Below, one piece after another: positions 1-64,000 of a DNA stretch of 64,000 nucleotides. The notes under the pieces were generated by a model. The model was not told the DNA's origin and ran no database searches. It was given only the letters and a program-made list of their open reading frames with translations. The translations under genes and the position numbers were made by a program. Every line of letters starts with the position of its first letter. Within the stretch, counting starts at the first letter, position 1. Source of the stretch: Dyadobacter sp. 50-39 (lineage in GTDB: Bacteria; Bacteroidota; Bacteroidia; Cytophagales; Spirosomataceae); the NCBI GenBank assembly GCA_001898145.1, contig MKSR01000040.1, positions 930,001 through 994,000 of the forward strand, written 5' to 3'.

Positions 1-126
1 CCATCGCCCAGGTATGTCCGGTATGCCTGGCAGGATAACCCTTTGGGGGTCAATTTTTACAATTCCGCCGGGCTTCCCGCCTCGCCCTTCCGTACCGACA
101 GCGCGACGGGCGCCCCAAGCCATTGA
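1..126 (+). CDS. C-terminal end of a sialate O-acetylesterase-type (SGNH) esterase, partial
   Basis: An open frame entering from the left edge gives 41 residues and stops at TGA 124-126. The residues VRYAWQDNP, then [16 protein letters not shown], match the usual C-terminus of the DUF303/sialate O-acetylesterase family. These are secreted SGNH-like esterases that remove acetyl groups from sugars. Beside a GH67 glucuronidase, an acetyl-xylan or acetyl-sugar esterase role would fit; that is inference. The catalytic residues lie outside the window. The stop overlaps or nearly abuts the next gene, which suggests one transcript. Confidence 0.75.
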
Positions 127-149
127 ATACATTGAACTATCTTACATCC

Positions 150-2288
150 ATGATCACATTTACAATACCTGCTTCATACCGCCGCAGTAGAAGCCTTGCC
201 CAGCTGCTCCTGCTTTTCACCTTAGTTATTTCCACAAATCCTGCTTCGGCAGACGATGGCTACCGCCTATGGCTGCGGTATGACATCATCCAAAACACGC
301 AGGTCAGGACGGCTTACACCAGGTCATTCAGCTTCATTGCCAACCCGGGCACTAGCGATATCCTGGACAATGCCGCCCGCGAACTTCAAACCGGCCTTTC
401 CGCCATGCTGGGCAAGCAAATTCCGATTGTCAGGACCCCGGCAAAAAACCAGAACGGCATTGTCCTTACCGTTTCCGGCGCTGCCGCATCGGGTGACGGC
501 TACTCAATTCAGCGGCAGGGCGAAAACACCGTCGTCGCCGCTTCGAAAGACGCCGGCGTGCTGTATGGCAGCTTTGCATTACTCAGGCATTTGCAGCAGC
601 AGTTGCCTGTCGAAAATGCGGCCGTGCAGAGCAGTCCGAAAATTCAGCTGCGCATGCTCAATCACTGGGACAATCCGGAAGGAACCATCGAGCGCGGGTA
701 TGCGGGCTCGTCGTTGTGGAAATGGTACGAACTGCCCGAGACTGTCGATCCGCGGTACACCGATTATGCCCGGGCGAATGCCTCGATCGGGATCAATGGT
801 ACTGTCGTGAACAACGTGAATGCAAGCGCGCGCTTCCTCACGGCCGAGTACCTGCACAAGGTGGCCGCATTGGCGGGAGTTTTCAGAAGGTATGGTATCA
901 AAACCTATTTATCCATTCATTTTGCCGCTCCCAAAACGCTGGGCGGCCTGAAAACTTCCGACCCGCTCGATCCGGAAGTGAGGAAATGGTGGACCGACAA
1001 AACGAAGGAGATTTACAGCATTATACCGGATTTCGGCGGCTTTCTGGTCAAAGCCAATTCCGAGGGCGAACCGGGCCCGCAGGATTACGGCCGTACCCAC
1101 GCCGACGGCGCGAATATGCTGGCCGAAGCACTGGCGCCATTCAAGGGTGTGGTCATCTGGCGTGCATTCGTATACAAGGCCGATCCCAATGCCGACCGGT
1201 TCAAAGCCGCTTATGACGAATTTGCGTCACTGGACGGGAAATTTGCCAAAAATGTGATTGTGCAGGTCAAAAACGGCCCGATCGATTTCCAGCCACGCGA
1301 GCCGTTTTCACCCCTTTTCGGAAACATGCCGGGTACCCCGCTTGGAATGGAATTTCAGCTTACCCAGGAATACCTCGGCTTCGCGACCCATTGGGTTTAC
1401 GAGGCACCTCTTTTCAAGGAGTGCCTCGATGCCGACACGCATGTAAAAGGCAAGGGTTCGACCGTCGCCCGCATTGTGGATGGTTCGCTGCACAATTACC
1501 CGCTTACCTGCATTGCCGGCGTGGCCAATACCGGCTCCGATCGCAACTGGACAGGCCATCCCATGGCACAGGCCAACTGGTACGCCTTCGGCAGGCTCGC
1601 CTGGGACCATGCCCTCAGTGCCGAGGCCATCGCACGGGAGTGGACGCAGCTCACGTTGACCACCCAGCCGAAACCCGTTGCTGCGATTACCGACATTATG
1701 CTGCGTTCGAGGGACATTTATGTGGATTACAACACGCCTTTGGGACTCTCGCGCCCGTGGACGGGTGCCCATTACGCGCCGGAACCCTGGCAAAACCGCA
1801 GCTCCCGCCCCGACTGGACGGCGATTTACTACCACCGCGCCGACAGCCTCGGCCTGGGATTCGACCGCACCGCCACCGGCAGCAATGCATTGGAGCAGTA
1901 CCGCCCCGAAGTGAGCCGCGCCTGGGCAAATGCCGAAACCTGCCCGCTGCCGTATCTGCTCTGGTTCCACCATATTGCCTGGACGAAAAAGCTCAGCTCC
2001 GGCAGAACATTATGGGACGAACTTTGCCACCGCTTCTACACCGGCACGGATTCGGTATTGTGGATGCAAAAACAGTGGGCATCCGTGCGATCATCCGTAG
2101 ACCCGGCTATTCACGCAGATGTGACGGGTCGGCTTTTGAAGCAGCACAAGGAAGCCATATGGTGGCGGGATGCGTGGCTGCTGTATTTGCAGCCCTTCTC
2201 CAAACAAGCCATTCCGGCCCGTTATCCCCAGCCGGAGGGGACATTGGAGGAGGTGAAGAAGCGTGTGAAAGTTTATCTGATGCGGTAA
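150..2288 (+). CDS. GH67 alpha-glucuronidase, secreted
   Basis: The product removes 4-O-methyl-glucuronic acid side groups from the ends of xylo-oligosaccharides. The frame is open from TTG 123, but ATG 150 is the better start because a signal peptide follows it directly (hydrophobic LLLLFTLVIS, then PASA-DDGYRLWLRYD). Counted from the TTG, the family's catalytic residues can be placed: the acid Glu near 314 (ANSEGEPGP), Asp near 388 (NGPIDFQPREP) and Glu near 416 (GMEFQLTQEYLG). The last two are 28 residues apart, as expected for GH67. The length (about 712 residues) is normal for the family and the C-terminal helical domain is present. It follows the esterase fragment without a gap and faces the truncated genes at 2322-3726. 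I am confident of the family. Confidence 0.93.
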   Translation: MITFTIPASYRRSRSLAQLLLLFTLVISTNPASADDGYRLWLRYDIIQNTQVRTAYTRSFSFIANPGTSDILDNAARELQTGLSAMLGKQIPIVRTPAKNQNGIVLTVSGAAASGDGYSIQRQGENTVVAASKDAGVLYGSFALLRHLQQQLPVENAAVQSSPKIQLRMLNHWDNPEGTIERGYAGSSLWKWYELPETVDPRYTDYARANASIGINGTVVNNVNASARFLTAEYLHKVAALAGVFRRYGIKTYLSIHFAAPKTLGGLKTSDPLDPEVRKWWTDKTKEIYSIIPDFGGFLVKANSEGEPGPQDYGRTHADGANMLAEALAPFKGVVIWRAFVYKADPNADRFKAAYDEFASLDGKFAKNVIVQVKNGPIDFQPREPFSPLFGNMPGTPLGMEFQLTQEYLGFATHWVYEAPLFKECLDADTHVKGKGSTVARIVDGSLHNYPLTCIAGVANTGSDRNWTGHPMAQANWYAFGRLAWDHALSAEAIAREWTQLTLTTQPKPVAAITDIMLRSRDIYVDYNTPLGLSRPWTGAHYAPEPWQNRSSRPDWTAIYYHRADSLGLGFDRTATGSNALEQYRPEVSRAWANAETCPLPYLLWFHHIAWTKKLSSGRTLWDELCHRFYTGTDSVLWMQKQWASVRSSVDPAIHADVTGRLLKQHKEAIWWRDAWLLYLQPFSKQAIPARYPQPEGTLEEVKKRVKVYLMR

Positions 2289-2321
2289 GAAGCTGTCGGG
2301 GGCTATGGGCAATTTTCACAT

Positions 2322-2840
2322 TCAGATCCCTTCGGTATACCGTAGCAAACTCTTGTCGGGCACTTCGAGCATTTCGCCGTGCGTCCGCAGTACGGAGCCG
2401 TTGCCTTTGTAGAACCATTCCGGCTGCACACCGATATGCCCGGCAGCCGGAAAGCCGTTTTGCACACCCCATTCATACATAATAATGCTGTCGGTCGGCT
2501 TGGCACCTTCGGCGGCCGCGTGCATGGCCTGGCGGTTGAGCGCGCTGTTTTTGTGGGTCAGCCCGGTACCGGCCACCAGGCAGCGGAACGGATCGCCCGG
2601 GCAATCGAACGCCGGGAGCAACTTCCATTCGCCGGTTCCCGAATACACTTCATCGTAGTGCAACTGCCTGTCCGAGCGTGCCGCCAAAAGCAGTTCCGAA
2701 AGGTCCTGCCCGCTATCCACGGCCTGCAATGCAGCCTCGTAAACCGATTTCAGCCCATTTGATATTACCAAAGAAGGCTCTTCCACGATGGCCACCGCGC
2801 GACCGAAATGCGGGTGGGAGATCTGTACGACTCTTGTCAT
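2322..2840 (-). pseudogene. N-terminal half of an AraD1/GguC-type FAH-fold protein, truncated
   Basis: The ATG-started frame of 172 codons begins like AraD1/GguC proteins (RVVQISHPHFGRAVAIVEEP; FRCLVAGTGLTH; HIGVQPEWFYKG). These are fumarylacetoacetase-fold enzymes used on 2-keto-3-deoxy sugar acids and usually run to about 330 residues. After VLRTHGEMLEVPD homology stops, about ten unrelated codons follow, then a stop. The C-terminal catalytic half is missing and the 3' end of the GH67 gene lies immediately beyond. I read this as a deletion product that is unlikely to be active. It follows the SDR remnant after 36 bases, so the original order was probably dehydratase, dehydrogenase, AraD1. 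Confidence 0.75.
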
Positions 2841-2876
2841 GTTTTTGTATGAAAACTTTTTTTAAACCTATACAAA

Positions 2877-3566
2877 TCACTGTGTTACCCAGCCGCCATC
2901 GATCGAAAAGCATCCCCCGGCGGAATAGCTGGAAGCCCTGCTGGCCAGGTACAACGCAATGCCGCCGATCTCGTGCAGTTCGCCCCAGCGGCCCATCGGG
3001 ATCTTGGAGATGAATGCCTTGTATTTTTCGGGGTCGTTAATCAGGGGTAAATTCAAGTCTGTGGCGAACGGGCCAGGCAGGATGGCATTCACGGTAATGC
3101 CGTCGAGCGCTACTTCCATGGCCAGCGAGCGGGTAAGCTGCAAAATGGCGCCCTTGCTCGTCGCGTAAGGCGTACGTTCGGGAATGGCCGTGAGCGCGAG
3201 CATGGAGCCGATGTTGATGATCCGGCCGTAACCGTTTTCCTTCATCACAGGCACCACTTCCCGGCAGGCGAGCCAGGTACCGGTCACATTCACACTCTGC
3301 ACTTTGTTGAAATCGTCCAGCGAAAGCGCCTCGATGGGCCCCCGGATATTGATCCCCGCCGAATTGACCAGGATATCTATTTTCCCAAAAGCGCCTACCG
3401 CAGTTTTGACCGTTGATTGAATGCTCTGCTCGGAAGTAACGTCGCAACCGACGCTGATGCAGTTTACGTCGTAAATATCTTTCATCAGTTGTTCCGATTC
3501 CCTGTTCACGGCCTCGTCGCGCGCGGCGATGACGATGTTGGCCCCGGCTTCGGCCAGCGAAGCCGC
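2877..3566 (-). pseudogene. SDR-family dehydrogenase lacking its N-terminal Rossmann start
   Basis: From AASLAEAGANIVIAARDE to the stop this is a typical gluconate-5-dehydrogenase-like short-chain dehydrogenase. It has the LVNSAGI motif, the catalytic serine segment (IINIGSMLA), YATSK with the Tyr-xxx-Lys pair, and the C-terminal FSIDGGWVTQ. The obligatory first strand and the glycine-rich TGxxxGIG nucleotide loop are absent. Upstream of about 3566 the frame runs into sequence that codes in another frame for a different protein (enolase-superfamily fragment). The longer open frame reaching 3710 is therefore a read-through artefact. Without the nucleotide loop the product should not bind NAD(P). 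It probably oxidised a 2-keto-3-deoxy aldonate. Confidence 0.8.
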
Positions 3567-3726
3567 CCACGCGGTTGGTATCGAACTGGAAAATGTCCAG
3601 CGCACCGGTTTGGAGCAGGTCGTGGAAGCCGTAGCGGGTATACTCGTGCTCGCCGCCGGAAAGCGGGATGTCGGTGTAATTACGGAGTTTGGCAAAATTG
3701 TGGATCTCATCCGGCAGGAGCAGCTC
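3562..3726 (-). pseudogene. Fragment of an enolase-superfamily (mandelate racemase type) sugar-acid dehydratase
   Basis: About 55 codons in one frame read LLPDEIHNFAKLRNY, then SGGEHEYTRYGFHDLLQTG and LDIFQFDTNRVGG. This is the central barrel segment of L-rhamnonate/L-fuconate dehydratase-like enzymes, with the GEHEYTRYGF motif around metal-binding strands. There is no start, N-terminal capping domain or C-terminus. The left edge runs straight into the SDR remnant at a shared GGCGGC, and the right edge abuts the stop of the GH39 gene. It is a leftover of a roughly 400-residue gene. Confidence 0.75.
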
Positions 3727-3728
3727 GC

Positions 3729-5426
3729 CTACCACTTGAAATGCAGGAATGAAACGCCCTGGCGCGGCAGCTGCATTTCGATGGTGGTACTCCCGTTTTT
3801 CGGTTCGATCCACTGGGGCGAAGTAAGCAATGCAAGCTGTCCGGCTTTTTCCAGCTGACGGATCTGCTCGGCTGTGGGCTGCTTGGGCGAACCCATGGCT
3901 TTCCATACTTCGTAAGAATTGCTGTTCTCCTTGTCGATCCGGTAATGGTACAGCATCATTTTCTGCTGCGGAAGGCCCTGTACGGACACTTTTACGGTAG
4001 CGTCGGCCACGGGTACATTGTCATCGTGGTAGTTCCACACCATCACCGCCGCCGAATTGGCGCTTTTGGAAGCAATGCCATTGATATCCGCCTCTTTGCG
4101 AACGCTTTCGTCCCTCACCCTTTTGAAATCATACGCCAAGTCCTGCTTCACCTCCACCCGGTTGCCTTCCATCATCCCGAACATCCGGAATACATTCAGT
4201 ACAGGCTTATCGACGCCGTTGGTTGCCAGGTCGCGGAAGCCGCGGAACCAGGCCTGGTCCTCAAACTCGAACGACCAGCTCACCGCCCCGAGCAAATTCA
4301 CTCCCCTCGCTTCGGCGAGTTCGTATTTGCGGGCGAAGGAAGCCGCCGTGTAGCTCGAATACATGGTACCGTTGCGGTAGGCATTCTGCGGACTCACATC
4401 CTCGGAGCAGGCCGCGCAGCCCTCAGGGTCCGATTCGCCGATGATAATGGGCAGCTTTTTCAGCGCAGGATACGAGGCCACGATCTCGAAGCCGTTGTCC
4501 AGGTCGCGCAGCTGCGTGCCCATGTTCATCTGCACGTGCCCGTCGACGATCTTAGGCGCACCTTTGGCGTGATAAGTGATAAAATCGATCGGGGTACCGG
4601 TTTTGCCTGTCACGTAGTTCTTGCCGGAAGTCACGTGGTCAAGGAATTTCCGCATAAATACTTCCGACTTGTCCCACGAGGGGCCGGTCACTTCCGGGCC
4701 GCCTATTTTGGCAGTGGGCAACGCGCGTTTCACGGCATCGGCGGTGTAGTCGTATAATTTGATATACTCATCCACCGTGCCTTTCCAGTAACTGATATTG
4801 GGTTCATTCCAAAGCTCCCAGTACCAGCTCTCCACTTCCTTCTTGCCGTAGCGTGCCACCGAATGTTTCACCCATTGAAACACCAGTTCCGCCCACTTGT
4901 TGTAGTCGTTGGGCGGATAAGCCCAGCCGAGGTAAATATCATTGTAGTTATCTCCCGGCTTCCAGTGGTGACGGTACGGCTCAGGTTTCGACGACAGCGC
5001 CTGCGGCATAAAACCGATCTGCGCGATGGGTTTCATGCCTCTTTCAAGGTAGGTATCAAAAATTTTGTCGACGATCTTCCAGTCGTACACCGGTTTGCCC
5101 TGGGCATCTTCTGTGTAGGCATTGGTAGAACCCCATTTGAGCGCTGCCTCGCCGTCGCCCGTCACGAGCAGGCTGTGCGCCCGCACATACACGGGAACCT
5201 TGCTGAACTGGGAGATTTCGGTGAGCAGCTTTTTGCCGTCCTTCATATAGGTGTAATTCGGCTCGTCGTAGCCAAAAAATGCCCAGATAGGCTGCATAGG
5301 GGCTTTTGCCTTGGCCAGGTTCACCTCGATACTGACGGGTTGCTGCTGGCTGAAAACAGGAGTGGACAATGCCGTGCCCAGGGTGGCGGCATGGAACAGG
5401 GCCAATTTGGTTTTTTTGAAAAACAT
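3729..5426 (-). CDS. GH39 beta-xylosidase-like glycoside hydrolase, secreted
   Basis: The 565-residue protein has a signal peptide (cut near PVFSQQQ). The (beta/alpha)8 domain carries the GH39 acid/base in WYWELWNEPN (Glu208) and the nucleophile in IIIGESDPEG (Glu331). A beta-sandwich C-terminal domain ends in SFLHFKW. GH39 retaining enzymes release xylose from the non-reducing end; an arabinosidase activity cannot be excluded. With GH67 next door, a role in glucuronoxylan breakdown in the periplasm is likely. The start ATG at 5426 is followed by a good signal peptide. It lies 23 bases downstream of a SusD remnant, the usual PUL order. The gene itself looks intact although both neighbours are broken. 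Confidence 0.88.
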   Translation of the reverse strand: MFFKKTKLALFHAATLGTALSTPVFSQQQPVSIEVNLAKAKAPMQPIWAFFGYDEPNYTYMKDGKKLLTEISQFSKVPVYVRAHSLLVTGDGEAALKWGSTNAYTEDAQGKPVYDWKIVDKIFDTYLERGMKPIAQIGFMPQALSSKPEPYRHHWKPGDNYNDIYLGWAYPPNDYNKWAELVFQWVKHSVARYGKKEVESWYWELWNEPNISYWKGTVDEYIKLYDYTADAVKRALPTAKIGGPEVTGPSWDKSEVFMRKFLDHVTSGKNYVTGKTGTPIDFITYHAKGAPKIVDGHVQMNMGTQLRDLDNGFEIVASYPALKKLPIIIGESDPEGCAACSEDVSPQNAYRNGTMYSSYTAASFARKYELAEARGVNLLGAVSWSFEFEDQAWFRGFRDLATNGVDKPVLNVFRMFGMMEGNRVEVKQDLAYDFKRVRDESVRKEADINGIASKSANSAAVMVWNYHDDNVPVADATVKVSVQGLPQQKMMLYHYRIDKENSNSYEVWKAMGSPKQPTAEQIRQLEKAGQLALLTSPQWIEPKNGSTTIEMQLPRQGVSFLHFKW

Positions 5427-5449
5427 GGGACTCTGGTTAAGCGTAAAAA

Positions 5450-5776
5450 TTAATATCCGGGATTTTGTGTAATCTGACTGTTCCGGCTGATCTGCTGGGT
5501 GGGTATGGGAAAAAGATTGTGCTTCCCGGCAGCGGCTGTCACGCCGTTCGCCTGGGCGGTACTGATGAGGCGGTTATGCCGGATCAGGTCCCAGCGGTAA
5601 TGCCCCTCCCCCACAAATTCCTGCGCACGTTCTTTGAGCACCGCATTCCGGAATTCCTCTTTCGGCAACCCTTTCAAATCGGGGTAAACTGCCTCGGGCT
5701 GCTCGAAGGCCGTACCCGCCGCCCTCGCGCACCGACGCACCTGGTTGATCGCCTCGAAAGCCTGGGGTGTCGGCGA
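5450..5776 (-). pseudogene. C-terminal remnant of a SusD/RagB lipoprotein
   Basis: The frame reads QAFEAINQVRR, then KEEFRNAVLKERAQEFVGEG, HYRWDLIRHNRLI and the terminal FPIPTQQISRNSQITQNPGY. These are the standard last 100-110 residues of a SusD-like glycan-binding lipoprotein. The lipobox, TPR core and all upstream residues are missing; sequence beyond about 5776 is not SusD-like. An intact SusD would be 450-600 residues and would follow a SusC gene, which is also absent. The stop is 23 bases before the GH39 start. Confidence 0.85.
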
Positions 5777-5789
5777 AAAACGACTTCAA

Positions 5790-5804
5790 CCCTATGGCAT
5801 AGGG
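5790..5804. repeat. Short inverted repeat at the SusD remnant border
   Basis: CCCTAT-GGC-ATAGGG is a 6-bp inverted repeat directly beyond the SusD remnant. A second one (GCTGAC-GGC-GTCAGC) follows about 10 bases further on. They mark the deletion border and may be a relic terminator, but no T-run is present. The stretch 5805-5928 has no recognisable gene. Confidence 0.35.
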
Positions 5805-5928
5805 CAGGCAACGTCGCTGACGGCGTCAGCACACTCAAAATTCGGGTAATGGAATACGTGTACGGCTTTCGGGGGAAAGCGCGCCAAGGCAGTGTGCGTG
5901 TCAGGTTGTTACGACTGAACGATGGTGT

Positions 5929-6483
5929 TTATACGAAAATATCCAGGTACTTCACTTCATCGGAAACCGGCATGATGCCGTGCTTTTGTAGGCAATTGAA
6001 ATACATGCTGTCGCCCGCTTTCAAAAGGTATTCGGCGTCGCCCAGCGTCATTTTCATCTCGCCCTCGATCACATAGATGAATTCTTCACCTTCGTGGGAG
6101 AGCTCGTGTTGCTTCACCTCCCCTTTTTTCGCGGCGAAAAGCATCGGCTGCATTTTCTTCTGGTGGTACTCGGTACCGAACGGATAGATAAAATAGCCTT
6201 TATCCGTTTTCGTCAGATTCTGTTCCGCCGTGAGCCTCGCCGTGAAAATGGCATTGAGCCATTCTTCGGTTTCCAGCAAACTGGAAATGTTGGTCCCCAG
6301 CACCTGCGCGATCTTCACCAATGCAGCTACCGAGGGGACGGTTTTGTTGTTCTCGATTTTGGAGATCATGCTTTTGGACAAATCGCTGCCATCGGCTACC
6401 TCCTGCAATGTTCTTTTCTGGCTCGTTCTCAATATCCTGATCCGGTCTCCGATATTAAGCGTGTTCCCTTCGGCTGTCAACAT
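5929..6483 (-). CDS. XRE-family regulator with C-terminal cupin domain
   Basis: An N-terminal helix-turn-helix of the XRE/Cro type (NIGDRIRILRTSQKRTLQEVA, then SKSMISKIENNK, about residues 10-65) is followed by a cupin_2 barrel (SHEGEEFIYVIEGEMKMTLGD, LLKAGDSMYFN). Such XRE-cupin proteins are one-component regulators that sense a small ligand such as a sugar acid or amino acid. I chose ATG 6483; an in-frame TTG at 6492 gives three more residues. Its position at the head of the decayed sugar-acid/xylan operon suggests it once controlled that operon. An inverted repeat 43 bases upstream could be its own operator. Confidence 0.88.
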   Translation of the reverse strand: MLTAEGNTLNIGDRIRILRTSQKRTLQEVADGSDLSKSMISKIENNKTVPSVAALVKIAQVLGTNISSLLETEEWLNAIFTARLTAEQNLTKTDKGYFIYPFGTEYHQKKMQPMLFAAKKGEVKQHELSHEGEEFIYVIEGEMKMTLGDAEYLLKAGDSMYFNCLQKHGIMPVSDEVKYLDIFV

Positions 6484-6492
6484 ATATTGCAA

Positions 6493-6802
6493 CCCTGTTT
6501 ACTTATTTGGCACTTTGTTTCATATCATTCAACAAGGTTGAATGCAAATATAGATGGAAAATACGACGAAGCAAGGAAAACTCTAAATATTTTGTGCTTT
6601 TGTGCAATTCCTCAACAGTTGCTGTGTAACAAATTTTGCAAAATCAAAATACGATTTAAGTAGCAGCGACCGCTTATCCAAAGGCAATAACATTGCGAAT
6701 AATGAATGCCAAATCAAACAAGTATGAGGCATAACCGAATTGCGTATACACATAAACGGTAACCCGTTAAAACGGAACCATAAGAGGTTTATTTACACTG
6801 TG
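6493..6802. other. Divergent AT-rich intergenic region
   Basis: About 310 bases lie between the XRE-cupin gene (minus) and the OmpA-domain gene (plus). Apart from the inverted repeat at 6526-6544 I see only AT-rich sequence that should hold both promoters. An in-frame start at 6740 for the plus gene exists but adds residues that spoil the signal peptide. Confidence 0.5.
6526..6544. promoter_or_regulatory. Inverted repeat upstream of the XRE-cupin gene, possible operator
   Basis: CATTCAAC-AAG-GTTGAATG is a perfect 8-bp inverted repeat with a 3-base spacer. It is centred about 52 bases before the chosen ATG of the regulator, a plausible site for autoregulation by a dimeric HTH protein. Binding is inferred only. 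Confidence 0.4.
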
Positions 6803-7690
6803 ATGAAGATATCTAGCATAATAGCTTGCTGGGTGGCACTTTTCCTCATTTGCCCCTCCAAAATTGCCAACTGCCAAAATATCAGCGGCAATTGGCTTGG
6901 CAGCATTACCATACCAGGATACAACGGAAATGAATATCCTATTGAGGCCTCTGTCATACAAAAAGATAGCCTGATTAGCGGTCAAATTAAATCCAATTAT
7001 GAGGGCAGCTATGCGATCATGAAGTTTCAAGGTATAGTTTCTAAAAACAAAATCGTAATCAACGAAAATGAGGTTATTGAAGATTCATATCCAAATCAGG
7101 TTTGGTGTTTGAAGAGCTTTGACGGCGAATATGTCGCTGATTCATCGAATAGAACAAAGATTCTAGGAACCTACTCCGGCTACACGAAGTTCTTTCACAA
7201 TCGATACACTGCCGATTATTGCGTTCCTGGAAGTTTTATATTACTACAAAAAAAACCTGCAACGAGAGACATTGTAATTTTCAAGGATGGTATTAAAAAT
7301 ATAAAAAAAGAGGAACCGCTATCGCAGTACAACTCAAAATATGGTATCAGTTATCTTGTTTCTATATCACTTCATTTTGAACAAAGCACTTCCAATTTAT
7401 TAGAATCTTCCATTGAAAATTTAAACAAGATAGTTAACTGTCTATCTGAAAATAGATCCGTAAAAATAATTTTAGAAAGCCACACGGATAATGTTGGTGA
7501 CCTTCAAAAGAATTTTAGGCTGGCCGAAGACCGAGTTGCTAGGGTAAAAAGGTATTTTTTGGATAAAAATATTTTGGGAAGCAGAGTTCAGTGTCGCATT
7601 TTAGGGCCTTTTTTACCCATAGCACCGAATGATAGTGAGCACAATCGGAGTTTGAACAGACGCGTCGTCGTTAAAGTAAAAGATTTGTAG
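6803..7690 (+). CDS. Secreted protein with C-terminal OmpA-like peptidoglycan-binding domain
   Basis: Translation from ATG 6803 starts with a signal peptide (MKISSIIACWVALFLICPS, cut near ANCQ). A roughly 150-residue N-terminal domain (ISGNWLGSITIPGYNGNEYP..., a possible beta-barrel or lipocalin-like fold) is not recognised further. The last 120 residues are an OmpA_C domain: SLHFEQSTSNLL, the peptidoglycan-binding ESHTDNVGDLQKNFRLAEDR segment with its conserved Asp and Arg, and NRRVVVKV. The protein probably tethers to the cell wall in the periplasm. It is distinctly AT-richer than the GH genes and lies next to a decayed peptide-export locus, so it may have arrived with that locus. Its function is unknown. 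Confidence 0.75.
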   Translation: MKISSIIACWVALFLICPSKIANCQNISGNWLGSITIPGYNGNEYPIEASVIQKDSLISGQIKSNYEGSYAIMKFQGIVSKNKIVINENEVIEDSYPNQVWCLKSFDGEYVADSSNRTKILGTYSGYTKFFHNRYTADYCVPGSFILLQKKPATRDIVIFKDGIKNIKKEEPLSQYNSKYGISYLVSISLHFEQSTSNLLESSIENLNKIVNCLSENRSVKIILESHTDNVGDLQKNFRLAEDRVARVKRYFLDKNILGSRVQCRILGPFLPIAPNDSEHNRSLNRRVVVKVKDL

Positions 7691-7771
7691 TAATGTCTAT
7701 TCTTTTCATATTCAAAGATCTACTAATTCCAAGTGTGTATTTGTTTTTTTTTCAATTTAAATGTAAAAAAG

Positions 7772-7879
7772 ATGAAAAAATTAAAGTTAGAAAGCCTAGA
7801 TTTTTCAAATAGTGAAATCTTAACTCGTAGCCAGCTAAAAAAACTTAGTCGCAGGAGATTCGGTTTTCGGGCCTTGTGA
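7772..7879 (+). pseudogene. Bacteriocin/RiPP-type leader peptide fused to unrelated tail
   Basis: A 35-codon frame reads MKKLKLESLDFSNSEIL, then TRSQLKKLSRRRF. The first 26 residues look like the double-glycine type leaders of Bacteroidota secreted peptides (MKKLKL... LTR.QLKKL.GG). Where the GG cleavage site and core should begin, the sequence switches to RRRFGFRAL and stops. The next bases code in another frame for an HlyD C-terminus, so the core was lost in a deletion that joined the two genes. Confidence 0.5.
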
Positions 7880-8172
7880 AACTATCGCAGGGAAGTCTGG
7901 GTAAGGTTAAAGAAGGGCAGAAGGTACTCGTCAAATTAGATGGATATCCGTATCAGGAATTTGGGTCGATTGAAGGAATTCTGTCAAAAATTTCAACGAC
8001 GCCGGGACGCGATTCTTCATAATGGGGTTATGTTGACCTTCCAAATCAGCTCAAAACGGAATATGGTCTGAAACTGACTTACAGAAGCGGACTTAGCGGT
8101 ACCGCGGAGGTTGTAACCGGGGATCGAAGGCTGACGGCCAGGTTCCTCTCAATTATTAAAAATAGATGGTAG
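7861..8172 (+). pseudogene. C-terminal remnant of an HlyD-type peptide exporter subunit
   Basis: In the frame of 7891 the sequence reads GKVKEGQKVLVKLDGYPYQE, FGSIEGILSKISTTPGRDSS, a TAA stop at 8020-8022, then WGYVDLPNQLKTEYG, LKLTYRSGLSGTAEVV and KNRW, ending at TAG 8170-8172. This is the conserved end of membrane-fusion (HlyD) proteins that work with ABC peptidase-transporters for GG-leader peptides. The 5' two thirds are missing and the remaining part carries a nonsense codon, so it is dead. Confidence 0.75.
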
Positions 8173-8222
8173 CAAATGCTAGAAAACTAAAATAAACCAG
8201 TCAAACCGATTTTCAAATCGTA

Positions 8223-8251
8223 GTGCGCACCCGTCCGGTAAGGGTGCGCAC
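8223..8251. terminator. Strong stem-loop, probable bidirectional terminator
   Basis: GTGCGCACCC pairs perfectly with GGGTGCGCAC (10 bp, 9-base loop). TTT follows on the plus side. It lies between the plus-strand remnants and the 3' end of the minus-strand glycosidase at 8273. Confidence 0.6.
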
Positions 8252-8272
8252 TTTCGCAGCAGGAAACGGCGG

Positions 8273-10429
8273 CTATTCGATGGCGAGCCAGGTATACCCC
8301 TCTGCCGGGATTTCCACTTGGTAGTCGACGTCGTAATTCCGGCCGACCTTGTACGACTGTGCCGCCCCTTCCTTCACCCGGATCTTTACCGACTGGTCCC
8401 TGCCCGTGTAGTAGACGGGCAGTTTGATAGTCCGAATTACTTTCTCCGCCGTCGGGTTGTAAAGCATTACCAGGCCTTTCACTGGCAGTTGGGGGTTCAC
8501 GTGCATAATGCCATCCCAGTCGCGACCGTCAGCGCGGCGGAGATGGATAATGTCGGAATTGAGAATGTCGCGGTACTTTTTATACCAGCTCACCACATTG
8601 CTGACGGTCTTTTTCGTCTCGTCGGTATCGTACAGGCGCGGGCCGCGGTAGCAGGCCTGCACGCCGGAGCCGTAGTATTGCATCATCAGCTGTTCGTAGG
8701 CATCCAGGTGCTCGGAGAGCGGTTCAAGCACGGCCTCCGGCCCACCACCCTGGTATTTGGTAAGCGGCACAAAACCCCACACCATCGAGGGCGTTTCGTT
8801 CCAGGTGGCATCGAAGATATTCTGGCGGTTCAGTATCTTCTGCTGCTCGCGCGGCAATGAAAAGTTCACTTCGCGATAGCCCAGCCCCACTTTATTGGTT
8901 CCGTCAAGGAAATACCAGTCGGGTGCATTCACATAGATGCCATTTTCGGCGCACCAGTGGTAGAGACTTTTCTGCAATGCCATTTGCTTCCATTGCGAAT
9001 CGCCCAGGCCCTCGTGGCCCGGATGCGAGGTCGACGCGCAAACATCGCCCGGGTAAGGCCCGTCGTTTTCAAAAATATCGAAGCCGGTGTAGCCCATGAA
9101 TTTTTTCAGCTTATCCAGATACGCCAGTCCCCATTTACTGCCCATACAAGGCGCATTACCGAAAAATGCACCGCCCGTTTTACCGGTTTTAGGATTGATT
9201 ACATCGTCTTCCTCGCTGATCTTCCGCGAGCTGAAAAGCGAGTAGCTGCCGATCATGATCTTCTTGCTGTGGGCATAATCGGCCAGGTCTTTCCATTTTT
9301 TGAGGTTGCCAGCCGAAACATCCTCCATATTGCAATGGCTTCCGAAGCTGAGGATCAGCGCTTCATAACCGGTTGCCGCGCATTGGTCGATGGCCGTCCG
9401 CACCTGCTCGTCGTTTTGACTCACCAGGTGCATAAAAATCGGGTTCACCGTCGTCCAGGGTGCGATGGTCCGGTACATTTTACGAATGGCCATCCCCCTG
9501 CGTTCACGGTCGTAGCTGTCCATCAGCAATTCATAAGTACGGATCGATTCCAGTGTGTCGCCCGCTTTGAGCCGGGTTCCGACCGGCACTTTCGGATGCA
9601 CTTCCAGCAAACAGGGGGTCTGATAATCGTAGTTAACCTGCGAAGTGTAGGATTTATCGACCTTCCAATGCGTAGCCTGGTCGCTCAGCCCGTAGCGCAT
9701 CGAGTTATTGAATGCAAAGTTGTTTTCGATGTACAAACCATTCGGCTTCGCCATTTCTTCCGGCTTGCCCACTACCGCGCTTTCCTCTTCGGTTACCGCC
9801 AGAATCTCGTTCACCACCTGGTCTATGGTCACATCGCCCCTGCTTTTATTCTCCACCGTCACCCATTTCGATATCAGCGGAATACCGTCGAATATCGCGT
9901 AATGCACGTACACTTCCACACCCTCGAGCGAAGGAAGTTTCGACGTGAAACGGAAGGTAACCGCGCTTCCGGTCGCATCTTTTTTACTGCCGGCCCACAT
10001 GGAGGTTTTCCAGGTCAGGTAGGGTATTATTTTCGAGATTTTGTGGTCTATATAATGGAAGGCGCTGTCGGAAACTTTCAGCTGATCGATCCATTGCGGC
10101 AGCAGGTATGCCTGCTCTTTCTGGCCATACAATCCGCCCACCTGGTAGGCAACGCCATTGAGCACAACCCTCGCCTCGGGCTTCACCGAGCGGAGCAGCT
10201 GCTGCCCGTTGGTGAGGTTCTTGTACTCGATGCAAGCCAGGTCGGGTTGGAGGCGGAATACCCGGCGCACGAGGCCATTGGACAATACCATGTCGGTGCC
10301 GTTTGCGGATGGTCCGATCTGCGCCTTGGCAGCTTCCGGTTTGATAAGCCAGTCATGGGCAGCGCCTGCGCCCGTTTGCGCCCGGGCGGTGAAACCGAGG
10401 AGGCCCAGTGCTAAAAAAAGGTACTTCAT
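8273..10429 (-). CDS. Secreted glycoside hydrolase, GH36/clan GH-D-like (possible alpha-galactosidase)
   Basis: The 718-residue protein has a signal peptide (MKYLFLALGLLGFTARAQ). The N-terminal part (about 30-310) resembles the beta-sandwich of GH36-type enzymes. A (beta/alpha)8 barrel follows, with LILSFGSHCNMEDVS, GYTGFDIFENDGPYPGDV and PDWYFLDGTNKVGLGY, and a small beta C-terminal domain. The Asp in GFDIFEND sits where clan GH-D nucleophiles are found; this is an inference from position, not a firm motif match. An alpha-galactosidase or related alpha-glycosidase is the best guess. It stands alone on the minus strand with its own upstream region. Confidence 0.55.
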   Translation of the reverse strand: MKYLFLALGLLGFTARAQTGAGAAHDWLIKPEAAKAQIGPSANGTDMVLSNGLVRRVFRLQPDLACIEYKNLTNGQQLLRSVKPEARVVLNGVAYQVGGLYGQKEQAYLLPQWIDQLKVSDSAFHYIDHKISKIIPYLTWKTSMWAGSKKDATGSAVTFRFTSKLPSLEGVEVYVHYAIFDGIPLISKWVTVENKSRGDVTIDQVVNEILAVTEEESAVVGKPEEMAKPNGLYIENNFAFNNSMRYGLSDQATHWKVDKSYTSQVNYDYQTPCLLEVHPKVPVGTRLKAGDTLESIRTYELLMDSYDRERRGMAIRKMYRTIAPWTTVNPIFMHLVSQNDEQVRTAIDQCAATGYEALILSFGSHCNMEDVSAGNLKKWKDLADYAHSKKIMIGSYSLFSSRKISEEDDVINPKTGKTGGAFFGNAPCMGSKWGLAYLDKLKKFMGYTGFDIFENDGPYPGDVCASTSHPGHEGLGDSQWKQMALQKSLYHWCAENGIYVNAPDWYFLDGTNKVGLGYREVNFSLPREQQKILNRQNIFDATWNETPSMVWGFVPLTKYQGGGPEAVLEPLSEHLDAYEQLMMQYYGSGVQACYRGPRLYDTDETKKTVSNVVSWYKKYRDILNSDIIHLRRADGRDWDGIMHVNPQLPVKGLVMLYNPTAEKVIRTIKLPVYYTGRDQSVKIRVKEGAAQSYKVGRNYDVDYQVEIPAEGYTWLAIE

Positions 10430-10758
10430 AAAAGGTAAAGGAAATTGGTTAAGGGTGGTTTAGCTCAGTTCAGGATATTCTTCGCTCCTCCAACAGGCAG
10501 AGGTGAATACGGTCCTGCGCGGTTCCGCGGATCAGGCAGGGATGCAAAAACAACCCCGACCCATCGGCAAAAGTAATGATTTGCCCCGTGTTCTCCGGAT
10601 TTGATGCTTAAAGATAGGGTGGAGGTCCGGCAACATTTAACACAAATCCACGCTAGTCGTATCCGTTTCGACGGTCCATGCCGCGGTACGATTTTTGTAT
10701 GGAAAGACATCTTGCACGCCCCGAAAACACATTCTAAACAGTTTTTAATCAGACCATT
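10430..10758. other. Divergent intergenic region, no convincing gene
   Basis: This region of 329 bases separates the GH36-like gene (minus) from the small secreted protein (plus). A 46-codon minus-strand open frame ending at 10470 (it contains FADGSGLFLHPCLIRGTAQ) looks protein-like but has no start codon. It could be a remnant or chance. The AT-rich stretch near 10690-10755 probably holds the plus-strand promoter. Confidence 0.4.
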
Positions 10759-11184
10759 ATGAAAACACTATCCACCACCCTGGCTTTCTTTTGTTTCTTA
10801 ATCCCCTTCTCCGGCATGAGCCAGGCGGCTCAGAATCTGCTGGTTTCTGCTTCCGAGGAAAAACCCGCCAAACCCGCAGCAGGCTATTACTTCGCGCTCA
10901 AAGAAGTGCCCCTATCCCAAAAGCATTATATTTTCCTTGCAGACCCGCTCAAAAAGGCCGTTTTGATGGATGGCGATAAGAACGTGGTCCTGAGCTATAC
11001 CATGACCGTCAAAAGCGCACACGGTTTCGATATGTACTTTTCCTCAGGCCAGTACAATGTGACGCTGGCCGTGAAGGACGCCAGGGAGGTGGATGGCGGC
11101 ATCACCGAATACAAGGGTACGTTATTTGTCAAACGGGGAGACGAAAAGCACAGGTATGCAGTACACGGTTTCCAGAACCGCTGA
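10759..11184 (+). CDS. Small secreted protein of unknown function
   Basis: The 141-residue protein has a clear signal peptide (MKTLSTTLAFFCFLIPFSGM, cut near SQA). The mature part (KPAAGYYFALKEVPLSQKH ... GTLFVKRGDEKHRYAVHGF) is predicted mostly beta by eye and has no motif I recognise. A good start and normal codon use support a real gene. It is transcribed alone and convergent with the GH95-like gene. Confidence 0.65.
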   Translation: MKTLSTTLAFFCFLIPFSGMSQAAQNLLVSASEEKPAKPAAGYYFALKEVPLSQKHYIFLADPLKKAVLMDGDKNVVLSYTMTVKSAHGFDMYFSSGQYNVTLAVKDAREVDGGITEYKGTLFVKRGDEKHRYAVHGFQNR

Positions 11185-11220
11185 GGAACTGCATGCGGAA
11201 ATGTTGAATAAATACCTCAT

Positions 11221-13566
11221 TCAGTGCTGACGGCGCAGTTCGATCTTCGCTCCTGCCGGCGCACTGAATGTGATAATTTGTGCATTCTCTTTCATTTTTC
11301 GCACTTTTTTCGACATCGTCAGCTTCCAGTCACCAACAGGCCGTTTCACTGAAAATTCCCCAGCCTGCTCAGTCACCAGGATCACCTCTACAACCTGCCC
11401 CGCTTCTTTTTTCGCACTCACCAGCACTGCGCCCTCTGCGCGGAGATTGCTGAATGCGGCGTCGCGCCACTCTGCCGGAAGCGCCGGCATGACGTCGATC
11501 ACACCCGCATAACTTTGCAGCATCATTTCCTGTAAGCCCGCGGCAAATGCGAAGTTACCTTCCAGCGTGAACGGGCGGTAGGTAAATTTGGAAAGCCCCG
11601 ATTTGGTCTGATCGCCGTTGGCATGAAAGCTATTGGGCAGACAAAAAGCCTTTGCGAAAATGGCCAATGCATCCCGGGCCCCCGCACCGTCTTTGGCTCG
11701 CGCTTTCAGGCTGGCAAGCCAGGCGTAGGAGTAACCGCACCACAAATCCGGACCCACTTTATCCAGCAAGGCGATGGTATTCGTGATCGTTTTCCGGGCA
11801 TCTTCGCCGTCTTCCCATTGGATCAGCCCCAGCGGATGAATGGCCATCAGGTGAGAGAAATGGCGGTGTGATTCATTGTAAGGTAAGGTTCTGGCAAACA
11901 TCAGCTCACTGTTCTCGGTCCGGGCAAAATCCGGGAATTCAGCCAGCAGCTTGCGCCACTTAGCTGCCTGCTGCCTGTCGCCCATTGCCTCCGCCAGCTC
12001 GATACCCGCCCGGAAAGTGAATTTCATGATCGCCAGGTCATAATTCGTCGTTTCCGGAAACCAGGCTTCCAGGCGGTTGTCGCGGATCTCGGGGCTCGAA
12101 CTGATCGGCAGATGCCGCTCGCCCGCAGCGTTTTTGACTGTAATATTTTCAAACAAAGCGCACGCCTGCCGGAACCACGGGTATGCACGCGATTGCAGGA
12201 AAGCCTTGTCCATTCCATACCGCCATTGCAGGTAATAGTGGTGCGCCAGCCAGCCCGAAACCGTCGGGGAAAGCGAATACTGGATCCAGCCGCCCATTTC
12301 GGTTCCATCCAGGGTGGTCACGCCCGGAACGGCCAGCCCGTCGACGCCGAAAAACAGTTTGGTGTAGCGTAGGTAGTTTTCCTTGTTTTCGTCCAAATGG
12401 TCGAGGTACCCGAGCGCTTCTTCGAGGTGGTTGCCGCTATATGCGGGCCAGTAGCTGAGCTGGGTGTTCAGGTCGTGGTGATAGTCTCCCTTCCAGGGCG
12501 GAATGCGGCCATTATCTGCTGTCCAGACGGCCTGAAGCGAAATCGGCGGAGCACCCCGACGGGCGGCCGACCCGAACTTGTACTGTTCGAGGTACCATTG
12601 TTTTTCAATGAGCGGATCGGGAACTGAAATGGCCGACATGCCCCAGAAGCGCTTCCACCAGGCCTGGTGCGACACAACGGCCGCTGCATAGGTTTGCTGC
12701 AAAGCGCGCTCCGTCAGCACGCCGGCAACCGGTTTCACCGCGGCGTTAGGGTAATGGGACGAAACACTCCAGACACCCTCCACTACCCCATTTTGCATGG
12801 GTTTCCAGCGTACCGCCACCTCATAACTAAACCCGCCCCAGCCTTCCTGCCGATAGGTAATGCTGCCGTTGCCGGGCGTTATAGTGCCCTGCTTATAGCC
12901 CAGCCGCGCCAGATCGTCGCCCACCAGCGAATTGACCGGGCCGCCCTCCTTCACCGCACCGCTATACCGCGGCGCAACAATTGCCGGTACGACGCTCGCC
13001 GGCGCGACGCCCGCCGGCGTCATTTCCCCACGCAAGTTCTCAAACCGGAACCAGCCGACCGGCTCCGTGGCATGGACGAACGTTTTCAGTACCACGCCAT
13101 TTTCCCACTCCACCTCCGCGGAGGCCTGGGCAAGCAGTACCCCGGCCCGTTTTACCTTCCAGTCGGCGGGCAAATCGAACTCCAATGCGCCCGCCGGTAT
13201 TTTGGAAGGCGCCGGTTCACGGTCGTAGGGTGCGTCAAAATACTGCTGAACAGGCTTGTAGTCCTTTTTGCGGACCTGCTCCTGCACCCATTTGTAGCTA
13301 AACTCCTCCCGGTGCAGGCCGGCCATCGGCCGCATATCCCACACGTCGGCGCGATCGAGCGAAAAGCGCAGCTTGCCTTCGCGCTGCCAGATCAGCGCGC
13401 CGATGGTGCCATTGCCCAGCGGAAGCGCCTCGTCCCACACCCGGGCCAGTTGGCCAAATTGAAGGTTATGCTTCTCCGCCAGCTGGGCGTGGGCGGCCGG
13501 TGTTACCAGCGCCCACACACCTGCCAGCAGCACCTGAATGAACTGACGGCTTTTAATATCCCTCAT
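11221..13566 (-). CDS. GH95-like glycoside hydrolase (alpha-L-fucosidase/galactosidase family), atypical active site
   Basis: The protein has about 781 residues from ATG 13566, which overlaps the SusD stop by 14 bases; this start places a signal peptide first (VLLAGVWALVTPAAHAQ). GH95 features are the N-terminal LARVWDEALPLGNGTIGALIW, the barrel segment DLNTQLSYWPAYSGN, the acid Glu region (SSSPEIRDNRLEAWFP), RHFSHLMAIHPLGLI and NFAFAAGLQEMMLQS. The family usually has NxN before the YWP motif and DGN before the final helix. Here these read DLN and EGN, so the catalytic amide and base positions differ and the substrate may not be fucose. It closes the ECF-regulated PUL. A 15-bp tandem repeat at 12980-13024 codes for an Ala/Pro-rich insert. 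Confidence 0.78.
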   Translation of the reverse strand: MRDIKSRQFIQVLLAGVWALVTPAAHAQLAEKHNLQFGQLARVWDEALPLGNGTIGALIWQREGKLRFSLDRADVWDMRPMAGLHREEFSYKWVQEQVRKKDYKPVQQYFDAPYDREPAPSKIPAGALEFDLPADWKVKRAGVLLAQASAEVEWENGVVLKTFVHATEPVGWFRFENLRGEMTPAGVAPASVVPAIVAPRYSGAVKEGGPVNSLVGDDLARLGYKQGTITPGNGSITYRQEGWGGFSYEVAVRWKPMQNGVVEGVWSVSSHYPNAAVKPVAGVLTERALQQTYAAAVVSHQAWWKRFWGMSAISVPDPLIEKQWYLEQYKFGSAARRGAPPISLQAVWTADNGRIPPWKGDYHHDLNTQLSYWPAYSGNHLEEALGYLDHLDENKENYLRYTKLFFGVDGLAVPGVTTLDGTEMGGWIQYSLSPTVSGWLAHHYYLQWRYGMDKAFLQSRAYPWFRQACALFENITVKNAAGERHLPISSSPEIRDNRLEAWFPETTNYDLAIMKFTFRAGIELAEAMGDRQQAAKWRKLLAEFPDFARTENSELMFARTLPYNESHRHFSHLMAIHPLGLIQWEDGEDARKTITNTIALLDKVGPDLWCGYSYAWLASLKARAKDGAGARDALAIFAKAFCLPNSFHANGDQTKSGLSKFTYRPFTLEGNFAFAAGLQEMMLQSYAGVIDVMPALPAEWRDAAFSNLRAEGAVLVSAKKEAGQVVEVILVTEQAGEFSVKRPVGDWKLTMSKKVRKMKENAQIITFSAPAGAKIELRRQH
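12980..13024. repeat. 15-bp tandem repeat, about three copies, inside the GH95-like gene
   Basis: Three consecutive 15-base units share GCCGG and, in the first two, a trailing CGACG (units at 12980, 12995 and 13010). They encode a low-complexity PAGVAPASVVPAIVAP segment. They keep frame, so copy-number change would alter only a linker. Confidence 0.6.
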
Positions 13567-15007
13567 TTTGAACCAGCGCTTTGTTAATATCAATTTCACT
13601 TTGCGAGAACGGCCATACATAGAACTTATCGTCCCATTTCAACCGTATGTTACTGTGTATCAGCTTGTCATTAATATCCTTGCCAATGCGCCAGCGGACG
13701 ATGTCGAACAGGCGGAGGCCTTCGAACGCGAGCTCCCGCCTGCGCTCCTTGCGCACAAGCGCACGGGTGAGCGAGGTGAGCGCCGGGACGCCCGCACGGG
13801 TGCGGATCGCATTCACATACGAAAGCGACCTGGCATCGGTGGTTGCACCCCCGGCCTTTTCCATTTGGGCCTCGGCATGCATCAGGTAAATGTCTGCAAG
13901 ACGGAACAGCACAATGTCGTGGCCTGTGAGGATATCGCGTTCGCTGGGGATAAACCGGCCCGGATCCCAGATGGCCGCAAATTTGATCAGACCGTAGTTG
14001 GTGGCAGTAAATTCGGTCTGAAATTTGAAGCCATCCTCGCGCTCGAAAGTAGTCTTATTGGGTGAAAAGTAATACCACTTTTTCAGGCGCAGGTCGCCGG
14101 TCTCGTATTCGTCGATCAGGTCCTTAGTCGGTGTGAGCCCGCCCCAGCGAAAAAATTCCACCTCCTGGCCGCCGTCGTTCGACTGCCGGCCGTCCCGGGT
14201 TTCGATGTATTTGATGGAGAAAATAATCTCCGGGCACGAGGCCTGCCCTTTTCCCTTGATAAACGGAGATTCGAGGTCGGGTGCAAGCGAATACTTGCCG
14301 GAGGAGATAATTGCGGATGTGAGCGAAATCACATCATCCCATTTACCCTGGAACAATGCGATACGCGCCTGCAATGCCCTGGCGCTGGTTTTCACCGCAT
14401 GGCCCGACTTGTAAGCGTCGTCGGGCAGGTTCGCCACGGCAAAATTCAGATCTTCTTCGATGAATTTGTAAACGTCCTCTTTCGTGGATTTGGCGATCTT
14501 CAACTGCTCGATATCGGCCGGTACCTCCCGGTAAATCACCACGCCGCCCCAACGCTGCACCAGCTCGAAATAGAATAACGCCCGCAGGAACCGCGCTTCG
14601 GCTTCGTAAGCCTTTGCAGCGGCGTCGGGTAGCGCTACTTTGGAGAAATTCTGAAGAAATATATTCACACCCGCAATGCCCTGGTAGCACGACGTGTACA
14701 GCGACCGCGGCGCACCCGAGTTTGCGGGATCGAGCGTGCCCGACTGCATCAGGCGGATGTCGCCGTAATGCTGCGCCCAGCCATTATCGGCGGCGGCGTC
14801 CCAGTAGCTGCGGTGCCAGGTCACGTAGGTGCCTTTCAATCGGGCATAGCAACCGGCAAGGCCCATTTGCACATCGCCCTCGGAGGTCCAGAATTGCCCG
14901 GCGGCAATTTCCTGCGGCGGATTTTTATCCAGAAAATCATCGCTGCAACCCGTGGCCGTGGCCAGGAGGATAGCCGGCAAAAGAATACGGTTTAGAAAAG
15001 TTTTCAT
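13553..15007 (-). CDS. SusD/RagB glycan-binding lipoprotein
   Basis: The 484-residue protein has a lipoprotein signal (LLATATGC, Cys21) followed by SDDFLDKNPPQEI, then the TPR-rich SusD core (AEARFLRALFYFELVQRWGG, RLADIYLMHAEAQ, RKERRRELAFEGLRLFDIVRW). It ends in DINKALVQNEGY, the usual kind of SusD terminus. It is surface-exposed and caps the SusC barrel to capture oligosaccharides. It follows SusC by 59 bases and its 3' end overlaps the GH95-like start, so the three are co-transcribed. Confidence 0.93.
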   Translation of the reverse strand: MKTFLNRILLPAILLATATGCSDDFLDKNPPQEIAAGQFWTSEGDVQMGLAGCYARLKGTYVTWHRSYWDAAADNGWAQHYGDIRLMQSGTLDPANSGAPRSLYTSCYQGIAGVNIFLQNFSKVALPDAAAKAYEAEARFLRALFYFELVQRWGGVVIYREVPADIEQLKIAKSTKEDVYKFIEEDLNFAVANLPDDAYKSGHAVKTSARALQARIALFQGKWDDVISLTSAIISSGKYSLAPDLESPFIKGKGQASCPEIIFSIKYIETRDGRQSNDGGQEVEFFRWGGLTPTKDLIDEYETGDLRLKKWYYFSPNKTTFEREDGFKFQTEFTATNYGLIKFAAIWDPGRFIPSERDILTGHDIVLFRLADIYLMHAEAQMEKAGGATTDARSLSYVNAIRTRAGVPALTSLTRALVRKERRRELAFEGLRLFDIVRWRIGKDINDKLIHSNIRLKWDDKFYVWPFSQSEIDINKALVQNEGY

Positions 15008-15066
15008 AAGGAGTATATCTTAAAATCTTTTAAATCATCATTCAATCATTCAATCATTTTCCCCAA

Positions 15067-18000
15067 TCAGAATCGCAGGTTCAGACCCACCGAATACACT
15101 TTCAGCTGAGGATACTGGGCATGCCAGCCATCGCCCGCGCGCTCGGGGTCGAGATCGGGGTATTTGGTGAAAGTGAGGATGTTGTCCCCCGTGAGGAATA
15201 CTTTCAGATGGCTGATTCCCACCTTCTTCGTGACGGAGGCCGGTATCGTGTAGCCGATCTGCAAGTTTTTCAGGCGCAGGTACGAGGCGTCTTTGAGAAA
15301 ATACGTCGAGTTCTGGGCAGTTCCGCCTGTCATCGGTGCATATCCCCATCCGTAAATGGCCGGCACTTCGGAGTCAGGGTTGGTCACGGGATCGTAGGCG
15401 TCCAGGAATTTGGGATGCGGGGAAGAGCCTTGCGAGAAAGGGTCTTCGCCAAAGAAATACGTCCTTACCTTTTGCCCCTGAACCCCCTGGAAGAAAACGG
15501 CTAAGTCGAAATTCTTCCACCTCACATTACCGCCGAACGAGTAAATAAAACCGGGATAAGCACCTTTCACGCGAACGCGGTCGTCGCCGTCGATCTTGCC
15601 GTCATTGTTTTGGTCTTTGAATTTAATGTCGCCCAGCTGCGGGTTACCGGGCGTTACCACGGCTTTCAGCTCCTCCTCCGACTTGAAAAGGCCTGTGTAT
15701 TCATAGAGATAGTAGTCGCGGTAGGGCAAGCCTTCCTGGATAATGCGGTCGCTGTAAGCGGGTGCCGGGAACTTGATGACTTTGTTACGGTTGGCAGAAA
15801 TTTGCCCGTTAATGCCGTATTCGACCGAACCAAACTTACCCTTGTGCCCCAGCTCGATTTCCAGTCCATAGTTTCGCAGTGTCCCGTAGTTGATCGTCGG
15901 GGCCGACATTCCTGCGCTGCCGGGAATGATTGCGGCGGCCAGAATCCCAGTGGTAAGTTTGTTGTACCAGTCGATGGTACCATAGATCAGGTCGTTTTTG
16001 AGGTTAAAATCGAGCCCGATATCCGCGGTCTTCGTCTGTTCCCATTTAAGCGCACGGTTGCGGTAGGCGGTCTGCTGCACCCCCTGATTCAGCGCCTCAT
16101 TGAATGCATAAGTGGTGGATACGTAGGTTTCCTGCCATGGGTACTCGCCGATATTGGCATTCCCCAACAAACCGTACGAAGCCCTGAGTTTGAGGTTGTC
16201 GATCCAGTTGGCACCATCGCGGATAAAAGCCTCCTCGCTGATCCGCCACGCAGCCGAAGCGGAAGGGAAAAAGCCCCAGCGGCTGTCCTTATAAATACGG
16301 GAAGTACCATCGTACCTGAAATTCGCTTCCAGAAGATACTTCGAAGCCAGCGCATAAGTAGCCCGACCGAAAATCGACTGGAATGCCCATTCAGTGAGGC
16401 CGCCGGTAGTGGTCTGGTTCAATGGCCCCATACCATCCAGCTCGTACATATTTTTAACGGGGAACACATTGCGCGTTCCGCCAAGCCAGCGGTATTTCTG
16501 CTCTTCCTGGCTGTACCCTACCATGAGCGAAATGTCATGGCGGTCGGGGTTCCAGTTCCAGTTGACAGACGAATAAAACGTATTCAGCAGCGTCCTGAAA
16601 TTGCCCTGGTTGACACCCAATGCCTCCGGCCCGAACGGCGTGCCCTTCTGGTACGCATTGGCACCGCCCGCCACGTATTCATTTTCGGGCAGATAGTAAT
16701 AGGCATCGGCACCATAATGGTAAATGTTGCGGAACTGCTCGGCGAACCTGGACGCGTATTTGGAGCTCCATTTCAAGCCCATTTTCTCAGTTTGCAGGAA
16801 ATTCACATCGAGCCAGCCCTGAACGTTGGCCTGCCAGTCCTCGTAATCGCGGTAAGTTTCATTGGCAATCCAGAACGGGTTGCGGTTATTCTGCGTGCCG
16901 CCTACGCCGGTAGGAACGGCCTTGTCGGTGTAGCGCCCGCTGCCGTCGGGCAGGTAGGGTTTTACCAAGGGTGCCTGGGTGATCGTCATGAGGACGAAAT
17001 TCTGGTTTTCATAGTAAGGCGAAACCGAATTCCCTTTCATATAACTCACGTTGGTACCGACCGTAATGTATTTATTGATCGTCGTGGACAGATTGGCCAA
17101 GCCATTGAAACGCTTGTACTTATGCCCCATCAGCACGCCTTTCTGATCGATGATCCCGGCTGATACATTGTACTTGAAAGCGTCGGAACCACCATTCACG
17201 CCCACATTATGCTCCTGCATCGGTGCCGATTTCCAGACGGCGTCGGCCCAGTTGTAGTCGGGGAACATATTCTTGTCACGGTTCGGGTCTTTGTATTTGT
17301 CGATCAGCGCCTGCGGGAACGGCACGGCGCTCACTGCATTCCTGGCCACCGCCTTATTGAAAAGCTCCATATACTGGCCCGAATTCCAGATCTGGTTTGG
17401 CACACCCGTGGGCGACTGCGTGCGGAGCGACATGTTGTAGGTCAATGCAGGCTTGCCCTTCTTGCCCTGCTTGGTGGTAACCAGTATCACCCCGTTCGCT
17501 GCGCGTGCGCCATAAATGGAAGCCGAAGCCGCATCTTTCAGCACCGAAATGCTTTCGATATCCGACATCGGCAATACATCCAGCGAACCCACCACGCCAT
17601 CCACCAACACGAGTGGGCTGGTGTTGGTGCCCCACGAGCTCGCGCCGCGGAGCGTCAGCGAAACACTCTCGCGCCCCGGCATACCCGTGCCCTGGCTGAT
17701 GCGCAAACCGGTCACCTGGCCCTGCAATGCCGCAAGACTGTTGCTCACCTGGCGGCTTTGCATATTGTCGACATTCACGGTGGATACCGAGCCGGTCAGG
17801 TTCACTTTCTTCTGCGTGCCATAACCCACCACCACCACTTCTTCGAGCGCCTTCTCGTCCACTTTCAGGACAACGTCTAGCGCCGTACGTTGCGCGGCCA
17901 CTACGACCTCCTGCGAGATGAACCCCACAGACGAAAACACGACCGTCTGCTCGCCATCCGGCACCAGCAGGCTGTAACTGCCGTCGGCATTGGTCACTGC

Positions 18001-18510
18001 TCCGCGCTGGCTGCCTTTGATCACGATATTGACGCCCGGCAAGCCTTCGCCCTTTTCGCCGGAAACCTTCCCTACCACCGACCGGTCGTCGACCACCGTC
18101 GCATATTTCGGCTCATTCGGGGCCGGCTCGGCGGCGTTAATTACCTCCGGTTGGCTGCGAAGCACGATCCGGTTGCTCACCTGCTTGTAGCGGATTTTGT
18201 TGGGCAGAAGCAGTTTGTCGAGTACCGCGGCGAGCGGCTCGTTCTGCGCATTCAGCGTCACGGTGAATTTCAGGGGCAGCATCCGCGAGTTGTAGGAGAA
18301 CTTGATTTCAGCTGTTTTTTCCAGCTGCTGCAATGCGCTACCCAGCGTAGCACGGTTAAGATTCAGCGTAACTCTCTTTTCCAGCAGGTTCTGACCGGCC
18401 AGCGGTGCGGCCATCGCCAGCTGGGCTACGACAATCAAAAGGACGATTTGTTGTAACGACTTCATCAAGAGTTGACACAATAAGCGTTTGGCAGTCAAAG
18501 TTTTCTTCAT
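15067..18510 (-). CDS. SusC/RagA TonB-dependent receptor with STN signalling domain
   Basis: The 1147-residue protein has a signal peptide (IVLLIVVAQLAMAAPLAGQ). An STN domain lies at about 45-115 (VTLNLNRATLGSALQQLEK), followed by a carboxypeptidase-regulatory-like beta domain (VVGKVSGEKGEGLPGVNIV). Then come the plug (EEVVVVGYGTQKKVNLTGSV; RGASSWGTNTSPLVLVDGVV) and a long barrel ending VGLNLRF. It imports oligosaccharides across the outer membrane with TonB energy. The STN domain passes substrate status to FecR, which is encoded immediately upstream, so this PUL is controlled by trans-envelope ECF signalling rather than by a hybrid two-component system. Confidence 0.95.
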   Translation of the reverse strand: MKKTLTAKRLLCQLLMKSLQQIVLLIVVAQLAMAAPLAGQNLLEKRVTLNLNRATLGSALQQLEKTAEIKFSYNSRMLPLKFTVTLNAQNEPLAAVLDKLLLPNKIRYKQVSNRIVLRSQPEVINAAEPAPNEPKYATVVDDRSVVGKVSGEKGEGLPGVNIVIKGSQRGAVTNADGSYSLLVPDGEQTVVFSSVGFISQEVVVAAQRTALDVVLKVDEKALEEVVVVGYGTQKKVNLTGSVSTVNVDNMQSRQVSNSLAALQGQVTGLRISQGTGMPGRESVSLTLRGASSWGTNTSPLVLVDGVVGSLDVLPMSDIESISVLKDAASASIYGARAANGVILVTTKQGKKGKPALTYNMSLRTQSPTGVPNQIWNSGQYMELFNKAVARNAVSAVPFPQALIDKYKDPNRDKNMFPDYNWADAVWKSAPMQEHNVGVNGGSDAFKYNVSAGIIDQKGVLMGHKYKRFNGLANLSTTINKYITVGTNVSYMKGNSVSPYYENQNFVLMTITQAPLVKPYLPDGSGRYTDKAVPTGVGGTQNNRNPFWIANETYRDYEDWQANVQGWLDVNFLQTEKMGLKWSSKYASRFAEQFRNIYHYGADAYYYLPENEYVAGGANAYQKGTPFGPEALGVNQGNFRTLLNTFYSSVNWNWNPDRHDISLMVGYSQEEQKYRWLGGTRNVFPVKNMYELDGMGPLNQTTTGGLTEWAFQSIFGRATYALASKYLLEANFRYDGTSRIYKDSRWGFFPSASAAWRISEEAFIRDGANWIDNLKLRASYGLLGNANIGEYPWQETYVSTTYAFNEALNQGVQQTAYRNRALKWEQTKTADIGLDFNLKNDLIYGTIDWYNKLTTGILAAAIIPGSAGMSAPTINYGTLRNYGLEIELGHKGKFGSVEYGINGQISANRNKVIKFPAPAYSDRIIQEGLPYRDYYLYEYTGLFKSEEELKAVVTPGNPQLGDIKFKDQNNDGKIDGDDRVRVKGAYPGFIYSFGGNVRWKNFDLAVFFQGVQGQKVRTYFFGEDPFSQGSSPHPKFLDAYDPVTNPDSEVPAIYGWGYAPMTGGTAQNSTYFLKDASYLRLKNLQIGYTIPASVTKKVGISHLKVFLTGDNILTFTKYPDLDPERAGDGWHAQYPQLKVYSVGLNLRF

Positions 18511-18602
18511 AGATTTGACGGTTTATTGTTTCGATTCGACAGAAAAATTGGGCAATAACACCCCACTCCCAGGGCGTCATGCAATCGGGGTTGTGGTTTC
18601 GG

Positions 18603-18637
18603 GAGCCGGCCTGCTGCAACCAGTCCGGCTCTTTTTT
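18603..18637 (+). terminator. Terminator-like hairpin in the FecR-SusC gap, plus orientation
   Basis: GAGCCGG pairs with CCGGCTC, followed at once by six T on the plus strand. The genes here run on the minus strand, so it cannot end FecR by the usual rule. It could stop antisense transcription into FecR, or act as a hairpin in the SusC leader. Confidence 0.4.
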
Positions 18638-18668
18638 GAATAGGCAGGTTTGTTAATTCATATGCGGG

Positions 18669-19742
18669 TCATTCATTACATCCGGTGGATTCTACAACGA
18701 CGTGGTTCCCTTCCATGCGGAATTGCGTACCGGAGCTGATACTTTCGCAAACGATTTTCAATTTCGACAAGAGCGGTTCGTCGGACAGCGAAGTGGAGAG
18801 GTAACAGTTGCGCAAAGCTTCACGGGGATAGTCGATCGTGACGCCGTAAGCACTTTCAAGCGCCGAGAAGATCGTCTCGACGGGCGCATCGGAGAAGTCG
18901 AAATTCAGGTATTCGATAGCCCTTTTCGGTATATCCTTGTTTTCAGGTTTTTCAAAAAGGCTCCGGGATTTTACGTAACTGACAGACTGGTTGGGCAGCA
19001 ATACCACGTTTTCGGACGCATTATTCTTCGGTTTGACCTGCCGGACATGCACTTCGCCGGTTTTCACAAACACTTCCACTTCGGGCTGGTCGTCTGCCGC
19101 TTTGACGCGGAAGCTCGTACCGACCACCTCCGTGATAATGTCGTTGGTGTAGACCAGGAAAGGCCGCCGACGGTTTTTGCTTATTTCAAAAAACGCCTCA
19201 CCCGCCAGATGTACCTCCCGCTTACCTGCTGCAAATTTCGCCGGGTAGCTCAGCTTTCCGCCGGGTTGCAGGATGATCGTGCTGCCGTCTTCGAGGTTTA
19301 CAAGCCTGGCAACTCTGGAATCGTTGAAAACTTCGATCTCGCGTTTCGCCGGGGAAGCCGCCGGTGGTTTCCGCATGGCCGTATTTGTTACTGACAGTTG
19401 CTGGCGGGAGACATACCATCCAAGCCCGAGCGCAAACAACAGCACTGCCGCCGCCGCACGCCACCAGCCCGTGAAGCCCGTCGGCAGCACGCGATGCTCG
19501 TGCTCGTGGATCCGCCACCAGGTTTCTTCCAGCGCCTGATCGGTTTCCCCGGCCGTGGCACCGGTCATATCGTCGCCGATCGCCAGGATCAGGTAACGTG
19601 CTTCCTGTGCCAGCCGCTGCTTGGCCGCATTCGCTTCGAGCCATTGCACCCAGCCGGCATTATCACGGCCCGTGATAACCCATTCGCGGAACAATGCGTC
19701 GTCGCAGAACTGCGTAACGGTGGTATAGCTTTCTCGCTGCAT
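18669..19742 (-). CDS. FecR-type anti-sigma factor
   Basis: The 357-residue inner-membrane protein has a cytoplasmic N-terminal sigma-binding part (about 1-90) and one membrane helix (AAAVLLFALGLGWYVS). The periplasmic FecR domain includes VNLEDGSTIILQPGGKLSYP, HLAGEAFFEISKNRRRPF and VYTNDIITEVVGTSFRV. The C-terminal DUF4974 secretin/TonB-like domain (YLNFDFSDAPVETIFSALE) contacts the STN domain of the SusC. It lies between its ECF sigma gene and SusC in the standard order. Confidence 0.95.
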   Translation of the reverse strand: MQRESYTTVTQFCDDALFREWVITGRDNAGWVQWLEANAAKQRLAQEARYLILAIGDDMTGATAGETDQALEETWWRIHEHEHRVLPTGFTGWWRAAAAVLLFALGLGWYVSRQQLSVTNTAMRKPPAASPAKREIEVFNDSRVARLVNLEDGSTIILQPGGKLSYPAKFAAGKREVHLAGEAFFEISKNRRRPFLVYTNDIITEVVGTSFRVKAADDQPEVEVFVKTGEVHVRQVKPKNNASENVVLLPNQSVSYVKSRSLFEKPENKDIPKRAIEYLNFDFSDAPVETIFSALESAYGVTIDYPREALRNCYLSTSLSDEPLLSKLKIVCESISSGTQFRMEGNHVVVESTGCNE

Positions 19743-19821
19743 GAAGTAATGGTTTTTCAGGCAGGAGAGGACGGCATCCGGCGGCGATACTCACCGATTT
19801 TTAATTTTTTTGATAAAAATT

Positions 19822-20415
19822 TTAAAAATACACACACAAGAGCAATGCGAACGTGTGTAATTCCCCTACCCAAACTTCGCGGATATGCTTGATGCCGCGG
19901 TGGAGCAGGTTGGAAGCGGATTGCGGATTGATCTGCATCAGGCGGGCGATCTCGTCGATGTCGAGCTGCTGATGGTAGCGGAGATACAGCGCCTCACGCT
20001 GGCGGGCGGGGAGCTGGTTGAGGAGGGTATTGAGCTGATGTACCTGCCTGCGCGTTTCTTCGTCGGAGATCATGGCATCGAGCGGTGTAAACTGGAATGA
20101 GAATTCGGCCTCGCCGATGTCGCGCGAATGCCTGAAAATGCGGTCGCGTTCGAGCCTGCGTGCAATGCGCCGCCTTACGCCTGCGAGGAGGTAGGCCCTC
20201 ACGGAATCCGGAACCGCGAGGTTTTTCCGGTAAATCCAGACTTCCATGAATGTTTCCTGCACACAATCACCGGCCAGTCCGTGGTGGTCGGTGAGCGACT
20301 TACCGTAGCCGAGTAATGCGGGGTAATATTTCCGGAAAAGTGCGGTGTAAGCAGCCTGGTCATCGTCTTTGATCAGGCACCAAAGTTGTGAATCCGGAAG
20401 CGAAACGTCTGACAT
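19822..20415 (-). CDS. ECF sigma factor (sigma-70 region 2/4)
   Basis: The 197-residue protein has region 2 (AAYTALFRKYYPALLGYGK, CVQETFMEVWIYRKNL) and region 4 (LNQLPARQREALYLRYHQQL, DIDEIARLMQINPQSASNLL). It is 79 bases ahead of FecR and presumably drives transcription of the SusC-SusD-GH95 genes once FecR releases it. The C-terminal hydrophobic tail (LHTFALLLCVYF) is common in Bacteroidota PUL sigma factors. Confidence 0.94.
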   Translation of the reverse strand: MSDVSLPDSQLWCLIKDDDQAAYTALFRKYYPALLGYGKSLTDHHGLAGDCVQETFMEVWIYRKNLAVPDSVRAYLLAGVRRRIARRLERDRIFRHSRDIGEAEFSFQFTPLDAMISDEETRRQVHQLNTLLNQLPARQREALYLRYHQQLDIDEIARLMQINPQSASNLLHRGIKHIREVWVGELHTFALLLCVYF

Positions 20416-20561
20416 TTACCTGGCCGTGGGTTAGGACAAAAAAAGAATAATTGTGCATTTTACTCATTTTGCCAGGAATTCAAAAATGAGGCGAAATTTT
20501 TAGGCAATAGCGGTAGGTATGCGGTGCCACGGCCCACGGCGACGTGGTAGTCGTTCTGCTG

Positions 20562-22019
20562 TCACTGCACGATCTCCGCCCCCCAAAGAAAGCCAAGCAC
20601 TTTCCTGACATCCGGGATCGGGATATGCCGGCACCAGGTTTCGATGGCGCTGCCGTAGGTAACCCCTTCGCCCAATGTGTTCAGGAGCGGGGGTATTTCA
20701 ATCTGGTTGATGTAAACCAATGGTCTCGAAAGGTTGGGATGTACCAATGCACGCCGCACTTCGACCCGATCGCCGGTAACGGCAAATTCGGGGCTGAATG
20801 CAAGCTGGGCCGACAGGCGCACGGGCTTGTCCCAAAGAAACCGGATCAGCGGGTCGATGGGGACGGCGGCAGGTTCTCCGGCCGGCTTGGGCGGGTGCCA
20901 TGCGAGCCGCTGTTTTACCAATGCAGTAAACGCATTCGTCGCGGGTATGGCTTCCATGCGGAATTCCCTTCTTTTTTGCCAAAAAGGGAAATGGGCATTG
21001 ATTTTGCCGGCTTCCGCATAGTATCCGGAAGTCCAGCGGTGGTGGCTGGCTACCGCGTCGGCCAGTTTGCTTTCATAAAATGCTTTTGCGACCGTCGGAT
21101 CGTTATCTGTCAGCATGGTATGGACCGCAACGGCTGCTTGCAGCGAAAAGCGCATGGCTGCCTCCAAGCCCGTCGAGGACAGCGGATCGAGCGCGAATGC
21201 GGCCTCGCCGACTCGGAGGTACTGCTGTTCCCACGGGTGCATATGTACGTAGGTTTGCACGAGGCAGGTTTTTAGTTCCAGACCTTCCGCTACCAATGCA
21301 CCGAATAGCCTTGAACCGGCCAGCATTTGCCGCATCGTTTGCGTTTTGCTGCGGCTTTTGAGGGAATCCGGGTCGGTAAATACCATGATCCGGTACTGCT
21401 CCCACGGCACGGGCGCCCCCCATATCCAGCCTTCGTCGACGGTTTCGATGCATGCTTCGTCGGGCATTGCTCTCGCGGGCACGTGCGCCCAGAGCGCTAC
21501 GGACGCGGGGGCAAGCTGCAAGCGCTCCCGGGTGGGTGCGCCATTGCGCCCGCGGGCGTCGAGGACAATGCTGCCCGTAATGCGCTGATCTCCCTCCGCC
21601 GACCGGATTCTGAATTCGTACTTGTCGCCTTGCCAAACCGATGCGGCTATCCGGGCAGGCTGGAACAGCCGCAACCCCTTACCTGTGGCGAAAGCCAGCA
21701 GTCGGGCATCCAGCCGTGCCCTGTCGACGACCATTCCTGCTCCACGCTGGCCAGGTTGCAGGAGGGCGGGGTCTCCCCCGCCCCACGCAATTCTGGCAGG
21801 TTTGTTATGCAAATAGGAAAAGTCATCCAGCAGGTCGCCGGCATGGAGGTAGTCGAAAATAGGTCGCACTCCCGGTGACAGCGATTCCCCGATCTGCGGG
21901 CGGGGAAATGCTTCCTGCTCGACCAGGGCTACCGAATGCCCCATTTCGAGCAGGCGGACCGCCGCAGCAAGACCGGCCGGTCCCGCACCGATGATTACGA
22001 TTTCAAAATCCTGCACCAT
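20562..22019 (-). CDS. LodB/GoxB-like FAD-dependent monooxygenase, probable cofactor maturase
   Basis: The 485-residue flavoprotein starts with the dinucleotide-binding loop IVIIGAGPAGLAAAVRL and an acidic strand end (VALVEQEAFPRPQIGES). It also has a GR-type FAD segment (RARLDARLLAFA) and the second FAD motif (EAAFALDPLSSTGLEAAM, with the DP dipeptide). This layout is that of tryptophan-halogenase/LodB/QhpG-like flavoenzymes. LodB is known to be required for forming the cysteine tryptophylquinone (CTQ) of LodA, and QhpG hydroxylates the precursor Trp of quinohemoprotein amine dehydrogenase. As the last gene of the operon, 6 bases after the radical SAM gene, it should hydroxylate the LodA-like tryptophan here. 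Confidence 0.82.
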   Translation of the reverse strand: MVQDFEIVIIGAGPAGLAAAVRLLEMGHSVALVEQEAFPRPQIGESLSPGVRPIFDYLHAGDLLDDFSYLHNKPARIAWGGGDPALLQPGQRGAGMVVDRARLDARLLAFATGKGLRLFQPARIAASVWQGDKYEFRIRSAEGDQRITGSIVLDARGRNGAPTRERLQLAPASVALWAHVPARAMPDEACIETVDEGWIWGAPVPWEQYRIMVFTDPDSLKSRSKTQTMRQMLAGSRLFGALVAEGLELKTCLVQTYVHMHPWEQQYLRVGEAAFALDPLSSTGLEAAMRFSLQAAVAVHTMLTDNDPTVAKAFYESKLADAVASHHRWTSGYYAEAGKINAHFPFWQKRREFRMEAIPATNAFTALVKQRLAWHPPKPAGEPAAVPIDPLIRFLWDKPVRLSAQLAFSPEFAVTGDRVEVRRALVHPNLSRPLVYINQIEIPPLLNTLGEGVTYGSAIETWCRHIPIPDVRKVLGFLWGAEIVQ

Positions 22020-22025
22020 AGGTTG

Positions 22026-23396
22026 TTACATGTTCCATCCGGGTTTCAGGCGCGATAGCCGCTCGTGGGCCTGTATCGTGTAATGCAGCCACGAACGAAT
22101 GTAGTCGCAGGCCGTGCGGCCTTTGGCGATCACCTCGTGATGGCAGCCGCCTCCGCACAGGTAGCGCGCCCAGCATTGGGTACAGGGGCTCTGGCGGCTC
22201 ACATGCCGCGACGACAGCCAGCCATTCTGCAAACCGGCGTCGATACCGGTGCTGAGATTGCCCATTTTACCTGCGTCCTCATTGACGAACCGATGGCAGG
22301 CAAAGAGCTCCTCGTCGGCCGAAACACCCATATAACCCGCTCCTGCCCCGCATGGATAAGGACGGTGCGTGCCTTTGGAAATTTCCTTTAATGCATTCAC
22401 CATATTCAAAAAAGGGTACCGCCTGCCGGCGAGCACGTTCTTTTCAAAATTCAGTCCGCAAGCGATCATGTTTTCCAGCAGTAGCGAAAGTTCTTCCCTG
22501 CCCATTTCATCACGCCCGTTGATCGACCTCAGCAGCGGAGAAAAACCAACACTGTGGAAGCCCATCCGGATGAATTCGTCGAGCATCACCGACAGATCGA
22601 GGTTACGCGGGGTAACCGTGACACGGGCCGATACCTGCATCTTTTCCTGCATGGCCAGCAGCGGCGCCAGGTTTTTCATAATCAGGTCGAAACTGCCCCT
22701 GCCACCCTTCATAGGCCTTTGCAGGTCATGGCTCGGACCGATACCGTCGAGGCTGACGGTTACTGCGAAACCATATTCTTCAAAGAAGCGGGCATCGGCT
22801 TCGGTGACCATCGTGCCATTGGTGGTGATTGAAAAACCAACCTTGATGTGTTTCCTGGCCGCTTTGGCCACCGCATACGTCGTCGCTTCGGTCAGCGCTT
22901 TACGGTTCGCCAGGGGCTCACCACCCAGGAATGTAAGCTGCACTTTCTCGCCTTCCGGACATTGGTCCATGAGCAGGTCTATCGCACAGAGCGCCGTTTC
23001 CAGCGTCATGCTTTTGGATTTCCCGCCAAAGCTACCCTGGTCGGCATAACAATAGGTACAGCCCATGTTGCATTTCTGGGCGATAGCGAGTGACAGGGCG
23101 TAGAGCCTCGGGCTTTCCAACGGCGTATCGTCCACATAATCGGAGGCGGACAAGCCGCATCTCACCAGCAGGTCGTGCAACTCCGCTTCATCCCCGGCAT
23201 CCAGTGCCCTGGCGATGCGCTGCTCCACATCCCCTGCCAGGGTGTACAGCCTGCTGCCATTCGGGATGAAAAGCTGGGTATTGCCGCCTCCCCTGATCAG
23301 GTGGGCCAATGGCGACTTCGGCCGGGACTGCGAGGCAATCGTTCCGGCCAGCCGTGCTACCGCCACAGCGGGTTCCATGTCAGCTGTTGAGTGCAT
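22026..23396 (-). CDS. Radical SAM enzyme with C-terminal SPASM domain, peptide-modifying type
   Basis: The 456-residue protein has the radical SAM cluster motif CNMGCTYC (Cys109, 113, 116). The SPASM region is rich in Cys (349, 367, 405, 408, 414, 418, 430), with CTQCWARYLCGGGCHHE, enough for two auxiliary iron-sulfur clusters. An N-terminal section (about 40-95) resembles the peptide-recognition part of such enzymes. The closest functional analogue I can name is QhpD/PeaB, which makes Cys-to-Asp/Glu thioether bonds in quinohemoprotein amine dehydrogenase. Its start overlaps the end of the LodA-like gene by 17 bases, so the two are translationally coupled. That makes the oxidase its likely substrate, though LodA systems are not known to need a radical SAM partner. 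Confidence 0.88.
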   Translation of the reverse strand: MHSTADMEPAVAVARLAGTIASQSRPKSPLAHLIRGGGNTQLFIPNGSRLYTLAGDVEQRIARALDAGDEAELHDLLVRCGLSASDYVDDTPLESPRLYALSLAIAQKCNMGCTYCYADQGSFGGKSKSMTLETALCAIDLLMDQCPEGEKVQLTFLGGEPLANRKALTEATTYAVAKAARKHIKVGFSITTNGTMVTEADARFFEEYGFAVTVSLDGIGPSHDLQRPMKGGRGSFDLIMKNLAPLLAMQEKMQVSARVTVTPRNLDLSVMLDEFIRMGFHSVGFSPLLRSINGRDEMGREELSLLLENMIACGLNFEKNVLAGRRYPFLNMVNALKEISKGTHRPYPCGAGAGYMGVSADEELFACHRFVNEDAGKMGNLSTGIDAGLQNGWLSSRHVSRQSPCTQCWARYLCGGGCHHEVIAKGRTACDYIRSWLHYTIQAHERLSRLKPGWNM

Positions 23397-25614
23397 CTTT
23401 TCCTTCTACGATAAAGTTGAGCTCGCCCTGCCAGTTGATAAACAGGTCGTCATAGGAAAGCAGCCTTTTATTCACCCGGTCGTCGGGAATGTAGCTGCCG
23501 GTGCGTTTTTTTGCCATCCAGCTGTCGCCGGTGCTCAACCCCTTTTCATCGGGAACCACGTTCACATAGTCGGGACGGCTGGCAGCCCAGTAATAGCAAG
23601 CACACTCGCGGTAGTCGTTTTGCCAGGGTGCGCAGAGGCCCTGGGTAAGTTCGCCGGGCCGGATGATCTGCTCCGAAAGCGTCGCGCTGTCTCCGTCAAA
23701 TACTTTATTGACCGTCAGCATTACTTTTTTGTAAAGGGCGGGATCATCGAGCTTTTCCAGGTCCGCGACCACTTCATGCGTGCTTTTTTCGGCTGTAAAA
23801 TAGCAGTCAACCTGCTGGCCCTGCTTTTGCAGCACATTCACCATGGAATTGGACCATTCCATAAACGACACGCCGTTCGGGTTGGCTTCCGTGCGGAGCG
23901 GCACGCTGTCGCCGTCGGGGAACACCGGGCCCGAGGTAGCCACCATGGTAGGCTTCCCGTCAATGGCCACCAGCCGGTGATCTACCAAATGCGCATAGGC
24001 ATCGTCGGCATCGATCACGTAATTGTTGTTTTCGATGAGTACAATACCCTGGAATGCCCGGCGCCAGAGGTTTCTGAAATCAAATTCCAGCCCCGGAAAA
24101 CAATTGGAAATGGCAGTGCGGGGTAAAACGCTCATCGGGTTTCCTTTGCCGCGGTAATGCAGCTGGGCGGTCAGGTTGGATGGCACAAGCGGGTCGTCGC
24201 CGGCAACCGTGTCGGCTTCGGGCATCATCGACCGGGCCGCGGCCTTGATCACCATGTTGATCTGCCGCCGCGTAAAGGTGAGCGAGCGTCCATCGGCCCC
24301 GCGCATCAGCGCAGGCATTTTCCGGAGGGCTTTCGCCGACAGGTCCCCGATTTCCTCGGGCTTGCGGAGCAAGTCCTCAAACCAGGGCGAAGCGCCGGTG
24401 CTCAGCCCAGCAAAAACCCGTTCGTGCAGCACCTGCAAAGCCATATTATCTACGAGCGAAGTAGCCATGATCGGCTCGTAAAGACGCCCGAAGTCGTTGG
24501 TATTCTGCCTGACCATCGTGCTGGCAATGTTGAGTTTGCCCTCATACGCATTGCCGTTCATGATCGCCGTGTTCATCAGCCGGATCGTTTCGAAGGCGCG
24601 CCGGATGATCTCCTCGGCTTCTTCGATAGTCACTTCGCCATCCACATCGGTACCGAGCAGAATTTGTTCCAATTCGTCGGACACCACGCGGATAGGCAGG
24701 GTATCGGGTGCGTATGCGGGCGGACCGGCGCTGATGTGCGCATTCGCAGACAGGATTGTGCCGGTAGGCCCTGCGAGTTTCACGGTCACGAAACCGTCGC
24801 ATTCATCGTCGAGGTAGCCCCAGCTGATCTGGTTGTTCTTTGCATCGGAGTATCCGGCAAATATCTGTGCCGGGTTGGTGTAGCGCGGATTGGGCGTGCT
24901 GGTTTCCGAATAACCGCGCCAGCATCCCTTTTCGGTATCATACAAAATGGGGTCGTCACGCCGGCCGGCGAATACGGGGTCTACCTGCTCTTTACCATCC
25001 TTTTTCCGGAGCAGGCTCGATCCGTACACCTTTCCCGCGGCGGGGGTAAACCGGAACCGGATCTCGGGAAACTCCGGCGTAGGCCTGATAAACTGGACAA
25101 ACCCGAGCGGCAGCGTTTTTCCTTTGATAAAATTAATGCATTCGCCTTGTAAAGGTTTCAGCTCGTGCGAACGGATGTCGTTGATCGTAGCGTACATCTT
25201 GTCATGTTCATCATTGGTACGCCTGAATATCTTGATATTGCCCACCTGTACATCCCAGCTGATAGCATCCAGCTGGTAACCCGCCTTTTGCAGCAAGTCG
25301 ACCGTCAGCGGGACCAACTTGTCCGGTTCCTCGTCCGTAATGGCGAACACTTCCAGGAATGGAGCCACCGGGTGTGCTTTGCCCGTCTTGTCGTCGAGGT
25401 TTTCTGCGTCCTTGAATTGTACCCTGTCCGGTTCATAGGCCGTCATCTCCCCGGTTGCGGGATGTACTTCAAAGCTCTTTTCCGGGACGATTTTCCGGAA
25501 ATCCAGGGGCTTGTCTTCGGATAGTTCGAGGTTATAAGCGGCCATCGGCTTGTCCGATTCGCCCAGGCGCCCGATCGCGATGGGAGGAAGTATTCGTAAT
25601 GCTAGAATTTTCAT
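23380..25614 (-). CDS. LodA/GoxA-like CTQ-dependent amino-acid oxidase
   Basis: The protein has 744 residues from ATG 25614 (a TTG at 25623 would add three). The N-terminus (LALRILPPIAIGRLGESD) and the central NCFPGLEFDFRNLWRRAF segment match LodA-type oxidases. Near the C-terminus PWQNDYRECACYYW reproduces the D-xxx-C spacing of Asp512/Cys516 of LodA (here about Asp670 and Cys674, counted from the TTG), followed by Trp candidates 28 and 57 residues later (in GDSWMAKK and INWQGELNF). Cys plus Trp would form cysteine tryptophylquinone. Family members oxidise lysine or glycine, giving hydrogen peroxide, and can be antibacterial. There is no signal peptide. The C-terminal tail after the Cys is shorter than in LodA, so this is a divergent member. 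Confidence 0.75.
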   Translation of the reverse strand: MKILALRILPPIAIGRLGESDKPMAAYNLELSEDKPLDFRKIVPEKSFEVHPATGEMTAYEPDRVQFKDAENLDDKTGKAHPVAPFLEVFAITDEEPDKLVPLTVDLLQKAGYQLDAISWDVQVGNIKIFRRTNDEHDKMYATINDIRSHELKPLQGECINFIKGKTLPLGFVQFIRPTPEFPEIRFRFTPAAGKVYGSSLLRKKDGKEQVDPVFAGRRDDPILYDTEKGCWRGYSETSTPNPRYTNPAQIFAGYSDAKNNQISWGYLDDECDGFVTVKLAGPTGTILSANAHISAGPPAYAPDTLPIRVVSDELEQILLGTDVDGEVTIEEAEEIIRRAFETIRLMNTAIMNGNAYEGKLNIASTMVRQNTNDFGRLYEPIMATSLVDNMALQVLHERVFAGLSTGASPWFEDLLRKPEEIGDLSAKALRKMPALMRGADGRSLTFTRRQINMVIKAAARSMMPEADTVAGDDPLVPSNLTAQLHYRGKGNPMSVLPRTAISNCFPGLEFDFRNLWRRAFQGIVLIENNNYVIDADDAYAHLVDHRLVAIDGKPTMVATSGPVFPDGDSVPLRTEANPNGVSFMEWSNSMVNVLQKQGQQVDCYFTAEKSTHEVVADLEKLDDPALYKKVMLTVNKVFDGDSATLSEQIIRPGELTQGLCAPWQNDYRECACYYWAASRPDYVNVVPDEKGLSTGDSWMAKKRTGSYIPDDRVNKRLLSYDDLFINWQGELNFIVEGKDALNS

Positions 25615-25652
25615 ATCCGGCAATGGTTTTGGCTTTAATGTGTTGAGAAAAC

Positions 25653-27134
25653 TCAGGCGAGCTCGGCCTGCATCAGTTGGGCGATGGCTTCCAGCAGCTT
25701 GCGGTCTATTTCCTGCAAGACATTCAGGTACTGGCCATGCGGCGTCCTCAATTTTTTCAGGCCTTCGATGAGCTGGCCCGACGCATCGAGCAGGTCGCGG
25801 TGCAGACGCCAGCGGTTGTGCTCGCCAAATGGCAGATCGATGCTGTACGGCGAGGTGAACGGCGGGCCGGCCATGAGCTTGCTATGCGGGGCGATCGGCG
25901 TTTGCACGAGAATAGCGGCCAGGCTCCGGAGGTTGTACATTTCCCCGAATGTGGAGTTGATGATCAGCCCCCGTGGTGTGAATGAGCCTACATTATTGTT
26001 GCCATTATCGAGCAGGAAACTGTGGCTGAGAAAGTTGAGCAGCAACCGGTAGCGGACGTCAAACAGATTGGCCCACAAGATCCCTTCGTCACTGGTGATG
26101 ATATTCCGCTCCATCTCATCCGCAGGCTCGTTCGAAGCCGTGCCGGCGTCGTCGGGCTGGCCCGCGTACGGGTTGGTAGCCACATTGTAGGCCGGATCGA
26201 AATCGCCGCCGGTTTCTTCTAAAATCGCTTTGAAATCGTTGAAAATGAACAAAAAGCGCTGGAAATGCGAGGGGTTGGCTTCGTCGTCCGTTTCTTCGCC
26301 CTCACCCTGTTCGGCGATCTGGTCCAGCGCATTGTAGGCATCATCACGGGAGAGCAGCGGGGCAACGAGCACATCGGGGCTTTTGGTAAACCCTCCTTCT
26401 TTGGAACTTCCCCTGTTCCCGCCGGTATAACCCCGGCCCCATTCGTCGAATTTGGCCTGGTAGGGATAGGTGCCCGGCTGAAACGCATCATCGGAGATCA
26501 CTTTCGGGTCCTGGATCAGTTGCAGCAGCACCTTGAACAGCGCCCCCACGGTGTGTGGGTCGGAAGCCTGCGCATGCACCAGCGCATTGATCTCTTTGGC
26601 TACGGGTTCGTCGCCGGCGAGCCATGCCGCTGGCGCTTCGGCATATACGTATTTGGCCAGCGACCGGAGCGTAAACTTTTCGAGCGTAAAGGGAAAAGGG
26701 TAAAAGGGTACATCCCAGGGATAGCTTTCGCGGCCGAAATTCAGCGGAGCACCTATGATCTTCAACACATTCTGGACGGAAATGAAGTGCCCCATCTCCT
26801 CTTTGGCGATCCCGAGAATGATGTTCTTCCAGTTATGCACCCGCTCCCTGTATTTCTCGGGAATTTGCGGCCCGCCGATGCTGTAAGCCGAATAAAGGTA
26901 TTGCAGCATGAGCCCGTGCTCGATTTCGGCGTCGACGTGCAGCAGCATGGTGATGTAGTCCTTTCCGGTAAACTGCGCAGGAACCGTAAACGGCATTTCT
27001 ACCGCTTCCGCCGCTTCTGCGGTATCAGTGGCTTCCAGAAGCCCCTTCAAATGATGTTCCCTGGGTTTCTGATTGGCCCGCGCCCATTCCAGTACCGGAT
27101 CAATAAAAGATTTCCTCAGTTGTTTTTCGTCCAT
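25653..27134 (-). CDS. Ferritin-like (VioB/iminophenylpyruvate dimer synthase-type) domain protein
   Basis: The protein has about 493 residues from ATG 27134; the longer frame to 27191 adds an unlikely leader. The four-helix ferritin-like core has metal-ligand candidates in YITMLLHVDAEIEHGLMLQ (Glu and His) and ILGIAKEEMGHFISVQNVL (Glu, Glu and His), the two ExxH-like elements of a diiron site. Proteins of this type accompany VioB-like enzymes and several oxidase clusters; their chemistry is mostly unknown. It is the first gene of the operon, 38 bases before the LodA-like ATG. It could be a partner enzyme using or removing the hydrogen peroxide or imine produced, which is speculation. Confidence 0.75.
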   Translation of the reverse strand: MDEKQLRKSFIDPVLEWARANQKPREHHLKGLLEATDTAEAAEAVEMPFTVPAQFTGKDYITMLLHVDAEIEHGLMLQYLYSAYSIGGPQIPEKYRERVHNWKNIILGIAKEEMGHFISVQNVLKIIGAPLNFGRESYPWDVPFYPFPFTLEKFTLRSLAKYVYAEAPAAWLAGDEPVAKEINALVHAQASDPHTVGALFKVLLQLIQDPKVISDDAFQPGTYPYQAKFDEWGRGYTGGNRGSSKEGGFTKSPDVLVAPLLSRDDAYNALDQIAEQGEGEETDDEANPSHFQRFLFIFNDFKAILEETGGDFDPAYNVATNPYAGQPDDAGTASNEPADEMERNIITSDEGILWANLFDVRYRLLLNFLSHSFLLDNGNNNVGSFTPRGLIINSTFGEMYNLRSLAAILVQTPIAPHSKLMAGPPFTSPYSIDLPFGEHNRWRLHRDLLDASGQLIEGLKKLRTPHGQYLNVLQEIDRKLLEAIAQLMQAELA

Positions 27135-27240
27135 GATGATAAGAGTTGTGAAAAAGGTAGGCAATACATTTCCAAACCAATACAGGTGCACCGGTCCGTT
27201 GGAAAAGCAATCTGAAAGAAATTTAGTGGGATGCTCTAAA

Positions 27241-27258
27241 AATTACTTCGAAGTAATT
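27241..27258. promoter_or_regulatory. Perfect 18-bp palindrome upstream of the LodA operon
   Basis: AATTACTTCGAAGTAATT is self-complementary. It sits 107-124 bases before the ferritin-like gene start in an AT-rich stretch and is a good candidate operator for a dimeric regulator. The rest of 27135-27431 contains no gene I can support except the corrected tail of the kinase. Confidence 0.5.
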
Positions 27259-27417
27259 CTATATAAATAAAGCAAATAGTTACATAACCTACCCGCTGCG
27301 GTTACTAATTTTTTTCGAAAAGAGATTCAGGCAAACCCGGATGCAGTTATCCCGTCATTCAATCACGAAACGGTCGCCGCCCGGCGCTTTCCAAGGCTGC
27401 ATGATAATGTTGGGCCG

Positions 27418-29489
27418 CTAGCCCGGCAACTCTACAAAAATGTAGTACCGATGCCGGTTACCGATTCGAACCAGATCCTTCCGCCATGCGCTTCTACGAT
27501 CTGCTTACAAATGGACAGCCCGATCCCGAACGATTGCTCGCCGGCCGTACCTACCCTCCTGGCGTCGGTGGTCGATAAAAAGATATGGCCTTTCAGCTCG
27601 TCCGGAATGCCGATGCCATGGTCCTGAATGCTCAGCAGCGTCAGGTTCGAACGCTTCTGCAAATTGACATTGATGGCACTTTCCGATGGTGAAAATTTAA
27701 CGGCATTGCTCAGCAGGTTGGAAAAGACGCGCCAGATCTTTTCCCGGTCGACAGGCACGATGGCCTGCTCATAGTCGTAATGGATGGTTTGCTTTTTTTC
27801 CTTACCCTTGTAGCTCAGCATATCGATGCACGACTGCACGATTTCCGCCAGGTCCTCCTCGCTTTTACTGATCTTCTTCCTGCCCGGGTCCGATTGCAGG
27901 ATCTGCCCGATGAGCCCGAATGCCAGCTGGCCCGATTGCTGGATGGCGTTGACAAGCATCGCCTGCTCCTCGGTAGGCATCTGGTCCATAAAAAGCACGT
28001 CGGCACCCGAGATCATAGCGGCGATAGGGTTCCGCAAGTCGTGGGCCACGATCCGCAGCATCTTTTCCTTCTCTACTTCCGATTCTTCCAGCGCATTCAC
28101 CGTGTCCTGAAGGGCGACGTTGCTTTGCGTGATCACCTCGTTCAGCTGCGTGACAGCACGCAGGTTGGCAGCCCTTTTGCGGGCATTACGCCAAATGAGG
28201 TAAATAATGACCGCCAAAGCGGATGAAATGGCCACTGAAAACCGGAGGATCAGCGTTTTCCGCGCGTCTTTTTCCGCCGCGAGTTCGGTTTCATACTCGC
28301 GCTGGACCTGCTGCAACATGTGCCCAACATTGTTTCTGCTTTCCGCATTCCTTTGCAGTTTCGCCGTACGCTCCGTTTCAAGCCTGTCCATCAACAGTTT
28401 ACCGGCTTCTTTAAAATCACCCCGACCATACGCCACAGATGCCTTCAAGGCCTGGTACAGGCTGCCGGCAGAAGCATTGGCTGCTGCACCCGGGAGGCGT
28501 ATCAATGTATCCAGCTGCGCCTGTGCTTTGTCGTACTCGTGCAGGTCCACGTATATCTGCGCCAGGATCTGCCGCGACTCCCGCTCGACATCGATCGACC
28601 ATTCGATCGTCGGATCGTGGACGAGGCACTGCCTGATGAGCCTTTCGGCGGTGCGGTTATCTCCTTTCAATGCATAAGCTTCCGCGCGGTGCCTGAGGAT
28701 GACGATCCGCGCGAACCGGATAAAATTTTGCTCCCGCGGAAACCGGCCGGCATGTCCGTCTATAAACCGGCTGGCCTGGTTGAAGTAATCGAGCGCTTTT
28801 TCCGGCTCGTTGAGGAGTAGATAGGCAATGCCGATATTTCGCATGCTACCCTGTTTTTCAATAAATTCCAATTGAAAATTCTCCGGCTCCCTGCATTTGG
28901 CCAGTTCTTTTAATTCCTGTCTCCAGTACTCAATCGCCTGGTAATAGTTTTCCTCTTTATAGGATAAATTGGCGATCCGGCTGCTGTACCGGGCGCATTC
29001 ACATATCTCGCCCACTGAGGTGAGGAACGACTTTCTATGGTAATAGTTGCGATAAGCCTGGTAGTGTTGCTTTTGCTTCAGCAGGTCGTCCCCCTTCAGC
29101 AACAATGCCTTCGAATATTCGATGGGATTCTCGCGGCGCACGTGCAGCGGGCCGAACAGCCCGAGCAAACTGTCGGTATAGGCCAGCGCGGCTTCGTTCA
29201 TGGTGGAGTCGCGGTGGCTCAGCACCTTCATAAATTTGAAATAGAGGATACTGTCATGGATATTCCTACTTTTGAGCGTACCCATGAACGAATCCAGGCT
29301 GGCAATCGCTTTCTGGCTGCCCATGATCCGGGAGGTCCGGTCGAGGCTGTCGATCCAGGCTTTGAGCTGAACATCGTGCCCGCTCTTTTCAGTATTCCTG
29401 CATCCCGGAACGATACCGGCGAGCGCGAGGCAAATCAGAATAATCCTACACTGTGCAGAAGCCGGCAGCGGGCCAGATTGTTTGTTCAT
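27418..29489 (-). CDS. TPR-containing sensor histidine kinase with a frameshift near its end
   Basis: The protein starts with a lipoprotein-like signal (ICLALAGIVPGC, Cys30), then about 350 residues of TPR-like helices, a membrane helix (about 412-433, LILRFSVAISSALAVIIYLIW) and a coiled coil. The kinase core has His483 (IVAHDLRNP), N box (FSNLLSNAVKFS) and G boxes (DHGIGIP, GIGLSICKQIVEAHGG). Read literally the frame stops at 27432 after GIGTTFL. One extra T in the run of five at 27436-27440 would restore TFFVELPG and the stop at 27418-27420, the normal kinase ending. The missing base is either a sequencing error or a mutation of small effect. No response regulator gene is adjacent. Confidence 0.85.
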
Positions 29490-29674
29490 CGCTCTCAGAT
29501 TGTTTTCTCTTTTACAACGATACCGGGAGATACAAAATCATATACGTTTTGTACAATTTCCTCCCTGTTCCAGTATTTTCAAGTTGAGATCAGGAGCGAA
29601 AAATCACCAAAAATCTACACAATTTGTCTCAAAAAATTGTAGAATAAATTCAGTCGTGAAGCTTCTCCGGCGCA

Positions 29675-30184
29675 CTACCGGCTGAGCTTCTTCAATTCCG
29701 ACATGACTGTCTGTTCGTCACCAAGGTAGAATGCCGCCTTCCGGTAAACGATCTTGTTGTTACGGTCCACGATCAGCACAACGGGCAAGAAGGAGATAGC
29801 GGCCGCGTTTTTAAAATCCTGTTTCGGATCGACGTAGCCTTCGAAGGTCCATTGATGTTCTTTGGCTGTCGCTTTCACTTTGTTAAGGTCCGCGGCAGGA
29901 TCAAAGTTGATCATCACTACCTTGGTGCGGGTGGCTTTCGCAATGGAATCTTTCAGCATGGAAATGGCATCCAGGCACAGCAGCGAACCGGGCGTGCCGG
30001 TCTCCCAGGTCAGGATTAGCAGGTTGGCATCGGGGTGGGCAATATTGGTCGTGTTGACAATTTTCCCACTCATGTCGGAAATTTCAGCAGACGGCAATTC
30101 AGGCGCCGCTTCCTGGGCCACGGCAAGACCAGACAAGGTAAATGCCAACACGATTGTAAACAGGCTGATACGATAAGATCTCAT
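29675..30184 (-). CDS. Secreted thioredoxin-fold (TlpA-like) protein without a CxxC motif
   Basis: The 169-residue protein has a signal peptide (ISLFTIVLAFTLSGLAVAQ) and then a TlpA/AhpC-like layout: PSAEISDMSGKIVN, a central LLILTWETGTPGSLLC, VVMINFDPAADLNKVKA, the cis-Pro region ISFLPVVLIVDRNNKIV and a final helix. Where TlpA proteins have WCxPC this one has ETGTPG, leaving a single Cys70 six residues downstream. It therefore cannot act as a usual dithiol reductase. It may be a chaperone-like or one-Cys relative. It is transcribed on the minus strand, after the GH92 gene. Confidence 0.75.
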   Translation of the reverse strand: MRSYRISLFTIVLAFTLSGLAVAQEAAPELPSAEISDMSGKIVNTTNIAHPDANLLILTWETGTPGSLLCLDAISMLKDSIAKATRTKVVMINFDPAADLNKVKATAKEHQWTFEGYVDPKQDFKNAAAISFLPVVLIVDRNNKIVYRKAAFYLGDEQTVMSELKKLSR

Positions 30185-30300
30185 AGTGAATGCGGTTTTG
30201 GTATATGACTTTCTCCTGGTATTACCTTTCAGTAGTTAGGAAAAATGTACCACTTACCGCACCACCGCTTCATCCGGGCGGGATCACCGGGTCGCGGGCC

Positions 30301-33300
30301 CTATTCGCGGGGCGGCAGTGCACCCGCCCCCCAGCCGGTATTGGGTTCCGGGCCCATTTCCAATACCAGCGATCCGCCTTTCAGCAGATCCGACGCTTTG
30401 AACCAGAAATTCTGCAGCGGCTGGCCGTTGAGGGTGGCGCTTTGAACGTACACATTCTTACGGGACGTATTTCTGGCTTCGATCGTGAATGTGCCGCCTC
30501 TCCCGAATTGCTGACCCAGGTTAATCACCACTTTTTCAAACATGGGGCTGCCTATCTCGTAGATCGGGTCCACGCGGGTGCCCCCGTCGGTTTGGAACAG
30601 TCCCAATGCGGCCATTACAAACCAGGCGCTCATCTGCCCCTGGTCCTCATCGCCGAGGTAGGCATTTGAGACCTCATGGCCGTAATACCGGTCCACAACC
30701 GAGCGGCTCCATTTTTGCGTCAGCCAGGGCTTTTTCACCCAGTTGAACAGGAAGGCAAAATGCATCGATTGCTGGTTTCCCTGCACCACCGGATAATCCC
30801 AGTACTGGTCGTTCGGGCCATTATAACGCCATTTAACGCTTTCATTGAATCCCCAGTCCAGCCGTTTCACAAACTCTCCCTCCCCAATCTTGCCGGCAAG
30901 CCCCGGAACATCCTGCGGCACGAAAAAGGTGAGCTGCCACGCATTGCCTTCTACATAATGATGGTTCGCGCCGGATTTGAAAGGGTCGAAATTGGCGAGC
31001 CATTTTCCGGTGGAGTCTTTCATGCGGGCAAATCCGGTTGCCGGATCGATCACATTCTGCCACCAGGCAGCGCGTTCGGCGAATGCCTTGTAATCGTCGG
31101 CTTTGTGCAATGCTTTGGCGAACTGAGAAACCGAGTAGTCGTCGAAACTGTATTCCAGGGAATTGGAAAACCTCCCCTGGTCGTAAGGCACGTAGTGGTG
31201 TTTCAGGTAGGTAAGCAGGTCCTCGTTCCCTGCCCGGCCTCCGCCCACCGTGTCGGCGGGAACAGTCTGCATTTTGCGGACGGCCTCGTAGGCTTTGCCG
31301 ACATCATACCCGCGGATCCCCATCTGGTAAGCGCCCACGATGAGCGGCACCTCGTGCTCTGCCACCATAACCGGAATATACTCCATCCCTGCCGGCCCTT
31401 TCGCAAGCCAGCCGCCGCGGTCGTACATCGCGAGCTGCGATTTCACCCAGCGGTTCGACCATTCCGGCGTGACGAGGTTCCAGAACTGGTTGAGGTTCCA
31501 GAAAGTGTTCCAGAATGCGTCGCAGCCCAATGCAACGTCGTCCTTATCCTTAAACTTGTTGACATGCTCGTAAGCGTCGCGCCAGCTGCCGTCCACGTCG
31601 CTGAACATATTCCTGCTGAGCGAGCGGTACATATTGGTGTAAAACCGTTCCTTTTCCCGTTTGTCGTTGCTGGTAATTGCGACGCGGCCAAGCAACCCAT
31701 CCCAGACGTTCTCCTGATTGGCCCTCACCTGCGCGAAATCCCATCCGAACGGATCGGAAATCTCGGTTTTCAGGTTCAGCGAAGCATTGTCCACGCTCAC
31801 GTACGATATGCCCGAGCGCACCTGCACGGACTTGTTGGTTTTGGTATCAAATTCGAGGTATACCCCGGCATTGCGGGCGCTGTCCGCGGCCAGGTTGGTC
31901 TGCTGCCGCACTTCCCCATTCAACCACACGCCATAGTTTGTGATCGGCTGGTCGAACTCGATCACAAAATGCACCGTGTACTGCTGATCGATCCCGCCGG
32001 ACCAGACGTTCCGCGAAAGCTGGTCGCTGTACCCTTCGATGCGCTTGTCGGTCACTTTATCGATTTTTACTTTTCGGATCTTGTAGCCATATTCCGTCGG
32101 GATTTGCAGATCGACCATTACCCGACCGGTTTCGCTGTTCTGCCAGGTGTATTTCTGGAAAGATGCGCGTGTGGTAGCTGTCAGTTCGGCGGTAATGTGG
32201 TGATCGGTGAGATCTACCTTATAATAGCCCAGGGGCGCCTGCTCGGTACTTTTGTCGAACCGGGAACGGTAGCCGTCGTCGGGGTTGGCCTGGTCGCCGA
32301 TCCTGGTTTCGAGCGGCCCGGCCGTAGGGAAAATACCCAGGCCGGTCATGGTCCATTCGTGAATGTGGCTGAACGTGCCAATCGACTCGAAAGTGGGGTC
32401 ATATCCTGCCTGCCAGCCGCCATTTTGGTTATCGGGGCTCAGTTTCACCATGCTGAAAGGCATCCACGGGCCCGGAGCGATCATCCACCGCGAATGTCCC
32501 GCGCCGAGCATGGTATTCACGTAGCCTGCCGGTGTCCTGAGCTTTTGCTTGGCCCGCTGTATTTTTCCTGATTTGATCAGTTTCTGGTTTATAAAAATCT
32601 GAAACGTAGCCGACGCGGACTGCTCCACCGCAGGCATGGGCGCTTCGAGCACATAGCGCTCCTGCTCTATTTTCTGGCTTAAAATAGCCTGTCCGTCGAG
32701 CTTTACTTCCACTACCGGTTCGCCGCGAAGCTGGGTCACGTCGATCAGCAGCGGCTGGACCCGCTTTCCATCCGCATTCAACTCATAGTCGGCGGCCTCC
32801 ACATTTCGCAATAATGCGTCGCCCGGCTTTGCCAGGGCGGTGCCTGCCGGCCCTTCCAGTCGCACCTGGTCGAAAGCCAGCCAGCCGCCTTGCAAGGTGG
32901 TCATCATAATCTCGTTGACGCCTGTTTGGATGAGATCTGCCGGAATATCGATCTGCGCCAGCTGCTCCCTGGGCTTGGCCGCAAACTTGCCCGGGTCCTT
33001 GAAACCTGACCCTTTGGCCAGCCTGAATTCCCAGGATTTGCCATTTACCAGCACTTTCAAAAGCGGCGCGTGCAGGGAATCGGTTTCCAGCACATCGACC
33101 ACAAGCTTCCATTTCCCAGAAGCCGGCTTCCTTTTAATATCGAACAGCACCGTGAGAAAGTGGGACCTGATCCCCGAAGTTCCACCTGTCCCGCCCCAGC
33201 CATTCACCGGCCCCGGCAGCACATACGGCCAATCCTTCCGGCTGTCGGACTGTCCTACCAGGAAGAAGTTATCCTCGTAACCGAAATCCTTTTCCAGAAA

Positions 33301-33459
33301 CCGCTTGTACCCGTCCGGGGCGAGTGCCATTCCGGAAGGTGAATTGTCGGCCTCCCCGATTTTCCAGACCGTCTTTTGCTTCGCGGCGTAAGCCTGGCCA
33401 AGCAGCAATGCCCATAGCAGTATAACAGGAAGTGTTTTGGGGAGAAAGCGGCTTTTCAT
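30301..33459 (-). CDS. GH92 alpha-mannosidase with N-terminal PL4-type beta domain, secreted
   Basis: About 1052 residues follow ATG 33459, which directly precedes a signal peptide (PVILLWALLLGQAYAAK); 33489 is an alternative. Residues 35-220 look like the carbohydrate-binding beta domain found at the end of PL4 lyases (VWKIGEADNSPSGM, HFLTVLFDIKRKP, GVNEIMMTTLQGGW, FDQVRLE). The GH92 part has GAGHSRWMIAPGPWMPFSM, SLEYSFDDYSVSQFA, HHYVEGNAWQLTFFVPQDV (acid Glu) and GDEDQGQMSAWFVMAALGLF (base Asp region). GH92 enzymes are calcium-dependent exo-alpha-mannosidases acting on N-glycans or yeast mannan. No SusC/D pair is adjacent. Confidence 0.92.
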   Translation of the reverse strand: MKSRFLPKTLPVILLWALLLGQAYAAKQKTVWKIGEADNSPSGMALAPDGYKRFLEKDFGYEDNFFLVGQSDSRKDWPYVLPGPVNGWGGTGGTSGIRSHFLTVLFDIKRKPASGKWKLVVDVLETDSLHAPLLKVLVNGKSWEFRLAKGSGFKDPGKFAAKPREQLAQIDIPADLIQTGVNEIMMTTLQGGWLAFDQVRLEGPAGTALAKPGDALLRNVEAADYELNADGKRVQPLLIDVTQLRGEPVVEVKLDGQAILSQKIEQERYVLEAPMPAVEQSASATFQIFINQKLIKSGKIQRAKQKLRTPAGYVNTMLGAGHSRWMIAPGPWMPFSMVKLSPDNQNGGWQAGYDPTFESIGTFSHIHEWTMTGLGIFPTAGPLETRIGDQANPDDGYRSRFDKSTEQAPLGYYKVDLTDHHITAELTATTRASFQKYTWQNSETGRVMVDLQIPTEYGYKIRKVKIDKVTDKRIEGYSDQLSRNVWSGGIDQQYTVHFVIEFDQPITNYGVWLNGEVRQQTNLAADSARNAGVYLEFDTKTNKSVQVRSGISYVSVDNASLNLKTEISDPFGWDFAQVRANQENVWDGLLGRVAITSNDKREKERFYTNMYRSLSRNMFSDVDGSWRDAYEHVNKFKDKDDVALGCDAFWNTFWNLNQFWNLVTPEWSNRWVKSQLAMYDRGGWLAKGPAGMEYIPVMVAEHEVPLIVGAYQMGIRGYDVGKAYEAVRKMQTVPADTVGGGRAGNEDLLTYLKHHYVPYDQGRFSNSLEYSFDDYSVSQFAKALHKADDYKAFAERAAWWQNVIDPATGFARMKDSTGKWLANFDPFKSGANHHYVEGNAWQLTFFVPQDVPGLAGKIGEGEFVKRLDWGFNESVKWRYNGPNDQYWDYPVVQGNQQSMHFAFLFNWVKKPWLTQKWSRSVVDRYYGHEVSNAYLGDEDQGQMSAWFVMAALGLFQTDGGTRVDPIYEIGSPMFEKVVINLGQQFGRGGTFTIEARNTSRKNVYVQSATLNGQPLQNFWFKASDLLKGGSLVLEMGPEPNTGWGAGALPPRE

Positions 33460-33933
33460 AGGTAGGATCAGAGCGGATTTTTTTACCAAAGTATATGTTT
33501 ATACAAACTATTCCCAAGGAAAATCGGAATAAGATGTAAAAAAACCTCAAACAGGGATCTATTTAACCCATATACAGGCATTTCTATCCAAAAATGGCAG
33601 CTCATACGGAAGCAAACTTTGTTCATACAAATTAAAGGAGACGCCCATTCATGTCCAAACGCCTTGCCATTTTGTAACCAGAACCGCTTACACTCTATGG
33701 AATGCCCGGCAGGCTCGACAAACGTCCCGTTTTACTCTACGAACCGCAAAAAACACAACTAAATATCTTATTTATAGGTACTTATGATCAAAAACCGGCG
33801 ATACATCGTCATTTGGTGCCTCTCCGTCGAATGCATTTTGCCGGTCCATGGAAGACGGCTAACATTGTATCGCAGTCGGCCGCAATGGTGCTGCCGCCAA
33901 TGTCAAATAATCACATTTAAATCATAAGCAACC
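33460..33933. other. Intergenic region between GH92 and the small secreted protein
   Basis: This stretch of about 470 bases carries the divergent promoters. TATACAAAC (near 33503) and CATACAAAT (near 33625) are similar AT-rich boxes that could belong to regulatory sites. Short open frames such as that from 33784 show no protein-like features, so no gene is called. Confidence 0.4.
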
Positions 33934-34326
33934 ATGAAAACTTTCATCGCATCAGTGCTTTTAACATGCTCCCTCGCTCTTTCTTCGAACGGATTTGCCC
34001 AATCCGGAACAGCTGCCTCCAACGCTACCAGCGACGGAACTGAGACCAGATTTTGGGTCGTCTCGGCCGGAAACGGAACCATCGACGTCAATGTCATCAA
34101 GGAACAAAAAGCCGTGTCACTCAACGTGATCGACCAGACCGGGCGCACGCTCGCATCCAAAAGCATTAAAAAGTCCGACAACGCCACCCGTACCAGATTC
34201 GACCTCAGCCAGCTGCCCGACGGTTCCTACAAAGTGGTGCTCATCGACGGCGATCATAAGGAAGTAAAATCCATCGAGCTGAACACCCAGACCGAAGAAG
34301 CGCATCGTGTCGTTTCCCTCGGGTAA
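33934..34326 (+). CDS. Small secreted beta-sandwich protein of unknown function
   Basis: The 130-residue protein has a signal peptide (MKTFIASVLLTCSLALSSNG, cut near FAQ). The mature part (VSLNVIDQTGRTLASKSI, RTRFDLSQLPDGSYKVVLI) resembles the beta-sandwich of T9SS sorting and DUF3244-like domains, where such strands follow the pattern V.V.D..G....... .DLS.LP.G.Y.V. It is too short to carry a separate passenger, so it may be a stand-alone periplasmic protein. A terminator follows it. Confidence 0.7.
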   Translation: MKTFIASVLLTCSLALSSNGFAQSGTAASNATSDGTETRFWVVSAGNGTIDVNVIKEQKAVSLNVIDQTGRTLASKSIKKSDNATRTRFDLSQLPDGSYKVVLIDGDHKEVKSIELNTQTEEAHRVVSLG

Positions 34327-34365
34327 TGCAAACAGGATCTGCTTCGTTGATCCGGCATTAAAAAA

Positions 34366-34393
34366 AACGCCCTGCGTCTGCACGCGGGGCGTT
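34366..34393. terminator. Rho-independent terminator between convergent genes
   Basis: AACGCCC pairs with GGGCGTT, extended by GCGT/ACGC around a CTGC loop. An A-run precedes it and TGTTATTTTT follows, so it can work in both directions for the small secreted protein and the STAND gene. Confidence 0.75.
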
Positions 34394-34434
34394 GTGTTAT
34401 TTTTGCGGCGGACAGCACCTCCCAATAAGTTTTC

Positions 34435-37400
34435 TTACACGTCTTCTGGAAACTCCTCTGCGTCCAAAGCAGCGCTAAGGTCGTTATAAAGTTTTACGAT
34501 TGTCTCGTTGGTGACGTGCCTGTCTCTCTGTTGTTTCAACTCCTGCAAGAACTCCCGTGCCAACGCCATCTCTTGGTGGTGAATATAAAAGACTGAAACA
34601 TTGAACGTTACTTTGGAAAACTCCACGGCCACTTCGTCGTCGTCGCCATACTCTAAAGATAGGCTTTTCAGTTCATGCCAAAGTTCGCCTGCCAAATCTA
34701 TTTCCTCTTTTTCCAGATAGTATAGTGAAAGGCTAAAAGTTGCACTGGCAAATTCAACAGCTATTTTCAGGCTCCCGGTGTGTCTTTTGGTCAACAACCT
34801 GAGCTCTTTCCAAAGCAAATGAGCCTCTTCGCTCTTTTCTTTACGGTAATGCAATATGAGGTTAGAAGTTGCATCTGCGAACTCCATAGCTATCTTGACG
34901 CTATGGGGATACTTTTCGGTAAGGCGTTTCAATTCCTTCCAAAGTTCCCAGACCTCCTCCCATTGCTGATCTTCACCATAATCGACTGAGAGATTAAAGG
35001 TAGCCGTCGCAAACATAACTGCGATATCTTCTGCATCTTCATACCTTTCGCTCACCGATTTCAGGGCCTCCCATAGAACACGTACCTTGTCGCGCTGAGC
35101 GTCCTCAAATTTCAGTGAGAGGTTGAACGTAGCGCGGGCAAAACAACGGGCTATTTCCAGGATGTCTATATGCAATTCATACAAGGATTTCAGTTCCGCC
35201 CAAAGCGATTGCGCTACTTCAATTTGCTCCTTTTCGATGTTGTCGAGCGACAGGTTATAGGTACACAATGCATATTGAAGCGCTACTTCCGCATTACCTG
35301 TGTGTCTTTCACTCAATGACTTCAACTGACTCCACAACGCATTCATTTGACCAAGCTGCTGACTTCGTCTTAAATGCAACGACAAGTTGAACGTTGTCAT
35401 CGCCAACAGCCCGGCGATTTTTGCATCATCCGGGTAACGCTCGCTCAGTAACTTCAACTCTTTCCACAGCATACGGGCGGGACGGAGCTGCGCGGCGGCT
35501 CCGTACGCCACTTCCAGGTTATTGGTCGCCCTGGCGAATTGCAGCGCTACCTCAGCATTTCCGGCATTCCGTTCACTCAATAATTTCAACTCGCGCCACA
35601 TCTGGCGCGCCTTTCCTATCTGACTGGCATTCCGGTAATGTAGAAAAAGGTTAAAGGTGGCATTTGCGAAATCGAGGACTATTTTGACATTGCCTGCATG
35701 GCGTTCGTTCAGTCGTTTCAGGTCCGAACAGAGCATACTGGCCTCCTCAACAGCGCCATTATTGATGTCATCAACCGAAAGATTGAAGGCTATTGCCGCA
35801 AGCTCAACTGCTATGTCTGAATTGTCAGGATGTCTTTCACTCAAAGATTTCAGCTCCTTCCATAGGAAACGTAACTCATCAATATTCTTGTTTTTGACAT
35901 AGGCCAATGAGAGATTAAAAGTAGCAGTCGCAAACAATAGGGCTATTTGAGGATCATCCGCATTCCTTCCATTTAACAGTTTCAGCTCCTGCCAAAGAAG
36001 GCGCCTGTCATCAACTTGCTCATCGGGATTATAATCAAGCGACAGGTCAAAGGTTGCATTTGCAAATGCAATAGCTATCTCCTGGTTAGCGGGGTACCTA
36101 TCGCTCAATATTTTAAAGTCTTCCCAAACTATTCGGGCCAGTTCTGTTTCCTGACTCTCTCTATAAGAATCCAGCAGATCGGAAGTTGCGTCGGAATAGT
36201 GCTTTGCCAATTTTTCCAGCTCCGGATATTTGCTGCTGAAAGCGCCCAGCCGTTTCCAATGAGCATGTGCTTGTGCAAACTTATCATCATAAATATAGTT
36301 GAGGCATATATTATGTATCGCCATGCCATATTGCAATGCAACTTCTTCCGAGCCCCCATATTTCCCGCTCAGCTTTTCCAATTCGTGTAAAATCATCTCT
36401 GATTTTTCAAACTCATGATCCTTTCCATAATCCAGCGAAAGGTTCGTCGTCATTTTGGCAAAGTGGGAGGCCAGGTCCTCGTTACCTTCAAATGAAGCGT
36501 TGAGTAACTTGAGCTTTTCCCAGAGAAAATATTCCCTGTCTAATTGCGGAATACTTCTGATGTAGAGAGAAAGATTAAATGTGGCCATCGAATATTGCTC
36601 GGCGATATCCGCATTAGCACTGTATCTATTGTAGAGCGAATCCAGTTTCTCCCAAATTAAAATTGCTTTATCAAACTGCTCGTTATTTTTGCAGATGCGG
36701 GAAAGATCGGCCAATGCACGGGCATAATACAAAACAATGTCATCGTGATCATGATATATATCACTCACAGTTTCCAAACTTTCCAGCAAGGAATAAGCCT
36801 TATCATGCTGCCGATCTTCGGCCAATGCCACCAGCATACTGATGGTACTTCGCGCGAACTGCCTGGCAACTCCTTCATGTTCAAGATGAATTGATTTTAA
36901 AGATTCCAGCTCCTTCCAAAAGGAATACGCCTGGTCAAGCCGCTTACTGTTGACGAAACTCAGTGAAATGTTTGCAGCAAAATACGCACATTGCAGTGCA
37001 ATAACTTTGTGCTCCTTATGACGCTCTCTTATAGACGTGATCGGTTCCCAGAATGCACTGGCCTGTTCAGGTTGCAGTTCGTCAATTCGTGTGAAAGAGA
37101 AGTTTGAAGCTGCCTTGACGTAATCCTGTGCTATTTCCTCATTATCCCTGAAACTATTGGCTGCCAGTGCCAGATTTCGAAAAGGCCTGCTGTCCGGATT
37201 CTGGAATTTTTTCAAAAAAGTCAAATTGTAGTTGAGGCTCGACCAGTCCTCCCATGTTTGTTCCGAAACAGTTTCCTCCGGGACAAAACTAACGATGGCC
37301 TCGAGGGATTTAATGGCCGGAAACTTTTCAAAATCAATGTAAGTCTGCCAAATGTTCCACCACATTTGCCATGATTTCAAATACCATGAAGACCGTAAAA

Positions 37401-39366
37401 TCGTATCGACGGCCTCCAACCCCAAAAAGTCGTCATGGAGCAATTCCGTCACCCTTTTCAATACATAAAATTCACCGATCAAGTCTGGTTGCAATCCCTC
37501 ATATATTTTTTCAGGCGCTTCGCCTTCGGAAACTTCGACGCTTATGTTCGACATCAGACTAAAAAGGCTTTCGTCTGGCTTGGAGATTGGAAGCCATTCA
37601 TATTTTGATTTCAAAAGCTTTTTGAGCTCCCCTACCGACAGCCCCCTGGTTAGCGTGGCGATCAGCAATATGTTTTTGTGGGCCTCGCGAACGCTGTCAT
37701 CTTTCCATTTGGGATGTTTGCTCCAAATCTTCTTTTCCTCGCGGTTAATGAGACTGTCCAGTAGTTGATGCACATTCCATTCGCGGATTTCAAGACCCTG
37801 TGCAAGGGCCATACCAGTTAGAAAAGCAAACAATGGGCGCTTGTACAAATCTATTTCCTCCAACTGCGAGAGGACATCCTCCTTAGCCCTTTCCACAGCT
37901 CTGCCCTCTTTGTGATGCACCTCTAAAATAATCTTCCATAAGCCGTCATCGTCAATCGGTTCGAGCTTCAAAACCTCTTTCGGTTTTTGCGGAATATAAC
38001 ACGAGTTATTAATGTCGATATCTTCAAATGAGGTCCACCAGTCCTTTCGCAGCTCTCGTTCGAGTAGCAAAAGACGCACAGGATACTTAATCAGGTTATT
38101 TTGAGCGGCCCGACTCAGCTCGACAATCATATTTGTAACACCTGGAAGGTCTGTCGAAACATAATCGACCACAAGCAGCGTAGGATGCTGAGGCCGCCAA
38201 TTCCCCCAATCGAACCGGTTAAGCTCACTTCTCCGAACAAAACCAGCGTACCGGGAAACGTTGCGCAGTTTCAAACAAAATTCAAGGGCAAGTCTGCTTT
38301 TCCCCATCCCGCCGGGAGCGGTGATCATCCACCACAGGAATTTTCGATCGGGTTGCTGAATTACAAACTCCCAAAGCTTTTGTATTTCCTTTTCGCGTCC
38401 GATGAACCCTGTATAGCGCAGCCCGTAGTGATAAGAAAAAGACTCGTCGACGTTTTCGATGTCTGGCTGACTCAATTCCAGCGTGGGCTCAAATTGTTGG
38501 TTAATGCGCGCGGCAAACTCTTCAAAGTCGTTAACAAACTTCTTGATCTGAATTTTCAGCTTACTCAACGAATCATTGATGAACTGCTGAGCGTCGGCTA
38601 TCTGCATTAACAATCGGGCGTTTCCATCCTGCTGCTTAGAGATTTCTTCCAAAGCGCGATTCACATTCAAAAGGGCCTCACTGTTAGACTGACTTACACG
38701 TGCACCGAATTCCAGCAGATAGATAAAGTAAGCAGTCTTGGCGTGATCGTTGCTTTTAAATTGCTGATTGATGTAGCGGTGTAAATAAGCGTCAATATTG
38801 GTAACGACAAAGGTCGTAAGTTCCGCTAGGATTGAATCGTCCACATCGGGCACGAGGATAGTCGGAGAACCTTCACTTTCGTCATCATGAACCGGTGTTC
38901 CGTTCAGTTTCTGAAACTGTTCGAAGAAGAATTTACCCCTATCCAGAAAGTAGCTCTCAACATCAAAATCTGAATTTAAATCAGCTTGCAAGTTTATTTT
39001 TAACGACATGAAAAACAAATCAATCTGCTTTTCCTCCGGCCGGGATAACTTTCTCTGTTTGATAAAATTGCTTTTCAATTCGTAAAGCCCATCAGCTATT
39101 CCGTTTCGAAATGCCTTTTCAAGGTCGTGATTGATACCAAAATTTGAGAACCCGCGAAACTCCTTATAATAGTCGCTTAATTTTCCTCCTACCAGCATGT
39201 CGACCACCTTGGTAACAGCTTCCGGGTTCGTAAGTACGCCGCTTGTAACCAATGCAGCCTTGATCTCCGGATTTGAAATATGACTCGCCATTGCACTGAC
39301 TGCAAGCCAAATGGAAAACTTCCCCAGGGAAGGAAGACTTTTAGTAATCTTCTGGTCGATTTGCAT
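34435..39366 (-). CDS. Giant STAND NTPase with about twenty 44-residue helical repeats
   Basis: The 1643-residue protein has three parts. Residues 1-310 form a helical N-terminal region that I do not recognise, with a likely coiled coil at 230-290. Residues 315-640 form a STAND/AP-ATPase: Walker A APGGMGKSRLALEF (352-357 core), Walker B TLLVVDYVSTD, an arginine sensor segment (RLLLLERELR) and the GLQPDLIGEFYVL motif near 625. From about 774 to the end are some twenty tandem 44-residue TPR-like repeats with the consensus LWKELKxLSERHxxN, then IAxxFAxATFNLSLxY. STAND proteins oligomerise when their repeats bind a trigger and then activate an N-terminal effector; several are anti-phage sensors. 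The gene is AT-richer than its neighbours and stands alone. Confidence 0.85.
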   Translation of the reverse strand: MQIDQKITKSLPSLGKFSIWLAVSAMASHISNPEIKAALVTSGVLTNPEAVTKVVDMLVGGKLSDYYKEFRGFSNFGINHDLEKAFRNGIADGLYELKSNFIKQRKLSRPEEKQIDLFFMSLKINLQADLNSDFDVESYFLDRGKFFFEQFQKLNGTPVHDDESEGSPTILVPDVDDSILAELTTFVVTNIDAYLHRYINQQFKSNDHAKTAYFIYLLEFGARVSQSNSEALLNVNRALEEISKQQDGNARLLMQIADAQQFINDSLSKLKIQIKKFVNDFEEFAARINQQFEPTLELSQPDIENVDESFSYHYGLRYTGFIGREKEIQKLWEFVIQQPDRKFLWWMITAPGGMGKSRLALEFCLKLRNVSRYAGFVRRSELNRFDWGNWRPQHPTLLVVDYVSTDLPGVTNMIVELSRAAQNNLIKYPVRLLLLERELRKDWWTSFEDIDINNSCYIPQKPKEVLKLEPIDDDGLWKIILEVHHKEGRAVERAKEDVLSQLEEIDLYKRPLFAFLTGMALAQGLEIREWNVHQLLDSLINREEKKIWSKHPKWKDDSVREAHKNILLIATLTRGLSVGELKKLLKSKYEWLPISKPDESLFSLMSNISVEVSEGEAPEKIYEGLQPDLIGEFYVLKRVTELLHDDFLGLEAVDTILRSSWYLKSWQMWWNIWQTYIDFEKFPAIKSLEAIVSFVPEETVSEQTWEDWSSLNYNLTFLKKFQNPDSRPFRNLALAANSFRDNEEIAQDYVKAASNFSFTRIDELQPEQASAFWEPITSIRERHKEHKVIALQCAYFAANISLSFVNSKRLDQAYSFWKELESLKSIHLEHEGVARQFARSTISMLVALAEDRQHDKAYSLLESLETVSDIYHDHDDIVLYYARALADLSRICKNNEQFDKAILIWEKLDSLYNRYSANADIAEQYSMATFNLSLYIRSIPQLDREYFLWEKLKLLNASFEGNEDLASHFAKMTTNLSLDYGKDHEFEKSEMILHELEKLSGKYGGSEEVALQYGMAIHNICLNYIYDDKFAQAHAHWKRLGAFSSKYPELEKLAKHYSDATSDLLDSYRESQETELARIVWEDFKILSDRYPANQEIAIAFANATFDLSLDYNPDEQVDDRRLLWQELKLLNGRNADDPQIALLFATATFNLSLAYVKNKNIDELRFLWKELKSLSERHPDNSDIAVELAAIAFNLSVDDINNGAVEEASMLCSDLKRLNERHAGNVKIVLDFANATFNLFLHYRNASQIGKARQMWRELKLLSERNAGNAEVALQFARATNNLEVAYGAAAQLRPARMLWKELKLLSERYPDDAKIAGLLAMTTFNLSLHLRRSQQLGQMNALWSQLKSLSERHTGNAEVALQYALCTYNLSLDNIEKEQIEVAQSLWAELKSLYELHIDILEIARCFARATFNLSLKFEDAQRDKVRVLWEALKSVSERYEDAEDIAVMFATATFNLSVDYGEDQQWEEVWELWKELKRLTEKYPHSVKIAMEFADATSNLILHYRKEKSEEAHLLWKELRLLTKRHTGSLKIAVEFASATFSLSLYYLEKEEIDLAGELWHELKSLSLEYGDDDEVAVEFSKVTFNVSVFYIHHQEMALAREFLQELKQQRDRHVTNETIVKLYNDLSAALDAEEFPEDV
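34438..37047 (-). repeat. About twenty tandem 132-bp coding repeats (44 residues each)
   Basis: Units keep a fixed length of 44 residues (a few 43) and end in a conserved Trp (LLW, FLW, SLW). Central units (8-19) are most alike, with SERHPDN or SERYPDD turns and ATFNLSL helices; units 1-7 and the last are more diverged. This pattern suggests expansion from the middle of the array. Confidence 0.85.
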
Positions 39367-39672
39367 GAGAAGGGTCGGAACGAAACGGGTGAGTAGTCAA
39401 TGGTCACAAAATATAACCATTAAGTCACATAATCACAAAACGTTACCTGCATCGGGTAGTAGGTGTCTTTCAAGAAAATTGTCCCGTGCAAAACAAAATA
39501 GTCCATCTTATGAATATGGTGGAATATGTTACGATACGTTGCCGCCATCACCTGCACAAATCTCCCTTCCGATGTGTCCGTTTAAGTATGAATTTTAACA
39601 ATCCTGCTTATTAGACGCAGACGTCCGGACAAGCCGCCCGCAGAAACCGAAACCACCTTAGTACCATTACCC
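39367..39672. other. Divergent intergenic region between STAND and ECF sigma genes
   Basis: These 306 bases hold both promoters. The half next to the STAND gene is AT-rich and the half next to the sigma gene is GC-richer, a likely boundary of foreign DNA. I see no gene or convincing repeat here. Confidence 0.4.
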
Positions 39673-40236
39673 ATGCAACTGCCATTTCCGGACGAACCGC
39701 AACTCCTTGACCGCCTCGGAAGTGATGATCCGCAAGCTTTCGAAGCCATTTACAAGCGCTACTGGAAACGGCTTTATGATTTCGCCTACACCAAAACGCA
39801 CGACGCCGACACCGCCGCGGAGGTCGTTCAGGAACTCTTCGTAGCGCTCTGGGAAAGAAGGCGGTCCCTGCAAATCAGCCACCTGCAAAGCTACCTGTTC
39901 ACCTCTGTACGTAACCGGGTGATCGACCATTTCAAGGACAAGGCTTTCACCCCGCTCGACTCCGTAGACCCGCTGAGCGAGCCCGATTATCCGCTGTTCC
40001 TCGACGAACTTGAACAGGCCATGCAACAGGCCGTGGAGCAGCTACCCGAAAAAACGCGTAAAATATTCGTGCTGAGCCGTTTTGAAGGCAACACTGTAAA
40101 GCAGATCGCATCGCTGCTCGCTATGCCCGAGCGGACTGTCGAATACCACATCACCCAGGCGATGCGAACGCTTAAAACGCTTTTGAAAGACTTCATCGTA
40201 CTCATGCTCGCCTTCCTGGCCTCTGGTAAATTTTAA
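39673..40236 (+). CDS. ECF sigma factor (sigma-70 region 2/4)
   Basis: The 187-residue protein has region 2 (AFEAIYKRYWKRLYDFAYTK, EVVQELFVALWERR, LFTSVRNRVIDHFK) and region 4 (LPEKTRKIFVLSRFEGNTVK, QIASLLAMPERTVEYHITQA). It heads the second PUL-type module, with FecR 108 bases downstream and SusC after that. It is presumed to recognise promoters of the SusC operon on substrate sensing. The AT-rich stretch at 40237-40344 probably contains a further promoter. Confidence 0.95.
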   Translation: MQLPFPDEPQLLDRLGSDDPQAFEAIYKRYWKRLYDFAYTKTHDADTAAEVVQELFVALWERRRSLQISHLQSYLFTSVRNRVIDHFKDKAFTPLDSVDPLSEPDYPLFLDELEQAMQQAVEQLPEKTRKIFVLSRFEGNTVKQIASLLAMPERTVEYHITQAMRTLKTLLKDFIVLMLAFLASGKF

Positions 40237-40344
40237 AGAATTATCAGGCAAAATCCCTCATTAAATATAATTATTCAAATATTTTCTGTTCTATTTTGCG
40301 GCACACAGCCCTTTTTCAGTCTTCTCACCAAAACATTCACTCCT

Positions 40345-41394
40345 ATGGACAAACGTCATTTTCATCAACTACTGACCCGCTACCGCTCCGGTGAATGCAC
40401 CGACAGGGAAGCGCGGCTCGTGGACCAGTGGTTCGCATTGATCGATGGGGACGGACGCGGCATGTCCGACCGGCAATCCGAAGAAACAGAGGCGAAGCTA
40501 TGGCAAGCTATTCAGCAACGGACCGGACAGCCGGTTACCAGTCCGGCAAAAGGCGCTAAGCTACACCAGGATATCAAACCGCTGCATTTGCTGCGTAAAT
40601 GGCAATCGGCCGCAGCGGCGGCCGTGCTGGTGCTGGCCTTATGGGGAGGCTACCAGTGGACCCAACACGGCGGCGGACAGGCCGACAGGCAGTTCGCGGA
40701 AGCGGCTTCCGGCAAGCTCATCATCCGTACCAACGACACGCCCGCGCCGATGTGGGTATTGCTCCCGGACGGCTCGCGCGTGAGCCTGCAACCGCAGGCA
40801 ACTATTGAATATCCTGCTGATTTTCAAAGTGATCTAAGAGAAATCAGCCTGAAAGGCAAGGCCTTCTTCGAGGTGGCACGGGATGAACGCAAGCCGTTTT
40901 TGGTGTATACCGGCGAGGTGACGACAAAGGTGCTGGGAACGAGTTTCTGGGTGAACAGGGTGGAGGCCGGTAAGGGCGTGGAAGTGTCGGTGGTGACGGG
41001 AAAAGTGTCTGTTTTTCAAAAGGACAAAGAAAAGGAAGCTGCTTCCGGTGACCTGGCGGCGGGTGTGATCCTGAGCCGTAACCAAAGCGTGAACTACGCA
41101 GCCGACAGCAAGGCATTCACCACCATGCTCGTGAAACGCCCGATTGTTGCCGAAGGCTATAAAAATGCATTCACTTTTGACGATACCCGCCTCGACAAAG
41201 TGGCCGAAACGTTCGGAAAGGCTTATGGCATCGACATTGTGCTGACCAGCGACCGGTTGAAGAATTGCCTGTTCACGGCCGATATCAACAAACAGCCGAT
41301 GTTTACCCAGCTGGCGCTGATCGCAGCGTCCGTCAATGCAACGTATACCATCAAAGGCACCAAAATATACCTGAGCGGCAAGGGCTGCCCGTAA
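40345..41394 (+). CDS. FecR-type anti-sigma factor
   Basis: The 349-residue protein has a cytoplasmic N-terminus, a membrane helix (SAAAAAVLVLALWGGYQW) and a FecR domain (VLLPDGSRVSLQPQATIEYP, ISLKGKAFFEVARDERKPF, VYTGEVTTKVLGTSFWV). The C-terminal DUF4974 domain (FTFDDTRLDKVAETFGKAYG) ends in IYLSGKGCP. It partners the ECF sigma upstream and the STN-bearing SusC downstream. Confidence 0.95.
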   Translation: MDKRHFHQLLTRYRSGECTDREARLVDQWFALIDGDGRGMSDRQSEETEAKLWQAIQQRTGQPVTSPAKGAKLHQDIKPLHLLRKWQSAAAAAVLVLALWGGYQWTQHGGGQADRQFAEAASGKLIIRTNDTPAPMWVLLPDGSRVSLQPQATIEYPADFQSDLREISLKGKAFFEVARDERKPFLVYTGEVTTKVLGTSFWVNRVEAGKGVEVSVVTGKVSVFQKDKEKEAASGDLAAGVILSRNQSVNYAADSKAFTTMLVKRPIVAEGYKNAFTFDDTRLDKVAETFGKAYGIDIVLTSDRLKNCLFTADINKQPMFTQLALIAASVNATYTIKGTKIYLSGKGCP

Positions 41395-41646
41395 GACTTT
41401 TTGAACTAAAACCGAACACTATTCCTGACTCATACGCAAATCCTAAACCCTGACATCTTTTCGAAACGAAAACTGCCCGCCTATGCATTGAACCGCCCGC
41501 TTTAAAATGAAAAAGAGCCGAATGTGTTGACACCACGTTCGACTCCGATGCCCTCTCTGAACCTGGCCAGGTCCTCATCTGCGAAGATGAACGGGAGGGG
41601 TTTTGCCAAAACTTTCACGAAAACTTTAACAAAACATTCAAAATTA

Positions 41647-44600
41647 ATGAAAAAACCGATACTTCTTCATCCTCTGCTGCGACATATTATGAGGATAACC
41701 CTACTTCAATCCCTGCTGATCGGCGTGGCCATCACGGTCGGGTTTGCGCGCGAGGTACGCACGCAGGACCTGCTGGACCATTCCATTTCGATCAAAGCCG
41801 AAAACCAGGAACTCCGCAAGGTGCTCGACCGCATTGAGGCTATCGCGAGCGTCAAGTTCGTGTACAGTTCCAACACCATCCAGGCCGAGCGGAAAGTAAG
41901 CGTTTCGGCTACGGATCGCAAACTCTCGGAGGTACTGAACGTGGTATTGCGCCCGCACAACATTTCTTACCGGCTCGTTGGCGGTCAAATCCTGCTGCAG
42001 TCGGGAAACGCGCCGGGGCCGCAAGGGGCCCGAAAGGCGGAAGTACCGGTAACGGGGCGGGTTACCGATGAAAAAGGTGCCGGCCTGCCGGGCGTGAGCG
42101 TGGTGGAGAAGGGCACGCAACGCGGTACAGTGACCGATATCGAGGGCAGGTTTTCCATGGAGGTTGGCGGAGCGGAATCGGTGCTGGCTTTGTCCTTTGT
42201 CGGGTACGTATCTCAGGAAATCACCGTCGGAAACCAAAGCGTAGTGGACGTTTTGATGAAAGTGGATAGCAAGGCATTGAACGAGGTGGTGGTGATCGGT
42301 TATGGTGCATTGAAAAAGGGGGACCTGACGGGTGCCGTCGCAACTATTTCCGCCGATAAACTGAAAAGCAAGGCTTCCGTTTCCTATGGAGAGGCATTGG
42401 TGGGCCAAATGGCCGGTGTGCAGGTGCAACAGACGAATGGCGCACCCGGTGGAGAGGGCCTCAGCATCCGCATCCGGGGTACCGGCTCCATTTCGGCCAG
42501 CAGCTCCCCGCTTTACGTGGTGGATGGCTATCCGATCGACAGCAGCGCATTCTCGCTCGTGAACAGCTCCGACATCGAGAGCATCCAGGTCCTGAAAGAC
42601 GCCTCTTCCACGGCCATTTACGGTTCGAGGGGTGCCAACGGGGTGGTGATCATTACCACCAAAAAAGGGACTGCCGGTGCACCGGTAGTGGCGTTCAATA
42701 CTTTCTTCGGCATGCAGCAAGTGGCCCGGAAGATCGATATGATGAATACCCGCGAGTACATCGAGTTTTTCAAGGACGGGCACAACCAGGCCTGGCTCGA
42801 CCGCACGCCGATGCCCGGCGATCCGGCGCATACGATCCACGACAGCAATGCAATGCGGTCCAAATACACCAACTCCAACTTTTACATTATTCCCGAAGCA
42901 TTCAACGATCCTTCCAAATTCCCGGACATCAACTGGCAGGACGAGATTTTTCGCAATGCTTCTACCCAGAAACACGAGCTTTCCGTCAATGGCGGCTCGG
43001 AGAAGGTGCGGTATGCCGTTTCGGGAAGTTATACCAACCAGCAGGGCATTCTGATCAATACCAATTTCAAGCGCTACAATATCAGGGCTAATGTGACGAC
43101 CAATGTGACCAAAAAGCTGGAACTGGGCGTGGCGATCAGCTCTTACTATTCCGAAAACAACGACCTCGCCAATGGCAAGGACAGCCCCCTCGCCTACGCA
43201 TTGTACCTGCCGCCCATTTACCCGCTGCGCAATGCGGATGGTACATACGGCTCGCAGGTGCGTAACCCCGAAATCTGGGCGGGCGACGTGGCCAACCCGG
43301 TCAGCATTGCCGAGAATGTGACCAATTTTACCAAGAAGAACGCCGTCATCGGCTCCGTTTATGCCGAATATGAACTGATTCCGGGACTTAAATACCGGGT
43401 AAGCCTCAATGCGAACCTTGAAAACCGCCGGTTGAAATACTACCAGCCGTCCTTCGTCGACACCGACGGCTCGCGCGCACCCCGCATTGCGAATGCACGC
43501 AGCGAAACCTGGTTGGGTGGTAACTGGCTGAACGAGCACACGCTCACCTGGTCCAACACCCTGGCCGAAAAGCATAACCTGAATGTACTGGCCGGTTATA
43601 CCATCCAAGAATCGTTCGGTGAGTACAACCAGCTGCGCGCTCAGAACTTCCCGAACGACGCGGTGCGCACGCTCAGTGCCGGGCAGATCGTGGGCGGCAC
43701 GAGCACCGAGTACCGCAACTCGCTGATCTCCTATCTTAGCCGCCTCACCTATTCCTATGACGACAAATACCTGTTCTCGGCCAGTATCCGACGCGATGGT
43801 TCATCGCGCTTCGGCTCGAAAAACAAATGGGGTGTCTTCCCCTCTGCATCCGTTGGCTGGCGCGTGAGCAACGAGGCGTTCATGCAGGATGTGAGCCAGG
43901 TGTCCGACCTGAAAATACGAGGAAGCTGGGGCTTAGTGGGCAACAATAAAATCGGTGACTATGAATCCATTGCCCGCACAGGTGTCAATTACTATCCTTT
44001 GAACAATACGCTGGTGAATGCGGTGAACCCTTTGAACTATCCTAATCCGCTCCTTGGCTGGGAAAAAACCATGCAGTGGAACATGGGTCTGGAATTGGGC
44101 CTGTTTAGGGACCGTATTCGCCTGGAAGCCGATTTCTACAATAGTAAATCGGTAGATCTGCTACTGAATGTGCCCGTACCGACGATCAGCGGCTATGCTA
44201 CCCAGCTGCAAAATATCGGGAAAGTGCAGAACAAAGGGATGGAATACCTCGTCCGCACCCGCAACACGGTAGGGGCATTCAAATGGTCGACGGATTTCAA
44301 CATTTCCTTCAACCGGAACAAGGTACTCGCATTAGGCCCGGATGCCCGCCCGATTTACGCGGGTGCGCCCAATGCGAACAATACCTTCATTACCACCGTA
44401 GGCCAGCCCATCGCAACCTATTTTGGCTATCTGTATGATGGTGTTTTCAAAAACCAGGCGGAACTGGACGCCGCGCCGCACCTCGTGAATGACCGCCCCG
44501 GCGACCCGCGCTACATCGACGTCAACAAGGACGGGCAGATTACCGCGGCCGACAAGACTTTCCTGGGCAGCAACCAGCCCAAGTTCATTTATGGTTTCGG

Positions 44601-45081
44601 CAACGATTTTTCCTACAAACGCTTCGATTTGAATGTGCAGCTTACCGGCTCCCAGGGTGCGAGATTATTCAGCTTCTTCAACCGGATGATCGGCATTTAC
44701 CACGGCGACCGCAATGGCCGCGCCAAGCTGAAAGACCGCTGGCGATCGGAGGAAGAACCCGGCTCGGGCGATATCCTCCGCGCCAACCGCGATCCGAAGG
44801 GGTTGCAGAAGGAGCCTTCGAGTTACTGGGTGGAAAATGGCTCGTTCCTGCGTATCCGCAAGATCTCGCTGGGCTATAATTTCGACGGTGAAATGCTGCA
44901 GAAGATCAAAGTCCGTTCCCTGCGCGTGTACGTGACGGGCCAGAACCTGTACACTTTCACGAAATACCCGGGTTTCGATCCCGAAACGAGCAGCGAGGGT
45001 AACGGCCTCTCGCGCGGGGGAGACTACCTGGGCTACCCGGCCGCACGGACTGTTATTGCAGGCCTTAACATTACATTCTGA
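41647..45081 (+). CDS. SusC/RagA TonB-dependent receptor with STN signalling domain
   Basis: I start at ATG 41647, just before the signal peptide (ITLLQSLLIGVAITVGFAR); the open frame extends to 41524 but those residues are not signal-like. About 1144 residues follow. They comprise an STN domain (HSISIKAENQELRKVLDRIE), a carboxypeptidase-like domain (VTGRVTDEKGAGLPGVSVV), the plug (LNEVVVIGYGALKKGDLTGA; VDGYPIDSSAFSLVNSSDIE) and a barrel ending RTVIAGLNITF. It should import the oligo- or disaccharide processed by the downstream DUF1080/oxidoreductase pair. Confidence 0.95.
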   Translation: MKKPILLHPLLRHIMRITLLQSLLIGVAITVGFAREVRTQDLLDHSISIKAENQELRKVLDRIEAIASVKFVYSSNTIQAERKVSVSATDRKLSEVLNVVLRPHNISYRLVGGQILLQSGNAPGPQGARKAEVPVTGRVTDEKGAGLPGVSVVEKGTQRGTVTDIEGRFSMEVGGAESVLALSFVGYVSQEITVGNQSVVDVLMKVDSKALNEVVVIGYGALKKGDLTGAVATISADKLKSKASVSYGEALVGQMAGVQVQQTNGAPGGEGLSIRIRGTGSISASSSPLYVVDGYPIDSSAFSLVNSSDIESIQVLKDASSTAIYGSRGANGVVIITTKKGTAGAPVVAFNTFFGMQQVARKIDMMNTREYIEFFKDGHNQAWLDRTPMPGDPAHTIHDSNAMRSKYTNSNFYIIPEAFNDPSKFPDINWQDEIFRNASTQKHELSVNGGSEKVRYAVSGSYTNQQGILINTNFKRYNIRANVTTNVTKKLELGVAISSYYSENNDLANGKDSPLAYALYLPPIYPLRNADGTYGSQVRNPEIWAGDVANPVSIAENVTNFTKKNAVIGSVYAEYELIPGLKYRVSLNANLENRRLKYYQPSFVDTDGSRAPRIANARSETWLGGNWLNEHTLTWSNTLAEKHNLNVLAGYTIQESFGEYNQLRAQNFPNDAVRTLSAGQIVGGTSTEYRNSLISYLSRLTYSYDDKYLFSASIRRDGSSRFGSKNKWGVFPSASVGWRVSNEAFMQDVSQVSDLKIRGSWGLVGNNKIGDYESIARTGVNYYPLNNTLVNAVNPLNYPNPLLGWEKTMQWNMGLELGLFRDRIRLEADFYNSKSVDLLLNVPVPTISGYATQLQNIGKVQNKGMEYLVRTRNTVGAFKWSTDFNISFNRNKVLALGPDARPIYAGAPNANNTFITTVGQPIATYFGYLYDGVFKNQAELDAAPHLVNDRPGDPRYIDVNKDGQITAADKTFLGSNQPKFIYGFGNDFSYKRFDLNVQLTGSQGARLFSFFNRMIGIYHGDRNGRAKLKDRWRSEEEPGSGDILRANRDPKGLQKEPSSYWVENGSFLRIRKISLGYNFDGEMLQKIKVRSLRVYVTGQNLYTFTKYPGFDPETSSEGNGLSRGGDYLGYPAARTVIAGLNITF

Positions 45082-45098
45082 TTATTCCTCAATCCATC

Positions 45099-46619
45099 AT
45101 GAAAAGATATATGCTAGCCGCCTTCCTGACCGCGACCTCGGTGTCGTGCAAGGAAAGCTTTATCGACCTGCAACCGATATCGGATATGAATGCGGGCAAT
45201 TTTTACAAGACAGAGCAGGACATGAACCAGGCCGTCATGTCGCCCTACTCCTCCCTGCGCGATCTGTACAACCAGCTTTACATTTACACCGGCGAAATCC
45301 GCTCCGACAATACCACCTTCTCGTGGGTACCGGGCAGCTCGAAAGACATGACGTCGATCGACAACTTCGGCGACGTGCTGCTTTCCGACAACCAGAATAT
45401 CCTCAACCTTTGGAACCGCAGCTATGTTACCATTCTGCGCAGCAACATCGTGCTCGACAAGATCGATGCGGTGACTTTCCGGGACGATAAGCTGAAAAAC
45501 CAGTACAAAGCCGAAGCGCGGTTCCTGCGCGCACTGGTGTACTTCTGGCTGGTGCGGGTTTACGGCGATGTGCCGAAGGTGGACAAACAGATTTCCGTTC
45601 AGGAGGCCTATACCCTGGGCCGCACGCCGGTCGAAGAGCTTTACAATTTCATCGTGGACGACCTCAAATTCGCGGAAGCCAACCTTCCTGCGACGTACGC
45701 CACGGCCGACCGCGGCCGCGTAACCGCAGGTGGTGCCAAAGGGCTGCTCGCCAAAGTGTATATGTTTATGGCCGGCTATCCGCTCAAAAAGGGCGCGTCG
45801 CATTACGCATTGGCCGAGGCCAAAGCCCTGGAAGTGATCAACGACAAGCAGTATTCGCTGTTACCGGACTACAAATCGGTTTTTGATGTCAGGAATGAAA
45901 ACAATGCGGAATCGCTTTTTGAAGTACAATACAAAAAAGGCGGACCGGCCCCGATCGTGACCGGCAGCCCGTGGAGCAACGATTTCGCCCCGCGCTTTTC
46001 GAATAAGGAGGTGATACCGGTGGGCGATAAGTCGGGTTTCAATGCACCTACGCCATCGATGTCGGCCGCATATGAAAAAGGCGATCCGCGCAAGGCCATT
46101 TCCATGGCAGATGGCTATGTGTCCGACCCGGGCGGGCAGCAGATCAATGAAAAGTATGTCAGAAAGTATTACGACATCTCATTCTCGGTTTCACCCGACA
46201 ACGATAACAACTGGCCTGAGCTGCGCCTGGCTGATATTTACCTCCTGTATGCCGAAGCGCTCGTGCGCCAGGGCAAGCAGCAATCCACCGCACTCCTGTA
46301 TCTGAACAAGATCCGCGAGCGTGCGCGCAACAGCGCAGGCGCCGCGCCCGGCGCATTGCCCGACTACACCGCATTTACTTCCGATACCGAGTTCCTGCTC
46401 GCGATCGAGAAGGAACGGCGTGTGGAGCTCGCATTCGAAAACCACCGCTGGTTCGACCTCGTTCGCACCGAGCGCGCGAAGGCCGTCATGAGCCAGGAGC
46501 AGAAAGAGCAGAACGGCTTCAACCCGGCGACCTGGAACGACAATATGCTGCTCTTCCCGATCCCGTTGCAGGTGATCCAGTCCAATCCAGAAAAAATCAA
46601 ACAAAACCCCGGTTACTAA
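45099..46619 (+). CDS. SusD/RagB glycan-binding lipoprotein
   Basis: The 506-residue protein has a lipobox at TSVSC (Cys17), then KESFIDLQPISDMNAGNFY. The core contains AEARFLRALVYFWLVRVYGD, LRLADIYLLYAEALVRQ and IEKERRVELAFENHRWFDLV, and it ends in IQSNPEKIKQNPGY. It starts 17 bases after the SusC stop, and its stop TAATG overlaps the next start by one base, so translation is coupled. Confidence 0.95.
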   Translation: MKRYMLAAFLTATSVSCKESFIDLQPISDMNAGNFYKTEQDMNQAVMSPYSSLRDLYNQLYIYTGEIRSDNTTFSWVPGSSKDMTSIDNFGDVLLSDNQNILNLWNRSYVTILRSNIVLDKIDAVTFRDDKLKNQYKAEARFLRALVYFWLVRVYGDVPKVDKQISVQEAYTLGRTPVEELYNFIVDDLKFAEANLPATYATADRGRVTAGGAKGLLAKVYMFMAGYPLKKGASHYALAEAKALEVINDKQYSLLPDYKSVFDVRNENNAESLFEVQYKKGGPAPIVTGSPWSNDFAPRFSNKEVIPVGDKSGFNAPTPSMSAAYEKGDPRKAISMADGYVSDPGGQQINEKYVRKYYDISFSVSPDNDNNWPELRLADIYLLYAEALVRQGKQQSTALLYLNKIRERARNSAGAAPGALPDYTAFTSDTEFLLAIEKERRVELAFENHRWFDLVRTERAKAVMSQEQKEQNGFNPATWNDNMLLFPIPLQVIQSNPEKIKQNPGY

Positions 46620-47338
46620 TGTCAATGCAATCCAAAATGCTACGCGTGCTGGCGGGTGGAATGCTGGCCTGGATGCTCATCCCGGCCGCATTTGCCCAAA
46701 AGGATAACACGCTCACTCCGACTGAAAAGAAAGAAGGCTGGGTGCTGCTGTTCGACGGCACCTCCACCAAAGGCTGGGCAACCACTGCCGGCAAACCCGT
46801 TCCCGCCAGTTGGGAGGTTAAAAACGGCACATTATCTGCCAAAAAAGACGGCAAAGGCGGTGATATCGTCAGCGACGGGGAGTTCTCCGACTTCGACCTC
46901 AAAGCCGACTTCAACATTGCGCCGGAAGGCAACAGCGGCCTTAAATATTTTTTCACACGTTACAAACAGGGCGGTAACCTGGGCTTCGAATACCAGATCC
47001 TGGACGACAAACTGGCCGAGGACAACAAGAAGGCCAATCACCTTACCGGCTCTTTCTACGACGTAATGCAGCCCGACGAGTCCAAAAAGAAAGTAAATGC
47101 ACCGGGCCAATGGAACACGCTCCGCATTGTGGCCAAAGGCCAAAACGTGCAGCATTACCTGAATGGCGTAAAGATCCTCGAATTTACCCGCGGCGGAAAG
47201 GTATATACCGACGCCGTGGCACTTAGTAAATTCAGTAAGGCCGTGCCGGCATTCGGATCGGTGGAGAAAGGGCACATCCTGTTGCAGGAGCACGGGGCCG
47301 AGGTTTCATTTAAAAACATTAAAATCAAAGCATTATAA
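46619..47338 (+). CDS. DUF1080 / 3-keto-disaccharide hydrolase family protein, secreted
   Basis: The 239-residue protein has a signal peptide (VLAGGMLAWMLIPAAFAQ). The DUF1080 beta-sandwich follows: GWVLLFDGTSTKGWAT, WEVKNGTLSAKKDGKGGDIV, FDLKADFNIAPEGNSGLKYF, GFEYQILDD, GQWNTLRIVAKGQNVQHYLN, GHILLQEHGAEVSFKNIKI. The family contains enzymes that cleave 3-keto-glycosides after oxidation of the sugar C3 hydroxyl. The next gene, a Gfo/Idh/MocA oxidoreductase, could supply that oxidation. Both are exported by sequence, which fits a periplasmic pathway. Confidence 0.9.
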   Translation: MSMQSKMLRVLAGGMLAWMLIPAAFAQKDNTLTPTEKKEGWVLLFDGTSTKGWATTAGKPVPASWEVKNGTLSAKKDGKGGDIVSDGEFSDFDLKADFNIAPEGNSGLKYFFTRYKQGGNLGFEYQILDDKLAEDNKKANHLTGSFYDVMQPDESKKKVNAPGQWNTLRIVAKGQNVQHYLNGVKILEFTRGGKVYTDAVALSKFSKAVPAFGSVEKGHILLQEHGAEVSFKNIKIKAL

Positions 47339-47341
47339 ATC

Positions 47342-48688
47342 ATGGCTAACAGACGTGAATTTTTAAAAACGACCGCCGCAGGCTCGCTGGGCCTTGCCAT
47401 CGGCGGGACGGCTATGGGTTTCAGTGCGAAAAGCTATAACCGTATTATCGGTGCCAACGACCTCATCCGCGTGGCGACCATCGGCGTCAACAGCCGCGGC
47501 AGAAGCATGAGCGGCACATTCGCCGGGCAGAAAAACACCGAAGTGGGCATTGTGTGCGACGTAGACGAGCGGGCCATCCCGAAGGCGATCCAGGCGGTGA
47601 TGGATGCCAAACAAAAATTGACCCCCAAATCCGAAAAAGACCTTCGTAAGGTACTGGAAGACAAATCCATCGACGCGATCTATACCGCCACGCCCGACCA
47701 CTGGCACGCTCCGCTCACGATCATGGGCTGCCGGGCGGGCAAGCACGTGTATGTAGAAAAGCCGCTGAGTCACAACCCGCGCGAGGGCGAGCTCGCGATC
47801 GAGGCCGCACGCAAGTATAAGCGCGTGGTGCAGATGGGCGCCCAGCGCAGGTCGGCACCTGTGCTCACGGAAGGCATCAGGCAGCTGCACCAGGGCATTA
47901 TCGGCCGCGTGTATTTAGCTAAAACCTGGTATACCAATAAAAGAAAGGCTACTTATCTGAAACCTGGCACCGTTCCTTCCTGGCTCGATTATGAACTGTG
48001 GCAGGGCCCCGCGCCGCGTATGCCGTATAAAGAAGGGCTGATCCACTACGACTGGCACTGGTTCTGGCATTGGGGCACCGGGGAAGCACTCAACAACGGC
48101 ACGCATGAGGTGGATGTAGCGCGCTGGGGCTTGGGAGTGGACTTCCCCACCCGTGTCAGCTCCGTCGGCGGGCGTTACGAGTTCAAAGACGACTGGGAAA
48201 CACCCGACACGCAGGTGATCGCGATGGACTATCCCGGCCGCGTTTCGCTGATCTGGGAATCGCGGAGCTCCAATGGCCGCAAGATCGAAGGCCAGGACCG
48301 CGGGATTATTTTCTATGGTGAAAACGGCAGCCTGGATACCGGCGGCGATTCCTACAAAGTTTACGACCTCGACGGCAAACTTATCAAAGAAGTAAACTCC
48401 CCGACGGAAGAAGGCGGAATGCAAGGCCGCAACCTTGCCAGTCCGAGCCTCGGCATGGACAACCTCCACGTAGCCGACTTCCTCGACGCGATCCGCAACA
48501 ACCGCAAACCCAACTGCGACGTAGAATCAGGCTTCAAAAGCGTGGTAGCCATGCAGCTCGGCAACATCGCCTGGCGTGTGGGCCGCGACCTTAAAATCGA
48601 TCCGAAAAACGGGCACATTATCGGGGATAAGGAAGCCGAAAAGCTATGGTCACGCGAGTACGCCAAAGGCTGGGACCCTGTGGTGTAG
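47342..48688 (+). CDS. Gfo/Idh/MocA-family oxidoreductase with Tat-type signal
   Basis: The 448-residue protein has a twin-arginine signal (NRREFLKTTAAGSLGLAIGG). The Rossmann domain has IRVATIGVNSRGRSMSG, DAIYTATPDHWHAPLTIMGC and the EKPLSHNP motif with the conserved Lys. The substrate domain (HEVDVARWGLGVDFPTRVSS) follows. Members oxidise or epimerise sugars with bound NAD(P). Export by Tat would carry the folded, cofactor-loaded enzyme to the periplasm. It begins 3 bases after the DUF1080 stop and is in the same operon. Confidence 0.92.
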   Translation: MANRREFLKTTAAGSLGLAIGGTAMGFSAKSYNRIIGANDLIRVATIGVNSRGRSMSGTFAGQKNTEVGIVCDVDERAIPKAIQAVMDAKQKLTPKSEKDLRKVLEDKSIDAIYTATPDHWHAPLTIMGCRAGKHVYVEKPLSHNPREGELAIEAARKYKRVVQMGAQRRSAPVLTEGIRQLHQGIIGRVYLAKTWYTNKRKATYLKPGTVPSWLDYELWQGPAPRMPYKEGLIHYDWHWFWHWGTGEALNNGTHEVDVARWGLGVDFPTRVSSVGGRYEFKDDWETPDTQVIAMDYPGRVSLIWESRSSNGRKIEGQDRGIIFYGENGSLDTGGDSYKVYDLDGKLIKEVNSPTEEGGMQGRNLASPSLGMDNLHVADFLDAIRNNRKPNCDVESGFKSVVAMQLGNIAWRVGRDLKIDPKNGHIIGDKEAEKLWSREYAKGWDPVV

Positions 48689-48698
48689 CAGAAACCGG

Positions 48699-48738
48699 AC
48701 TTCCGGGCCCGGGAATAACTTTCGACGGGCCCGGAAGT
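48699..48738 (+). terminator. Stem-loop after the SusCD/DUF1080/oxidoreductase operon
   Basis: ACTTCCGGGCCCG pairs with CGGGCCCGGAAGT (13 bp, 14-base loop). It starts 11 bases after the stop of the oxidoreductase. There is no immediate T-run (TTTTTATTTT comes about 24 bases later), so it may be a terminator or an mRNA-stabilising 3' hairpin. Confidence 0.6.
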
Positions 48739-48812
48739 ATTGAACAATACCACGATTTCTTTTTATTTTAGTCCGACCAAGAGCATTTCAAACTTTAAAC
48801 TTCGGATTCAAC

Positions 48813-49184
48813 ATGAAAGGAAAGCATTACCTACTTACCGCCATCGCCATTTGCATGGTTTCCATCGCAGCGGCAACCGCAGTTTTGCCGCAGGACATCC
48901 TCGGTACCTGGAAATACCTGATCAGCGACGTTCCGCCTGAATACGAATCGGGCTTCTTTACCTTCGAACAAAAAGAAAATAAAACCGTCGGCTACTCCGG
49001 CGACACGGAAAAAGAGGAACTGAAAGAACTGACCGTAGACCAGGGCAAGGTGACCTTCACCATCGAAAACCAGGCCGGTGTATTCAAATACAGCTTCGCT
49101 CAAACAGGCGACACCCTCACCGGCATCGTTTCATCCCAATACGGAGACTTCCCCATCAAAGCCGTGCGGCAGGGGAAAAAGTAG
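48813..49184 (+). CDS. Small secreted lipocalin-like protein of unknown function
   Basis: The 123-residue protein has a signal peptide (LLTAIAICMVSIAAATAVLP). The mature part begins QDILGTWKYLISDVPPEYES, contains FFTFEQKENKTVGYSGD and VTFTIENQAGVFKYSFAQTG, and ends FPIKAVRQGKK. The GTWKY start and alternating strands are like small lipocalin or DUF-type beta-barrels often found with PULs. It is separated from the oxidoreductase by a stem-loop and has its own terminator. Confidence 0.75.
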   Translation: MKGKHYLLTAIAICMVSIAAATAVLPQDILGTWKYLISDVPPEYESGFFTFEQKENKTVGYSGDTEKEELKELTVDQGKVTFTIENQAGVFKYSFAQTGDTLTGIVSSQYGDFPIKAVRQGKK

Positions 49185-49207
49185 GTTTGCTAATGTGTCC
49201 TATTAGA

Positions 49208-49241
49208 CAACAAAAGCCGCTCGATGGAGCGGCTTTTGTTG
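49208..49241. terminator. Rho-independent terminator
   Basis: CAACAAAAGCCGCTC pairs perfectly with GAGCGGCTTTTGTTG (15 bp, GATG loop). The A-run and T-run in the stem allow it to work both ways. It ends the plus-strand cluster, facing the minus-strand RHS module. Confidence 0.88.
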
Positions 49242-49306
49242 GTTATGGCAGGTTGTTAGAGTAGTAGTCACAAACTTTTGACGTCGATGATTTCCACATT
49301 CAAGAC

Positions 49307-49996
49307 TTACTTATCCAACTTTGACCAAACGGCGTCGCAGTTACACTGGTTGGCTAAGGTATCAGGAATATTTATTTTGACTGGGTCCGCGAGATTGTAG
49401 GTATATTCGACGCTATCCGCTTTGTCTCCGTACGAACAGGTTTTGGATATTCTCCTCAATCCGATACCTCCCTTAACTATTGAAAACTCAGTAGAATAGC
49501 TCCAAGAATAATTGGCGCCAGCCTCATGGACAATTTTAAATCCGTTCTTCGACAAAAATATTCCACTATAGTGAGAAAGCACACCACCAACATCAGAAAT
49601 GACATTATAGTATATACTTCTGATCTTTGCATCACCTTTGGGCTTTTTGATAATCTCAGCCAATACCCTTTTTGGCGCTTTATCAAAATCAAAATCGCAT
49701 TTAACATCGATGGGATCTAACGATTTAGGCGACAGCACAAGGATCATGTCAATAAAATTATCATCATTCAAATTGACAGGCAAGCTGTCTAATACTGAGT
49801 AGTAGTTTGAAATAAGAATCCCAGACTTCTGATAATAACCGACTACAAATCGAGAACAGTTCTGATCAACAGCAGTAGTCTTAAAAAGTGGATGTTTAAG
49901 CGTATCTAAATCAGTCCATCTAGTCGCCGTTTGCCCCGTAAAGTTGTTCAAATTAACCAACAGAACTGCCAGTATGGGAATTGCTACTTTCAACAT
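49307..49996 (-). CDS. Secreted hypothetical protein, candidate immunity partner of the RHS protein
   Basis: The 229-residue protein has a signal peptide (AIPILAVLLVNLNNFTG). The mature sequence (WTDLDTLKHPLFKTTAVDQN, NFIDMILVLSPKSLDP, a terminal NQCNCDAVWSKLDK) matches nothing I know. It starts one base after the RHS stop, is AT-rich like the RHS C-terminal region, and follows directly, the usual place for an immunity gene. Periplasmic export would then imply a toxin acting in the periplasm. Immunity function is inference from position. Confidence 0.6.
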   Translation of the reverse strand: MLKVAIPILAVLLVNLNNFTGQTATRWTDLDTLKHPLFKTTAVDQNCSRFVVGYYQKSGILISNYYSVLDSLPVNLNDDNFIDMILVLSPKSLDPIDVKCDFDFDKAPKRVLAEIIKKPKGDAKIRSIYYNVISDVGGVLSHYSGIFLSKNGFKIVHEAGANYSWSYSTEFSIVKGGIGLRRISKTCSYGDKADSVEYTYNLADPVKINIPDTLANQCNCDAVWSKLDK

Positions 49997-49997
49997 T

Positions 49998-52900
49998 TTA
50001 CTTTTTATCTATTTTCCAAAAAATTGATTTCCCAGCGGCCCCAGTTGCTTGAAGAGAATAGTACTTCCCACTTCCATTTAACAGAAAGGATGACTTACAC
50101 CCAATTGCGTCACAAAAATCCCCAGAAGCAGCCCCACGTTTATATGCCGATGAATATTTTTGCAAAACTGCGCCATCAATTGTAACTGTCGAATACTCTT
50201 TAAATTTATTATGTGAAGCTCCCTTCTTCAAGAAGTCTGAACCATCCCAAAGTACAGCTCCACCTGTGGGATCAGACTTCCCGGACAAAACACTTATGAC
50301 CGCCGCTCTCGCATTGTTTGAGGCTGAGCTATTATCGCTATCCTTTAATGGCGTTCTCGCGCTGGCGGGAGTGGTGGAATAGTTCTTATCTGTCAACTGG
50401 TCGTACAACGTCTTATTATTCCTTTTGTAGTCGATCGCATTATTATCTTTGGCATTGTTGGCAGCGTGTGCTATCCATAAACTCTCATCTTTATCGCCAG
50501 ATGATTCATGTTTCACGACATTTGCTGATGTTGTAAATTCATCATGGTTCGTTGCAAGTTCTTGCGCATTATCAAACCCTCCGTCTGCATTTTTCGAGTC
50601 GGCCAGGTAAACCTTATTGTCGTCGACGCCATCATTTCCCAGATATTTTCCATTTGAGTCATAATAATCGCCAAACATACCATTCGGGTCTATAAACCTT
50701 AAGGGATTGTTAAATACATATGTAAATGGGCTCGTTTTTCGATCTAGCTCCGACAACGGATCCACCACCATCCAACGTCCTATCGCGGGGTCATACATCC
50801 TCGCGCCGTAATCCAGCCAATTGGTTTCCGGCTGCTTCTCCTTGCCATTGTAAAGATACTTATTCGTGCCAGCCGTCCTAGGGATCGCCAAGCCAAAGGG
50901 GAAATACTCGGTTTCCTGCAAAACGGTCCCCGCTTCGTTGATGACCTGCCGGGTGTTGCCCAGGTGATCTTTCAGGTAGTATTCAAATGCGTAGTCGTTG
51001 GCACTGGCACCGTTGTTGGTGACGGAAATCTGCCCCTCGTCGGTCGCGATCCGGGTGAGGTAGTTGCTGCTGTTGTATTCAAAAACACCCGCATATTTGG
51101 TGTTTTCCGCCCCTCGCTCCATTCTAAGCTTCGAGCCGGAAGCGTCGTAGTGATACTTCATCGTCAGGCCGTTGACAACGACCTCTCTCGGAAGGTTCAT
51201 GAGATTGTACCGTATGCCGCCACTGGCGATTCCGCGGTTCTGGTCCTGGATCAGGTTGCCGTTGCCATCGTAGTTGAAGTCGTCGGAACTTCCGGAAGAA
51301 CCATTGTTGAACCCTTCGGTGGTGCCGGCGTCGGTTACCCTGGTGAGGCGGTTGCCATTGCCGTAGATGTAGGTGAGATCATCCCAGGTGGCAGTGAGCT
51401 TTTTTCGCTGCAATGCCTTAATATTCCCGTTGAGATCATAAGCGGAGACGATTTCGCTGTAATCGTAGTTGGAGCCTTCGCCTTTGGTCAGCCGGTTGCC
51501 CTTGTCGTAGGTAAATTTGTAACCTACCCAGGCGCTACCCTGCCGCCAGAGCATTTCGCCGATATTGCCATTGTACTGAGGCGTGGTCGCATTGGCATAT
51601 TTGAGCTCGACGCCGAAGTTATCCCCTGCGCCCGTCTTTCCGGTCACTTTGCTCATCCAGCCCCGGGGAATGTAGCGGTAGTCCAGTTGCTCGCGGAAAC
51701 TACTGCCATCCGTGGAGTTCAGAAACTTGTTTTTCATCTGCCCGATGCCATCGAAACGGCTGGCAGCCACCACGATGTTCTTCCTTTCTGTGGCCCCGTT
51801 CTTCACGATATAACGGGTACTCAGCAGCCGGTCGGCATGGTCGTAAGTGTACTGCTTTTCGACGGTATTGTCTCCCGTGCTCACACTCTGCCTGACGAGC
51901 TCTTTTTCCACGCGGCCGTCAAAACGGAGCTGTCTGGCTACATATTCATAGTTATTGCTGCTGCCGCCCAAATCGAAAACGTTCCTGATTGTTTGGATCA
52001 CGTTGAAGCGGTCGTCGTAGTACGTGGTGGTATAATACCATCCGGATGTGGCATCGCTGTAACTGCCGTCCGGGTTCAGAATGCGCGTGGCTGTGACCGT
52101 TACCTTACCTTTCACATTAGTCCGGTAGGAGGAAGCGTAGCCATTGCCGTAATTGGTGACAAATGCCTGTACCCCGCCAAATGAAGGCGAATAGTTATCG
52201 TAATGGGTTTTGACCAGCGGTAGGTAACTTGTTCCGGATTTCTCGCCGGTTTCGATTACGCGGTTGAACGTATCGTATTTAAAGTAGGTGATTTTGCCAT
52301 TGCCGTCCGTACTTTCGGATAGCCGGTCCTGGCTGTCGTAGATCATCGTCGTCGTCCCGCCGCCAGGCACATATTTGCTGCTCATCAGTCCGCGCGAATT
52401 GTATTTGTACTTAAATGCGTATTTATCGGCATTCGCATCCGTCTGATACTCCGGCTGCAACACAAACCGGAGTTGTGAAAGATCGTCGTACACATAAAAT
52501 GTATTCGCCCAGGTGGTTTGCGTGACCTGAGCGGCCCTCAGTACGATCTGCCCGCTTTTGTTTTTTACTTCGACGGACAGGCTTCCGTTTTCATCGGTGG
52601 TAGTGGTTTTAAACAGCTGATTGGCATCGTAATACTCATTGTTATACACCAGGTTATCTCCCGAGACACGGTAAAGTTTGATTTCACCGCCACTGTTGAA
52701 TGTATATTGCAGGTCGACCGAGCGATCCGACCCCACGGCAAACTGCCTGGTGACGCGGTTCAACGGCGAAGCTTCATACTCTGTCAGTGCATAGCCCCTG
52801 GTATTCTTTTCATTGAAGTTGATGTCGCTGTTGTAAAAATCCACTGATTTCGTAGGTGCATCGCCGGCATATTTCCCGTTACCCGCAGCGGGACTGGCGG

Positions 52901-53222
52901 CATACCCGGCCGGATACGGTGCATACACTTTCGACACACGCCCCAGGGCATCGTACTCGGTGTGCGTAACGATATCGGAAGGGCGCGAGCCTATCTGAAC
53001 GGGGCTTCCATGGGCGGAAACGCTCTGCAGGGGACGGCCCAGGCCATCGGAATAGGCCACGTCCTGGGCAGCGTCTTTCACATTCCCGCTCACGGTCGTG
53101 CGCGCGGCTTTATAGGTGCGGGTCAGCACGAAGTTCTTGTCCGTGCTTTGCGCGAGAAGGCTTGGAGAATAAAGAACTGCTGTCAGAAGCAGGTAGCGAA
53201 AATAGGTAGCCGGTGCCATCAT
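49998..53222 (-). CDS. RHS-repeat protein with DUF6443-type N-terminus and variable C-terminal effector region
   Basis: The 1074-residue protein has a signal peptide (LLLTAVLYSPSLLAQ). It opens with the DUF6443-like VAYSDGLGRPLQSVSAHGSP, followed by many YD repeats (YDALGRVSKVYAPYPAG, YDSQDRLSESTDGNGKITYF, YDHADRLLSTRYI). The RHS core end is classical: DHLGNTRQVINEAGTVLQ, YLYNGKEKQPETNWLDYGAR, DPAIGRWMVVDPLSE, NPLRFIDPNGM. After about residue 850 a 220-residue tail unlike the core follows (SGKSDPTGGAVLWDGSDFLK, GDFCDAIGCKSSFLLNG). This tail is the expected toxin or effector part. Its DPTGGA-WDG motif recurs in Bacteroidota RHS tails but I cannot assign an activity. Confidence 0.88.
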   Translation of the reverse strand: MMAPATYFRYLLLTAVLYSPSLLAQSTDKNFVLTRTYKAARTTVSGNVKDAAQDVAYSDGLGRPLQSVSAHGSPVQIGSRPSDIVTHTEYDALGRVSKVYAPYPAGYAASPAAGNGKYAGDAPTKSVDFYNSDINFNEKNTRGYALTEYEASPLNRVTRQFAVGSDRSVDLQYTFNSGGEIKLYRVSGDNLVYNNEYYDANQLFKTTTTDENGSLSVEVKNKSGQIVLRAAQVTQTTWANTFYVYDDLSQLRFVLQPEYQTDANADKYAFKYKYNSRGLMSSKYVPGGGTTTMIYDSQDRLSESTDGNGKITYFKYDTFNRVIETGEKSGTSYLPLVKTHYDNYSPSFGGVQAFVTNYGNGYASSYRTNVKGKVTVTATRILNPDGSYSDATSGWYYTTTYYDDRFNVIQTIRNVFDLGGSSNNYEYVARQLRFDGRVEKELVRQSVSTGDNTVEKQYTYDHADRLLSTRYIVKNGATERKNIVVAASRFDGIGQMKNKFLNSTDGSSFREQLDYRYIPRGWMSKVTGKTGAGDNFGVELKYANATTPQYNGNIGEMLWRQGSAWVGYKFTYDKGNRLTKGEGSNYDYSEIVSAYDLNGNIKALQRKKLTATWDDLTYIYGNGNRLTRVTDAGTTEGFNNGSSGSSDDFNYDGNGNLIQDQNRGIASGGIRYNLMNLPREVVVNGLTMKYHYDASGSKLRMERGAENTKYAGVFEYNSSNYLTRIATDEGQISVTNNGASANDYAFEYYLKDHLGNTRQVINEAGTVLQETEYFPFGLAIPRTAGTNKYLYNGKEKQPETNWLDYGARMYDPAIGRWMVVDPLSELDRKTSPFTYVFNNPLRFIDPNGMFGDYYDSNGKYLGNDGVDDNKVYLADSKNADGGFDNAQELATNHDEFTTSANVVKHESSGDKDESLWIAHAANNAKDNNAIDYKRNNKTLYDQLTDKNYSTTPASARTPLKDSDNSSASNNARAAVISVLSGKSDPTGGAVLWDGSDFLKKGASHNKFKEYSTVTIDGAVLQKYSSAYKRGAASGDFCDAIGCKSSFLLNGSGKYYSLQATGAAGKSIFWKIDKK

Positions 53223-53280
53223 TTTTATCAGAAAATATCTCCTTAATAAGAACCAGTGAAATGTGCTTGCAGCCGGGGAC

Positions 53281-54736
53281 CTAGTTGGGGCATCCGACCA
53301 GCGTTCTCACCCACTTGTTTGATCCGAAGGTGTTATCAGGATCATTGACCAGTCCGATATCGCTGGCCGGGTTGGTCAAATCCCCGGCACCCCAGTTGAA
53401 CCGGCTTCCGATACGTAGTGTGGTCCCTTTTCTCACGAGCTTGTAGCGGCCCGCGTCTGCACCGGTCATGGCGCTCATATCCCACAGCTGATGGTCTCCC
53501 GTGGCACTGCCCTGCAAATCCACCGCATCGCCATCGGAACTGCCCTGGCCGGCCACTCCCAGCACGCTGCCGATGCCCGTACCATTCGTGCTGCCTTTGG
53601 AAATGATCTTGAAGTAGGTCGAAGAAGCGGTTACCTGCCAGATCTGGGACGCACTTCCGTCCGCGTCCTTCACTTTCGGCACGCCATTGTGATTGGACAG
53701 GAGCTTGTTGTTGCTTGCTAAGGCAAAAGTATAGCAGGTGGAGGTGCTGGTGGCCTGAACCGTCAGCGTCACAGTGGCCGTTTTGGAAGTACACCCGCTT
53801 TTGGCGACCGCGACCGTGTAGTTGTAGCTGCCCGCAGTGCCTGGCGCGGCGAATGTCGTGGACGAAGCAGTTCCATTGCTGCCCTGACCCGTCCAGCTGT
53901 AAGTAAGGCCGCTACAATCCCCACCCGTGCAGCCGGAAGTGAGCGTTACCTGCTGTCCCGTGTTGGGAGAGGTGGCGCTGGTGCCGAGGGAGATGTTGAA
54001 GTTACAGCCAGGGCAACCTACGGAAGTCATTATCCATTTGTTAGATCCGTATGTATTGTCCGGATCGTTGGCCAGGCCTATATCGCTGGCAGGGTTGGTC
54101 AAATCACCGGCACCCCAGTTGAACCGGCTTCCGGCCCGCAATGTCGTTCCCTTCCTGACGAGCTTGTAACGGCCCGCGTCCGACCCGGTCATGGCGTTCA
54201 CGTCCCACAACTGATGGTCTCCGGTGGTGCTTCCCTGCAAATCCACGGCATTGCCGTCCGAACTGCCCTGCCCGGCTACGCCCAGCACGCTGCCGATGCC
54301 CGTACCATTCGTGCTGCCTTTGGAAACGATTTTGAAAAAGCCCGACCCCTGGTTGCTCACATCCCAGATCTGCGATGCGCTTCCGTCCGCATCCTTCACT
54401 TTGGGCACGCCATTGTGATTGGACAGGAGCTTGTTATTACTCGCCACCGCAAAAGTGTAACAAGTGGAAGTACCGGTGGCCTGTACATTCAGCGTGACGG
54501 TGGCCGTTTTGGAGGTACATCCGTTCCGGGCGACCGTAACCACGTAGTTATAGCTGCCCGCACTGCCGGGTGCGGCAAATGTCGTGGCGGCGGCGGTGCC
54601 GTTGCTGCCCTGGCCCGCCCAACTGTAACTAAGACCGTTGCAATCACCTCCGGCACAGCTGGAAGTGAGCGTTACCTGTTGCCCTGTATTGGGAGTGGTG
54701 GAGCTTGCCACAAGGGAAATGTTGAAGTTGCAACCT
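53281..54736 (-). repeat. Two tandem 0.73-kb coding repeats (Ig/PKD-like + ricin-like)
   Basis: The copy at about 54008-54736 and the copy at 53281-54007 align along their full length with only scattered differences, at both DNA and protein level. Examples are the shared LLSNHNGVPKVKDADGSASQ and RFNWGAGDLTNPASDIGL. The similarity is high enough to indicate a recent duplication and possible recombination. Confidence 0.85.
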
Positions 54737-57669
54737 GTAACGGAGATCAAGCCGGGGCTGGATGGCGCACTTACGGCCGGATCGTCGGCAATGCCGCTAC
54801 TCCACCCGCCCTGGTTCGCATAATTGTAATGGAAGCTCTTGACCAGGTTACCGGCGTTGCTGTTTTCCCGTATGTCGGAGAGGCGGCCGAAACTGTCGTA
54901 GTTATACCAGGTGACCTTGCCGCTGGGATCGGTGACAGACTCAATGCCCAGGAGCGGCTTGTACGAGTAAGTCGTGACAAGCGCCGAAGCGGCGAGCCCA
55001 TAGATTGCCGAAGAAAGGGTACTGCTCGAATAGGAAGCCGCTTTGCCATCCTGGGAACTGATAGTCGCGTAGGCGGCCCCTTTCACCTGCGCCATGGGGT
55101 ACACGCCCGATGCGTCCCACAGGTAGGATGTGGTGATACCGTCACGGCCGAGCGCCTGCCTTACATTCCCGGTGGGACTGTAACTGTCGTAGCTGATCTC
55201 CGCCGTTGTATTGTAGCGGCTGTCTTTGGTGGTCCCGTTAAAATAGGTGAACGATGATTCGGCCAGGGGCGTGGTGACATCGAACCGGAATTTCTTATCA
55301 GGTACATAATAGGTAATGGACCCGTTTGCATTGGATTTATAGGTATTGAGCGAACTGGCGGTGACCGAAGTGTTTTTAAGCTGCACCTGTTCGATCGGGA
55401 AATTCAGCATCTTTTTGGCTACCATTGAAGCATAGACTCCCGTATTAATATCGGCCGGGTATTTTATTTTGGTCTTGATGGTTTCCAGCATACTATTCGT
55501 AAAACTAACCTCCGACCGCAGCTTCTGGGAATTGTACTGATACTGCGTGGTCTTCACCAATGTATTGCCCGACTCATAGGACTTCTCGACTTCCTGTTCG
55601 AGGTACACGGGGTAGGTATATACTTCGTAACTGTTGAGCACGGAGAAAATCAGCGGATTATTAATGTAGGCCAGCCCTATTTCGAAGCCGAGCTGCGCCA
55701 GCCCCTGATCGGCCGTGGTGGCGATATTCAGGACAGGCACATTCTGGCTGAACCGGTTCGGGTCTGTGGCGTAGGTGTAGTTTACTTCTTTCTTCAGAAC
55801 ATTGGCAGCATCATAAACCTTCATGCTCTCGACCTGGCCGCGTTCAAGCGAAGTGGAAGATCCTTTTCCCAGGTTTCCGACGAATCCGATGGTTTCAAAA
55901 TACCCGGTAATGTTGCTATTGGAGAATCCGACGGAATAGGTGGCGGAATTCCACGTATCGTCCCGGTCGGGATAATACATCGGTGACCGCATGGTGTATT
56001 CGGTATAGCTCTTGTCGGACAGGAACTCGATCACCTTGCCGTACACAACGGCCGGCTCGCCTTCAATGGAAAGTCCGTTTACCACACTCCTTCCAAAATA
56101 CGGGATTCCGGGAATCTTATAGAGGATGCCGCTGCTCAGAAACTCGATCGGGCTCATGCTCCCGGGTACATAGTCGGGGTTATTGGGATTGAAAGAACTG
56201 ACATAACGGTACTTTTTGACCACATCACCCAAAGTAACTTTGGACACTCTCAACCCGCCGGCCGTTCTGGGTTCGTTCACCGCTTCAAACTGGCGACCGG
56301 TCGGGCGCTGGACGCCTTTATAGGAATAGGTATTCAACTCGTATTCGTAACTCTCCACACCGCCTGTGGGATAAGTAATCGAGGTCAGCACTCCGCGCTT
56401 CGTGTGATCGAGCGAGGGCATGCGCTGCGCGTAGGTAATGGTGGCATTCAAAAAGTTGTCCCAGTAGGACGATACATTGCCGGTTCGGTACGTGGTAACC
56501 TCGAAGCTCCCGTTATAGAAGCCCCAGTAGTCGGAGCCCAGGTAAGTACCTATGGAAGGAAGACCGCTGCGGCTGTAATATCCGAACGTATACGACCGCC
56601 CGTCTACGACCACCGCATCCAGGAAATAATACCGCGTAGCGTTATTCTCGGAATAAGTGAAAGTCGAAGTGCTCACGACATTGCTGTTCGGATCCTTCAA
56701 CTCGATCTTGCTGATCATCCTTGAATTGCTCGGAGAATCCACGATAGACTGCGAAACCACGGACGAGGTAAACAAAACCGTTCCGCCATTGAAAGCGATA
56801 TTGTCGAGTACCACCGGGGAATTCGTGACAATTGCATTATTGGATTCCGACGACGGGATGAAGCGAACAAATGTGCTGGAATTGGCCTGGTAGTTGAACG
56901 TGACGGTCCGGCCGTTTACGGATTTGATTTCGGTGATGTACCATGCGTCGGCCTGGTAGGGCGTAGAGCCGGTTCCTCCCGAAAGCTCCATGGATCCCAC
57001 GGAGCCGCCAAACGTAAACTCCGTGCCGTCATTGGCCGTCAACTTGAATGATATCGTATTTCCCTGGCCGGGCCAGACCACGGGACTGGCCACATTTATT
57101 TTTTCTACCGACACGATATCCTGTGACTGGATTTTAAACTGGCCGTCATAACCCATGATGAAGTACCCCGAATAGCCCAGGAAGCTGAATGTGAATACAT
57201 CGGGGGAGTACTCGGTATTGGGAATGAAGTATTTATCCCCGTTTGCGCTCGTACCCACATAGGTATTTACATTATTCTTGACATAGCTGGGGGTTACTGT
57301 ATTGGGTGCCAGGCTAAAAAAGCCGTTCAAAGGCGCATTGGGCTTCAATACCTCGTCGCACACGCCGTTTTTCGACCGGGTTATCGCACCTCCGGCGGAA
57401 ACCCTCCACCCAACACCTACGCTGCTGTAAGGGTTAATGGGTTTCAATCCTGCCCCGCCTACATAATTCAATGTGACCGGAATGGTGATCTCGTTCGTTT
57501 GAACCTGGGTAAGCGGAATAGAGATGTTGGCCTGCCCGGTGTAGTAAGAAACCGGTTTGAAAACCTCCTGTTTTATACTTGATATCTCAGGTGTATTGAA
57601 CGTTTGAGCACAACAATAATCAATGGTTATGATCAGACATAAAACCATGATCGACATTAACCTAGCCAT
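53281..57669 (-). CDS. Large secreted RHS-partner protein with duplicated Ig/PKD-like plus ricin-like units
   Basis: The 1462-residue protein has a signal peptide (LMSIMVLCLIITIDYCCAQ). The N-terminal half (PVSYYTGQANISIPLTQVQT, GVGWRVSAGGAITR, YTFGYYSRSGLPSIG) is the SpvB/TcaC-like part that precedes RHS proteins in Bacteroidota. A short YD-type segment follows (YLWDASGVYPMAQVKG, WYNYDSFGRLSDIREN). From about residue 978 there are two 242-residue units. Each has an Ig/PKD-like domain (TGQQVTLTS...GSYNY) and a ricin-type beta-trefoil with QIW/QLW/NKW motifs. The lectin units probably bind glycans on the target cell or matrix. It lies 58 bases upstream of the RHS gene, presumably in one operon. 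Confidence 0.82.
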   Translation of the reverse strand: MARLMSIMVLCLIITIDYCCAQTFNTPEISSIKQEVFKPVSYYTGQANISIPLTQVQTNEITIPVTLNYVGGAGLKPINPYSSVGVGWRVSAGGAITRSKNGVCDEVLKPNAPLNGFFSLAPNTVTPSYVKNNVNTYVGTSANGDKYFIPNTEYSPDVFTFSFLGYSGYFIMGYDGQFKIQSQDIVSVEKINVASPVVWPGQGNTISFKLTANDGTEFTFGGSVGSMELSGGTGSTPYQADAWYITEIKSVNGRTVTFNYQANSSTFVRFIPSSESNNAIVTNSPVVLDNIAFNGGTVLFTSSVVSQSIVDSPSNSRMISKIELKDPNSNVVSTSTFTYSENNATRYYFLDAVVVDGRSYTFGYYSRSGLPSIGTYLGSDYWGFYNGSFEVTTYRTGNVSSYWDNFLNATITYAQRMPSLDHTKRGVLTSITYPTGGVESYEYELNTYSYKGVQRPTGRQFEAVNEPRTAGGLRVSKVTLGDVVKKYRYVSSFNPNNPDYVPGSMSPIEFLSSGILYKIPGIPYFGRSVVNGLSIEGEPAVVYGKVIEFLSDKSYTEYTMRSPMYYPDRDDTWNSATYSVGFSNSNITGYFETIGFVGNLGKGSSTSLERGQVESMKVYDAANVLKKEVNYTYATDPNRFSQNVPVLNIATTADQGLAQLGFEIGLAYINNPLIFSVLNSYEVYTYPVYLEQEVEKSYESGNTLVKTTQYQYNSQKLRSEVSFTNSMLETIKTKIKYPADINTGVYASMVAKKMLNFPIEQVQLKNTSVTASSLNTYKSNANGSITYYVPDKKFRFDVTTPLAESSFTYFNGTTKDSRYNTTAEISYDSYSPTGNVRQALGRDGITTSYLWDASGVYPMAQVKGAAYATISSQDGKAASYSSSTLSSAIYGLAASALVTTYSYKPLLGIESVTDPSGKVTWYNYDSFGRLSDIRENSNAGNLVKSFHYNYANQGGWSSGIADDPAVSAPSSPGLISVTGCNFNISLVASSTTPNTGQQVTLTSSCAGGDCNGLSYSWAGQGSNGTAAATTFAAPGSAGSYNYVVTVARNGCTSKTATVTLNVQATGTSTCYTFAVASNNKLLSNHNGVPKVKDADGSASQIWDVSNQGSGFFKIVSKGSTNGTGIGSVLGVAGQGSSDGNAVDLQGSTTGDHQLWDVNAMTGSDAGRYKLVRKGTTLRAGSRFNWGAGDLTNPASDIGLANDPDNTYGSNKWIMTSVGCPGCNFNISLGTSATSPNTGQQVTLTSGCTGGDCSGLTYSWTGQGSNGTASSTTFAAPGTAGSYNYTVAVAKSGCTSKTATVTLTVQATSTSTCYTFALASNNKLLSNHNGVPKVKDADGSASQIWQVTASSTYFKIISKGSTNGTGIGSVLGVAGQGSSDGDAVDLQGSATGDHQLWDMSAMTGADAGRYKLVRKGTTLRIGSRFNWGAGDLTNPASDIGLVNDPDNTFGSNKWVRTLVGCPN

Positions 57670-57778
57670 AATCAGATAATCAGTTAATATTAAAGGTTAC
57701 GTCGCCCGCTGCGCCGGATGGCTGCGGGTGGGACATTTTATCGGATGGAAAATCCTGAATTGATTGGCCTCCGGAGGA

Positions 57779-60229
57779 TCATTGTTTTACAATATGAACC
57801 ACCTTGCAGCAGGCCCCGTTTTCTTCCACACTGAGCACATAGCTGCCTGGCTGTAAATGCTTTGCATCGACAACCGCCTTGTACATCCGGCCTGCCTTTT
57901 TCAAGGCCTGCTCATGCATGACCCTTCCCTGCATATCTATCAGTTTCAACATCCCGGCCTGGTTGTCTGAGGTTAATTCAATGGTTGCCTTTTCCGCCAC
58001 CGGATTAGGATACACGACCAGTTTTCCATCCCCGGACGTCACCCTGTCGCCGGCTTGCACGTTTTCAGGCAGAAAACCAAAGTCGAGGTCATGCATATGG
58101 ACGCCCGCCGCCCCGGTTTGGAACGCGATCACCGCGTCGTTTCCTACTTTGGTCGCGTCGTTGTCTATTTCTTTGTCTGTGGAGCGTCCGGCGATCGTCG
58201 GCCGGAGTTTTCCGTCATCCAGGCCGATACGGATCTCGTAGGCTGTTGCCGGTTTGAGTCCCCCGGTCAGGTTTTCTTCACTGAAAAGGTATGTCCCGTT
58301 CGCATCCGTGCGGGTGGTGGCGACTTTTGCCCCTTTCTCATACAAATCCACCGGTACACCGGCAAGTGCGGGCTCTTCGGGGTCCTGGATGCCATCGCCG
58401 TTGGTATCGGACCATACCCGGTTGCCGGCCGCTATCGGAGGCTGGCCGGTGATCAGCGCCAGGCCGCCTACCCCGTTGGCTTTGCCGAATGTACCCTGCT
58501 GGGCATTCCTGTAAAGCAACCAGCCGCGGCTCGTACGGCCATCCGCATTGAAAAACGACTTGATACCGCCCGAATTGAACTCCTGGGTCGGCTCATGGGC
58601 CGTCATCAGCACCTCGCCGGTTGCCGGCAGGGCCAGCACCCCTCCCGCCCCGGTCTCCTCGTGCACAACCCGCGCATGGCGGAGCTCGTCGCGGAACATA
58701 AAATCGTCCTGAAAGAAAAATTCACCGCCTTGCGGCCCCTGCGTATTGCCCTTTCCCTCACTTGCGAACTCCCCGGCAACCGCATTGCCTTCCAGGCTGA
58801 ACTTCACGTCTTTGCTTCCCGGCCGTCGGGGAAATACGCGCAGGATATCACCCGCTGCGACAGCGGCATAGCTGGCCTGGCCGCCGGGATCCGGCTGCCC
58901 CGTGCCGGACTGATGCCCGAAGCGGTCCATAAAGCCCAATATCATTACCCCATGCTGATCAAACGCAATGGAAGCTAAAACCGGCTGCGGCCGCGAGGCG
59001 GTAGAGGGCAGCGCACTCTGCAGGGCCTTGCTGAAATCGTCCGTCCAGGGGTTCCAGGTTTTCTGATCGGTACCTTCTACGGCAGTGCCGCGGGGATAGT
59101 CCAGCGAAGTGGTGAAAACTTCCCGGAATTGCTTCGTGGAAGGATTCAGCGCATATACCACCGCTTTCAGATCGGCTACCGATTGCGACTGGAAGGCATC
59201 ATATACCGCTCCTATATATACGTAGCCGCGGTACGCTTTCACCGCAAAGGGTCGGACAGCGCCCGCCTTGCTTGCCGACAAAGGGATTTTGTATCGGGTA
59301 ACATCCGCGGCAGTCGGCCTTGCGGCGGTGTCGGCGGGAAGTTTGATACCATACAATGTCTGGTCCGACAAATTCATCACATACAGAAACTGGCCATCGG
59401 CGGAAACGTCGATCCCCCCAAGGCTCAGCCTGCCCACATCGGCCATGAACCGGCCGTCGACATTACTGCTGTCAACTGCACGCTTTAACCCTTCATGGTG
59501 ATCGTCGCCGGTTGGGATACCCAGCTTTTTCAGGTCCAGCCAGTTGGTGGTACGGCGCGTGCGCCAGTCGGTGCGGTAAATCCCGCCTGTTCCCAGCGGC
59601 CCATAACCGACGTGCCGCTTGGCCAATGCAGCCGAATACAAATGGCCCGTGACCCTGTTGAATGCCACGCCCCACAATGCCCCTACCTCCCGGGAAGTAG
59701 CCAGGCTGATCACGGAAGTGTCTTCCAATGCCAGGGCGGTCAAAGCGGAGAGGCTGTCATTTCCGCTTCCGTTGATGTAGACGGGAGATGCCAGGTAGGA
59801 TTTGGGCGAAATATAATGTTCCGACTGGTACACGGCCCAGTTCACTTCCGTGGCGGGGCTCTTCACAAACCGGACGGCGGGCGTTAAGGCACTGCTTTGC
59901 AATGTATTTGATTCATCCTCAAAGACCATTCTCACCGGTTTTCCCTCGGGGACATTGAGCGAATAGCCGCCTGACGCATCGCTCCATGTGCGTGCGACGA
60001 CCTCGTACTTGCCCGCATCGGACAGTCCGAATGCCGTAATCCGCACAGCATGCCCTCGGTTCAGCCCCGCCTGGGCAGCATTGGACCGGGTAGCATCCAA
60101 AATCCTTCCGCTGATCTGCGCTGTCGAATAATATGGAGATAATATCGAAATAAAGAAAAGACAAAGCCGAAGATGCTTTTGCACCACCAGCAAGGTAAGA
60201 GCTGGCATAACTTTCCTGTTTTGTTCCAT
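57779..60229 (-). CDS. T9SS-secreted protein with SdrD-B-like domain and C-terminal sorting signal
   Basis: About 816 residues follow ATG 60229, the best start before the signal-like FFISILSPYYSTAQ; an upstream start at 60280 is less likely. A carboxypeptidase-regulatory-like beta domain (ISGRILDATRSNAAQAGLNR) comes first. A roughly 400-residue region may be a beta-propeller (GALWGVAFNRVTGHLYSAAL, GGIDVSADGQFLYVMNLSDQ, RPFAVKAYRGYVYIGAVYDA). Next is an SdrD-B module (GNRVWSDTNGDGIQDPEEPA, LAGVPVDLYEKG) and finally a type A T9SS sorting domain (LVVYPNPVAEKATIEL, LKLIDMQGRVM, LQPGSYVLSV). It is exported through the outer membrane and probably attached to the surface. It lies 109 bases upstream of the RHS-partner gene. 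Confidence 0.85.
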   Translation of the reverse strand: MEQNRKVMPALTLLVVQKHLRLCLFFISILSPYYSTAQISGRILDATRSNAAQAGLNRGHAVRITAFGLSDAGKYEVVARTWSDASGGYSLNVPEGKPVRMVFEDESNTLQSSALTPAVRFVKSPATEVNWAVYQSEHYISPKSYLASPVYINGSGNDSLSALTALALEDTSVISLATSREVGALWGVAFNRVTGHLYSAALAKRHVGYGPLGTGGIYRTDWRTRRTTNWLDLKKLGIPTGDDHHEGLKRAVDSSNVDGRFMADVGRLSLGGIDVSADGQFLYVMNLSDQTLYGIKLPADTAARPTAADVTRYKIPLSASKAGAVRPFAVKAYRGYVYIGAVYDAFQSQSVADLKAVVYALNPSTKQFREVFTTSLDYPRGTAVEGTDQKTWNPWTDDFSKALQSALPSTASRPQPVLASIAFDQHGVMILGFMDRFGHQSGTGQPDPGGQASYAAVAAGDILRVFPRRPGSKDVKFSLEGNAVAGEFASEGKGNTQGPQGGEFFFQDDFMFRDELRHARVVHEETGAGGVLALPATGEVLMTAHEPTQEFNSGGIKSFFNADGRTSRGWLLYRNAQQGTFGKANGVGGLALITGQPPIAAGNRVWSDTNGDGIQDPEEPALAGVPVDLYEKGAKVATTRTDANGTYLFSEENLTGGLKPATAYEIRIGLDDGKLRPTIAGRSTDKEIDNDATKVGNDAVIAFQTGAAGVHMHDLDFGFLPENVQAGDRVTSGDGKLVVYPNPVAEKATIELTSDNQAGMLKLIDMQGRVMHEQALKKAGRMYKAVVDAKHLQPGSYVLSVEENGACCKVVHIVKQ

Positions 60230-60654
60230 GAAACAAATTTTAATGGGACGGACAAAAATCCACGCGCAGCTACCATGCAACCGGCACCGCGTTAGTACAG
60301 TAAATAAGGCTGTTCGGCAAATCGGTTATTTGCAAAAAAGCTGATTATCAATTCGGAAGACAGGGTCGTAACGATGTCCGGGCCCGGGAGAATTCACGGA
60401 CAAGATCGGTTAGCGTGTGAAGCAGGAGCAAAAACGGCGTTTGATAGGAAGGAAAGGTTTTGCATAAAATATGGGGCGGTAAAGTGTAAATAAACTGCTC
60501 CGTTAAACTACGCTTTAAATCCAAATACTTCAATACAAAAAAAATATTTATAGCAACTATTTCGACGAACAATATCTTTTTTTCGACAAATATGTTCAAA
60601 ACAAAATGAGGGCCACCGGTCAGGCAGCCCTCACTCTTGTTATACAGTACTCCC
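60230..60654. other. AT-rich intergenic region with promoter for the RHS/T9SS genes
   Basis: About 425 bases lie between two minus-strand genes. The AT-rich part (60480-60600) probably carries the promoter for the T9SS protein. A terminator for the SusD operon is at its right end. No gene is supported. Confidence 0.45.
60607..60633 (-). terminator. Rho-independent terminator of the SusC-SusD operon
   Basis: On the minus strand TGAGGGC and GCCCTCA form a 7-bp stem around a 13-base loop. It is followed by TTTTGTTTTG, 21 bases after the SusD stop. Confidence 0.7.
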
Positions 60655-62187
60655 CTACTTCAACAACCACATCACCCCCAACGTATTATCGTTTCCGCCA
60701 AACTGGCTGGCTACGGCGGCAGACATATTTTCGCCGTTGTAGCTGATCTCGTTGGTGGGGTAGAGCCAGCGAAGCGGGAATGCCGTGTTCGGGTTGTTCA
60801 GGTTCGTGCTGGTGTTCAGGATAAACTTTGGGTACCCAGTGCGGCGGTTGTCGAACCAGGCCGTAAAATTGACGCAGTGAAGGAAGTCGGCGATGTACTT
60901 CTGGCCGATGATCTGCTCGATTTTCGACTCCGCCGTGCCTGTGAGGGCCACGCCGGCCAGGTATTCGGTAATGTACGCATCGGTGATCTTCATATTGTGA
61001 TGGTATTTCGCATTGTCGGGCGTGTAGTTCGCGACGAACTTCATGGATTGGGTAATGCCGGCATTGTAGTAAGTCGCTGCCGGTTCCGGGATCCAGCCGC
61101 GCACTGCGGCCTCTGCCAGCGTAAACTGCAAGTCCCAGTAGTTGAACAAGCCAACCGGTTCCGCATTGAACAGATCGGCGTAGCGGTCGTTCAGGTCTGT
61201 GAAGTCCTTTGTCGCACGCATGGTTTGCAGGCTGGGAAATGGCGCGGACGGCTCGGCTCCGGGATAGGCATTCCAATCCGAAACGGCCGTGCCTGCTGCA
61301 ATCTTTACCGCCGACGGTTTACCAAAATAAAACAACCGACGGTCTTTCATAGCCTTCATGGGATCGAGCAGCGTGCTGGTGAGCATCGGATAAATCACCG
61401 AGGGGTTGGAGCTATTGATATTCACCCAGGGATATTTCTGGCCGTCCTTATCAAGGTAAGCGAGTGCGAAATTGTCGCTGTAACTGCGCATCAGGGGACG
61501 GGCGGCTACGGTTTTGAATTTCTCGATGACTTTCAGGTCGGTGTCGGCCGTCTTCGCTGAAAGCGTAATCAGCACATACAGCTGGAAGCTGTTCGAGAGC
61601 CGCTGCCATTTGTCAACACTGCCGTTGTAGATCGGGTCACCGCCGAAATCCGCACCTTTGGCGAAAAGGTCGTTAGCCTGGTCGAGTTCGGCAAGAATGC
61701 CTGCAAAAACCTGCTTTTGGGTGTCGTACTTCGGCTTGATAATGCCTTCCGACTCGCCTTTGATCGCCTCGCTGTACGGGATGTCGCCCATTTGCAGGGT
61801 AGTAAGGAAAAACTGCCAGGCGCTGATAAAATGTCCGAGGGCGGTGTACGCGTTTTTCAGCTCAGGCGTCTCGGCCTGGTTGATCATCGGCGTGATGTTT
61901 TTCAAAAGTTCGAGCCGGCTGAAACTTCCGCGCTGAATGCGGTTGTACTGAAATGACTCCTGCCCTTCCTGCCAGGTAATGTACTTGCCGAGAATGAACG
62001 GCTGCATAAAGCTCTTCTGGGTAGCAATAGGCCCTCGGGTAATGCCCAGAATGAGGTTGCTCGCCTGCATGGCCGAAGTCACCTTCGTCGTCGCATTCGG
62101 GTTGGTGTTAATCTCATCGAAATCAGTGCAGCCGATGCCGGTCAGCATCAATGCAGGAAGCATTATTTTGATAATCGTACTTTTCAT
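60655..62187 (-). CDS. SusD/RagB-type lipoprotein (SusD-like_2 subtype)
   Basis: The 510-residue protein has a lipobox LTGIGC (Cys20), then TDFDEINTNPNATTKV, typical of the SusD_2 subgroup. Other features are LGHFISAWQFFLTTLQMGDI, PYSEAIKG, the domain WQRLSNSFQLYVLITLS and AEAAVRGWI. The C-terminus (GGNDNTLGVMWLLK) is the usual one for this subgroup. It binds oligosaccharides or peptides at the surface with the SusC encoded 18 bases upstream. No sigma/FecR pair is visible for this unit within the window. Confidence 0.92.
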   Translation of the reverse strand: MKSTIIKIMLPALMLTGIGCTDFDEINTNPNATTKVTSAMQASNLILGITRGPIATQKSFMQPFILGKYITWQEGQESFQYNRIQRGSFSRLELLKNITPMINQAETPELKNAYTALGHFISAWQFFLTTLQMGDIPYSEAIKGESEGIIKPKYDTQKQVFAGILAELDQANDLFAKGADFGGDPIYNGSVDKWQRLSNSFQLYVLITLSAKTADTDLKVIEKFKTVAARPLMRSYSDNFALAYLDKDGQKYPWVNINSSNPSVIYPMLTSTLLDPMKAMKDRRLFYFGKPSAVKIAAGTAVSDWNAYPGAEPSAPFPSLQTMRATKDFTDLNDRYADLFNAEPVGLFNYWDLQFTLAEAAVRGWIPEPAATYYNAGITQSMKFVANYTPDNAKYHHNMKITDAYITEYLAGVALTGTAESKIEQIIGQKYIADFLHCVNFTAWFDNRRTGYPKFILNTSTNLNNPNTAFPLRWLYPTNEISYNGENMSAAVASQFGGNDNTLGVMWLLK

Positions 62188-62205
62188 GATGTCTTTCTTG
62201 GTTGA

Positions 62206-64000
62206 TTAGAATCCCAGTTTTACGTTAACACCCACCATTCGCTGAGAAGGCGCATTCAGGTTCTCGGTGAATACGTCCGGGTCGGAGAATTTGAACTTGG
62301 TAAACAGCAGTACATTCTGGGCGGTAAGCGCCACACTGGCCGACCGGAGTGTTTTACCCAGAAACTTCGACGGAATTTTATAGGCGGCCGAGAGTTCTCT
62401 CACCTTTACAAATCCCTGTTTCTGAACACCCGCCTCGTCGTCACCTGCCACGGACTGTACGTAATCCTGGTAACCTACCTGCACGTCGTTCGGTGCATAC
62501 TCGCGGCTATCGCTGGTGATGTTGCCGTATTTGTCAAACTGCACGCTTCCGCCGACGACTTTCACACCCTGGCCCACATAATTCGTCTTCCCGTTCACCA
62601 CTTGGTCGTACCGGTACTGATTGTCGGTATCCGGGTTCGAGCCGGTATCGAACATTTTATTGTAAATCTGGTTATACATCAACCCGCCGAAACGGCCGTC
62701 GATGGTCATACCGAACGAGAAATTGCCTACGTCCAGGGTATTGATGAAGCCGAGTGCGAAATTGTAATCGCCATATCCCATTTTACCCAGGTAATCGCCT
62801 TCCACGGGATAACCGTTGTTGTGGATCAGATTGCCCTGCGGGTCGCGGAGCCAGAGGTATTTTTTGTAAACATCCACGCGCTCGCCTTTCTTGGTCCACG
62901 GATCGTCCGACGAATACACCGGATCGATATCCACATAATACATATGCGAAAGCGAGTAGTTGATCGTCGCGTGCCATTCCAGGTTCCTGCGTTTCACGAC
63001 TGACCCGTCGAGCGTGATTTCAAGTCCTCTGCGCGCCCTGGTTTCTTTCGTATTCACGAGGGTAGATGCGAATCCCGACGCGCTTGAAATACTCTGGGCT
63101 TTCTGCTGATTGTAATAATACCTGTTGAAATACGCCACATCCAGGTGCGCACGCTTCCCGAATGCAAACACGCCCGCTCCTATTTCCCATGTGCGCTGCG
63201 AGTTGGGCAGCAGGTTGTTGCCCAGCAACGACGACGGGTAGGTCGACGAATTCAGGTTACCCCACACAGCCGGATTTACCGTGTAGGTACGGTTGGTAGC
63301 AAACACCCCGAGCGGCGATTTGTCGATGGTCCAGGAACCACGGATTTTCAGCATATCGATCTGCGACGGCATCGGCAGGAATTCCGAAAGCAGCACGCTC
63401 GACGAAATGGACGGATAGAAGTACGAACGCGTCGCGGCGGGCTGTGTGGAGCTCCAATCGTTACGCCCGGTGAGGTCAAGGAAAACCGCATCACGCCATG
63501 CGAGCGAGAGCTTGCCGTAAGCACTGTTGATCTGCCGGCGGCTGATCCCTTCCGAGGCAATGATGTTGCCCAGGGACGCTTTCAGCGAATACCAGCCGGG
63601 CACGCTGATGCCGTTTTGCGTTGCGGCGTCGAGGCTGCGGTCCTGGTAGTAGTAAACCGTCCCGCCCGCAAGCGCATCCACGCTGAAATTCTTCAGTTTC
63701 TTGCCGTAGGTCAGGATCAGGTCATTGTTGGTGCTCAATCCCCAGTCTTTATTGATCCCGTAGGTACCCAGCGAGTTGAACGGCACATTGGTCGTGCCCA
63801 CATAAAACCCGCTGCGGTTGGAATTGATACCGATCGGGTTGCGCATAGTCTCTACATTGCTGTAAAAATCGTAGCCCGTCCTGAACAGCAATCTGAGGTC
63901 TTTGCTGAAACTGTAAGTAGCGGCAAAGCTGGCATTGAGCTTGTTCTGGTCGATCCCGTTCAGCTTTTCGTAAGCGATCAGGTACGGATTATCGTACCAG
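62206..64000 (-). CDS. SusC/RagA TonB-dependent receptor, C-terminal part (runs off the window)
   Basis: The frame is open from the right edge; codons before 63891 read WYDNPYLIAYEKLNGIDQNK and continue in frame, so the true start lies outside. About 597 residues of barrel are visible. They include LSLAWRDAVFLDLTGRNDWS, LLSEFLPMPSQIDMLKIRGS, NFSFGMTIDGRFGGLMYNQI, the late-barrel LRSASVALTAQNVLLFTKFK and the terminal VGVNVKLGF. It is the partner of the SusD_2 protein. The transported substrate cannot be deduced here. Confidence 0.93.
   Translation of the reverse strand, partial: WYDNPYLIAYEKLNGIDQNKLNASFAATYSFSKDLRLLFRTGYDFYSNVETMRNPIGINSNRSGFYVGTTNVPFNSLGTYGINKDWGLSTNNDLILTYGKKLKNFSVDALAGGTVYYYQDRSLDAATQNGISVPGWYSLKASLGNIIASEGISRRQINSAYGKLSLAWRDAVFLDLTGRNDWSSTQPAATRSYFYPSISSSVLLSEFLPMPSQIDMLKIRGSWTIDKSPLGVFATNRTYTVNPAVWGNLNSSTYPSSLLGNNLLPNSQRTWEIGAGVFAFGKRAHLDVAYFNRYYYNQQKAQSISSASGFASTLVNTKETRARRGLEITLDGSVVKRRNLEWHATINYSLSHMYYVDIDPVYSSDDPWTKKGERVDVYKKYLWLRDPQGNLIHNNGYPVEGDYLGKMGYGDYNFALGFINTLDVGNFSFGMTIDGRFGGLMYNQIYNKMFDTGSNPDTDNQYRYDQVVNGKTNYVGQGVKVVGGSVQFDKYGNITSDSREYAPNDVQVGYQDYVQSVAGDDEAGVQKQGFVKVRELSAAYKIPSKFLGKTLRSASVALTAQNVLLFTKFKFSDPDVFTENLNAPSQRMVGVNVKLGF

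Follow-up and report, generated by a model that had tools for sequence, protein, structure and literature searches.

A conserved four-gene cassette of Dyadobacter sp. 50-39 with a LodA/GoxA-fold oxidase and candidate maturases of the quinohemoprotein amine dehydrogenase type

Cysteine tryptophylquinone (CTQ) is the cofactor of the LodA/GoxA oxidases (L-lysine 6-oxidase and glycine oxidase) and of quinohemoprotein amine dehydrogenase (QHNDH), two families which have been described as reaching it convergently (PMC7876137). In LodA the residues that form CTQ are W581 and C516 (PMC4417212). In QHNDH the cofactor is carried by the gamma subunit QhpC, and QhpD is described as making Cys-Asp/Glu thioethers (PMC7876137). 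Among fungal LodA-like genes, those of group V lie close to a flavoprotein gene and a PF12902 gene; a radical SAM gene goes unmentioned in the main text of that source, in which the word "radical" is absent (PMC4417212).

Here we report on a four-gene operon in a 64,000-nucleotide stretch of DNA (the window) from Dyadobacter sp. 50-39. We put at roughly 70% the probability that it makes a CTQ oxidase on a LodA scaffold which is matured in the QHNDH manner; the modifications, the cysteine partners and the substrate are predictions from sequence. No description of the cassette was found in the published papers searched.

Organization and distribution of the cassette

Table 1. Features of the operon, with positions in the window.
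Feature	Position	Strand	Remark
Flavoprotein, QhpG-like FAD monooxygenase, 485 aa	20562..22019	(-)	QhpG-type C-terminal region
Putative radical SAM-SPASM maturase, 456 aa	22026..23396	(-)	TIGR03906 (QhpD) best family, below cut-off
LodA/GoxA-fold oxidase, 747 aa	23380..25623	(-)	Likely start ATG 25614
Predicted cofactor and crosslink motif, oxidase residues 664-685	23569..23634	(-)	Strict motif in 96/96 rows
Ferritin-like protein (PF12902), first gene	25653..27134	(-)	ORF may open at 27191 (GTG); ATG at 27134

The four genes lie tightly packed on the minus strand (Table 1), as the preliminary description of this locus had it, and the 17-base overlap of the radical SAM ORF with the oxidase ORF (23380-23396) and the 6 bases between the radical SAM and flavoprotein ORFs (22020-22025) were likewise confirmed. 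TTG is the first codon of the oxidase ORF; the alignment with relatives from the same genus (L007 and L008) begins at residue 4, and the true start may therefore be the ATG at 25614. The oxidase was found without internal stops in seven other Dyadobacter genomes, at 73-91% identity, which excludes chance ORFs. In all, 8 of the 59 genomes searched gave matches, the source genome counted among them, and, among the 36 further Dyadobacter genomes in that search, 29 gave no match to the oxidase. When 395 genomes of the source phylum were searched with the oxidase N-part, only the source genome matched; the cassette is therefore rare and patchy. A viral-contig scan gave no match.

The genes for the ferritin-like protein, the LodA-fold oxidase, the radical SAM-SPASM protein and the flavoprotein form a conserved cassette. 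The loci scanned were the best 80 of 204 confirmed relatives. With direct neighbours counted, the ferritin-like gene immediately preceded the oxidase in 79 of these best 80 loci, and the steps from oxidase to radical SAM gene and from radical SAM gene to flavoprotein gene were each kept in 79 as well; anywhere in the stretch, the radical SAM, flavoprotein and ferritin-like genes were present in 80, 79 and 79 of them, respectively. The preliminary description had made its reading depend on the radical SAM gene being conserved beside the oxidase, and this conservation was found. The exceptions were L082, with only a partial radical SAM ORF, located upstream, and no flavoprotein gene in the stretch, and L042, in which the oxidase N-part is mostly missing and no ferritin-like match was obtained. 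Co-occurrence of the four genes, which the preliminary description had proposed to survey in other Bacteroidota, is borne out by the conserved cassette and is not confined to that phylum: the cassette occurs across six phyla. A single chain makes up the oxidase in 43 loci and two genes encode it in 36, one of the latter being the frameshifted Bacteroidota locus L083, and the order oxidase, radical SAM, flavoprotein is common to the fused and split forms.

The alignment used for the residue-conservation counts below leaves out L001 (identical to the source), L083 (frameshifted) and L016 (without the oxidase C-part), and the radical SAM rows omit L082 and L016, both too partial. In L016 the radical SAM gene stops early, adjoining an IS3 transposase. 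The phylum, flavoprotein and radical SAM trees are quick trees, the latter two with long-branch warnings.

The ferritin-like protein

The fourth, ferritin-like component that had been proposed was recognized by PF12902 (E 5e-29, 102.2 bits, gathering score 22.3), and its best Foldseek match was 3hl1, a Caulobacter ferritin-like protein (E 3.6e-5); a PDB search with its profile gave no match. Residues E91, E132, H135, E185, E297 and H309 (512-residue numbering) are invariant in 90 rows and are possible metal ligands. The best NCBIfam match was VioB, with 53 of 1250 bits and hence far below the cut-off. VioB acts on an imine product.

We favour a role as a standing partner of the oxidase, whose diiron-type site would act on the product (imine or peroxide) and not in the thioether step. 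The competing view, by which the protein serves in maturation, through metal-oxygen chemistry on W679, or scavenges peroxide, stands in our judgement somewhat short of even odds. The PF12902 residues would fit a four-Glu, two-His site, and LodA proteins fused to catalase-like or iron-redox domains have been described (PMC4417212). Against that view, an Azospirillum locus (L122) also has a ferritin-like gene, next to a LodA-like oxidase of the ordinary kind, and the 9.7 kb available there contain no radical SAM gene. Moreover, in Streptomyces and Nostoc variants the ferritin-like protein occurs as a fusion with oxidase halves, an arrangement no less in keeping with a catalytic complex, and the match to VioB, low as it is, points to the product.

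The oxidase and its predicted cofactor site

The LodA identity given to the oxidase in the preliminary description stood as regards fold and cofactor region, but not as regards the curated families. PF17990 gave no match in a profile search of the source genome; PF18417 (LodA_C) scored 22.1 bits on the oxidase (cut-off 25), the GoxA model 21.7 bits (E 3.8e-5, cut-off 750) and the LodA model 13.8 bits (cut-off 600), and none of the curated cut-offs (PF17990, PF18417, NF038172, NF038173) was reached. A distant relative (L014) lies just above that of PF18417, with 25.6 bits. All 50 PDB fold matches at E<=0.001 were GoxA or LodA (best 2.7e-11), with query-normalised TM-scores of only 0.23-0.34, and the cofactor region matched nine LodA/GoxA-like proteins in profile-profile comparison with 96% probability (P 3.3e-9). 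The protein is a distant LodA/GoxA homologue outside the curated family cut-offs. It is presumably cytoplasmic; a signal peptide is not evident by eye. A match of its C-part profile to CpxP (E 3e-4, against 0.0087 for LodA) was taken as chance because it lies in a different part of that profile.

Residues D670 and C674 align with D512 and C516 of LodA. W679 aligns with the tryptophan of W-P-A-x-x-P in LodA/GoxA-like proteins (profile-profile), a setting matched in the LodA chain by W-W581-P-P-Q-S-P, and with the CTQ tryptophan of QhpC (hhalign). D670, C674 and W679 are the predicted CTQ-site residues. At residues 670-682 the AlphaFold model falls below pLDDT 50 and is unreliable, motif geometry included. 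Two other candidates for the CTQ tryptophan were rejected: W731, present in 95 of 96 rows, aligned at low score to a LodA tryptophan about 110 residues past C516 and not to W581, and at the position of W702 two of the 96 rows have F.

The motif reads C664-A-P-W-Q-N-D670-Y-R-E-C674-A-C676-Y-Y-W679-A-A-S-R-P-D685, includes at residues 666-674 the PWQ-D-xxx-C signature that had been noticed earlier, and occurs in its strict form, LC664xPWxxD670xxxC674xC676xxW679...PD685, in all 96 rows. A second scan pattern, outside the motif, was present in 77 of the 79 rows from the relatives scan, so the motif was not required for finding them. QhpC in the PDB reads L26-C27-QPMEA-D33-LYG-C37-SDP-C41-W-W43-PAQVP-D49, where C27, D33, C37, C41, W43 and D49 are matched by C664, D670, C674, C676, W679 and D685. 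In this register the oxidase C-terminal domain aligned to QhpC with P 0.0062 (hhalign) and none of 200 column shuffles scored as high; taken by itself, the profile match between cassette and QhpC is weak (probability 6%), and the QhpC model gave 13.2 bits on the oxidase (cut-off 50). Two of the three QhpD thioether pairs of QhpC have counterparts in all 96 rows; for the third, which we take to be C7-E16, none was found in the oxidase. Compared with QhpC, the spacing between the CTQ cysteine and the next cysteine differs by two residues, and the C676-W679 and C676-D685 spacings differ by one each. Unlike QhpC, a 79-residue subunit, the module lies within a LodA-type chain of 747 (or about 290) residues. 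The operon also differs from QHNDH in having no haem subunit, beta subunit, protease or transporter gene; a search for the haem subunit among its four genes gave no match. Neither QhpC in the source genome nor QH_gamma in 22 other host genomes was matched, both searches having no positive control.

With LodA/GoxA the cassette oxidase shares the fold, the PWQxDxxxC motif and a CTQ tryptophan in a W-x-A-x-x-P-like context, but it differs in two extra invariant cysteines, a radical SAM partner and, often, two polypeptides. A cysteine at C-10, C+2 or C+4 is absent from all 21 LodA/GoxA-like proteins compared, some of which are near copies (together they form 16 clusters at 80% identity); PWxxDxxxC served to select 11 of them from their loci, and the presence of that pattern there is no test. 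The predicted CTQ Cys-to-Trp distance is 5 residues, against 13-35 in these 21 proteins and 65 in LodA. The hybrid maturation proposed in the preliminary description gains support, at the level of sequence, from the two QhpC-like cysteines that LodA/GoxA-like proteins lack. No radical SAM ORF of the cassette type was found in 18 cassette-free stretches around LodA/GoxA-like proteins, 11 of them only about 3.5 kb long. Two of the 18 (L117 and L123) sit a few kb from a cassette.

The maturation proteins and the proposed pathway

The protein encoded beside the oxidase is, as previously proposed, of the radical SAM-SPASM type, and its core cysteines (C109, C113, C116) and those of the SPASM region (C349, C367, C405, C408, C414, C418, C430) are invariant in 95 rows. 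TIGR03906 (QhpD) is the best family, with a score of 289.8 bits that is below the cut-off of 453; NF047865 (PapB) comes second with 261.3 bits, also below its curated cut-off (340). PapB is a ranthipeptide maturase that makes Cys-Asp/Glu thioethers on a short peptide. QhpD was the best family in the three cassettes scored (290, 336 and 266 bits, all below 453), only modestly above PapB, and families of other chemistries were matched too, peptide-maturing SPASM families strongly. In the quick tree, where QhpD is the sole outgroup, a long branch separates it from the cassette.

On the reading that we favour, this QhpD/PapB-like enzyme would make the Cys-to-Asp thioethers C664-D670 and C676-D685 in the C-terminal domain of the oxidase. 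We consider it improbable that C664 and C676 instead form a disulfide or act as metal ligands, with the flavoprotein alone making CTQ and the radical SAM enzyme acting otherwise on the oxidase (e.g., on one crosslink or the Cys-Trp bond). That alternative agrees with the matches to families of other chemistries, and in LodA/GoxA the flavoprotein is described as adding the second oxygen, the first hydroxylation being thought autocatalytic, without a radical SAM enzyme (PMC7876137). Against it, the extra cysteines are present in all 96 cassette rows but in none of the 21 LodA/GoxA-like proteins. In addition, the two best families of the radical SAM protein, QhpD and PapB, are both thioether-forming.

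The flavoprotein had been described as LodB-like, an assignment that we rejected on profile scores and tree. NF049967 (QhpG) gave 297.1 bits, above its cut-off of 240, while LodB (132.1) and GoxB (120.3) remained below theirs (400 in both cases), and the two LodB-like proteins compared lack its C-terminal region, which can be aligned to that of QhpG. The QhpG cut-off was passed by the flavoproteins of all three cassettes tested and by neither of two LodB-like proteins; the two flavoproteins of the Nostoc variants fall below it (97.5 and 131.1 of 240) and have an unstable position in the quick tree, in which cassette flavoproteins group with QhpG, apart from LodB, subject to a long-branch warning. 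The cassette resembles QHNDH in having a QhpG-like and a putative QhpD-like candidate maturase. In the proposed pathway the flavoprotein would hydroxylate W679 on the crosslinked chain, and a final oxidation together with the C674-W679 linkage would yield CTQ. The mature oxidase would then deaminate a primary amine or an amino acid, passing electrons to O2 and giving H2O2.

It is very unlikely that the enzyme is an ordinary LodA/GoxA-type CTQ oxidase served by a LodB-type flavoprotein, with the radical SAM and ferritin-like proteins dispensable. The fold would suit this, as would the ferritin-like genes beside the Azospirillum oxidase (L122) and near fungal LodA genes (PMC4417212), but the flavoprotein, whose C-terminal region is of the QhpG type, passes the QhpG cut-off and falls far short of that for LodB, the Cys-Trp distance is 5 and not 13-35 or 65, and the radical SAM gene adjoins the oxidase in 79 of the best 80 of 204 loci. 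Least probable of all is that a separate small peptide (RiPP) is the substrate of the radical SAM enzyme, whose gene would adjoin that of the oxidase for organisational reasons only: many SPASM enzymes do mature short peptides and matches to such families are strong, but the order oxidase, radical SAM, flavoprotein is kept in 79 of those best 80 loci, fused and split, and the cysteines and acidic residues that such an enzyme would need are retained in the oxidase itself.

The balance tips, though not heavily, towards a third class of CTQ enzyme bridging LodA/GoxA and QhpC, whose CTQ modules would be homologous. It would combine a LodA body with the short loop, crosslinks and maturases of the QhpC type, with radical SAM thioethers in the active site of a large, roughly 750-residue protein and with CTQ between residues five apart; in many lineages it would be a two-subunit LodA whose small subunit bears the cofactor, as QhpC does.

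If this is true, two families treated as separate, LodA/GoxA and QHNDH, would be joined through a shared module, and the need of some CTQ sites for a radical SAM enzyme would become testable, the contrast being between a short Cys-Trp loop that thioethers keep in place and a long one secured by the fold. Genes recorded as hypothetical protein and tryptophan 7-halogenase in dozens of species would gain likely roles, and the cassette would indicate where new oxidases of amines or amino acids could be sought. The cassette enzyme would make its catalytic cofactor from its own amino acids, on a LodA-like body and with the maturation machinery of another enzyme.

Conservation and distribution of the cassette

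The ferritin-like gene, the oxidase gene, the radical SAM-SPASM gene and the flavoprotein gene form one operon in the 7.7 Mb Dyadobacter genome, and the gene packing given in the preliminary description agreed with the coordinates: the radical SAM gene overlaps the oxidase gene by 17 bases and the flavoprotein gene begins 6 bases further on. By eye, the genes downstream resemble a SusD/TonB-receptor pair accompanied by a FecR-type gene and one for an ECF sigma factor, seemingly unrelated to the operon.

When the oxidase was used as a tblastn query against plasmid records, 20 records were matched, and in nine of them the match covered two annotated hypothetical proteins. The annotated order in loci L009, L010 and L018 was ferritin-like protein, two hypothetical proteins, radical SAM protein and tryptophan 7-halogenase. 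In addition, a species-level scan (one genome each) provided 224 candidates, 204 of which were confirmed as relatives, and the best 80 of these 204 were kept. The radical SAM gene was immediately 3' of the oxidase in 79 of these 80 loci, and equal numbers (79/80) had the flavoprotein gene next after it and the ferritin-like gene 5' of the oxidase. Conservation of the radical SAM gene beside the oxidase was therefore borne out, as was the co-occurrence of the four genes in other Bacteroidota. By phylum, 39 of the 80 loci fell in Bacteroidota and 31 in Pseudomonadota; the remainder came from Myxococcota (4), Actinomycetota (2), Planctomycetota (2) and Acidobacteriota (1), with one locus unassigned. 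The oxidase was a single chain in 43 of the 80 loci, split into two genes (N-part and C-part) in 36, including L083, a frameshifted copy, and unclear in one; on a quick tree built from 77 radical SAM rows, fused versus split forms required two changes. Within the genus, 7 of 36 other genomes contained the oxidase, at 73-91% identity. Given that among 395 genomes sampled in the phylum of the window only its own genome was matched, the cassette is rare.

Two further copies were observed. In Azospirillum (L016) the radical SAM gene stops early next to an IS3 transposase and no C-part was found, while a Mesorhizobium cassette (L012) without a ferritin-like match has genes for a multicopper oxidase and a tyrosinase after it, an arrangement that PMC4417212 describes for some LodA operons.

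Coordinates of the operon and of related features in other genomes and plasmids
Feature	Locus	Coordinates	Strand
Operon: ferritin-like, 747-residue protein, radical SAM, flavoprotein	window	20562-27134	minus
SusD/TonB-receptor-, FecR- and ECF sigma-like genes	window	13553-20415	
PF12902-oxidase-half fusion, Streptomyces/Nostoc plasmids	L013	8882-10771	
As above	L014	5077-6711 + 8023-9918	
As above	L015	8961-10757	
Ordinary LodA/GoxA neighbour, genome	L024	12804-15860	
As above	L025	12894-17101	
As above	L085	1008-4006	
Ordinary LodA/GoxA neighbour, plasmid	L123, adjoining L009		
As above	L117, adjoining L011		
Ferritin-like gene with ordinary oxidase, Azospirillum	L122	2629-7049	
BNR/PF12902 protein	L011	2703-5450	
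Azospirillum copy	L016	5962-9468	
Mesorhizobium cassette	L012	5923-14311	
Divergent QhpC	L103	6809-7189	

The oxidase and its cofactor motif

According to curated models, the 747-residue protein falls outside the cysteine tryptophylquinone (CTQ) oxidases LodA/GoxA: it had no match to PF17990, reached 22.1 bits on PF18417 (cut-off 25), remained far under the cut-offs of the GoxA and LodA equivalog models, and its best phmmer match in the PDB, GoxA, had an E-value of only 0.021. By predicted fold, however, it falls inside, since each of the 50 PDB structures that the AlphaFold model (mean pLDDT 81) matched at E<=0.001 was a GoxA or LodA, although TM-scores were only 0.23-0.34. When the C-part, which contains the cofactor motif, was compared profile to profile against nine LodA/GoxA-like proteins over their cofactor region, P was 3.3e-9. 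The proposed LodA-family membership thus holds by fold and profile-profile comparison but not by curated-model matches.

Residues 664-685 read C-APWQN-D-YRE-C-A-C-YY-W-AASRP-D, and the strict motif was present in 96 of 96 rows. It must be noted that one scan pattern overlapped the motif; the other, independent pattern was carried by 77 of 79 species-scan rows and, therefore, discovery did not depend on the motif. QhpC, the gamma subunit of quinohemoprotein amine dehydrogenase (QHNDH), reads L26 C27 QPMEA D33 LYG C37 SDP C41 W W43 PAQVP D49 in the PDB (1jmx), where we take C27 to pair with D33. All six residues C27, D33, C37, C41, W43 and D49 have counterparts in the cassette oxidase, with a spacing difference of one or two residues beyond the CTQ Cys. 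As stated in PMC7876137, the radical SAM maturase QhpD introduces three Cys-to-Asp/Glu thioethers into QhpC, Asp49 is joined to Cys41, and CTQ derives from Cys37 and Trp43. In the same register, hhalign of the C-part with QhpC gave P 0.0062 but a probability of only 6%, its score exceeding all 200 column shuffles. By eye, a divergent QhpC from a Novosphingobium plasmid that also has an oxidase match (L103) showed a motif, CQPVERDIYDCYVTCFWPVQVPDHVN, closer to that of the cassette than the other four QhpC sequences.

The Trp element aligned between LodA/GoxA-like proteins and QhpC (P 2e-5). In 21 of 21 LodA/GoxA-like proteins (16 clusters at 80% identity), a Trp lies 13-35 residues after the CTQ Cys, with an aromatic residue or Ser just before it, in the context W-[PAG]-[AT]-x-x-[PL]. 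W581 of LodA, given with C516 for the CTQ site in PMC4417212, lies in W-W581-P-P-Q-S-P, although the alignment segment used scores below zero. As these Trp residues share its context, W679, at C+5, is likely the CTQ Trp of the cassette oxidase. Cys at C-10, C+2 or C+4 occurred in none of the 21, three of which come from loci that also carry the cassette. No cassette-type radical SAM ORF was found in the other 18 stretches, although 11 of these span just some 3.5 kb and two (L117 and L123) are parts of plasmids on which a cassette lies a few kb off.

The maturases

The flavoprotein, previously proposed to be LodB-like, proved to be closer to QhpG, the QHNDH flavin monooxygenase: it scored 297 bits on the QhpG model (cut-off 240; 558 for a true QhpG) versus 132 on LodB (cut-off 400). 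Flavoproteins of two further cassettes also exceeded 240 (280 and 265 bits); two LodB-like proteins next to ordinary LodA genes (190 and 160 bits) and two Nostoc-variant flavoproteins (98 and 131 bits) were below it. The C-terminal region is alignable with QhpG and absent in two LodB-like proteins. In a quick tree with long branches, no clean LodB group and two unstable Nostoc rows, 28 cassette rows formed a single group (support 90), and a branch with support 96 placed cassette rows on the QhpG side, opposite to three LodB rows. The radical SAM and SPASM-region cysteines of the radical SAM protein were invariant in 95 rows. In all three cassettes tested, its top family was QhpD, each time under the cut-off, and the second was PapB.

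The ferritin-like partner and neighbouring oxidase systems

The first gene product matched PF12902 (ferritin-like, E 5e-29), and in fold it was closest to the Caulobacter ferritin-like protein 3hl1 (E 3.6e-5). Residues E91, E132, H135, E185, E297 and H309 (512-residue numbering) were invariant in 90 rows and mostly common to other PF12902 proteins; this set would fit a diiron-type site. One Streptomyces plasmid and two from Nostoc encode the oxidase C-part as a fusion with a PF12902 domain, and in one Nostoc the N-part also carries such a domain; in these variants the radical SAM gene sits between the oxidase halves. Azospirillum locus L122 has a ferritin-like gene followed by an ordinary LodA/GoxA-type oxidase and its flavoprotein, with no radical SAM gene within the 9.7 kb covered, and PF12902 genes occur close to fungal LodA genes according to PMC4417212. 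These neighbourhoods tie the ferritin-like partner to the oxidase and not only to the thioether step. The cassette of L011 has no other ferritin-like match, but divergently beside it is the gene for a protein of 915 residues that combines BNR-type repeats with a PF12902 domain at its C-terminus.

In an unsystematic count, five loci (three in genomes, two on plasmids) had an ordinary LodA/GoxA-type oxidase and its LodB-type flavoprotein no more than about 8 kb from the cassette, which suggests that both systems are used together.

At title and abstract level, in mainly non-subscription literature, we found no description of a LodA-type CTQ oxidase with radical SAM and QhpG-like maturases; LodA, CTQ and radical SAM appeared together only in PMC7876137, whose accessible part treats them as separate systems. 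At the level of sequence, the cassette, with its observed homology, operon and motif, is a putative LodA-scaffold CTQ oxidase with QHNDH-type maturation, for which we infer the modifications themselves, crosslinks and CTQ cofactor included, as well as the substrate and the role of the ferritin-like protein.
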